Below, piece by piece: positions 1-35,787 of a stretch of DNA of 35,787 bases (within the stretch, counting starts at the first letter, position 1; every line of letters begins with the position of its first letter). The stretch spans positions 1 to 35,787 of IMG/VR virus record IMGVR_UViG_3300017967_000085. One strand, 5' to 3'. The stretch is from a virus. The position numbers and the translations under genes are program-made. The notes under the pieces are model-generated. The model saw nothing but the letters and a program-made list of their open reading frames with translations. It was not told the origin of the DNA and did not search any database.

Positions 1-1
1 C

Positions 2-3000
2 GAATTAGACATAAACGGTACTACACGCACAACTAATTTAATTGTTGATACAGAAGCAGATATTGCTGATATTAACATAGTTGGCAACACTATAAGTACT
101 ACAAATCCGTACTTAAACTTAGGCACACTTGATACCGTAGTTTATCAAAACAAAGCACGTATTGATAGCATTGATATCGAAGGCAATGTTATTAGTACTA
201 ATAATTCTAATGCAAATCTAGAACTCCGTCCAAACGGCACTGGCACTGTAGAAGTGTTTAGTAATATGAATGTTGATGGAAACATACATGCAACAGGAAA
301 TATAACTGCTGACGGCAATATTACTTTAGGTGACGCAGATACAGATAGTATTACTATTAATGCAGAAATTGCAAGTGATATTATCCCAGACTTACATCAA
401 ACATATACATTAGGTAGTCCATCTAAAAAATGGAAAGATGTATGGGTAAATCAAATTACAACAGATTCTTTAACAGTAGGCGATCTTACTGTAGACGGAA
501 TTGATCTAATACTTAGACAAGGAAACATATATTATGTTGCTGAAAATGGCAGCGATACTGCAAGTGGTGATCACCCACAAGATCCCTTTGCTAGTATAAA
601 ACATGCATTGAGTCAATCAACTGCCGGCGATCTTGTATATGTTTATCCTGGAATATACACAGAAGAATTTCCTTTAACTGTTCCAGTTGGTGTAACACTT
701 AAAGGTACAGGTTTAAGAGCTGTAACAATCCAACCAACAACAGATACACGATATAATGACGCAATCATTGTTAACGGAGAAAGTACTGTTGAAGATTTAA
801 TGTTAACAGGATTTTATAGTGGTAAAAAATTATATGAAGTAACACAAATTGACAACAGCACCACAATTAGAATCAATGTAGGCACTGCACCGTTTGCTCA
901 TACATATGTAAGTGGTGGTACTATAAATGCAGACGATAGTACATCGTTGATTGCAAATGTAACAAATGCTGTTTATGATCACACAACAGGCGAAATTGTA
1001 ATTACTACAGATGTTGCCCATGATACTTACGTTGGTGCAAACTTATATTTTGGTGGACTAGTTTTTAGTTGCAATGGAGGAAATAGAACATTTCCTGATA
1101 ACGGTTACGGTTTTCGATTCGCTACAGATTTTGAAGTAACAACTCGTTCTCCTTACATCAGAAACGTAACAGTAATTACAAATGGTAGCACAACAACCGC
1201 AGATGATCCTAGAGGTTACTTGTCAGGCGATGCAGGTAAAGGAGCATACATTGACGGGGCATATGCAACAGCAAATTCTAAAGAAGCAAGTATGTTGTTC
1301 CATAGTGCAACATTTATTACTCCAGGTGTAGAATGTATTACAGCAACAAACGGAGTTAGAGTAGAATGGTTAAACTCATTTACATATTTTGCAGAAAAGT
1401 CTGTTTATGCATTTGATAGCAACGACGGATTAGCTGGAGATGGTAAAACCCGTATAAGATTAAGCGGCATAAGCGGCCCGGGATTTGCTGCATCAGACAC
1501 AGTAACATTTACTTCAACAGACGCTTCTACTGTTGTAAACATAACTGTAGAAAGTGTAGAAGATTCCGACATACTAATAGTAGACGGAAAGAATGTAGAT
1601 CTACTAGACTTTGACACAACTCCAGCAAGTATATCTAATGGTAGTGGAACAACTGCAACAACAATAGAGTTTGTAGATGTAAGAGATTTTGGTGCAGAGA
1701 TACGCATGATAGGTTCTGCTTCAGTTTACGGTAACTATGGATTATATGGTGACGGCCCTGGTGTAATTGTTTATGCAATAGGACAAAATTTAGCATATAT
1801 TGGAAATGGCAAAGAAGTTACTAATGATGCAGAAAGCGTTGATCAAACCAAAGAAGTTACAGAATTAAATGATGCAAAAATAAGATATAATTCTGTTGAT
1901 CACAAAGGTGATTTTAGAGTTGGAGACCTTTTTTATGTAAATCAAGAAGATGGAACAGTTAGTTTTGTTGCTAGTGCATTAAACATTGATCTAACATCTG
2001 GGGCAACATTTACAACAGGATCTAGCACAACATTTATAAATGGTGAAAGAATTGACACCGGCAATTTAAGAATAAGCGGAAATACAGTATCTAGTACATC
2101 TGGCGATATAAACTTTGATGCAACAAGTGATCAAATTAATTTACAAAATAATGTTAGCGTAACAGGAAATTTAGATGTAACAGGCGATGTAAGTATAGGT
2201 GGTAACATTACCATTGGCGATGAAGCATCAGATAGCTTACAAATTATTGCCGGTATAAACAGTAATCTAATACCAGCAACCACAAGCACATACTCTTTAG
2301 GTATATCAACTAACACATGGTCAAATCTTTTTGTTGACCAAGTTAATGTAGACAATATAAAAATAGATACAAATTATATAACAACTACAGAATCTAATAG
2401 CGATTTAGAATTACGGGCAAATGGTACAGGTGAAGTACTTGTACCAACAAACGATGTACAAATAGATAATAATTTAAATGTTGATGGAACAACAACCTTA
2501 TCAGATACTACTATCAACGGAACATTTACACTTGTAGGAGATATTAACCAAACAGGTGATACTAATGTAACAGGAAATGTTACTGTAACACAAGATATAG
2601 ACGTTGCAGGTGCAGCACAATTTGAAGATATTTTAATAAATGACAATTATATAACAACAACATCTTCAAATGCAAATTTAGAATTAAGAGCAAGCGGCTC
2701 TGGTGTAATTAAAGTTCCAAGCAATAATGTTACATTTAGTCAAGACTTAACTGTAGGGCAAAACATTTCTGTTGTAAATGTTACTGCAAGCAACACAGTT
2801 ACTTCTAATAATTTTAATATAAGCGATATTAAAATAGACGACAACTATATCGAAACAACAGTATCAAATGCTGATTTAGAATTACGAGCAAATGGTACAG
2901 GTAAAGTTTACATCCCAAACAACGATGTTTTGATTGATAATAACTTAACTGTTAACGGAAATGTTACAGTAGGTAATGATTTGACAATATCTGGAGACTT

Positions 3001-3910
3001 TACAGCAGACGATATCACACTTACAGGCACTGCTACTGCAAACGAGTTTAATACTGGCGATATAAAGATATTCCAAAATGTGATTACTACAACAAATAGT
3101 AATTCTAACTTAGAATTGAGATCAAATGGTACAGGGTATATTAGTGCTGAAGATTTTGTAATACAAGAAAACGATATTTCAACTTCTGGAGATATGATAT
3201 TATCTCCAGGCAGTGAGCATGTAATCATAAACTCAACTGGTGCATTAAAACTGCCGGTAGGTACAGAAGCACAAAGACCAACAGCAGTATCAGGGCAAAT
3301 TAGATTTAATAGCGATCTTAATATATTTGAAGGGTATAATGGTACTACTTGGATACAACTAAGCGGAGTAATTGATTCTGACAGAGACACCAGTGTAACC
3401 GCAGAATTAACACCGGGTGCTAACGATAATGTTATTAGATTTACAGTAAACAATCAGGTAATTGCAGATGTTAATTCCACTAGATTAAGAGCAAACAAAA
3501 TTATAGTAGATGACATAAGCATCGATGGCAATGTGATAAGTACACATACAGCTAATACAGATCTTGAGCTAACAGCAAACGGAACTGGTGATGTTATTAT
3601 TGAAAACTTTGCGTTTAGCAATAATACAATTACAAATAGTGTAGCAGATAGTGTAACAACTTTCCAAAACACTAACAACGGATATGTTAAGTTTGCTGGA
3701 ACGTATGGAATGGTTATTCCGGTCGGTACAGATGCAAATAGACCTGGATTAGCATATACTGAAACAGGGCAAATGCGCTGGAATACTACGTCTGCAAGGA
3801 CAGAAATTTGGGACGGTCAGAACTGGGTGTCTGTTGCAGGTACAAACACTGGTATTTCTCGTGCAGAAGCTGAAGAATTAGCACTAGGAATAGTATTAAC
3901 ATTGGGATAA
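2..3910 (+). CDS. Tail-fibre-like protein, 5' end outside the window
   Basis: The frame is open from base 2, so the first in-frame ATG at 254 is internal and the true start lies upstream. The part seen is about 1302 codons. It carries six clear copies of a unit of the form N-x-I-S/T-T-T-x-S-N-x-x-LELRxNGTG, first near 185 and last near 3530. Between copies 1 and 2 lies a beta-helix-like segment that begins with IYYVAENGSD (from about 527), includes RSPYIRN at 1145 and closes with GDFRVGDLF at 1907; the same landmarks occur in the two giant genes downstream. The C-terminus has the RPTAVSGQIRFN and QMRWNTTSARTEIWDGQNW motifs seen in marine myovirus fibres. It is probably a trimeric extended fibre or tail-associated protein. 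The role is inferred from repeat style and neighbours; no enzyme motif is visible. Confidence 0.8.
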   Translation, partial: ELDINGTTRTTNLIVDTEADIADINIVGNTISTTNPYLNLGTLDTVVYQNKARIDSIDIEGNVISTNNSNANLELRPNGTGTVEVFSNMNVDGNIHATGNITADGNITLGDADTDSITINAEIASDIIPDLHQTYTLGSPSKKWKDVWVNQITTDSLTVGDLTVDGIDLILRQGNIYYVAENGSDTASGDHPQDPFASIKHALSQSTAGDLVYVYPGIYTEEFPLTVPVGVTLKGTGLRAVTIQPTTDTRYNDAIIVNGESTVEDLMLTGFYSGKKLYEVTQIDNSTTIRINVGTAPFAHTYVSGGTINADDSTSLIANVTNAVYDHTTGEIVITTDVAHDTYVGANLYFGGLVFSCNGGNRTFPDNGYGFRFATDFEVTTRSPYIRNVTVITNGSTTTADDPRGYLSGDAGKGAYIDGAYATANSKEASMLFHSATFITPGVECITATNGVRVEWLNSFTYFAEKSVYAFDSNDGLAGDGKTRIRLSGISGPGFAASDTVTFTSTDASTVVNITVESVEDSDILIVDGKNVDLLDFDTTPASISNGSGTTATTIEFVDVRDFGAEIRMIGSASVYGNYGLYGDGPGVIVYAIGQNLAYIGNGKEVTNDAESVDQTKEVTELNDAKIRYNSVDHKGDFRVGDLFYVNQEDGTVSFVASALNIDLTSGATFTTGSSTTFINGERIDTGNLRISGNTVSSTSGDINFDATSDQINLQNNVSVTGNLDVTGDVSIGGNITIGDEASDSLQIIAGINSNLIPATTSTYSLGISTNTWSNLFVDQVNVDNIKIDTNYITTTESNSDLELRANGTGEVLVPTNDVQIDNNLNVDGTTTLSDTTINGTFTLVGDINQTGDTNVTGNVTVTQDIDVAGAAQFEDILINDNYITTTSSNANLELRASGSGVIKVPSNNVTFSQDLTVGQNISVVNVTASNTVTSNNFNISDIKIDDNYIETTVSNADLELRANGTGKVYIPNNDVLIDNNLTVNGNVTVGNDLTISGDFTADDITLTGTATANEFNTGDIKIFQNVITTTNSNSNLELRSNGTGYISAEDFVIQENDISTSGDMILSPGSEHVIINSTGALKLPVGTEAQRPTAVSGQIRFNSDLNIFEGYNGTTWIQLSGVIDSDRDTSVTAELTPGANDNVIRFTVNNQVIADVNSTRLRANKIIVDDISIDGNVISTHTANTDLELTANGTGDVIIENFAFSNNTITNSVADSVTTFQNTNNGYVKFAGTYGMVIPVGTDANRPGLAYTETGQMRWNTTSARTEIWDGQNWVSVAGTNTGISRAEAEELALGIVLTLG
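185..3589 (+). repeat. Six dispersed coding repeats ending in LELRxNGTG
   Basis: Six copies of an approximately 20-codon unit occur at about 185, 2374, 2644, 2845, 3078 and 3530, in frame. Examples are NYITTTESNSDLELRANGTG and NVISTHTANTDLELTANGTG. Spacing is irregular: copies 2-4 sit 200-270 bases apart, with copies 1 and 6 further out. Each copy is usually followed by a short beta segment such as DNNLNVDG. A weaker relative (NTITSIGTNQNLIIDPNGSG) opens the S74 fibre gene at 19078. This looks like a beta-rich fibre shaft repeat. Confidence 0.75.
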
Positions 3911-3914
3911 AAAT

Positions 3915-4244
3915 ATGGCAACACTTTTTGAAAATAAGGTAATAAAAAATGTAGGTACAAAACCTGTTTTGATTCTAGAAACAGACGCATCTACAAGAAA
4001 CACTGTGGTAGGACTAAGTTTAACTAACTTAACCTCAGAGTTTTGCTATTGCGATATTATATTAGAAGATAACACAAGTGTTGCAGGATATTATTTGAAA
4101 GATACAGTTTTACCAGCGAATACAAGTTTACGAGCAGTAAGCACAGGTGAAAAATTAATTATTGCACCTAATAACAGATTGTTAGTTCGTTCTAGCGTGG
4201 ACGACAGCATTGATGTTATTTTAAGTGTTGTTGAAATAACATAA
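3915..4244 (+). CDS. Small beta-rich virion-type protein, paralogue of the 18740 gene
   Basis: This 109-residue protein has no signal peptide or membrane segment and is mostly alternating beta-type sequence. It starts four bases after the upstream stop. Its pattern TVVGLSLTNLTSEF...DTVLPANTSLRAVSTGEKLIIAPNNRL lines up by eye with TVSICNRNGSDAQ...GNGVVERTGIVMDTGKKIVAYSSASN of the 108-residue protein at 18740. The two therefore look like one family flanking the giant fibre genes. Similar small proteins occur among marine myovirus structural genes. A connector or capping role is only a guess; I do not recognise a defined family. Confidence 0.75.
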   Translation: MATLFENKVIKNVGTKPVLILETDASTRNTVVGLSLTNLTSEFCYCDIILEDNTSVAGYYLKDTVLPANTSLRAVSTGEKLIIAPNNRLLVRSSVDDSIDVILSVVEIT

Positions 4245-4253
4245 GGAAGAAAG

Positions 4254-4634
4254 ATGACTTATTTTATAGGTAGTAATCCACAGGACGTTTTAAACGGAAT
4301 CATAAAAAGATATTTTTACGGCCTACGTAGAAATGATGATGGAGAATTATTTCTTATAAGGGTTGATCAACTTCAAGGCGGTGCAGACGCTAGTGTTACT
4401 ATAAACGAATTAGGAGACCCGGAAGAAAACTTTCCAGATTTTGAAGAAGGTATAGATTTCTTAGACGGAATAGATCAGGATCATAATATTGTATATGATA
4501 ATTTAAGATACCAACAGCTTAGATGGGATGGAAGAAGTTTGTTATATTATATAGAACCTGACACAGGCACATTTGTACAATTAATCAATGAAGGATATTC
4601 GTATCCTGAAAACATATCGTCGCCAGGATATTAA
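4254..4634 (+). CDS. Small acidic protein of unknown function in the fibre operon
   Basis: This is a 126-residue acidic protein preceded by a clear Shine-Dalgarno sequence (GGAAG). Near the N-terminus is FIGSNPQDVLNGIIKRYFYGLRRNDDGELFL, summarised as a short helix followed by a beta hairpin. An acidic stretch rich in D and E follows at residues 52-77. The C-terminal part, LRWDGRSLLYYIEPDTGTFVQL, has the 'displayed value' style seen at the ends of marine phage fibre proteins. It lies between the small beta protein and the first giant gene and is presumably co-expressed with them. I do not recognise a family; structural or assembly roles are both possible. Confidence 0.7.
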   Translation: MTYFIGSNPQDVLNGIIKRYFYGLRRNDDGELFLIRVDQLQGGADASVTINELGDPEENFPDFEEGIDFLDGIDQDHNIVYDNLRYQQLRWDGRSLLYYIEPDTGTFVQLINEGYSYPENISSPGY

Positions 4635-4644
4635 GGAGCAGTAA

Positions 4645-7600
4645 ATGGCAGAGTTTAAACTAGAAAGATTTAAATACAACTGGAAAGGTACTTGGGTTAC
4701 CGGTACTACATACAATCGAGACGATGTTGTATTATATGGTGGTAGAAGTTATGTGTGTCTAGTAGGACATACGGCATCGGCAATTTTTAACACAGACAAA
4801 GACGCTACAGTTCCTGGGTCAAATCCTCCAATTCCTGCTCCACGTTGGGTGGTTATGACTGCTGGTTTTACATTCCGCGGAGAGTGGGCTACTAGCACAA
4901 CATATGCTGAAGGCGACATTGTACTAAAAGACGGTTACTTATGGGTATGTATAATAAACGTTCCTAATTCTAGTGACTGGTATGTTGACGAAGCAAATTG
5001 GAATATTTACGCAACTGGTATAGATTTTAAAGGTAACTGGACATCTTCTCAAGATTACGGCAAAGGTGCATTAGTAAAATATAATGGCATTGTGTACAAA
5101 TGTATAGTATCACATGTTTCTGGAGCAATACTAGAAGATAATGAAGATGACTGGGAAGTTTTCCACGACGGAGTAGAATATGTAGGCCAATGGGCGCCTG
5201 CTACTCTATTTAGAAAAAATGATTTAGTACAGTACGGTGGATCAATTTATAGATGTACAGAAACGCACACTAGTTTGGTGTTTGCAGATCCTGACGAGAA
5301 TCCTGTAATAGATTTAGTAAGATTTGATGTAGAATTTCCGGGGTTCGAATTTGAACAGGAATGGTCTAGTACAATTCAGTATCAAACAGGAGATGTAGTT
5401 AGACATGGTGGCTATGTATGGTATGCTATAAATGATAGTTTTGATAGTAATCCAACACTAAATGACAGTACTAGCAACTGGATTCCTTTTGCCCACGGAT
5501 TTTCTTTCTTAGGTGATTGGCAAACACAAGGGTATTACAGACCAGGAGACTTAGTCCGCAGGGGCGGAAACATATATGTCGCAAGAGATGCTATAAATGC
5601 AGAAGCAAATGACGGATCTACTATTGATTATTTGGATCCAAGTCAATGGGAATTAGTTTTTTCTGGATTAGCTTGGTCTAAACAACATTCTTGTATAGAA
5701 TACAGGGTAACTATAGAAAATAGATTTGAAGAAGGTAATAAGTATATTCTTGATACAGCTTACCACCCTCCATTAGAATTTAAAGTAGGTAATACTTATA
5801 TTTTCAATCAAAATAATTTAGAAAATGTATATTATCCTAATCAAATTGGTGGTGGCATAACCAATCCACACCAATTAAATTTTAGTTCTAATAATATCAA
5901 CGGTGAGTTAGTAGACGGTGGCGATGTTTATCTTGAGAATGTGCGCTATTACTTAGACAATATTCCTGTAACATATGCAGAGTATTCTGATAATGATACA
6001 TTTATCGCTGCAACATATAGAAGAGTTGAAATAACTATAACAGAAAACACTCCTACAACTTTATATTATTGGTGTAGTAACCATACAGACATGGGTGCTA
6101 AAATAACAATTGATGTAGACACAAGCTCTAGCACAGGATCTTGGATACAAAACAAAGAATATTTTGTAGGAGAAGTTATAACTTTCTTTGGAGATACTTG
6201 GAAATGTTTACAACAGCATACAAGCAGCAGCAGAAATTATCCTGGAGATAATGGTAGCGGATTTGTATACTGGGAATTAATTATTGAATCGCCAAACGAA
6301 GTAGGTATGAATGCAAAGGGCGATTTGCTAACTTACAATCTAAGTCAAACACTTAAAGGTGACGGAAGTACTTATGGATTAACAAATGTGCCTATAGGCT
6401 CAAATGCGCAGGTGTTGAGTGTAATAGATGACGATACAGTTTTTTGGAGGAATTACCTTAGCGACACTGATGTTATATATGTTGCATCAAATGGAACAGA
6501 CGCAGATGGGTTTGGTACACATCCACACAGACCATTTAGAACAGTACGTCATGCTGTAGAATATGTTGAAGATAATTTTAGTGCATTAACTCCTGTAAAA
6601 GTAAAAGTTGCTACAGGAAGATATGAAGAAATTGGACCTATGACAATTCCGGCAGGATGCGTAGTAATGGGCGACGAATTAAGATCTACACTAATTGTTG
6701 CTAATGATATATTACCAGAGTATACAGGCGATTTGCCATACGTAAAACAGTATCTTGCACACTTTGAAACAATATTATTTGATATTTTAAACAACAATGC
6801 TTATATAACGCAGCCAGGAAATGACGTACCGAGAGATTTAACTCAACTTCCAGCAGGTACAGGTGCCGGTGCTGTAATTGCATCTTTAATCGATGACTGG
6901 GAATCTTATTGTGATTTTAGAATTAACAGCACAGGTGTTGACCCAACAATAAGTGGAACAAATACTTTATCTGATGACATTTCAAGAGGTAGAGCTGCAA
7001 CTTGTTTACTAGCCAATAAAAACTTTATTGCTAGAGAACTTTCACTCTTTTTAGAAACATCCAATCCTGGAGTTACATTTACAAGATCAAGAGTAGAAGA
7101 AGATGTAAGACATTTATTAAGAGCAATTGCTTATGACTTAAAATATGAAGGAAATTACAAAACAGTTCTTAGTGCGAGAAGATACGTAAACGCTACATTA
7201 GGAAGCCAATTAGACGATATGTTCTGGTTGAGAGATGTAACGGGATTAAGAAGTTGTACAGTCCAAGGACTTAGAGGAGTACTTAATCCTCCAGGTGTTT
7301 ATGATTTATATAGACGTCCTACAGGGGGTGCATTCTGTGCATTAGATCCTGGATGGGGACCAGATGACAATAGAACTTGGATTAACACACGTTCTCCTTA
7401 CATCCAGGGTGTAACAACAATAGGAAACAGTTGTGTAGGACAAAAAATTGACGGATCATTGCACAACGGTGGTAACAAATCATTTGTGTCTAATGACTTT
7501 ACACAAGTATTAAGTGACGGTATCGGTGCCTGGGTTTCTAATAACGCTAGGGCAGAACTTGTGTCTGTGTTTACATATTATTGTTCAGTTGGTTACCTTG

Positions 7601-10600
7601 CAGATAATGGTGGCGTTATTAGAGCAACAAATGGTAATAACTCTTATGGACTATACGGATCTATTGCAGACGGTATTGATGACACGGAAATTCCTGCAAC
7701 AGCAACTATAGATAACAGAAGCCAAAATGAAGCTACAGTTGTTTCTGCATTTGCTGGAGAATTTTCCGATGAAATCTTTATGTTAGAATTTGATCATTTT
7801 GGAGAAGAATACACCAGTGCATCTGCAAACTTTATCGGATCAGGTGTTAATGTAGAGGTAGAATTTACAGATTTTAGAGACGGTGCAATAAAAGAACTTA
7901 GATTAACAAACCCAGACGGATCTAGCGACCCAGGCGGATTAGGATATACAAATGTTTTTGATAATGCAGCAAACGGTGATACAACCACAATAACTCTTGC
8001 ACCAGATGAAGATATCACTGCTCCTCAAGCAATTGGTCAAAGAATAACAATTGTTGGAGGCGACGGAACAGGTCAATTTGGTTATATAAATGCATATAGT
8101 TCTGCTACAAAAATTGCACAAGTATATAAGATTTCAGATAATACGCCAGGATGGGATCATGTTGTTCCGGGAACAACAATTGCTAGTGTATTGTCAGGAA
8201 ATACACAATATAGAATAGAGCCTAGAATAACAATACCTCATCCTGGATTTTCCGATCAACCTTACGATTTGCCAGGAAGTAATAGCATTGCAGATGCCAC
8301 TTATGGTGAAACAACAGAAACATATACAGGACTACAAGGTCAATTAGGTACTGGAGAAGTGATTGACAATGACGGACTTGTACCCTCAGAAGCAGAATTT
8401 ACTGTTGTGAAAAGAGGAAAAACTTATGAAGTTACCATTACAGACACAGGTGCAGGCTATGCTGTGGGAGACACTATAACCATTACAGGAGATTTACTTG
8501 GAGGATCAACCCCTACTAATGATTTAACAATTAGAGTGCTTACTACAACAGAAGATAGTACCAATGCTATTGCAACTATCTATAGTGAAGGCACAGGACA
8601 ATATGGAAAGTTTGTCGTTCTTGACACTACAAATGGTAATGCGTTTTACAGTGCTGATGGCCAAACATGGGGAACAGGCACACTACCGTTAACAGGAAAT
8701 TGGAAAAAAGTTAAAGGAGCAGATAATAAGTTTGTAGCCTTAAGGACAAACAGTTCTAACGGAGCATATTCTTTAGATGGAATAAACTGGACTATAAACA
8801 ATATGCCAACAGCAGGTGATTGGGTAGACGTAGAATATGCTAATGGTAGATGGATAGCTATTGCAGAGAATAACAACGATGTTGCTATTAGCACTAACGG
8901 TAGCACATGGTCTACATCATCAATACCAGATGATACAGTTGGAGACAGTACTGCTACCCAATGGCAAGTTATTGCATATGGTGGAGGTACATGGTGCGTT
9001 GTAGGAAGTGAAAGATTTACAGCTACTAGCACAGACAACGGAACTACATGGACTAGAAATACTAATGCTATACCTGCAGGAGATTATGATTTTAAATCAT
9101 TAGTTTATGGTAACGGTAAATTTATATTAATGACTGCTGATGGTGATGTTTGGTATAGCTTTGATGGAGTTACATGGACAGCAACCAATGACATGCCAAA
9201 AGAAGATGGTAGTACAACAATGGTTTGGGAAAAAATGGAATACTATCAGGGTGTATTTTTTGCAGTTTGTAATACAGGAAGTAAGGTTATAGGTTCGGAC
9301 CCTACAACAGGTCCTACAACCTATCTAGCAACAAGCGAAGATGGATTACTATGGACAGAACGTACTGTAACAGAACCTAAAGAATGGAAAACCCTTGCAG
9401 CAGGAAACCCTAATAATCAATTAAGTTTCTTAATGGTAGGCGATGGTACAGGAACCAATGCTATAAACAAAGTTGCTACAGGCTGTAGAGCGAAAGCGCG
9501 ATCTTCTCTAAACAGTAACGGTGGCTTCAACAACATTAAACTATCTGATCCTGGTAGTGGGTATAATCCAGCATCTCTTCCAGAAGTAGATATTCTTGAC
9601 AACCAAGTTTCAACAGAAATAGGAATAGATGTACGAATAGGATACGGTTCTTTGAGTCAGCCGGAATGGGTGAATAGAGGTCAAGGTTATAGGACCTCTA
9701 GTACGAACGTTACAATTACAGGAAACGGCTATGCAGATAAAATTCCAGAAGATAGATATATTGTTTTAGAGAATCTTGAGAGGCTTCCTGGACCAGGTGC
9801 TCAAATATTAATTGAAGGAATCCTAAATGAAATTACAGAAGAACCGGATGATCTAAAAATATTTACAGCGGTTGTAGTGACAGACTTAGGCGATGATGGA
9901 ACCGGTAGGTCTAGATCTAGAGCACGTATTCAAGTTTCTCCTAGTATAGAACATGAGTACAACTTAGCACATGCAACAAATGTTTCTATAAGAGAAAGAT
10001 ATTCGCAATGTAGAATTTCAGGGCACGATTTCCTAGATATAGGTACAGGCAACTTTACTCAAACTAACTATCCTGACTTATATGCAGGAGGAGCATATTT
10101 TGTAAGCGCACCAGAAAATGAAATATTGGAACAAAACGGCGGTCGTGTGTTCTACACAAGTACAGACCAAAACGGTAACTTTAGAACTGGAGAATTATTT
10201 GCAGTTGAGCAAGCAACCGGTATTGTTACTATTAGTGCTGACTTCTTTGATCTAGACGGTCTTTCAGAACTTGCACTCGGTGGTGTTAGACTAGGCGGAT
10301 CAGGTGCAGTAATTAGAGAATTCTCAACTGATCCTACTTTTAGTGCAGACTCTAACAATATTGTTCCTACACAACGAGCTATTGCAACATTCTTAGCAGA
10401 CAGGTTAAGTGTTGGAGGATCTGATTTAGAAACAAATGCTTTGGTCGCCGGCGGAATATTTGTTGGTGGCGAAAATAATGAAATAGGAAATCCGCAAGGA
10501 AATACTATACAAGTTCTATCTCCTGTAGTTTTTGATGGCGCAGGAGCTGGATTAGCAGGAAGCTTGTTAGGACAACAAATGTTCCACAGGGATGCATTTG

Positions 10601-10617
10601 ATCCAACCATGCAATAA
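4645..10617 (+). CDS. Giant multi-domain tail-fibre protein with cupredoxin-like domain and Asp-box propeller
   Basis: This 1990-residue protein has a good Shine-Dalgarno (AAGGAGCAGTAA before ATG). By residue: six short modules of the form WxGxW..tT.Y..gDxVxYgGxxYxC at about 12, 76, 126, 177, 235 and 286, resembling carbohydrate-binding module 5/12 folds; a cupredoxin-like domain at about 343-490 with His409, Cys477, His480 and Met483; a seventh short module at 499-545; a beta-helix start (VIYVASNGTD...RPFRTVRHAV) near 610; an alpha-helical insertion at about 780-850; a conserved beta-helix core with RSPYIQG at 916; six Asp boxes with Trp at 1342, 1382, 1422, 1469, 1511 and 1570; and the C-terminal GNFRTGELF module. 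It is a likely glycan-binding tail fibre. It is paralogous to the next gene, which lacks the cupredoxin-like domain. Function is inferred from domains; no glycosidase active site is evident. Confidence 0.82.
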   Translation: MAEFKLERFKYNWKGTWVTGTTYNRDDVVLYGGRSYVCLVGHTASAIFNTDKDATVPGSNPPIPAPRWVVMTAGFTFRGEWATSTTYAEGDIVLKDGYLWVCIINVPNSSDWYVDEANWNIYATGIDFKGNWTSSQDYGKGALVKYNGIVYKCIVSHVSGAILEDNEDDWEVFHDGVEYVGQWAPATLFRKNDLVQYGGSIYRCTETHTSLVFADPDENPVIDLVRFDVEFPGFEFEQEWSSTIQYQTGDVVRHGGYVWYAINDSFDSNPTLNDSTSNWIPFAHGFSFLGDWQTQGYYRPGDLVRRGGNIYVARDAINAEANDGSTIDYLDPSQWELVFSGLAWSKQHSCIEYRVTIENRFEEGNKYILDTAYHPPLEFKVGNTYIFNQNNLENVYYPNQIGGGITNPHQLNFSSNNINGELVDGGDVYLENVRYYLDNIPVTYAEYSDNDTFIAATYRRVEITITENTPTTLYYWCSNHTDMGAKITIDVDTSSSTGSWIQNKEYFVGEVITFFGDTWKCLQQHTSSSRNYPGDNGSGFVYWELIIESPNEVGMNAKGDLLTYNLSQTLKGDGSTYGLTNVPIGSNAQVLSVIDDDTVFWRNYLSDTDVIYVASNGTDADGFGTHPHRPFRTVRHAVEYVEDNFSALTPVKVKVATGRYEEIGPMTIPAGCVVMGDELRSTLIVANDILPEYTGDLPYVKQYLAHFETILFDILNNNAYITQPGNDVPRDLTQLPAGTGAGAVIASLIDDWESYCDFRINSTGVDPTISGTNTLSDDISRGRAATCLLANKNFIARELSLFLETSNPGVTFTRSRVEEDVRHLLRAIAYDLKYEGNYKTVLSARRYVNATLGSQLDDMFWLRDVTGLRSCTVQGLRGVLNPPGVYDLYRRPTGGAFCALDPGWGPDDNRTWINTRSPYIQGVTTIGNSCVGQKIDGSLHNGGNKSFVSNDFTQVLSDGIGAWVSNNARAELVSVFTYYCSVGYLADNGGVIRATNGNNSYGLYGSIADGIDDTEIPATATIDNRSQNEATVVSAFAGEFSDEIFMLEFDHFGEEYTSASANFIGSGVNVEVEFTDFRDGAIKELRLTNPDGSSDPGGLGYTNVFDNAANGDTTTITLAPDEDITAPQAIGQRITIVGGDGTGQFGYINAYSSATKIAQVYKISDNTPGWDHVVPGTTIASVLSGNTQYRIEPRITIPHPGFSDQPYDLPGSNSIADATYGETTETYTGLQGQLGTGEVIDNDGLVPSEAEFTVVKRGKTYEVTITDTGAGYAVGDTITITGDLLGGSTPTNDLTIRVLTTTEDSTNAIATIYSEGTGQYGKFVVLDTTNGNAFYSADGQTWGTGTLPLTGNWKKVKGADNKFVALRTNSSNGAYSLDGINWTINNMPTAGDWVDVEYANGRWIAIAENNNDVAISTNGSTWSTSSIPDDTVGDSTATQWQVIAYGGGTWCVVGSERFTATSTDNGTTWTRNTNAIPAGDYDFKSLVYGNGKFILMTADGDVWYSFDGVTWTATNDMPKEDGSTTMVWEKMEYYQGVFFAVCNTGSKVIGSDPTTGPTTYLATSEDGLLWTERTVTEPKEWKTLAAGNPNNQLSFLMVGDGTGTNAINKVATGCRAKARSSLNSNGGFNNIKLSDPGSGYNPASLPEVDILDNQVSTEIGIDVRIGYGSLSQPEWVNRGQGYRTSSTNVTITGNGYADKIPEDRYIVLENLERLPGPGAQILIEGILNEITEEPDDLKIFTAVVVTDLGDDGTGRSRSRARIQVSPSIEHEYNLAHATNVSIRERYSQCRISGHDFLDIGTGNFTQTNYPDLYAGGAYFVSAPENEILEQNGGRVFYTSTDQNGNFRTGELFAVEQATGIVTISADFFDLDGLSELALGGVRLGGSGAVIREFSTDPTFSADSNNIVPTQRAIATFLADRLSVGGSDLETNALVAGGIFVGGENNEIGNPQGNTIQVLSPVVFDGAGAGLAGSLLGQQMFHRDAFDPTMQ
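4675..6290 (+). repeat. Seven W/Y/C-rich short modules, the seventh after a cupredoxin-like insertion
   Basis: About 50-60 codons per unit, each with the pattern WxGxW..tT.Y..gDxVxYgGxxYxC.  Unit examples are FRGEWATSTTYAEGD and FKGNWTSSQDYGKG. Units 1-6 are contiguous; the cupredoxin-like domain (about 5671-6114) separates unit 6 from unit 7 (from about 6139). The fold type is inferred from similarity to CBM5/12-like chitin-binding modules, by eye only. Confidence 0.7.
8635..9360 (+). repeat. Six Asp-box (BNR-like) repeats in the first giant fibre
   Basis: Six motifs of type S-x-D-G-x-x-W occur: YSADGQTW, YSLDGINW, ISTNGSTW, TSTDNGTTW, YSFDGVTW and TSEDGLLW. The first three tryptophans are exactly 40 codons apart. 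Blade-like segments such as YGNGKFILM separate them. This indicates a six-bladed (or similar) beta-propeller of the BNR type. No sialidase catalytic Arg triad was identified. Confidence 0.75.
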
Positions 10618-10637
10618 AACAGAAAGATAAAAATAAA

Positions 10638-10644
10638 CTAAATA
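10638..10644 (+). promoter_or_regulatory. Candidate T4-type late promoter (CTAAATA) before the second giant fibre
   Basis: The 47-base gap between the giants contains CTAAATA in an A-rich stretch, 20 bases before the ATG. T4-like phages, including marine ones, use a late -10 element near TATAAATA. A GGAG-type ribosome site lies between it and the start (CGGAG at 10651-10655). The match is short and the background is AT-rich, so confidence is low. Confidence 0.35.
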
Positions 10645-10664
10645 CTGTAGCGGAGTACAAATAA

Positions 10665-13600
10665 ATGGCAGAATTTAAACTAGGTAGAATTAGATTTGTA
10701 TGGAAGGGCGACTGGGCAACTTCCACAACTTATTATAAGGATGACGTTGTAGCGGTTGGCGGACGTATGTACATATGTACAATAGGTCACAGCAGCTCAC
10801 CAGATTTCTTTACAGATTTTGATATAGTTCCACCAAAATGGAATCTTGTAAGTGACGGTTTAAACTGGAGCGGAACATGGCAAACAGGCACAGCGTATTC
10901 TTACAATGATGTTGTAGAATACGGTGGACGTTTATATATTTGTAATACTGTACATACATCCGCAGACGACAGTACACAAGGTTTAGAAGCAGATAGTGCA
11001 AATTGGACTATATTTTCCGAAGGGCTTGCTTGGAAGGGAGACTGGACACCTGCTACCCGTTACATAGAAAATGACCTAGTAAAGTATGGTGGCCAAACAT
11101 TTGTTTGTAACACTTATCATACTTCGGCAGCTACAGAAGCACTCGGTTTAGAACAAGACATAGGAAACTGGGACTACTTTAATAGAGGGCTAGAATACAA
11201 AAGCTCTTGGACTCCTGATACAAAATGGAAAATTAATGATGTAGTAAACTATGGCGCTGTTTTGTGGATTTGTACAACAGATCATAGCGGTACCACAAGT
11301 TTTGCAGCTGATAGTTCTAATTGGGAACAATTCGTAAGAGGCTTCCAGTTTGAAAACGATTGGTCACCTAATATTACTTATAATGTAGGCGATGTTGTAA
11401 GATACGGTGGCAACCAGTATATTGCAAAAACCAATCACATTGCACAAAATCCATTCTCTCAAACAGACGACTGGGATATATTCTTAGAAGGGTTGCGCTG
11501 GAAAGGAGAATGGGGCGATGACTCTGCTAACCAAGATTATAGAGCAGGTGATTTAATTAGTCATAGCGGTTATAATTACATTTGTATAGCAGATAATTCA
11601 AATCAAGAACCGCCAAATGCTACATACTGGAATGTATTTTCTTATGGTATTAAATGGCGCGGAGAATGGTTAGACGACCAAAAATATTATGCAGGTGACG
11701 CAGTACGTTACGGTTCTAATTCCTATATTTGTATACAAGGACATATATCAGAAGGTGATGATTTCTCAACTGAAACACCTACAGATCCAGGCGGCGGTGC
11801 ACAAAATTCTCGTCCAGACTTAGATGTAAATCAAACATACTGGAACATATTATCTATAGGTAGCGAACAAAGTGTTCTTACAACTACAGGTGACATGGTT
11901 TACTATAGTGGATCAGGTCCAGCTAGATTACCAGTTGGTGAAAATGGACAAGTATTAACTGTAAATTCAGATAGTATACCAGAATGGGCGTACTTAGGTG
12001 CAGCCGACGATGTGTATTATGTTGCAGAACATGGCGTTGATAGTCCATTTCCAGAATATGGCAGAACATTAGACCGTCCATTTGCAAGCATTAGGTACGC
12101 AGCGAAACAAGTGGAACAAGGTGCAAAAAATCCTAATGCACGTAGATTACTAGAAGCTAACAGAAGATTCATTCAGAGAGAAATTGTAGAATGGATCGAA
12201 TATCAAATTGATAACGCAGGTGTTGGCTCTATATGGGAAAATTTTGACTACGACACTAAAAAATGTGAAAGAGATATGGGCCTGATTGTTGATGCAGCAG
12301 TTTGGGATATTACACACGGCGGTAATGTACGTTCCAGAGAAGCAGCATTGTCATACATAAATGACACTACTGGATCTCCGTATCTAACACAAAAAGCTCA
12401 AACTACTGCGGCAATTAATTACGGTTTAACTGTTATTCAGGCAGTGCTTAATCAAACAGCACCCACAACCAACTACCAGGTAACAAACGGTGACAATTCT
12501 ACAGCTATTGTTACACAAGATGTTACAGGAACAGCATCCGAATCTGGCGTTTACACAGAAATAGCAGGATTAGTTGGAATAATTACAGATGCAATTACAG
12601 CAGGTAATGACGATGATCTTCCTGTAAGACTAGAAAGAACTACGCTTATAAAAGTGTCTACAGGAAAATACTATGAAATGCTTCCTATTATTGTTCCTGC
12701 ACTTTGTTGTGTAATGGGTGACGAATTAAGAGCAACCAATGTACAGCCTAGAAAAGAAAGTAACACAACCCTTACTCCAAAAACAGACGCAATTTATAGC
12801 ATACAGTCTTTTAATAGATTAGAAGAAATTATCGGAGATATTGTAAGAGGTGTTTCTGTTACGCCAACAACTGGTAATACTACCACTCAAAGTGCAGAAT
12901 TTCCATTCGGTGAAGCTGACCAAGAAGCTGCGGTTAAACAACTTGCTCGTGTTATAAAAAATAATGCAAACTTTGGTATTAGCGAAAAGAATAATGTTAC
13001 ATTTCCTGGTGTAGATACAATTCATGATGCAAATTATGCATACGCTAGAGATTTGATCATTGCTAACAAAGATTTTATTAAGGAAGAAGTAACAGGATAT
13101 ATTGCTGATCAATATCAGTCAGATCCTACCTCTGCAAGTTATTTGTACTACAGTAAAACAAAATGTAAACAAGATGTAGGATATATTATAGATGCTATAT
13201 GTTACGATTTGTCATACCAAGGTAACTGGCAAAGCGTTAATGCAGGATTGGCTTATTTTAACGGAAACAGCGGAACACTACAAATTGCAGGATCAGAAAA
13301 AACTGCAACATTAGCTGCATATGCTTTCCTAAGCAACTTGTTACAAACAATTTCAAGAAATATTACAGTAACACCTTTGTATAATACAAAAGGATTAACA
13401 CAAACTAACGGTGAAGCAGGAAGTGCAGCGGCTGCAACTACAATATCAAACCTAATGACTAATATCACAGATATTATAAATTTAGGTCCAGGCAGTGCTC
13501 CTACTATTACATATCCTGATTTATCTGGTGTAAGTATTCCTTTACAGACAGCAGGCGATGCTTGCTTAAATGCATTACCAAATATACAAGAACAAACTAT

Positions 13601-16600
13601 TGATTTTATAAGTAAAAACTTTGGTAGTTTCAAATATAATAGTGCTCAGTGTCGTAGAGATTTACGTTTAATTATGAATGACATATCCTACGGTGCTGCA
13701 CTAGGTAGTAACTTTAACAGTGTGCAAAATGGTATTGCATATACTAGAGCATATGCAAGCACAGTATTAGCTGATCAATTGGTAGAAACTACTGGCGCAC
13801 TAGCAGAAGCAAAACGCCTAGTAAATATTAGTGTTACTACAGACGGGTCTAGTGCAACTGGATCTAGTACATTTGCTACAAGAACAGATGCAGCATTTGA
13901 CGAAATTATAGACATTTTAGAAAACGGCGTTGCAGCAGCGGATGCAATAACATATCCAGATCATGCAGGTGTTGTACAAAATCGCAAAGATGCTAAAGAT
14001 AACTTAGTTGCAAACAGACAGTTTTTGATTGATGAAACTGTTGGCTGGATAAATGCCCAGATTGCAGGCGCTGCAGGAATATGGGCTGGATTTACATACA
14101 ACCAAGATAAATGCGCAAGAGATTTAGGTTATATTGTAGACGGTTTAGCATATGATATAATGTATCAAGGTACATTAGCTACTACAAGAATTGCCCAAAG
14201 TTATTTTGACGACGATGGCAATATCCAAATTGCAGGTCAAGAAGCACAGCATGTAGCTATGTTTACGCAGTTGGCTTCAGTTATTGAAGATGTTGTGCAA
14301 GAAACAACTGTTACACCAACTTATAGTGCAACAGCTCAAACAAAACCTGGAACTCCTGCTACAGGCACAGAAGCAACAGAGTTAACAGCAAAAGTTACAA
14401 TTGTTTCTAATGTTATCAATGCAGGTAATTTGACAGGACTGCCTAGTATTGTATATCCAGACATTAGTAGTGAAACAGCAGAATTACAAGATGCTGTAAG
14501 CAATTTACAAAGCGATGCTGAAGATATTATACCTGATGTTATCCAATATATCAATACTACATACAATGATTTTAATTACGATCATGATAAGTGTCAACGA
14601 GATTTAAGAATTATACTTGATGCTGCTAGATATGACTGGATGCTAGGATCGACATTTGCTTCAACTGTTGCTGCATGGTCATACTTGCGTAGACCTAGTG
14701 CAAAAGTTGTTGGTAATCAGAAAGAAGCTACTATTGCAGCTAATGAGTTTGCGAGAGTGCAATTGATATCGGCAATAACAAGCGCAAACAATAATAGTAC
14801 TGCAAAAGACGGATTAAATGCAACATGGAAGTTAGTTCAAGATACAGTATTTGGTGGTTCTAACGAAGGTGGCACACGCCAAGTAGAAGATGTAAATAGT
14901 TATAATGCTATATTACAACTAGAACGTAACAAAGAATTTATCGTAGACGAATTGCTTGCATATGTAGATAACTATTTCAAAACAACAGTTACAGATCAAA
15001 ACGGCACTACTGATGTATTCACAGCTACAAGCACAGCGTGGATGAAACAGAACATGCCAATTAAGTTTGTAAATCCTGATGATAGCAGTGCGTCTGTTAG
15101 TGATGCTGGATTAAGTACATCAACTACATACTATGTGAGAGATATCTTAACTCCTACTACATTTACTATATCAACCACAATAGGTGGTTCTAAACTAGAT
15201 GTTGAAGATCACGAACATACTATGATTGTTCAGAAAGCCTACGAATATAACAGAACTCTTTGTGCAAGAGATGTAAGAGAATATGTAGATGCTATGAAAT
15301 GGGATTTAACATGGCCTCAGGAATTTGTAAGAGAATATACTGATAGCATCTCTATAACACTACCATCTAACTATAAAACAAATCTTGCTACAAGATATTA
15401 TGTAAACAGTGTAATAGGCTGTCAAGAAGAAGATTTCTATTACTTAAGAAATGGCACAGGTCTACGTTTACAAACATTAGACGGATTACAAGGAGACTTA
15501 GGGCCAAGAAATAGTTACGGTACAAGTCGTCCAACAGCAGGTGCATATGCATCTCTAGATCCAGGTTGGGGACCAGACGATACTCGTGCATGGATTATAG
15601 ATCGTTCTCCATATGTACAAAACTGCACAACGTTTGGTTATGCAGCAGTTGGTCAAAAGATTGACGGTGCGTTACACAACGGCGGCAACGATTCGATTGT
15701 GTCAAACGACTTTACACAGGTTATATCTGATGGTATTGGGGCTTGGATCACTAACAACGGTAGAGCAGAACTTGTGTCTGTGTTTACATACTACTCACAT
15801 GTTGGTTATCTAGCAGAAAACGGTGGACGTATACGTGGTACTAACGGTAATAACTCATACGGTGACTTTGGTTCTGTAGCAGAAGGTGTTGATCCAGAAG
15901 AAACAGCAGTAACAGCAGTAGTTGACAATGACAGTCAGTATAGAGCAACAGTTGCTTCAGTTGTTACAGATCAAGTAGATGAAATACTACAAATAGAATA
16001 TGAACATGCTGGTAATGATTATACTCAAGTAAGTATTAGTTTCTTTGGTCCGGGCGACAACGAAGAAGTTGAAGAAGACGAATTTAGAGATGATGGTATC
16101 AACAACGTTAGGATATTAGACTCTGATGATAGTACTGGCTCTGATCAAGGAGGCAGCGGATATACACTAGTATCTAATACAGCACAAGCTGGAACTAGTT
16201 CCAGCATAACAATTGCTGCTACAGACTCAAATTTGTCTACTGCATATCCAGGAATGATGCTATATATCATAGGCGGCTCAGCAGTTGGTCAGTTTGGTGT
16301 TATTGATACATATGATTCTGGAACTAAAATTGCTACAGTTGTTAGAGAATCAGATGGAGCAGCAGGTTGGGATCATATGATTCCTGGTACAACTATAGTA
16401 AGTCCTACTTCTACTAGTGTATACCAAATCGAACCTAGAGTGCAATTTGATGCACCACCAAGTGTCGACTCTGGTCATACATTACCTGCAGGAAATACTT
16501 GGAATGACATAAAATATTTTGAAACTACAAAACTTTATGAAGGTGTAAGTTCTACTACAACTTCTACTACAGGTAGTGGTGCAACTTTTGACGTTGAAAA

Positions 16601-18722
16601 AGTTTATACAAAATACTTTATAACTATAGATAGTGCAGGAACAAATTATCAAAGATTAGATACAATTACAATACCTGGTACTAGCGTAGGCGGCACAACA
16701 CCAGAAAACGATATTGAAATTACAGTAACAAGTATTAATTCTACAACAGGTGCTGTTGTTGAATTTGACTTTACTGGCGAGGCCAGAGGCGGTATGTTTA
16801 TTGCACTTAGTGATACAACAGCTGGAGCATATAGCTGGGATGGCGAAACATGGTTAACTAACACTATGCCAAGCGCAGGCTCAGGCGGCACGTGGCACAG
16901 AACTGCTGATGGTTTAGTTGATGACGGATCTACAAGTTTTAGACCTAGTCAACTAGTTGCTGTTACCGACCAAACAAATGTAGTTGCATACACAACAGAC
17001 GGAGTTACTTGGACTAGCGGTACTTTACCGGTAGGAATGACAGCAGCGTCTACAAAATATGTTGCATTTGCACAATTAGGAGCAGAAGGATTTACTAGAC
17101 ATGTTGTTATTTCTAATAATGATAGGGATGTTGCATACTCAGATGACGGCGGCACAACATGGCTGTTAACAACAAATGCATTACCAGGGACAGGTTATCA
17201 ACACCTTACCTACGGAAAAGGATTGTTTGTTGCAATTTCAGATGCAGGACAATCTACTTATTCTGAAGATGGCGTTACCTGGCTAGCGGGTTCAGGACCA
17301 AGTGCCGAAACCTACACAGACATGACATATGGTAAAAACAAATTTATTGCAGTTTCTAGCACAAACAATGCATACGCCTATAGTTTAGATGGTAAAAATT
17401 GGGTGGATAGTACATTGCCTGCAATAGCATCTCCTACCGCTTATACAAGAGTTACATATGGACAAGGCCTATTTGTAGCAACGCAAACGTCAACAGGATC
17501 TACTGTTGTTACTTCTGAAGATGGTATATACTGGACTCAAACAAATGTAACCGCAGATCCAGGAACTCCTTCAGGACACGGTGCAATTGGATTTGGTAAT
17601 CCAGGACGCAGTGGTATGTTTGCACTTTCGAGCAACGGCGGCAGCAAAACACACGTTGTTAAGTTAAGAAAAGGCTGTAGAGCCAGAGGTAGAGTAAGTA
17701 TTGCAAGCGAACGAATTTTCCAAATTCGTATTGTAGAACCTGGCTCAGGTTACTACAACAGAGTACCATTTATTACTATAACAGACCCTGGAAACATTTA
17801 CGATGCTAACTTATTAGCAAGAAAAGCAAAGGGTGTATTAGCACAGCCGAGCTTTGTAAACAGAGGAACCGGTTTTACAGCAGCAACAGCAGACATTGAT
17901 CAAATTGGCAGTAACGGTAGTGCCGATTTCTTCCAAACAGGCTCATATATTGCTGTAAGAAGACTAAGCAAACGTCCTGTAGAAGGATCAAACGTTGTGT
18001 TTGACAGCCAACCAGGAACAACATATAAACTAGTTAATGTGCTTTCCTTTATAGGCAGCAACGACGGCTCATATAAAGCAATACTACAAGTTTCACCTGA
18101 TGTAGATACAACAATAACATTACCTGATGCAGATCCAGTAACAATGCGTATTCGCTACTCGCAAGTACGTCTTACAGGTCACGACTTCCTAGATATAGGT
18201 ACAGGTAACTTCAGCAAAACAAATTATCCAGGTTTACCTACGGTAGATCCTGACCCTGATAACGAAACAGTACAGTCAAATGGCGGACGAGTGTTCTACA
18301 CAAGTACTGACCAAGATGGTAACTTTAGAGTTGGTGATTTGTTTACTATTGAGCAAGCAACAGGTGTTGCAACACTAAATGCAGAAGCATTTAACATTGC
18401 AGGCTTGCAAGAACTTACACTAGGTGAGGTTACACTCGGTGGTAACTCAGCAAGTATTACAGAATTCAGTACAGATCCATTCTTTACTGCAAACAGTGAT
18501 ACTGTTGTTCCTACACAAAGAGCTGTAAAAGCATACATCGAATCACAAATTGGTGGCGGTGGTGCGTCACTTAATGTTAACAGTGTAACAGCAGGTGACA
18601 TTTTCATCGGAGGCAATAGTATTTACAACGTCGCAGGCGGCGTGATAAATATTACTGCTAACATTAACTTCGTTGGCGATGTAACTGGTATACCAATAGC
18701 ATATAACTATTTCTTAAGATAA
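10665..18722 (+). CDS. Giant multi-domain tail-fibre protein with six Cys-containing helical units
   Basis: This 2685-residue paralogue of the preceding giant starts MAEFKLGRIRFVWKGDW against MAEFKLERFKYNWKGTW. By residue: seven short W/Y/C-rich modules (about 10-370); a beta-helix start near 450 (VYYVAEHGVD...RPFASIRYAA); a long alpha-helical insertion at about 495-1560 with six units marked by K/Q/L-C-x-R/Q-D at Cys534, 834, 996, 1150, 1310 and 1533; the conserved beta-helix core with RSPYVQN (nt 15603); a six-Asp-box propeller (about nt 16790-17545); and the C-terminal DGNFRVGDLF module (nt 18315). It lacks the cupredoxin-like domain of its twin. It is a likely virion fibre or tail-associated protein. 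At about 290 kDa it is one of the largest proteins such a phage would make. No frameshift interrupts it. Confidence 0.82.
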   Translation: MAEFKLGRIRFVWKGDWATSTTYYKDDVVAVGGRMYICTIGHSSSPDFFTDFDIVPPKWNLVSDGLNWSGTWQTGTAYSYNDVVEYGGRLYICNTVHTSADDSTQGLEADSANWTIFSEGLAWKGDWTPATRYIENDLVKYGGQTFVCNTYHTSAATEALGLEQDIGNWDYFNRGLEYKSSWTPDTKWKINDVVNYGAVLWICTTDHSGTTSFAADSSNWEQFVRGFQFENDWSPNITYNVGDVVRYGGNQYIAKTNHIAQNPFSQTDDWDIFLEGLRWKGEWGDDSANQDYRAGDLISHSGYNYICIADNSNQEPPNATYWNVFSYGIKWRGEWLDDQKYYAGDAVRYGSNSYICIQGHISEGDDFSTETPTDPGGGAQNSRPDLDVNQTYWNILSIGSEQSVLTTTGDMVYYSGSGPARLPVGENGQVLTVNSDSIPEWAYLGAADDVYYVAEHGVDSPFPEYGRTLDRPFASIRYAAKQVEQGAKNPNARRLLEANRRFIQREIVEWIEYQIDNAGVGSIWENFDYDTKKCERDMGLIVDAAVWDITHGGNVRSREAALSYINDTTGSPYLTQKAQTTAAINYGLTVIQAVLNQTAPTTNYQVTNGDNSTAIVTQDVTGTASESGVYTEIAGLVGIITDAITAGNDDDLPVRLERTTLIKVSTGKYYEMLPIIVPALCCVMGDELRATNVQPRKESNTTLTPKTDAIYSIQSFNRLEEIIGDIVRGVSVTPTTGNTTTQSAEFPFGEADQEAAVKQLARVIKNNANFGISEKNNVTFPGVDTIHDANYAYARDLIIANKDFIKEEVTGYIADQYQSDPTSASYLYYSKTKCKQDVGYIIDAICYDLSYQGNWQSVNAGLAYFNGNSGTLQIAGSEKTATLAAYAFLSNLLQTISRNITVTPLYNTKGLTQTNGEAGSAAAATTISNLMTNITDIINLGPGSAPTITYPDLSGVSIPLQTAGDACLNALPNIQEQTIDFISKNFGSFKYNSAQCRRDLRLIMNDISYGAALGSNFNSVQNGIAYTRAYASTVLADQLVETTGALAEAKRLVNISVTTDGSSATGSSTFATRTDAAFDEIIDILENGVAAADAITYPDHAGVVQNRKDAKDNLVANRQFLIDETVGWINAQIAGAAGIWAGFTYNQDKCARDLGYIVDGLAYDIMYQGTLATTRIAQSYFDDDGNIQIAGQEAQHVAMFTQLASVIEDVVQETTVTPTYSATAQTKPGTPATGTEATELTAKVTIVSNVINAGNLTGLPSIVYPDISSETAELQDAVSNLQSDAEDIIPDVIQYINTTYNDFNYDHDKCQRDLRIILDAARYDWMLGSTFASTVAAWSYLRRPSAKVVGNQKEATIAANEFARVQLISAITSANNNSTAKDGLNATWKLVQDTVFGGSNEGGTRQVEDVNSYNAILQLERNKEFIVDELLAYVDNYFKTTVTDQNGTTDVFTATSTAWMKQNMPIKFVNPDDSSASVSDAGLSTSTTYYVRDILTPTTFTISTTIGGSKLDVEDHEHTMIVQKAYEYNRTLCARDVREYVDAMKWDLTWPQEFVREYTDSISITLPSNYKTNLATRYYVNSVIGCQEEDFYYLRNGTGLRLQTLDGLQGDLGPRNSYGTSRPTAGAYASLDPGWGPDDTRAWIIDRSPYVQNCTTFGYAAVGQKIDGALHNGGNDSIVSNDFTQVISDGIGAWITNNGRAELVSVFTYYSHVGYLAENGGRIRGTNGNNSYGDFGSVAEGVDPEETAVTAVVDNDSQYRATVASVVTDQVDEILQIEYEHAGNDYTQVSISFFGPGDNEEVEEDEFRDDGINNVRILDSDDSTGSDQGGSGYTLVSNTAQAGTSSSITIAATDSNLSTAYPGMMLYIIGGSAVGQFGVIDTYDSGTKIATVVRESDGAAGWDHMIPGTTIVSPTSTSVYQIEPRVQFDAPPSVDSGHTLPAGNTWNDIKYFETTKLYEGVSSTTTSTTGSGATFDVEKVYTKYFITIDSAGTNYQRLDTITIPGTSVGGTTPENDIEITVTSINSTTGAVVEFDFTGEARGGMFIALSDTTAGAYSWDGETWLTNTMPSAGSGGTWHRTADGLVDDGSTSFRPSQLVAVTDQTNVVAYTTDGVTWTSGTLPVGMTAASTKYVAFAQLGAEGFTRHVVISNNDRDVAYSDDGGTTWLLTTNALPGTGYQHLTYGKGLFVAISDAGQSTYSEDGVTWLAGSGPSAETYTDMTYGKNKFIAVSSTNNAYAYSLDGKNWVDSTLPAIASPTAYTRVTYGQGLFVATQTSTGSTVVTSEDGIYWTQTNVTADPGTPSGHGAIGFGNPGRSGMFALSSNGGSKTHVVKLRKGCRARGRVSIASERIFQIRIVEPGSGYYNRVPFITITDPGNIYDANLLARKAKGVLAQPSFVNRGTGFTAATADIDQIGSNGSADFFQTGSYIAVRRLSKRPVEGSNVVFDSQPGTTYKLVNVLSFIGSNDGSYKAILQVSPDVDTTITLPDADPVTMRIRYSQVRLTGHDFLDIGTGNFSKTNYPGLPTVDPDPDNETVQSNGGRVFYTSTDQDGNFRVGDLFTIEQATGVATLNAEAFNIAGLQELTLGEVTLGGNSASITEFSTDPFFTANSDTVVPTQRAVKAYIESQIGGGGASLNVNSVTAGDIFIGGNSIYNVAGGVINITANINFVGDVTGIPIAYNYFLR
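10692..11760 (+). repeat. Seven W/Y/C-rich short modules in the second giant fibre
   Basis: Seven consecutive units share WxGxW..tT.Y..gDxVxYgGxxYxC, for example LNWSGTWQTGTAYSYND and IKWRGEWLDDQKYYAGD. Most units end in a C-x-x-x-H pair (CNTVH, CNTYH, CTTDH), which could be structural or metal-linked; units 5 and 6 break the pattern. They match the seven units of the twin gene but run without an insertion. Confidence 0.7.
12150..15330 (+). repeat. Six diverged helical units with a conserved Cys inside the beta-helix
   Basis: Each complete unit reads roughly as A-N-R/K-x-F-I...E, a helix ending in W/Y-I, an F-x-Y segment, then K-C-x-R-D-L-G-Y-I-V-D-A-x-x-Y-D. Cys codons start at 12264, 13164, 13650, 14112, 14592 and 15261. 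Spacing is 300, 162, 154, 160 and 223 codons, so units 2-5 form the most regular array at about 160 codons. The twin gene has one such unit (about 6985-7190) in which the Cys position reads SRVEED. Confidence 0.7.
16790..17545 (+). repeat. Six Asp-box (BNR-like) repeats in the second giant fibre
   Basis: The motifs are YSWDGETW, YTTDGVTW, YSDDGGTTW, YSEDGVTW, YSLDGKNW and TSEDGIYW, separated by blade-like strands such as YGKGLFVAISD and YGQGLFVATQ. The count equals that of the twin gene, consistent with a shared beta-propeller inherited before duplication. Confidence 0.75.
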
Positions 18723-18739
18723 TGAGAGGATAAAAGAAA

Positions 18740-19066
18740 ATGGCCACAGGAAGATTAGGAGCAACAACGTTAAGTGCAAGTACTAATGCTACATTGTATA
18801 CTGTTCCTGCAGATACTTTTTCAGTTGTAACTGTAAGTATTTGTAATAGAAACGGATCAGATGCGCAGGTAAGATTAGCACTAGCAGCAGCAGATACTCC
18901 AACAAATGACGAATATTTAGAGTACGATGTTACACTTGTTGGTAACGGCGTAGTAGAAAGAACAGGCATCGTAATGGATACAGGAAAAAAGATTGTTGCT
19001 TACTCAAGTGCATCTAATGTATCTGTTGTTGTGTACGGTATCGAAACATCAACAGTAACAGTATAA
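18740..19066 (+). CDS. Small beta-rich virion-type protein, paralogue of the 3915 gene
   Basis: This 108-residue beta-rich protein starts MATGRLGATTLSAST after a GAGGATAAAAGAAA ribosome site, 17 bases behind the second giant. It contains two or three predicted strands around VVTVSICNRNGSDAQVRLAL and ends VVVYGIETSTVTV. By eye it shares its layout with the 109-residue protein at 3915. It has no signal peptide, metal site or enzyme motif. The position at the edge of the giant-gene block suggests a fibre-linked structural role, which is an inference. Confidence 0.75.
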   Translation: MATGRLGATTLSASTNATLYTVPADTFSVVTVSICNRNGSDAQVRLALAAADTPTNDEYLEYDVTLVGNGVVERTGIVMDTGKKIVAYSSASNVSVVVYGIETSTVTV

Positions 19067-19077
19067 GAGGATAAAAA

Positions 19078-20025
19078 ATGGCACGTAAACTATCAACAGG
19101 TATAACAGGAAATACGCTATTAGGAACATTGGCTGTTGTAACCGACAATACTATTACTTCAATTGGAACTAATCAAAATTTGATTATTGATCCAAATGGT
19201 AGTGGGCAAACTAATGTCGTAGGTACATTACAAATCCAAAACGCAAATAGTTTAAAATTAGCTGACAGTGATAATAGTAATACTATTAGTATAAAATCAC
19301 CTGGATCACTTGCAGCAGATTATACACTTACGATGCCAGCTGATGACGGCACTAGCAATCAAATACTACAAACAGATGGCTCAGGCAATCTAAGTTGGGT
19401 TGACAAAACAATTAATGTAAGCGATGATACCACTACGAACAGTACATTTTATCCTCTATTTACAAGTTCTACAAGCGGCACTATAACAGCAGCTACGGTA
19501 TCTAGTTCTAAGTTAAGATTCAATCCTAGTGCCGGAACAATGACTGTTGGTATTGTTACAGGTAGTACAAGCGCATCAGCAAACTTAGTTTTACGCAGTA
19601 CTACAAATGGTTCTAAAGGTCAAGTATACATAGACGAAGGCACAGCAAGTTCTAGTACTTCTACAGGAGCACTTAGAGTTGCAGGCGGTGTAGGAATTGC
19701 AGGAAGTGTTTTTATAGGCGGTACAATGAGTGCAGCTACTATTTCTGAAACATCAAGTATAACATTAAAAGAAAATATAAATCCTATACAAAATGCTCTT
19801 GATAGCATTGCCCAACTAGCTGGTGTAATATACGATCGTAAAGACGGTAGTTCGAAAGATGAAGCTGGGTTAATTGCTGAAGATGTAAATCAAGTATTGC
19901 CTAATCTAGTTACAAAAGATGAAAATGGTAATCCTCAGTCAATTATGTATACTAAACTAAGTGCATATCTTATTGAAGCAGTAAAAGAATTAAAAGACGA
20001 AATTTATAAACTTAAGAGAACATAA
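19078..20025 (+). CDS. Fibre protein with C-terminal S74 intramolecular chaperone
   Basis: This is a 315-residue fibre-type protein preceded by GAGGATAAAAA. The N-terminal half is beta-rich and begins with a weak version of the NLELRxNGTG shaft unit. GALRVAGGVGIAGSVFIGG follows at about residues 200-218, a stretch typical of fibre regions just before the chaperone. Residues 226-315 match the S74 (endosialidase-type) chaperone: SSITLKENINPI, then AGLIAEDVNQVLPNLV, then YTKLSAYLIEAVKELKDEIYKLK. Ser226 and Lys231 have the Ser-x4-Lys spacing of the self-cleaving dyad. In this family the chaperone folds the trimer and then cuts itself off, so the mature fibre probably ends near residue 225. The final helix is the usual trimerising coiled coil. 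Confidence 0.88.
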   Translation: MARKLSTGITGNTLLGTLAVVTDNTITSIGTNQNLIIDPNGSGQTNVVGTLQIQNANSLKLADSDNSNTISIKSPGSLAADYTLTMPADDGTSNQILQTDGSGNLSWVDKTINVSDDTTTNSTFYPLFTSSTSGTITAATVSSSKLRFNPSAGTMTVGIVTGSTSASANLVLRSTTNGSKGQVYIDEGTASSSTSTGALRVAGGVGIAGSVFIGGTMSAATISETSSITLKENINPIQNALDSIAQLAGVIYDRKDGSSKDEAGLIAEDVNQVLPNLVTKDENGNPQSIMYTKLSAYLIEAVKELKDEIYKLKRT

Positions 20026-20027
20026 TA

Positions 20028-20909
20028 ATGGCAACACTTAAAAACTCCGCAATCTCAGGCTCGTTGACACTGCCAAGTGGAACTTCAGCCCAAAGGCCTT
20101 CTAGTCCTCCAGAAGGCTCAATGAGATACAACACAGATTATAATATGTGCGAATACTATTATAACGGTGCTTGGATGTTTTTAACAGAAGGTCGAGGAGC
20201 AATTCCAAGAGATGGCATGATTTTAGAACTAAGTTATGATGATGCTAACAGTTGGCCTGGTAGCGGTACTACTTGGTACGACACAAGTGGACAAAACAAT
20301 CATTTTAGAATAGCAAGCGGTTGTCCTGATGCAGGACAGCAAGCAATGAACTTCAGTACAAACTCTCTTAATGCAAAATATCAAACCAACTCTACAGATT
20401 TACCAGGAGTTCCTGGAAGCGGCGGGCAATGTACATACGTATGTGTAACACGTATACTCAATAGTACTAGTCAATGGCGCACACTTACAAGAAGCTGGAA
20501 TGCAGATCACCATGTTATTATACAAAGTGGTGGTTGGGATATAGGAATGTATGACAACGATGGCTCCGGGTTTCTCGACGCTGGTGGCCCTAATCAAAAT
20601 CAACTTTACGGATATCCTGACAGATATATGGCGTGTGTATGGCGCTGGCAAGACAGTGATCAACCTACATATGCATTTAATTGTATGAGCGCCCAACAAG
20701 GTATATACACAGGTAGTTTTAATAATTCTAACGGACGTTATAACAGAGGATTTAGTGTCCTTGGCGGATACCACAGTGGCTCTAATGATGTCACCGTAGG
20801 ATCTCAACCTTGGGGATGGATTAAATATTTTGCTTGTTACAACCGTAGGTTAAGTGACGATGAAACACAACTAGTAATTACTGCAATGAGAGCAAGGTAC
20901 AACATATAA
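20028..20909 (+). CDS. Adhesin with concanavalin/LamG-like domain
   Basis: This 293-residue protein starts two bases after the S74 gene. Residues 1-55 form an N-terminal module, MATLKNSAISGSLTLPSGTSAQRP then GSMRYNTDYNMCEYYYNGAW, related to those of the next two genes. From about residue 60 the sequence reads MILELSYDDANSWPGSGTTWYDTSGQNNHF, the typical opening of a LamG/concanavalin-like lectin jelly-roll in phage fibres. It continues with WIKYFACYNRRLSDDE near the C-terminus, the usual last strand. It probably binds a surface glycan and attaches through its N-terminal module. There is no catalytic motif. Specificity cannot be read from sequence. Confidence 0.8.
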   Translation: MATLKNSAISGSLTLPSGTSAQRPSSPPEGSMRYNTDYNMCEYYYNGAWMFLTEGRGAIPRDGMILELSYDDANSWPGSGTTWYDTSGQNNHFRIASGCPDAGQQAMNFSTNSLNAKYQTNSTDLPGVPGSGGQCTYVCVTRILNSTSQWRTLTRSWNADHHVIIQSGGWDIGMYDNDGSGFLDAGGPNQNQLYGYPDRYMACVWRWQDSDQPTYAFNCMSAQQGIYTGSFNNSNGRYNRGFSVLGGYHSGSNDVTVGSQPWGWIKYFACYNRRLSDDETQLVITAMRARYNI

Positions 20910-20918
20910 GGACAGTCA

Positions 20919-22844
20919 ATGGCAACATTAAACAGCACAACAATTAATGATACAGGCTACTTAGCCCTGCCAGTAGGCACAACAGCGCAACGAGGAACAG
21001 AAGCAGCAGGAACACTTGTATATTTTACAAGCGTAGGAACAACCAGTTGGACAGTTCCGTCTAACGTTGACACCGTTGAAGTGTTAGTTGTTGGCGGAGG
21101 CGGCGGAGGCGGCTCTGACATGGGCGGCGGCGGAGGCGGCGGAGGCGTTGTCTACGAAGGTGCTTATAATGTAAACGCAGGAGAAACAATTACAGTTACC
21201 GTTGGAGGCGGCGGGTCTGGTGCTCCAGCAGGACAAGGACAAGTTAGAGGTTCAAACGGCGGAAATTCGGTATTTGGATCTATCACTGCTTATGGCGGAG
21301 GCGGTGGAGCATCGAGACACGATGGTTCAGGCGCACCAGCAGGTGATGGTGCAAGTGGCGGTGGAGCATCGGGTGGTAGAGGTAACGGAACTCCAGCAGC
21401 TAATGCATCCGGATACGGTGGCGGCAACAGAGGTCGTCAAATATACAATCAAGGTAACGATGGTGCGTGGGGAGATGGTTATTGGTACCCAGGCGGCGGT
21501 GGCGGCGCAGGCCAAATTGGATTTACTAATCCTGCACACGGAGGCAATGGCGTTCCAAATAATATTACTGGTAGTATTATCTACTGGGGCGGCGGCGGAG
21601 GTGGTTCCGGCTACTCAGGTCAAGGCGGCAATGGTGGCCTAGGTGGAGGCGGTGGCGGAGCCGTCAACACAACATACGGGGGTAATGGATATAACAATGG
21701 ATCCGGCGGTGGTGGCGGAGGCACTAGCACATGGGCACAAACACCAGGCGGTAACGCAGGTGCAAATACTGGCGGTGGCGGTGGCGGCGGTTCTCACTAC
21801 AACGCAGGAAACCAAGGTGGCACAGGTGGTTCTGGTATTGTTATTGTAAAATATAACACACAAGCAGGCGGCGTTGCACCTAATGCAGGTAGTATGCGTG
21901 TAAACACAGATACTGGAGCAGCAGAATTTTACAGTGCTACAGGAACATGGAATAGCATGGCTATTCCTTTTAAAATCAGAACTGTTATTACCCATCATTT
22001 TATGGCCGGCGGATATAAAAGTTCAAGTGCATGGAACAATGTAAACAGAACTACGCAAGCGACAGATACTACATTAAATTTAGGTGACGGTAGTATTACT
22101 AGATCTTTTAACTATCAAGGCGGAGCATGTGGTAAACACGTTGGATTTATCTTTGGTGCTGGTAACGGACATGCTGTAAGTTCTAACGTAATTGTTGCAT
22201 TTAACATGCGTACAGAACAAGCATACACAGGACATGTAAGTCAAGCAGGAAGCTATAACGGACTAAACAAAGGTACAGTTTTTTGGGAAACCTACTACAG
22301 TTGGACTACTGGAGGCGGAAGTTCTAACATTGACGAGTATAACCTAACTACAGAAACTCTAACACAAACTATTGGTGGTTGGAGTAGCACAAACCAATGG
22401 GGTATGAGCTCAGAGCATGAAGCATATTTTTATTGGGAGAATGATTCAAGAGTATGGACATACACCACAAGAACAGCAAGAAGTTCACCAAGCGGACAAC
22501 CTTGTAATCACCATCAGCAAAAAGCAGTCCAGTCTAAATTAAACTACGGTTGGGCAGGCAATGAAGGTTCTTGGAACGGTGGCTACAATCTACGTAGAAC
22601 AAACTTTGTAACTCACCAAGCCAATCAAGGTACTTATGGTAAACCGAGCGGCAACTCCGGAGAAGAAAACTTCTCAATGGGACAAGACTGGCAATATATG
22701 TTAGGCATGTACAATGGATTACAGAACAACATTTCGTGGAAATGGCAATATTATACTGAAACCGGATTCCAGGGAGGATCTACACTAGAACCTAAAGGAA
22801 AAGCTGGTTCAAGTTCTGGATTCTGCTGGTGGAGAGGAGACTAA
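20919..22844 (+). CDS. Polyglycine adhesin with kelch-like C-terminal domain
   Basis: This 641-residue protein is preceded by AAGGACAGTCA. It has four parts. Residues 1-27 are the N-terminal module MATLNSTTINDTGYLALP. Residues 30-60 read FTSVGTTSWTVPSNVDTVEVL, a known lead-in to phage glycine-rich domains. Residues 61-308 are dominated by runs of up to eight glycines, probably a polyglycine-helix sandwich as in gp38-type adhesins. Residues 325-352 are GSMRVNTDTGAAEFYSATGTW, and 353-641 are kelch-like blades (HFMAGGYKSSSAWNNVNR). The last part is homologous to the whole distal part of the next gene. The glycine codons GGC/GGA raise local GC sharply. It is a likely receptor-binding protein; the receptor is unknown. 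Confidence 0.8.
   Translation: MATLNSTTINDTGYLALPVGTTAQRGTEAAGTLVYFTSVGTTSWTVPSNVDTVEVLVVGGGGGGGSDMGGGGGGGGVVYEGAYNVNAGETITVTVGGGGSGAPAGQGQVRGSNGGNSVFGSITAYGGGGGASRHDGSGAPAGDGASGGGASGGRGNGTPAANASGYGGGNRGRQIYNQGNDGAWGDGYWYPGGGGGAGQIGFTNPAHGGNGVPNNITGSIIYWGGGGGGSGYSGQGGNGGLGGGGGGAVNTTYGGNGYNNGSGGGGGGTSTWAQTPGGNAGANTGGGGGGGSHYNAGNQGGTGGSGIVIVKYNTQAGGVAPNAGSMRVNTDTGAAEFYSATGTWNSMAIPFKIRTVITHHFMAGGYKSSSAWNNVNRTTQATDTTLNLGDGSITRSFNYQGGACGKHVGFIFGAGNGHAVSSNVIVAFNMRTEQAYTGHVSQAGSYNGLNKGTVFWETYYSWTTGGGSSNIDEYNLTTETLTQTIGGWSSTNQWGMSSEHEAYFYWENDSRVWTYTTRTARSSPSGQPCNHHQQKAVQSKLNYGWAGNEGSWNGGYNLRRTNFVTHQANQGTYGKPSGNSGEENFSMGQDWQYMLGMYNGLQNNISWKWQYYTETGFQGGSTLEPKGKAGSSSGFCWWRGD
21085..21840 (+). repeat. 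GGN-rich low-complexity tract encoding polyglycine
   Basis: Runs of GGC/GGA/GGT codons (for example around 21091-21146, 21588-21604, 21640-21661 and 21771-21790) encode glycine clusters separated by short variable segments such as YGGGGGAS or NTTYGGNGY. The variable segments are where loops of a polyglycine adhesin would lie. The GC content is far above that of the surrounding AT-rich sequence. Confidence 0.75.
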
Positions 22845-23885
22845 ATGGCAACCTTAAAAAATACTAATATAGATGATACTGGTCACCTTACGTTACCAGG
22901 ACAAGGAACCACAGTTCAAGGTAATATTAGATATAATAATGCTGAAAACAAAGTAGAGGAATATCAAGCACAAACAGCTGGCGGTAGATGGAGCAGTATG
23001 GCTGCTCCATATTTAACTAGACAAATTGTAACCACCGGTTATTTACATGGAGGATATGCATTTAGTGTTGTTTGGACAAACACCAATAGATCTACTTTTG
23101 CAACTGATACAACAGTAGATTTAACAGGAGCAAATCAAACACAAGAAAGAGGACACAACTACAAAGCAAGTGTTTGGAGTGCAACCACAAACTTTACTTT
23201 TGGCGGACAAGCTAATGCTCACTGTGCAGGTTCTAATGGAAATATCGCATTTAACATGGTAACAGAGCAAAGTTTTACTAGTGGATACAGCAGAACTATT
23301 CCTTGGACTACTAATAATAATGCTTGCATCCAGCAAGAACAGTGGAGAGGATGGACAGGCATGGGCGGAACATCAAACGTATATGAGTTTGATTTCCAAA
23401 CAGAAACATTAAATACCAGTGCAATAACATCTAATCCTAATTCAGGCGGATGGGGAACTAACCATGAAAGTCATGCTGTATGGATAGGGTCAGGCGAAGG
23501 TTATAGATTTGCATTTGCTACACGTACAAACATCAGTGGTAGAAGTTTACGTGTACAAGGTGACAAACATCAGCACACATTACAATTCAAACATTCCTAT
23601 CATATTGCCGGTCGAGAAGGAAACCCATCTTCTAACTGGAGGGAAACTAATATGTACAGTGACACAACCAGAGACGCTATCGGTAGCAAGCCAGCATATA
23701 GTGGCGAAGAAAATACAGTCACAGGGCAAGAATGGGCTTACGGTCTAGGATGGTATCAAGGTGGTCACGTAAATACAACTTATAAATTTACATATGCTAC
23801 TAGATCAGGGATAACTACTACATCAAGTACACAGCCTAAAGGAATGAATGGGCAAAGTTCCGCAACGATGTCGTGGAGAGGTTAG
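22845..23885 (+). CDS. Kelch-like adhesin, paralogue of the preceding C-terminal domain
   Basis: This 346-residue protein starts directly after the upstream stop codon (TAAATG, no gap). Residues 1-55 hold the N-terminal module MATLKNTNIDDTGHLTLP and GNIRYNNAENKVEEYQ. The rest has blade-like repeats with landmarks TTGYLHGGYAFSVVWTNTNR, NGNIAFNMVTEQSF and YSGEENTVTGQEWAYGLGWY. These align with FMAGGYKSSSAWNNVNR, NVIVAFNMRTEQAY and NSGEENFSMGQDWQYMLGMY of the preceding protein. It therefore looks like a duplicated receptor-binding domain without the polyglycine part. The kelch/propeller assignment is by repeat style only. No enzyme residues are visible. Confidence 0.78.
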   Translation: MATLKNTNIDDTGHLTLPGQGTTVQGNIRYNNAENKVEEYQAQTAGGRWSSMAAPYLTRQIVTTGYLHGGYAFSVVWTNTNRSTFATDTTVDLTGANQTQERGHNYKASVWSATTNFTFGGQANAHCAGSNGNIAFNMVTEQSFTSGYSRTIPWTTNNNACIQQEQWRGWTGMGGTSNVYEFDFQTETLNTSAITSNPNSGGWGTNHESHAVWIGSGEGYRFAFATRTNISGRSLRVQGDKHQHTLQFKHSYHIAGREGNPSSNWRETNMYSDTTRDAIGSKPAYSGEENTVTGQEWAYGLGWYQGGHVNTTYKFTYATRSGITTTSSTQPKGMNGQSSATMSWRG

Positions 23886-23889
23886 TGAG

Positions 23890-23913
23890 GGTAAATATAG
23901 TATATATATTACC
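23890..23913 (+). promoter_or_regulatory. Weak stem-loop with a late-promoter-like core between adhesins and the next genes
   Basis: GGTAA-ATATA-GTA-TATAT-A-TTACC can fold as two 5-bp stems with one bulged base and a 3-base loop. No T-tract follows, so it is not a standard terminator. The left arm contains GTAAATA, close to a T4-type late -10 element, 32 bases before the ATG at 23929. The ribosome site AGGAG follows at 23914-23918. Either reading is tentative. Confidence 0.35.
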
Positions 23914-23928
23914 AGGAGTTAATTATAA

Positions 23929-24786
23929 ATGAGTAAACAAGATAGACTAATCCAATATAGTTCAGATAGATTTGTAAGCGAACCAAAATCTGATATTTCT
24001 ATGCTGTCGGATGTTGATAAAGAAGTTTTGCACAAAGCAATGAACAAGGAATGGACTAATCCAAAATACAAATTACGTTATTTTGTAGGCGAAGCTCAAA
24101 TTACACCTTATGCTAAAATGCGTCAATGGCTTTTAGAAATAAAATCAAAAGAAGAATCTATTGAAAACTTAGAATATGAAATTGCAAAAGCACAGGTAGA
24201 ATACGATAGATTTGAAAGAATGAGAGACCAAGCCCATGACGATTTAGACAAACGTCTTGCTGAAATTGAAATGTGGAATTCTGATAGGATTATGTATACC
24301 ACAAAGCGTAGATTGCAAGATTGGTATTTAGAAAGACAACAATTAATTGATTTGCTGACAGAGTTTTTGGCAAGTGATCAAGCATATTTGCCTGACGGGT
24401 CTGGTAGAACATATATGGATATTCTTAATACAGAAGAAGAAGATTTATATGAAGCAGAATATTGGACAAACAGACTAGCAAAACAAGCAGCAACAGATAT
24501 GTTGTTTTACGGAAGAATTGGTTCTGGAAATATGGATGCTATTCTGCAAATGCCTCCGGAACAGCAAGCGGAAACACTATCTTTGACTGTAAACTATAGC
24601 ACTAAACTACAAGATTATCAAAATAGGTTGCAGTCAGAAGCAGAAGAAAATTTAAAACTAAATTATCAACAGGAAATGAAATCATTAACCACACCTGCAG
24701 ATGAAAATGATGTAGAAACACATTCCCTTGTTGATGATACTGAAAAAAAAGATGAGGGGTTAATAGACGATGTATATTCTACATGA
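23929..24786 (+). CDS. Unknown charged helical protein
   Basis: This is a 285-residue hydrophilic protein with a strong AGGAG ribosome site 10 bases upstream. Residues about 70-145 are a long, highly charged helical stretch (EESIENLEYEIAKAQVEYDR, then DDLDKRLAEIEMWNSD, then RRLQDWYLERQQLIDLLTEF), probably coiled coil. A second helical region spans about 205-250 and an acidic tail ends in DEGLIDDVYST. There are no membrane segments or catalytic motifs. It overlaps the next gene by 17 bases, so translation of the two is probably coupled. Its placement after the adhesins suggests a tail or assembly factor, but I do not recognise the family. Confidence 0.65.
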   Translation: MSKQDRLIQYSSDRFVSEPKSDISMLSDVDKEVLHKAMNKEWTNPKYKLRYFVGEAQITPYAKMRQWLLEIKSKEESIENLEYEIAKAQVEYDRFERMRDQAHDDLDKRLAEIEMWNSDRIMYTTKRRLQDWYLERQQLIDLLTEFLASDQAYLPDGSGRTYMDILNTEEEDLYEAEYWTNRLAKQAATDMLFYGRIGSGNMDAILQMPPEQQAETLSLTVNYSTKLQDYQNRLQSEAEENLKLNYQQEMKSLTTPADENDVETHSLVDDTEKKDEGLIDDVYST

Positions 24787-25354
24787 AACAGTTGCGAGCA
24801 ATGATCCGAGATTAGATCCTCGTATAAAAACAAAAACTAATGTTTGGCACTACACTATAAGCGAATTAAATCCTAACGAAGGTATTATTACTTCGTGGCT
24901 TAACCCTGTAGAAGTTACAGAAGAAGAACTAGTAGCATCAAAATTTACAAATGTAATGGATAATATGGTACCAATATTAGTAAACACTGCTAATAGAGTA
25001 GATATGGTAGAGCCTACAAGTTTTGGTGATCCTACATATGAAAAAATCATGTATACACTGACAGCAACTGATAAATCAAATCTTGTTTCTTTGATGAAAA
25101 AAATGATGAAATTACATGCTGAAAATCATATAGAAGATAACGGTATTAAACAGAAACTTTTATTGGGCATAGAACCTCTTTCAAACGTTGAAGAAACACA
25201 AATGTACATGGCCACGTACTTCGAATGGGAGTGTGCATTTACACATGATAAAAATAAAACACCTATGTTTGATGTAGCATGGGTATGGGGTCCTGAAGAA
25301 AGAGGAAACATGGAAGAAACTCCTCTACAACAGGTGGAAAATCCACCTAGCTAA
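24770..25354 (+). CDS. Unknown protein, translationally coupled to the helical protein
   Basis: This 194-residue protein starts inside the end of the upstream gene, with GAGGGG about 10 bases before its ATG. It has a mixed alpha/beta appearance: a beta N-terminal third (NVWHYTISELNPNEGIITSWL), a helical middle (ATDKSNLVSLMKKMMKLHAENH) and a Trp/Tyr-rich end (YMATYFEWECAFTHDKNKT, then VAWVWGPEE). No signal peptide or known motif is seen. The 17-base overlap suggests that the two products work together, for example as a complex. It is the last gene before the enzyme cluster. Function unknown. Confidence 0.65.
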   Translation: MYILHETVASNDPRLDPRIKTKTNVWHYTISELNPNEGIITSWLNPVEVTEEELVASKFTNVMDNMVPILVNTANRVDMVEPTSFGDPTYEKIMYTLTATDKSNLVSLMKKMMKLHAENHIEDNGIKQKLLLGIEPLSNVEETQMYMATYFEWECAFTHDKNKTPMFDVAWVWGPEERGNMEETPLQQVENPPS

Positions 25355-25363
25355 ACACTTCAC

Positions 25364-25416
25364 ATTTCCTCTGGGTTAGGTACGCTTACAATAAGTATGT
25401 AGTACTCAGAGGAAAT
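25364..25416 (+). promoter_or_regulatory. Perfect 10-bp inverted repeat that can mask the ribosome site of the 25420 gene
   Basis: ATTTCCTCTG at 25364-25373 is the exact reverse complement of CAGAGGAAAT at 25407-25416. The right arm contains the Shine-Dalgarno AGAGGAAA, four bases before the ATG at 25420. The 33-base loop holds a smaller CTTA-CAA-TAAG hairpin. There is no T-tract, so this is more likely a translation-control stem or an operator than a terminator. It sits exactly at the border between the virion-type genes and the enzyme cluster. Confidence 0.55.
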
Positions 25417-25419
25417 ATT

Positions 25420-27090
25420 ATGCGCAAAATTTTTAGTGTTCCGTTAAATCCTAAACTATCACCAGAACAATACACAGAATTTTACAATTTTTTATTAGAA
25501 TATAAAGATTATATATATGATGTGTATTTTACATCAAGAATAGCACCTTTTATGCAAGATGCTATGGGAGATTTATTTGTTTATAGTGAAGATTATGATC
25601 ATGCAATCGAGCAAGCACTAATTATACAGCAAAACATAGGCATACCTATTAGTGCAACATTTAATAATATTCAAGTTGCACCTACGCAAAAAAATCTTGA
25701 TACTTTCATTAAAAATTTTAAATCTTTGTATGATGCAGGTGTACATGTTGCTACTATTCCACATACACATTGGATGGCTACAGGACAAATTAAACGTGCA
25801 TTTCCAGAACTAAAAGTAAAAAATACAATTTTACGAGATGTCAGAATCGCATCTGAAATTGTAAATCTTGCAAAATATGGGTTTGATTATATAAATCTCG
25901 ACCGTGATTTAATGCGTGACAGAGATACATTAATCCGGTTGAAACAAGCAAAAGACTGGATAAAGGAAAATTTAAATAAAGACATACATTATAGTTTACT
26001 AGCAAATGAAGGATGTATGGGAAATTGTCCTATGATGGTAGAGCACTTTCATTTTAATAATACCAGGTCAGGAGATACCCCTCAATATTTTAACGATTCT
26101 ATAAGTAGAGTAAGTTGTCCTAAATGGGACGTAGATGATCCAAGTGTGCATCTAAAGACAGCAAACATTCCTCCATGGAAGGAAGATTGGGACGAATTTA
26201 TAGACGATCTAGGAATAAATGTGTTTAAAATGCATGGTCGCGAATCGCCAGGACGATTATGGGAAACTATGGATATAATTAAACGCTATGCAAATAATGA
26301 AGATATATTATTTGATAATTTTAGCAGTTATTTACAAGACAATAATTTAATTGAAAAACCTATTAACGCCTGGCGTAAGAAAATTAAAAATTGTAAATTT
26401 GATTGCTGGGAATGTCATTTTTGTGATGACATATATAAAATTAAATCAGAAATTGATCATACTCCGTTAGTTAAGCATGTAGCACAAGCAATACTAGATA
26501 GCGGAGTTCCGACAGTAAAAAATAGTATTCCTGGATTAACAAGTTCTAGAATAAAAACGTTGCTAAATCTAATTGCTAAAGAACGCAAAATTTATATGGA
26601 AGTTGGCACTGCACTAGGGGCCACATTTTGCGGAGCTCTTGTGGGCAATAAAGCCAAAGGAATAGCAATCGACACTTGGGAGGAAAATATACAACCTTTT
26701 AGGACTGATGTTGGAGAACTACCTGAAAACAATTTAGAATTATTTAAGGAGAATGTAAAGACACATTTAGATAACGAAGTTGAGATTATAAATCAAGATT
26801 TATTTAAAGTGGATTTAACAAAATATTCTAATCAAATAGATATGTGGTTTTATGATGGGCCTCATAGCGAATCTGCTACAGCAAAAGCAGTTGAGTATTA
26901 TTCCTCTTGCTTTTCTGAAGAAACTGTGTTAATATTTGATGATGCTAACTGGATGGGCGTTGTTACAGGCGCAAAAAAAGGAATCGAAAAAATAGGAGCA
27001 AAAGTAGCGTATGAAAAATTAATCATGGGGGAGCAAGAAGATCCAAATGGTTGGTGGAACGGTTTATACGTTATGGTGGTAAGAAAATGA
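25420..27090 (+). CDS. U32-like iron-sulfur protein fused to a SAM-dependent methyltransferase
   Basis: This 556-residue protein has two parts. Residues 1-345 look like a TIM-barrel protein of the peptidase-U32 superfamily. The key segment is LANEGCMGNCPMMVEHFHF at 194-212, close to the U32 NEGC...CP...H motif. Cys199, Cys203, Cys233 and the cluster Cys325/329/332/335 could bind an iron-sulfur centre. Characterised U32 members (UbiU/UbiV, TrhP, RlhA) are hydroxylation factors rather than proteases. Residues about 350-556 form a class I methyltransferase of the Methyltransf_24 type: YMEVGTALGATFCGAL (motif I, 392-406), GIAIDTW, then DMWFYDGPHSE (474-484) and VLIFDDANW. It is the first gene of the overlapped enzyme run and overlaps the next by 4 bases (ATGA). 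The fold of the N-terminal part is less certain than the C-terminal one, and the substrate is unknown. Confidence 0.72.
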   Translation: MRKIFSVPLNPKLSPEQYTEFYNFLLEYKDYIYDVYFTSRIAPFMQDAMGDLFVYSEDYDHAIEQALIIQQNIGIPISATFNNIQVAPTQKNLDTFIKNFKSLYDAGVHVATIPHTHWMATGQIKRAFPELKVKNTILRDVRIASEIVNLAKYGFDYINLDRDLMRDRDTLIRLKQAKDWIKENLNKDIHYSLLANEGCMGNCPMMVEHFHFNNTRSGDTPQYFNDSISRVSCPKWDVDDPSVHLKTANIPPWKEDWDEFIDDLGINVFKMHGRESPGRLWETMDIIKRYANNEDILFDNFSSYLQDNNLIEKPINAWRKKIKNCKFDCWECHFCDDIYKIKSEIDHTPLVKHVAQAILDSGVPTVKNSIPGLTSSRIKTLLNLIAKERKIYMEVGTALGATFCGALVGNKAKGIAIDTWEENIQPFRTDVGELPENNLELFKENVKTHLDNEVEIINQDLFKVDLTKYSNQIDMWFYDGPHSESATAKAVEYYSSCFSEETVLIFDDANWMGVVTGAKKGIEKIGAKVAYEKLIMGEQEDPNGWWNGLYVMVVRK

Positions 27091-27692
27091 TAGAAAATGT
27101 TTTTGCAATTCCTATATATACAACAAAAGTTAAAGATTTTGTAGGAATTTCTGCAGAAGTTAATAATGCTATAGAACATAGCAAATTTGCCAACGAATGG
27201 CAGCCTGACAACGACACTGCAAAAACAACATTTATACCTCAACAAGAAACAAATGTACTACGTAAATTTTCTATGGAAAAGCTGGCAAATGAAATATTTG
27301 ACAATGCAGAAAATTATTTAAATGAAACTAAACAACCTATAAAACAAAATACAGTAAGTATAGAACAAAGTTGGATTAATATTTTTGAAGAATCGCAACA
27401 TATTGGTACACACGAACACGGTTATCAACCTAACACGTTGAGTGGTGTTTATTATCATTCTGCTCCTAGTGGATGCGGAAACATTATTTTTAAAAATCAA
27501 AATCCTTTTGTAATAAGTTTTCCGCATCAGTCTCCATTATATTCTAATCTTCATACTGTAGAGGCAACTGAAGGTTTACTAATTTTATTTCCAAGTTGGT
27601 TGTTGCATAAAGTAGAACCAAATAGATCAGGAAAACAAAGGTGTTCGCTATCCTTTAATATAGCGTTTGATTATATATTTTACGGTGATTAA
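27087..27692 (+). CDS. Putative 2OG-Fe(II) oxygenase (2OG-FeII_Oxy_5 type), copy 1
   Basis: I place the start at 27087 (MIENVFAIPIY), where ATGA overlaps the upstream stop; this gives 201 residues and the usual N-terminus of the family. A longer frame from 27051 would run 36 bases further into the methyltransferase gene. The iron-site region is HIGTHEHGYQPNTLSGVYYH (105-124), with His109/His111 as candidate ligands. The distal His is His174 in FPSWLLHKVEPN, and Arg185 in KQRCSLSFNIAF is the likely 2-oxoglutarate anchor. Such enzymes hydroxylate proteins or small molecules using O2, Fe(II) and 2-oxoglutarate. The substrate is unknown. It is followed two bases later by the halogenase. Confidence 0.8.
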   Translation: MIENVFAIPIYTTKVKDFVGISAEVNNAIEHSKFANEWQPDNDTAKTTFIPQQETNVLRKFSMEKLANEIFDNAENYLNETKQPIKQNTVSIEQSWINIFEESQHIGTHEHGYQPNTLSGVYYHSAPSGCGNIIFKNQNPFVISFPHQSPLYSNLHTVEATEGLLILFPSWLLHKVEPNRSGKQRCSLSFNIAFDYIFYGD

Positions 27693-27694
27693 AA

Positions 27695-29218
27695 ATGAAA
27701 CAAATAAAAAAAATTATAATATTTGGTGGCGGAACATCAGGTTGGTTAGCAGCAGCTCATCTTAGTAATACACTACAGAATCCTGTTGAAATAATGCTAA
27801 TAGAAGATGCAAGCGCAGGGCCTATTGGAGTCGGTGAAGGTACACAACCATTAACTGCTAAATTTTTACACGAATGCGGTCTAATGCCAAAAGATTGGAT
27901 GAAACCTAGTAAGGCGGCACTTAAACTTGGAGTAGAATTATCTGGATGGAATGATGATCCATATTTTGTAGATAATGATGATGCTAACAATTATGTTCCT
28001 GCACAAGATAAGTTGATTAATAATTATTTTATTACTAAACCTTACAAAGAATATGCAGACTGGCATCCTGCCTACAGAATTGCAAAAAATAACACATCAC
28101 CTAAATTAACAGAGTTTACAGATGTAAACTTTGGTAATGGTTTGGATAGTTTTGGAGCAGTGCATTTTAGTGCGTATGATATTATTGACACAATTAAAAG
28201 GATAATATCAAATAGAATAACTTATGTAGACACAAAAATTGTAAATGCAGAAACCGACTCAACGGGAATAACAAAATTAATAGATGAAGAAGGTAGATTT
28301 TACACAGCAGATTTGTATTTAGATTGTTCTGGGTTTAATAGTGTATTACTAGAAAAAACTTTAAAATCAGAATGGATCAGTTACACTGACAATGGCTGGC
28401 TGTTAAACGACAGCGCAGTTGCAATGCCAACACAATATAATAATCCAAAAGAAGAATGTCATCCTTATACTAAAGCAACAACTATGAATGCAGGCTGGAG
28501 ATGGACAATTCCTACCTATAATAGAATAGGTAATGGTTATGTATACAGTAGCAAATTTATTTCTAAAGAAGCAGCAGAACAAGAGTTACGAGAAGCATTA
28601 AATGATTTTGAAACTCCTGTTAAACATTTAAAAATGAAGTGCGGAACACACAAAGCAATCGCATTAAAGAATGTATGCGGTGTAGGGTTAGCAGGAGGAT
28701 TTGTAGAGCCGTTGGAAGCAACAGGAATAACATTTACTACAGCAGTAATTAAGTCTGTGTCAGATTTGCTAAACATGTATCAAAACAATTGGAATGACGA
28801 AGTTTTAGATCATCTTAATCAAGGATGGTATGAAATGAGTATAGAAATTTTAACATTTATTTGGGCACACTATTATTTTAGTTCTAGAAATGATACTCCT
28901 TATTGGCAAGAAATTAGAAAACAAAAAATTGAAGACTTGCCTACTAATGCTCAATATATGCTGTCTAATTATTATCCGGATTTGAAAAACTTCTTATATT
29001 TTAGCCCACAAAGTATGTTTACCTCGCAACAATGGTTTAGTATGTTACACGCCGGCGGTGCGTATAAAAATATTATAAAACAATTAGATCCTAAAGAAAA
29101 ACAGTACTACGAATATTTTATACAAGTACAAAATAAAAGAGTCGAATTAGCATTGGAAACATTTCCAAATCATTATGAGTTTCTGAAAGAATGGTATGAC
29201 GGATGGACAACAAATTAG
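27695..29218 (+). CDS. prnA: Flavin-dependent tryptophan-halogenase-type enzyme
   Basis: The 507-residue length is right for the family (about 500-540). Visible motifs: FAD-binding GGGTSGW (11-17), VGEGTQP (46-52), WRWTIP (268 region; the W-x-W-x-I-P signature is Trp268 to Pro273), and FVEPLEATGI (337-345). By comparison with PrnA as I remember it, Lys73 (SKAALK) matches the catalytic Lys79, and Glu341 matches Glu346. All hallmark positions are intact, so it is probably active. The family uses FADH2, O2 and halide to halogenate indoles, mostly tryptophan or peptide/pyrrole substrates; which one cannot be read here. PrnA-like genes are known in marine myoviruses. It overlaps the next oxygenase by 16 bases. 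A flavin reductase is not present in this window and would have to come from the host or elsewhere in the genome. Confidence 0.88.
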   Translation: MKQIKKIIIFGGGTSGWLAAAHLSNTLQNPVEIMLIEDASAGPIGVGEGTQPLTAKFLHECGLMPKDWMKPSKAALKLGVELSGWNDDPYFVDNDDANNYVPAQDKLINNYFITKPYKEYADWHPAYRIAKNNTSPKLTEFTDVNFGNGLDSFGAVHFSAYDIIDTIKRIISNRITYVDTKIVNAETDSTGITKLIDEEGRFYTADLYLDCSGFNSVLLEKTLKSEWISYTDNGWLLNDSAVAMPTQYNNPKEECHPYTKATTMNAGWRWTIPTYNRIGNGYVYSSKFISKEAAEQELREALNDFETPVKHLKMKCGTHKAIALKNVCGVGLAGGFVEPLEATGITFTTAVIKSVSDLLNMYQNNWNDEVLDHLNQGWYEMSIEILTFIWAHYYFSSRNDTPYWQEIRKQKIEDLPTNAQYMLSNYYPDLKNFLYFSPQSMFTSQQWFSMLHAGGAYKNIIKQLDPKEKQYYEYFIQVQNKRVELALETFPNHYEFLKEWYDGWTTN

Positions 29219-29784
29219 AAATATTTCACGCTGATCTTTTTATACATGATAATGTAGGTACAGATTATCAAGTTGCAGATTTAAAAGATCAAGTTTTATC
29301 TGCTAAAGAAAAAAATAGCGGTGTTATTCCTAATAGTAATGATAATTGCTGGCGAAGTGTGCATCAATACGATAGAATAGATTGGCTCTATAATGCTGTA
29401 AAAGAACTTACAAAGGCTGCTAGTGAATACTATTTTGAGACAGACAAATTTTTTAGTAACAATCTAATACAAAGAAAAATAGATATAAAACTTTGGACAA
29501 ATGTAAACGAGCCAGGCGGTGCTAATGTTTTGCACAACCATGAAAAGGATTCTTATGCAGCAGTTTACTATGTAGATGCAGAAGATACTGGATGTTTAAG
29601 TTTTCTTAATCCTGCAAACTTATTATCTAATTGTAATCCATTGTCTCCTATGACTAGGCAATTAGTATATCCGCCTGTAAACAATCAATTAATTTTGTGG
29701 CCGGCTTGGGTACCACATGAAGTAGAAATTAACAAATCAGATAAGCAAAGAATTAATCTTGCATTTAGTATAAGGGTATCATAA
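29203..29784 (+). CDS. Putative 2OG-Fe(II) oxygenase (2OG-FeII_Oxy_5 type), copy 2
   Basis: This 193-residue protein starts inside the end of the halogenase gene. Candidate iron ligands are His111/His113 in NVLHNHEKDSYAAVYYVDA and His172 in LILWPAWVPHEVEIN. Arg183 in KQRINLAFSI is the probable 2-oxoglutarate anchor. The order of motifs is the same as in the oxygenase at 27087, including the hydrophobic P-x-W-x-x-H signature, so the two are distant paralogues that flank the halogenase. The N-terminal halves differ, which suggests different substrates. No signal peptide. Its stop codon shares one base with the next start (TAATG), pointing to translational coupling. Confidence 0.78.
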   Translation: MDNKLEIFHADLFIHDNVGTDYQVADLKDQVLSAKEKNSGVIPNSNDNCWRSVHQYDRIDWLYNAVKELTKAASEYYFETDKFFSNNLIQRKIDIKLWTNVNEPGGANVLHNHEKDSYAAVYYVDAEDTGCLSFLNPANLLSNCNPLSPMTRQLVYPPVNNQLILWPAWVPHEVEINKSDKQRINLAFSIRVS

Positions 29785-30356
29785 TGAAAGTACATGATAA
29801 TATATTACAACCTAACATGTTTAAAAAATTGCAATCAACTATTTTAAATGCACAAATACCATATTATTTTGGAGAATCTACAGCTTTTAGAGAAAAAGAA
29901 AAACCAGATGTACTAGATTATAGTTGGAGTCATTTGGTATATGAAGAAGGACAGCAGTTAAGTAGTTTAAGTAGTTTTTTAGAAACAGTTTTACTTAGTG
30001 CGTTAGATAATGCTGAAATAGAGATACAAAATTTAATTCGTATTCGTATTGGGTTAATTACAGCAACTAAAGATCCTATTGTACACGACCCGCACATAGA
30101 TTACGAAACAGATCATCAAGTAGGTTTATTATATGTGCATGACAGTGACGGCGATACAATTATATATAAAAACACTTATGAAACAAATAGTTCTTATAAT
30201 AGTATTGACTTTATTAAAGATAAAAAATTAGAAGTTTTAGAACAAGTTAAACCAGTAGGAAATAGAATGGTATTTTTTAATGGTTTACAGTATCATTCTA
30301 GTACAACACCTATACACCATAATAAAAGGATTGCAATAAATTTTAACTATGTCTAA
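29784..30356 (+). CDS. Putative 2OG-Fe(II) oxygenase of a different subfamily (prolyl-hydroxylase-like)
   Basis: This 190-residue protein has a classical double-stranded beta-helix pattern: H-x-D in DPHIDYETDHQVGLLYVHD (His104, Asp106), the distal His in FFNGLQYHSS (His171), and Arg182 in NKRIAINFNY. GDTIIYKN is the usual strand between them. It belongs with P4H-like 2OG-Fe(II) oxygenases (PF13640 style) rather than with the two neighbours, so the cluster has two oxygenase subfamilies. P4H-like enzymes usually hydroxylate proline or related residues; the target here is unknown. The start shares its A with the upstream stop, and the next gene begins 8 bases before its end. Confidence 0.8.
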   Translation: MKVHDNILQPNMFKKLQSTILNAQIPYYFGESTAFREKEKPDVLDYSWSHLVYEEGQQLSSLSSFLETVLLSALDNAEIEIQNLIRIRIGLITATKDPIVHDPHIDYETDHQVGLLYVHDSDGDTIIYKNTYETNSSYNSIDFIKDKKLEVLEQVKPVGNRMVFFNGLQYHSSTTPIHHNKRIAINFNYV

Positions 30357-31083
30357 AGATAAAATACAATTTTTCTCCAAAGTTAAAGGATTAGCAGAAG
30401 CATTTCCTATTATACCTGCTAGGCAGTTTGATGCTAAATGGATGCAAAACTGTAAAGCAGATTATGTCAAAGTTAAAAATAGCTTGCAACCTAGTCATTT
30501 ACAGTTATGTCCCGGTATATTTGATATTTTTAAATATGGATATATGGTTCCTTTATGGCATGATACTGTTTTGAAAACTACAAGAGACAGAGAAGATTTT
30601 GATTGGGTTTTGCCTAGCAAAACACTAAGCACCATGAGAGAAGGCGAAGCAGTTGGGACACATCCATACGAAGTAACTAAGTGGTTACCTAAACGTCATT
30701 ATAGCAAACATGCTATTGTAAAATTTAATACACCTTGGAATGTTATTGCACCAAAAGGAATAAAATTCCTAGTGTTACCCATACCATATCCTGATACATT
30801 TGAATTTGAAAGTAATATAGGTATTTTAGATCCTGCTATTAGCACAGAATTAAATATCCAGGGATATCTTAATATTAGCGAAGGAGAACATATGATTAAG
30901 GCTGGTACTCCTTTGATGCATATTATACCATTATCAGAAAAGAGTTTTGATTTCGAATGCAGAGATATGAATGACAACGATGCAGAATGGTTAGAGAAAA
31001 GGGTTTACTTTAATATTTTTGGATTTAAATTAAATAAAGCAAAACTTAAAGATGCATACAATAATCATTTTTGGAGAAATTAA
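30349..31083 (+). CDS. Unknown protein, paralogue of the 31496 gene
   Basis: This 244-residue protein overlaps the upstream oxygenase by 8 bases. It shares with the 31496 protein, in the same order: PIIPA near the N-terminus, LCPGI (Cys54) followed by a GY/GW and W-x-D segment, K-F/I-x-x-PWxVxxPKG, P-x-PYPD, GILDP, LN-x-Q, and AGTPL-x-x-I. The layout resembles that of DUF6065-type proteins, which I recall only as a family of unknown function; the resemblance is by eye. No catalytic triad, nucleotide-binding loop or membrane segment is seen. Position inside the tailoring cluster suggests that it handles or recognises the substrate. That is inference. Confidence 0.7.
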   Translation: MSKDKIQFFSKVKGLAEAFPIIPARQFDAKWMQNCKADYVKVKNSLQPSHLQLCPGIFDIFKYGYMVPLWHDTVLKTTRDREDFDWVLPSKTLSTMREGEAVGTHPYEVTKWLPKRHYSKHAIVKFNTPWNVIAPKGIKFLVLPIPYPDTFEFESNIGILDPAISTELNIQGYLNISEGEHMIKAGTPLMHIIPLSEKSFDFECRDMNDNDAEWLEKRVYFNIFGFKLNKAKLKDAYNNHFWRN

Positions 31084-31506
31084 ATGATATACGAAACCTT
31101 TACACGTAATTTTGTAAGATATTCGCAGGAACTAAGAGACGACGGCGGCGATCCGTACAAAGTTATTAAAACAAAAAAAGACAGAGTAAAAGCACGGCAG
31201 ATACTAAACATGTATCTAAAAGATAGAGAAGTTTATTTAACTTATAAAACCGGCGATATTGTTACTTCTGTTGTTGCAACAAAAATACCGTCTAGTGAGC
31301 TACCACAACCGTTACCAGCAATTGAGCCAGTTGAAACTCACATAGGAGAACATATAGAGCTGCAAGAACATCATGTATCTTTTTACATTATGCCTGCATG
31401 TGAGCCTACACTAGTACACATTGACGATGTAGTAGAATTTGTTGTAACACCTGATAATATCGATAACCTTTTCGATTACTTAAAGTTTCATAAAGATGAA
31501 TTTTAA
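31084..31506 (+). CDS. Unknown 140-residue protein
   Basis: The ATG follows the upstream stop with no gap and has GGAG about 10 bases before it. The N-terminal third is basic (VIKTKKDRVKARQILNMYLK); the rest is acidic and beta-type (HIGEHIELQEHHVSFYIMPA, then IDDVVEFVVTPDN). Two His-rich points (ETHIGEHIELQEHH) might bind metal, but no family pattern supports this. It lies between the two paralogues of unknown function and overlaps the second by 11 bases, so it is clearly part of the same transcriptional run. I do not recognise it. Confidence 0.65.
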   Translation: MIYETFTRNFVRYSQELRDDGGDPYKVIKTKKDRVKARQILNMYLKDREVYLTYKTGDIVTSVVATKIPSSELPQPLPAIEPVETHIGEHIELQEHHVSFYIMPACEPTLVHIDDVVEFVVTPDNIDNLFDYLKFHKDEF

Positions 31507-32254
31507 AATATTTAAAAAACCAAAGTTAGAATTTGTTGCACTGTTACCGGAAGTAGCACAGATTATGCCTATTTTGCCTGCTAGTAAACACCAATGGCAA
31601 TGGGCTAAAGATGCATTAGAAAACTATAAAAAAGAAAAAGACAACAACAAAACAAATAGGTTTACACATGTATCAAGATGCCCTGGCATATTAGGAATAA
31701 CAAAGTCAGGATGGATACAACGTGCTTGGCAAGATATTGTAATAGAAACAAACGGCGACGGTAAAAGTTTTAAATGGAAAACACCTATAAACCAAGCAGT
31801 TACAGATAGTGATAATAATTGGAAATGGGATTATGTAAGCCATCACCCTGAAGAATTATTCGGTTTATACAATCCTGACAAAAACTGTTTGCAAACAATA
31901 ATAAAAATACAAAGTCCGTGGATGGTGTATATTCCTAAAGGTTACTATTTAATGAGTATGCCCTTGCCCTATCCTGACAGGCACGAGTGGACGGCAGCAA
32001 CAGGATTTTTAGACCCAGACTACGGTCCTAATTTTTTAAATGTACAAATGTTCTGGCATAATCTTAATGGACAAACAGTTATTCCAGCAGGCACTCCTTT
32101 GTGCCAATACATACTAGTTAAAAAACAATCAGTTGAAACAATTGTGAGAGAATGTAACAACAATGACATTGATAATTTAAGATTACGAGCAAGTGCTATA
32201 GATTGTAAATATCAAAGCAATTATACTATACTTAAAGATTTAAAATGGAAATAA
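31496..32254 (+). CDS. Unknown protein, paralogue of the 30349 gene
   Basis: This 252-residue protein matches the 30349 protein in its motif order: MPILPAS, RCPGI (Cys62), SGWIQRAWQD, IKIQSPWMVYIPKG, MPLPYPD, TGFLDP, LNVQMFW and PAGTPLCQYI. The first 20 residues and the region between the WQD and SPW motifs are diverged. The duplicated genes are separated by one 140-residue gene and all overlap or abut, so tandem duplication with insertion, or duplication of an older pair, is likely. Function unknown; the similarity to DUF6065-type proteins is tentative. Confidence 0.7.
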   Translation: MNFKIFKKPKLEFVALLPEVAQIMPILPASKHQWQWAKDALENYKKEKDNNKTNRFTHVSRCPGILGITKSGWIQRAWQDIVIETNGDGKSFKWKTPINQAVTDSDNNWKWDYVSHHPEELFGLYNPDKNCLQTIIKIQSPWMVYIPKGYYLMSMPLPYPDRHEWTAATGFLDPDYGPNFLNVQMFWHNLNGQTVIPAGTPLCQYILVKKQSVETIVRECNNNDIDNLRLRASAIDCKYQSNYTILKDLKWK

Positions 32255-32517
32255 GTACTTGTATGCAAGATTTTTACAGTTTGCTAGGAGTTAACCAAAA
32301 TTCTAGCTTAAAAGATATAAAAATTAAATTTAGAGAACTAGCAATGGTTTACCATCCTGATAGAGGCGGCAATCCTGACGAGTTTAAAAGACTAAAGACT
32401 GCATACGAATGGTTGGTCCAAAATCACAAACAGGAAAAAAACTATATATTTGATGCTTCATCGGATGCACTATTTAAAAAATTATTTGGGAATCCCAATC
32501 CACCGTTTAGGAGATAA
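32245..32517 (+). CDS. Small J-domain (DnaJ-like) protein
   Basis: This 90-residue protein is almost entirely a J-domain: DFYSLLGV at residues 9-16, the helix II region IKIKFRELAMVYHPDRGG with the HPD signature at 37-39, and FKRLKTAYEWLV as helix III. J-domains recruit and stimulate Hsp70 (DnaK). There is no G/F or zinc-finger region, so it is a minimal co-chaperone with a short tail. Two starts are possible: 32245, overlapping the upstream gene by 10 bases, or 32263 (MQDFYSLLG), which has GGAAATAAG upstream and matches the usual J-domain start. The second is at least as likely. It may aid folding of large fibres or redirect host DnaK; both are inference. Confidence 0.87.
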   Translation: MEISTCMQDFYSLLGVNQNSSLKDIKIKFRELAMVYHPDRGGNPDEFKRLKTAYEWLVQNHKQEKNYIFDASSDALFKKLFGNPNPPFRR

Positions 32518-32519
32518 TC

Positions 32520-32732
32520 ATGGCGGCTCATAAAGTAGAAATTTGTCAATATTTACACAAAGAAACACAAATACAAAATAAAGCTCACGAAAGAATTCTA
32601 ACATGGCAGATGAACCATAGATGGGTTAAACATCAATTATCACACGATAAAAGAGAATTGTTGTTTTGGTTTGATGAAGATTATGAAGAATTTAAACGTA
32701 CTTGGCAATATTATTACAAAGACATTTATTGA
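32520..32732 (+). CDS. Small unknown Trp/His-rich protein
   Basis: This 70-residue protein is preceded by TAGGAGATAATC, a good ribosome site, two bases after the J-domain gene. It is rich in aromatic and basic residues: LTWQMNHRWVKHQLSHDKRE then LLFWFDEDYEEFKRTWQYYY. It is predicted helical with no membrane segment. It is the last gene of the overlapped enzyme run, and its TGA stop overlaps a late-promoter-like sequence. I do not recognise it; co-location with the J-domain gene suggests a partner, without further support. Confidence 0.6.
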   Translation: MAAHKVEICQYLHKETQIQNKAHERILTWQMNHRWVKHQLSHDKRELLFWFDEDYEEFKRTWQYYYKDIY

Positions 32733-32738
32733 TAAATA
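32731..32738 (+). promoter_or_regulatory. Candidate T4-type late promoter (GATAAATA)
   Basis: GATAAATA differs from the T4 late consensus TATAAATA at the first base and contains the ATAAATA core. It overlaps the stop of the 70-residue gene and lies 22 bases before the ATG at 32761, with GAGGAA as ribosome site between. Its position, at the return from enzymes to virion-type genes, fits a late promoter. Confidence 0.5.
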
Positions 32739-32760
32739 TGATATAAGCCGAGGAATATAA

Positions 32761-33969
32761 ATGTCATCAAATCCAGTAGTTAACAATATAAGAATTATTC
32801 CTAGAGACAACGCTTTCCTAAATAGAAACACAGGCTCTAGTGGAGAAATCTATTTTAACAAAGAATTAAATTCTCTTAGACTATACAGTGGTCGACTTAC
32901 TGGTGGTTACGAGGTCCTTAGTGAAGCAAATTTATCAAAAATATTAGGCGATTTGCAAACGGCAGCAATTTCTTATACTGTTACTATGGGAGTCGACACT
33001 ATTGGTAGCGACCCAAACGGTAAATTTTATATAGACGGTGTAGAATCTCCAGATTTAACTTTTGTCAAAGGTTATACATATGTTTTTGATCAATCAGATT
33101 CATCAAACGCATCTTATAATAGTCTATCATGGCCAATTATGTTTGACACAGAATCTGGACATTACACAGACGGGGTTATATTTGTTTTAGATGAAATACC
33201 TGTTACTATGTCTTATTATGTAGAAAGATTTGCTTTTGCAAATACAAGAAAAGTTTACATAACAGTAAGAAGCAATGCACCAGAAGCGATAACTTACGGA
33301 AGCTCACAAGGCGGAAATATTACTGTAGGAGTACCTGGCAGCGGCAGCGGAGGTTCTAATAGTTCTAGCATAGAAGTTTCGGATACTGCACCTAGTAGTC
33401 CTAGTCAAGGCAATATATGGTTTAATAGCGACAACGGTAGACTATATGTTTATGTTACTGATACAGATAGTAGTCAATGGATACAGCCTAGTGTGCCTGT
33501 GCCTAGCACATTTAGTAATGTTGCTATCACAGACAGTACACAGTTTAGTGCAGAAGGTTCTGATACACTTAGATTTGAAGATGGTCCGGGTATTGAAATT
33601 TCTTCAGACCCTATATCAAAAACAATTAGAATTAGTGCTTTATCTACAGGAGGAGGCGGTGGCGGAGTATCTTACGATCAAAGTTTAAATACAACTGATA
33701 GTGTAACATTTAGCAGTGTTAGTGCAACCAATTTTACAAACACTGGTGTAGGCTTACCAGAATTAGAAAGTGCTAGTTCGATAACATTAACAGCACCAGA
33801 CGGTGTAATTGTTGCCGGTGGCCAACTAAGATTACCTAGTCACGATGATGCATCAAGGGATGCTCTTATTGCAGCTAATGGTGATATGATTTATAATACA
33901 GATGATAATAAAATACAAGCGTACATTAATGGAGCTTGGAGAAGAATAGACGATTCTGCAATTGTTTAA
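32761..33969 (+). CDS. Virion-type structural protein with a degenerate cupredoxin-like domain
   Basis: This 402-residue protein starts NNIRIIPRDNAFLNRNTGSS then EIYFNKELNSLRLYSG, an N-terminus I associate with marine myovirus structural proteins. Residues about 70-190 follow the layout of the cupredoxin-like domain in the first giant fibre (LTFVKGYTYVFDQSDSS; SWPIMFDTESG; NITV), but the ligand positions read Trp124, Gly180 and Gln183, with no Met. Residues 195-235 are a Ser/Gly linker followed by GNIWFNSDNGRLYVYV. The C-terminus has LRLPSHDDASRDALIAANGD then MIYNTDDNKIQAYINGAWRR, a fibre-end motif. It probably is a fibre or baseplate-associated protein. Confidence 0.78.
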   Translation: MSSNPVVNNIRIIPRDNAFLNRNTGSSGEIYFNKELNSLRLYSGRLTGGYEVLSEANLSKILGDLQTAAISYTVTMGVDTIGSDPNGKFYIDGVESPDLTFVKGYTYVFDQSDSSNASYNSLSWPIMFDTESGHYTDGVIFVLDEIPVTMSYYVERFAFANTRKVYITVRSNAPEAITYGSSQGGNITVGVPGSGSGGSNSSSIEVSDTAPSSPSQGNIWFNSDNGRLYVYVTDTDSSQWIQPSVPVPSTFSNVAITDSTQFSAEGSDTLRFEDGPGIEISSDPISKTIRISALSTGGGGGGVSYDQSLNTTDSVTFSSVSATNFTNTGVGLPELESASSITLTAPDGVIVAGGQLRLPSHDDASRDALIAANGDMIYNTDDNKIQAYINGAWRRIDDSAIV

Positions 33970-33978
33970 GGAAAACTT

Positions 33979-35523
33979 ATGACTGAAAAAGAATATGTAG
34001 TTGTAGTAAATGCAGGAGTAGATTTAGAAGCTTTTGATGCAGAGTTAGCAGCGTCAACTGGAGAAGGACCTATACCTAATCGTGCAGTTGACATTGCAAA
34101 TCCTCGAATAGGTTCAAAAAGGATGACTCATTGGATGCTTACAGACGCGGAAGCTAATACATTAATGTCTGATCCAAGAGTCTTAAGTGTAGAAATACCT
34201 GCAGATCAACGTACAGATATTTCTATAGGATTGCGAGCATTTCAAGGCGACGATTTTACAAAACCTAGTGGCTTAGATCCTAGTGTGGTTAATTGGGGAT
34301 TGCGCAGGTGTATAGAGAGTACAAATAATTACAGTAATAATAGTTCTGCAACAGGGCAGTACGAATATGCATTAGATGGAACAGGAGTTGACATTGTAAT
34401 ACAAGACAGCGGACTACAAGTTGATCATCCAGAATTTGCAGGCAGAGTGCAACAAATAGATTGGTATGCAGAAAGCGGATTACCAGGCACACAAAATGCT
34501 AATCATTATAGGGACTTAGACGGCCATGGAACGCATTGTGCAGGTATAGCAGCAGGTAAAACCTATGGCTGGGCAAAAAATGCTCATGTGTATAGTCAAA
34601 AATTAGCAGGGTTAGAAGGCTCTGGCGACAGTGGAACAGGAATTTCCATTACAGATGCATTTGATACTATTAGACTTTGGCATGCAGCAAAAACAAATGG
34701 CCGTCCTACTGTTGTTAATATGAGTTGGGGATATTCAAGCACTGTAAGTGGAAACCCTACAGGAGGAACTTACAGAGGTGTTCCGTGGGTATGGAATGTT
34801 GATTATAATAATGATACGTTTTTGTGGCAAGGCACAGGCATAGTGCCTGCTGTATTTGGACCTGCTAGAGTTTATCCAGCAAGAGTTGCATCTGTTGATG
34901 CTGAAATAGACGATATGGTTGCGGCAGGCATTCATGTTTTTATAGCAGCTGGAAATGATTTATACAAAGGGGACGATGTTGGAGGTTTAGATTATGACAA
35001 TAGTGTAATCTATGGCGGTACTACTTTGTATTACCATAGAGGAAGTAGTCCTCATTCAGACAATGCTATGTGTATTGGAAATATAGATTCTGCTGTACAA
35101 CTTGATGGTGGAATTTACAAAGATAAAACTGCAAATACAACTTCCAGAGGACCTAGGGTTGATATATTTGCTCCAGGAACAAATATAATTAGCACATTAA
35201 GTAATTCTTCTATATATTCTACCGGAGATTATCCTGATAACACTAGTTTTAATGTTGGTAATTTGAGCGGAACTAGTATGGCTTCGCCACAAGTAGCAGG
35301 TGTTTGCGCCCTTCATCTTCAAGTTAATCCTCAAATGACTCCTGCACAATTTAAAAGTAGGATCCAAAACGATAGTTACAATGTAATGTTTGAAACTGGT
35401 TTAGACAATGATTACAGTGTGTATCAATCTAGTTTAATGGGAGCTCCAAATAGAGTATTATATAGCAGATATGGAACACAACCTTTAGTACAAAAAAATA
35501 TAGTAACAAATGTAGGAACATAA
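33979..35523 (+). CDS. Subtilisin-like (S8) serine protease
   Basis: This 514-residue protein follows the structural gene by 9 bases, with AAGGAAAAC as ribosome site. The catalytic set is complete: Asp143 in VIQDSGLQVDHPEF, His183 in DGHGTHCAGIAAG, oxyanion Asn326 in FIAAGND, and Ser433 in LSGTSMASPQVAG. Residues 1-85 (EYVVVVNAGVDLEAFDAE to VLSVEIPADQR) resemble an inhibitor-type prodomain, which would be removed by self-cleavage. No signal peptide is seen, so it is not a secreted host-type subtilase; its neighbours are virion genes. It may sit on the virion and cut host surface proteins, or process phage structural proteins. This role is inferred. It differs from the usual T4 prohead protease family. 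Confidence 0.88.
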   Translation: MTEKEYVVVVNAGVDLEAFDAELAASTGEGPIPNRAVDIANPRIGSKRMTHWMLTDAEANTLMSDPRVLSVEIPADQRTDISIGLRAFQGDDFTKPSGLDPSVVNWGLRRCIESTNNYSNNSSATGQYEYALDGTGVDIVIQDSGLQVDHPEFAGRVQQIDWYAESGLPGTQNANHYRDLDGHGTHCAGIAAGKTYGWAKNAHVYSQKLAGLEGSGDSGTGISITDAFDTIRLWHAAKTNGRPTVVNMSWGYSSTVSGNPTGGTYRGVPWVWNVDYNNDTFLWQGTGIVPAVFGPARVYPARVASVDAEIDDMVAAGIHVFIAAGNDLYKGDDVGGLDYDNSVIYGGTTLYYHRGSSPHSDNAMCIGNIDSAVQLDGGIYKDKTANTTSRGPRVDIFAPGTNIISTLSNSSIYSTGDYPDNTSFNVGNLSGTSMASPQVAGVCALHLQVNPQMTPAQFKSRIQNDSYNVMFETGLDNDYSVYQSSLMGAPNRVLYSRYGTQPLVQKNIVTNVGT

Positions 35524-35524
35524 T

Positions 35525-35787
35525 ATGGCAATAAATTTTCCAAATACCCCAACAAATGGAGATACATTCACAAGTGGAGACACAACATGGCAGTATGACG
35601 GTACAGCCTGGAATGTTGTTATAGCAGGAAATCTTACACCTATAGATTATTTTAAAACATTTGTTACCGATGCCGGAACTATTGTTGCAGATACACCTGC
35701 AGACACAATAAATTTATTAGGTGGCTCTAATATTACAACAAGTGTTAGTGCTGGAAATCTTAATATTGCATTTACGGGCGATGTTGC
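35525..35787 (+). CDS. Start of a fibre-like protein, cut by the right edge
   Basis: The frame is open from ATG at 35525, one base after the protease stop, to the window end (87 codons seen). It begins MAINFPNTPTNGDTFTSG then WQYDGTAWNVV, a module common at the N-terminus of phage fibre and structural proteins. It is followed by NLTPIDYFKTFVTDAGTIVA then LLGGSNITTSVSAGNLNIAF, which is beta-rich with shaft-like features. No ribosome site is obvious, so it is probably translated by coupling to the protease gene. Confidence 0.7.
   Translation, partial: MAINFPNTPTNGDTFTSGDTTWQYDGTAWNVVIAGNLTPIDYFKTFVTDAGTIVADTPADTINLLGGSNITTSVSAGNLNIAFTGDV

Follow-up and report, generated by a model that had tools for sequence, protein, structure and literature searches.

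Why would a virus carry a halogenase, three iron oxygenases, and a methyltransferase between its tail fiber genes? The question is raised by ten genes at positions 25420 to 32732 of the window, that is, the whole 35,787-nucleotide stretch analyzed here (IMG/VR record IMGVR_UViG_3300017967_000085). All ten are on the plus strand, as are the genes that sandwich them: upstream, an adhesin module (20919 to 25354) made up of a Gly-rich protein with an adhesin C terminus, the adhesin-like F1417 (phrog_1417), F1409 (phrog_1409), and G194; downstream, a fiber protein (32761 to 33969) with its own late promoter. From g1 to g10, the junctions are, in order, −4 (ATGA), +2, −16, −1 (TAATG), −8, 0, −11, −10, and +2 nt. 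The initial annotation had described ten coupled genes between fiber genes, and we agree; each ORF lies where it was placed, neighbors abut or overlap by no more than 16 nt, and fiber genes are found on both sides. In our judgment, there is about an even chance that these genes form a phage operon that modifies its own host-binding fibers posttranslationally.

The identity of the enzymes is the firmest part of this picture. The product of g3 (27695 to 29218) is confirmed as a member of the flavin-dependent tryptophan-halogenase family, with a putative halogenating activity. It matches Trp_halogenase (PF04820) at 293 bits, against a cutoff of 21 in a Pfam profile search, and all the hallmark residues claimed for it (GxGxxG, the catalytic lysine, WxWxIP, and EPLE) are present, as GGGTSG at residue 11, K77, GWRWTIP at 267, and EPLEAT at 338; K77 is invariant in 13 proteins. 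It is a relative of VirX1, at only about 29% identity; for VirX1, no natural substrate is known to us. VirX1 comes from the Syn10 version of the cluster and has been characterized structurally and biochemically (PDB 6QGM); its active site is unusually open and accepts bulky substrates, and it halogenates many small aromatics (PMC8407142).

The first gene, g1 (25420 to 27090; phrog_1458), had been read as a U32-like protein fused to a methyltransferase, and both halves of that description found support. The U32 sequence model (PF01136) was not matched by g1 at an E value of 0.1 in Pfam or 0.01 in NCBIfam, and when the PDB was searched by sequence with the U32 profile, the N-terminal domain (residues ~1 to 345) had no match. 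The predicted structure (pLDDT 86.9), when compared with 5d88, an experimental structure of a U32 protein (Z 16.0, rmsd 3.3, 222 residues), supports a U32 fold of the YegQ/UbiU type for this domain. Seven cysteines of g1 are invariant (199, 203, 233, 325, 329, 332, and 335) and are candidates for the four ligands of a putative [4Fe-4S] cluster. The C-terminal domain (residues ~362 to 556) is a class I, COMT-like O-methyltransferase, matching Methyltransf_24 at 36.6 bits (Pfam); its best structural matches are the small-molecule O-methyltransferases SafC and COMT (Z 16.5 to 17.4), with only a small margin over TrmR (5zw3; Z 16.1, rmsd 2.7, 162 residues). Known U32 enzymes act on RNA and on quinone precursors, and to our knowledge, none acts on protein. 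In Bacillus subtilis, the U32 protein TrhP makes ho5U34 in tRNA and the O-methyltransferase TrmR makes mo5U34. The phage protein resembles this pair in joining a U32 protein and an O-methyltransferase, here in one fused chain, but belongs to another sequence family and sits in a halogenase/oxygenase operon, in a window without a tRNA gene.

Three oxygenases from two subfamilies had been proposed, and that count stands; all three are of the mononuclear iron kind. The products of g2 (27087 to 27692) and g4 (29203 to 29784) match PF13759/TIGR02466 at 72.8 and 54.7 bits, respectively (Pfam). The canonical HxD/E...H iron triad is absent from both, yet the family match still holds; in its place, HxH...H is found at 100% in 151 proteins, and both phage proteins carry this triad plus an arginine. 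The product of g5 (29784 to 30356) falls below the Pfam cutoff but is a phrog_274-type 2OG-Fe(II) oxygenase by its HxD...H...R motif, kept at 98 to 100% in 100 relatives (H104, H171, and R182 at 100% and D106 at 98%). The broader statement, that almost every enzyme here adds oxygen, halogen, or a methyl group, is fair, except that the PF13759 proteins with their HxH triad are putative hydroxylases only. Relatives of g5 carry the wrong GenBank label "DNA endonuclease V," a recurrent annotation error; phage proteins so labeled here are iron oxygenases.

The pair of paralogous proteins noted earlier as having no assigned function, g6 (30349 to 31083) and g8 (31496 to 32254), are 32% identical, and both belong to phrog_7084. 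We report here that phrog_7084 has a dUTPase fold: structure comparison gives Z scores of up to 9.5 over ~130 residues (rmsd 2.7 to 3.6), and among the 50 VIA-align matches listed, every one is a dUTPase. Catalytic motifs 2 (PRSG) and 5 (Gly rich) are missing from its conserved columns, leaving only a motif 3-like G-I-L-D and a motif 4-like AGTPL. Also new is that, judging from sequence profiles, phrog_7084 is distantly related to bacterial DUF6065 (PF19541). A profile-profile comparison with hhalign matches the two at 93% probability, and the phage HMM, run on 83 bacterial DUF6065 loci, found 54 ORFs at E < 1e-3; the two window proteins did not match the PF19541 model itself. DUF6065 genes of Alphaproteobacteria and Xanthomonadales can also follow surface adhesin genes; in 15 of 74 loci, a gene for an autotransporter or for two-partner secretion precedes them by no more than 600 nt. 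They have no halogenase (one weak 19.9-bit match aside) or matching oxygenase within ~6 kb. The link to autotransporters is nearly confined to Rhizobiales. The remaining genes are a J-domain protein, g9 (32245 to 32517; DnaJ PF00226, 53.4 bits), and two orphans: g7 (31084 to 31506; 140 amino acids), which in relatives has as its neighbor phrog_7084, the halogenase, or one of the cluster's oxygenases, and g10 (32520 to 32732; 70 amino acids), with which the unit ends. Among the window ORFs examined, none encodes an NRPS, a PKS, or another scaffold-building enzyme.

Do these genes belong together? When the same set and order were sought in other phages, scattering was not what we found: order and overlaps persist in more than 20 contigs, in which the phrog_7084 proteins are 42 to 100% identical, and the overlaps survive at 42 to 60% protein identity. 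There are exceptions: PF13759 oxygenases (4 to 14 per genome) also lie elsewhere in these genomes, and some halogenases do as well, by recombination genes in S-B64 and by psbD in S-MbCM6. Clustering is nevertheless beyond chance, since label permutation within loci gives far lower adjacency counts: 24.3 ± 3.3 for halogenase and oxygenase (46/58 loci observed), 3.3 ± 1.6 for halogenase and U32 (15/21), and 21.2 ± 3.6 for phrog_7084 and oxygenase (55/69). Around gp13, between fiber and neck genes, there are 1.76 oxygenases per 10 kb; at UvsW, taken as a control in 80 contigs, the density of such oxygenases is 0.10 per 10 kb, and halogenase, phrog_7084, and U32 genes are absent. The set of halogenase, oxygenase, and phrog_7084 recurs in several phage groups with different arrangements. 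In Syn9/Syn10, S-RIM44, P-TIM40, S-CREM1, Sf-FP1, and Sf-FR1, phrog_7084 is directly 3′ of a halogenase, with tail fiber genes preceding and 2 to 9 oxygenases following; these runs include JmjC_2, Cupin_8, DUF6445, and PF13640 types, and protein hydroxylases are known from several of these families.

The U32-methyltransferase fusion is tied strongly to one adhesin module. Among 78 loci, phrog_1409 is within four genes upstream of it in 68, the phrog_1417 adhesin is upstream in 61, and G194 is upstream in 61. A minimal form, F1417-F1409-U32, occurs without the other cluster genes, and inverted loci (L315, L317, and L318) still adjoin adhesin genes. The presence of the halogenase changes only about three times on the U32 tree, and therefore much of the synteny reflects shared descent; tests with independent pairs on this tree have too few changes to draw on. 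We also considered the aromatic residue content of the adhesins, with and without a halogenase, as a halogenase signal. Adhesin Trp content is 3.16% with a halogenase and 2.27% without, in a nonspecific shift that extends to other residues and neighboring proteins, and we set this comparison aside for that reason and because there are only about three independent changes.

We likewise set aside the idea that the cluster is a mere part of the late fiber transcript. The T4-type late promoter core ATAAATA is strongly depleted in the window (2 observed versus 20.5 expected). One copy (32732 to 32738, plus strand) lies 29 nt ahead of the downstream fiber gene, and the motif precedes that gene in 27/27 orthologues. 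It is never ahead of U32, halogenase, OXY3, or OXY5b genes and is ahead of only 3/47 OXY5a genes. No late promoter of the operon's own was found. In relatives, a terminator-like hairpin precedes the g1 equivalent, and in many, a sigma70-like promoter overlaps it; the corresponding hairpin in the window (25364 to 25416, plus strand) has a z score of −4.0. Because the motif largely skips the cluster genes and a hairpin and, in many relatives, a sigma70-like promoter precede g1, we do not assume a shared late transcript. The same features also count against a purely late fiber role. Together with the conserved order and overlaps and the recurrence of the set in differently arranged phage groups, the boundary element of many relatives supports the view that the genes form one functional unit, as the initial annotation had supposed.

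Parts of this locus have been seen before. The VirX1 locus of Syn10 (Syn9 gp41 to gp54), from cultured cyanophages, likewise has halogenase and then phrog_7084 followed by an oxygenase run, after tail fiber genes. It differs in having two halogenases and up to nine oxygenases, including JmjC_2 and DUF6445; no U32-methyltransferase fusion, J-protein, g7, or g10 was seen there. The same families, as prnA and 2OG-Fe(II) oxygenase "auxiliary metabolic genes," have long been listed in cyanomyovirus genomes. The papers covered here take them singly and place them in host metabolism or DNA repair rather than in a fiber-linked operon; prnA was read as antibiotic protection and the oxygenases as 2OG/nitrogen or DNA repair genes (PMC3037559, PMC2984593, PMC9964418). 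The oxygenases of S-SZBM1 were described as scattered (PMC9146016). Within the open-access literature, in a limited coverage without the primary VirX1 and Syn9 transcriptome papers, we found no paper tying these enzymes to fibers. Bacterial homologues of the halogenase (from Caulobacter, Brevundimonas, and Xanthomonas) followed TonB receptor genes in all three loci scanned, and one Caulobacter contig has two halogenases, Cupin_8, and DUF6445 consecutively, the latter two as in the Syn10-type cluster. There the partner is an outer membrane barrel, and no U32-methyltransferase or phrog_7084 was seen.

How might such an operon modify fibers? In the scheme we imagine, hydroxylation of side chains would fall to the iron oxygenases together with the U32 domain, the fused O-methyltransferase of g1 would cap the new hydroxyl, and the halogenase would halogenate the aromatic side chains of Trp or Tyr. 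Fiber subunits may be held or presented by the dUTPase-fold phrog_7084 proteins and the J-protein. The substrate, the order of reactions, and this presenting role are what we infer. The initial annotation had offered adhesins, a host metabolite, or a host macromolecule as substrate, and genomic linkage favors the adhesin. Fiber modification is suggested by the tie between the U32-methyltransferase and one adhesin module (68/78 loci), even in minimal or inverted form, by the position of phrog_7084, halogenase, and oxygenases after tail fiber genes in several phages, and by bacterial parallels adjoining autotransporters and TonB receptors. The lack of a scaffold gene among the window ORFs examined points the same way, as does the open active site of VirX1 (PMC8407142). 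Arguing against it are some phage halogenases far from fibers, the shared descent, and the want of any known protein-acting U32 enzyme.

Tailoring of small molecules or host metabolites during infection, for instance, the host protection proposed for phage prnA, with the fiber neighborhood only a convenient site, seems to us unlikely. It would agree with published readings of prnA and the oxygenases (PMC2984593, PMC3037559, PMC9964418), with a halogenase family that includes free-tryptophan enzymes and in which VirX1 halogenates many small aromatics (PMC8407142), and with the operon's own sigma70-like promoter in relatives. However, the window ORFs examined include no scaffold-building or export gene, and the link of the U32-methyltransferase to the adhesin module and the surface protein neighbors of the bacterial relatives would be left unexplained. 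We find it quite unlikely that g1 acts on RNA, combining the work of TrhP and TrmR (ho5U34 to mo5U34) in one chain and tuning translation of late genes. The U32 fold, invariant cysteines fitting an Fe-S enzyme, and the closeness of the C-terminal domain to TrmR, among other O-methyltransferases, are consistent with it. Yet SafC and COMT, with TrmR only slightly behind, are the better matches, the window has no tRNA gene, and the linkage to adhesin genes, the halogenase, and the oxygenases would go unaccounted for.

A third possibility is an accessory gene hot spot, in which unrelated genes gather downstream of variable fiber genes and keep their order by shared descent. The general richness of the fiber-neck region in oxygenases, the PF13759 copies elsewhere, and the few halogenase changes on the U32 tree would fit; overlaps retained at 42 to 60% protein identity, recurrence of the halogenase-phrog_7084-oxygenase set in differently arranged phages, and linked genes that stay together after inversion make it very unlikely. 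Modification of the host surface (glycan, lipopolysaccharide, or outer membrane protein), for example, to limit superinfection, would suit the host recognition neighborhood and the bacterial halogenases beside TonB receptors, but the cluster has no glycan or lipid enzyme by Pfam, and we regard this idea as highly improbable.

Returning to fiber modification, a conserved set of enzymes adding oxygen, halogen, and methyl groups is found beside fiber genes in many marine bacterial viruses, and the halogenases and 2OG oxygenases of cyanophages are a common yet unexplained group of viral enzymes in the sea. The tie of the operon to a specific adhesin module provides a concrete candidate substrate. 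Tentatively, and thinking it less likely than not, we extend this to a widespread viral halogenation, hydroxylation, and methylation of receptor-binding proteins, with the repurposed dUTPase-fold phrog_7084/DUF6065 family as partner; in bacteria, the counterparts would act on TonB receptors and on the adhesins of autotransporter type. If true, this would suggest a role for DUF6065 and DUF6445, families without known function, and would add a chemical layer to host recognition by marine phages.

The ten-gene cluster (g1 to g10) lies on the + strand, bracketed by the end of an adhesin block at 25354 and a fibre-gene start at 32761. The window, a virus record of 35,787 bases from a T4-like marine myovirus, carries genes for baseplate wedge and tail-fibre proteins and for an S8 protease; no tRNA genes were found over its whole length. 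From g1 to g10, successive junctions are -4, +2, -16, -1, -8, 0, -11, -10 and +2 nt. Pfam and PHROG searches named the halogenase (293 bits) and also matched two PF13759 oxygenases, a Methyltransf_24 domain, a DnaJ domain and two phrog_7084 paralogues. Three consecutive fibre proteins upstream (starting at 20028, 20919 and 22845) have in common a MATL...-type N terminus, probably a common attachment segment; the one starting at 20919 has a glycine-rich stretch (GC 53%). The gene next after the downstream fibre gene, here and in most close relatives, encodes an S8 subtilisin-like protease (33979-35523) that could process fibres. Some close relatives (loci L019-L022) carry a second halogenase-family gene on the opposite strand, beyond this protease.

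Using purpose-built models, we annotated contigs encoding phrog_7084, the halogenase or the U32-methyltransferase fusion (g1). The order U32-(oxygenase)-halogenase-oxygenase-(oxygenase)-phrog_7084-g7-phrog_7084-(J-domain protein)-g10-fibre-S8 recurs, with some losses, in more than 20 contigs, among which phrog_7084 identity ranges from 42 to 100% and overlaps are similar (e.g., between halogenase and oxygenase, -13, -16 or -25 nt). Partial sets take the form fibre-halogenase(s)-phrog_7084-oxygenases in cultured cyanophages, adhesin-U32-phrog_7084-oxygenases in some halogenase-free loci, and S74 fibre genes-U32-oxygenase-halogenase. Adjacencies of cluster genes exceed chance in within-locus permutation, and a UvsW control locus lacked halogenase, phrog_7084 and U32 alike. 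There are, however, counter-examples: the halogenases of S-B64 and S-MbCM6 are located elsewhere, and genes of the PF13759 family are found throughout the genome, not in the cluster alone. Moreover, much of the conserved order reflects shared descent, since the halogenase state changes only about 3 times on the U32 tree.

We examined 78 loci seeded on U32. The four genes upstream of U32 include phrog_1409 in 68 of them, the phrog_1417 adhesin in 61 and the adhesin-module gene G194 also in 61. A minimal form of the locus comprises only adhesin, phrog_1409 and the fusion, and the linkage to adhesin genes is retained in inverted forms. For g1 at least, then, the association with the adhesin module holds with or without the halogenase.

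ATAAATA, the core of T4-type late promoters, is strongly depleted in the window (2 observed, 20.5 expected). The site at 18645 precedes the upstream fibre block by about 90 nt. The other, at 32732, is 29 nt ahead of the downstream fibre gene, 27/27 orthologues of which have it as well; none was found upstream of U32 (0/47) or of the halogenase (0/42). In many relatives, U32 is preceded by a terminator-like hairpin overlapping a sigma70-like promoter element, TTTAC[AT]-17-TATAAT. The window has no clear promoter match before g1. It does have a hairpin there (25364-25416, z -4.0), with counterparts in the same gap of L018, L024, L029, L033 and L098, retained although the window sequence is completely changed compared to these relatives; it would hide the ribosome-binding site. 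Given this pattern, the operon looks like its own transcription unit, and we do not assume simple cotranscription with the fibres.

The two PF13759/TIGR02466 proteins (27087-27692 and 29203-29784) have HxH...H plus Arg, with the His invariant in 151 proteins. They are thus unlike the textbook 2OG triad (HxD/E...H), and, judging from these residues, their chemistry may differ from that of ordinary 2OG hydroxylases. For the third oxygenase (29784-30356), the Pfam score was under threshold; HxD...H...R is nearly invariant in 100 relatives. It belongs to phrog_274, as do L015:9695-10195, L008:11653-12240, L013:12017-12574 and L011:9362-9853. The phrog_274 proteins labelled "DNA endonuclease V" or denV in cyanophages have HxD...H...R and are 2OG-Fe(II) oxygenases; they gave no match to Pyr_excise, and S-CREM1 separately encodes a true Pyr_excise protein. 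In experimental evolution of cyanophage S-TIM4, 20 genes mutated; fibre and baseplate genes were numerous among them, and one gene was 2OG-annotated (PMC6224464), which lends weak support to the fibre reading.

For phrog_7084, the structure model (75 sequences, pLDDT 95.8) resembles dUTPases, which make up 50/50 of the VIA-align matches listed (Z up to 9.5); Foldseek concurs. The conserved residues are C54, D72, K125, G158 and G186; conservation does not extend to dUTPase motifs 2 and 5. Profile comparison links the family to bacterial DUF6065 (93% probability, E 2.8e-7), members of which are present on plasmids, and a reverse search with the phage model found 54 ORFs at E < 1e-3 in 83 bacterial loci. 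A DUF6065 gene lies at most 600 nt after an autotransporter or two-partner-secretion gene in 15/74 bacterial loci, almost all from Rhizobiales. Similarly, halogenase genes lie directly downstream of TonB-receptor genes in 3/3 loci scanned (Brevundimonas, Caulobacter and Xanthomonas). One Caulobacter contig carries halogenase-halogenase-Cupin_8-DUF6445 consecutively, and the Syn10-type phage cluster also contains DUF6445 and JmjC/Cupin types. These resemblances concern position and are no proof of substrate. A Caulobacter sp. genome (G001, that of L250) has 16 Trp_halogenase-family matches, often in tandem, several adjoining TonB-receptor genes.

What, then, is modified? Phage halogenases and oxygenases have been read as metabolic genes (PMC3037559, PMC2984593, PMC9964418, PMC9146016); tailoring of a host metabolite is unlikely here, though its probability is not negligible. 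In the g1 model (32 sequences, pLDDT 86.9), the N-terminal region aligns with 5d88, a U32 protein of solved structure (Z 16.0, rmsd 3.3 over 222 residues). The structural matches of the C-terminal region are O-methyltransferases acting on small molecules or tRNA, among them SafC, COMT and TrmR (Z 16-17). The protein has seven invariant cysteines. That g1 modifies tRNA, after the manner of TrhP plus TrmR, seems to us improbable. Slightly more doubtful still is that the locus is an accessory hot spot, and modification of the host surface is the least probable of these.

The enzyme families and VirX1, the Syn10 halogenase, were already known (PMC8407142); in the open-access papers searched, we found no account of a fibre-linked operon, a U32-methyltransferase fusion or a dUTPase-fold DUF6065 relative. 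The best-supported reading, for which we see about an even chance, is that the operon modifies the fibres. One can envision that fibre side chains would be halogenated, hydroxylated and O-methylated, with phrog_7084 and the J-domain protein possibly serving a presenting role.
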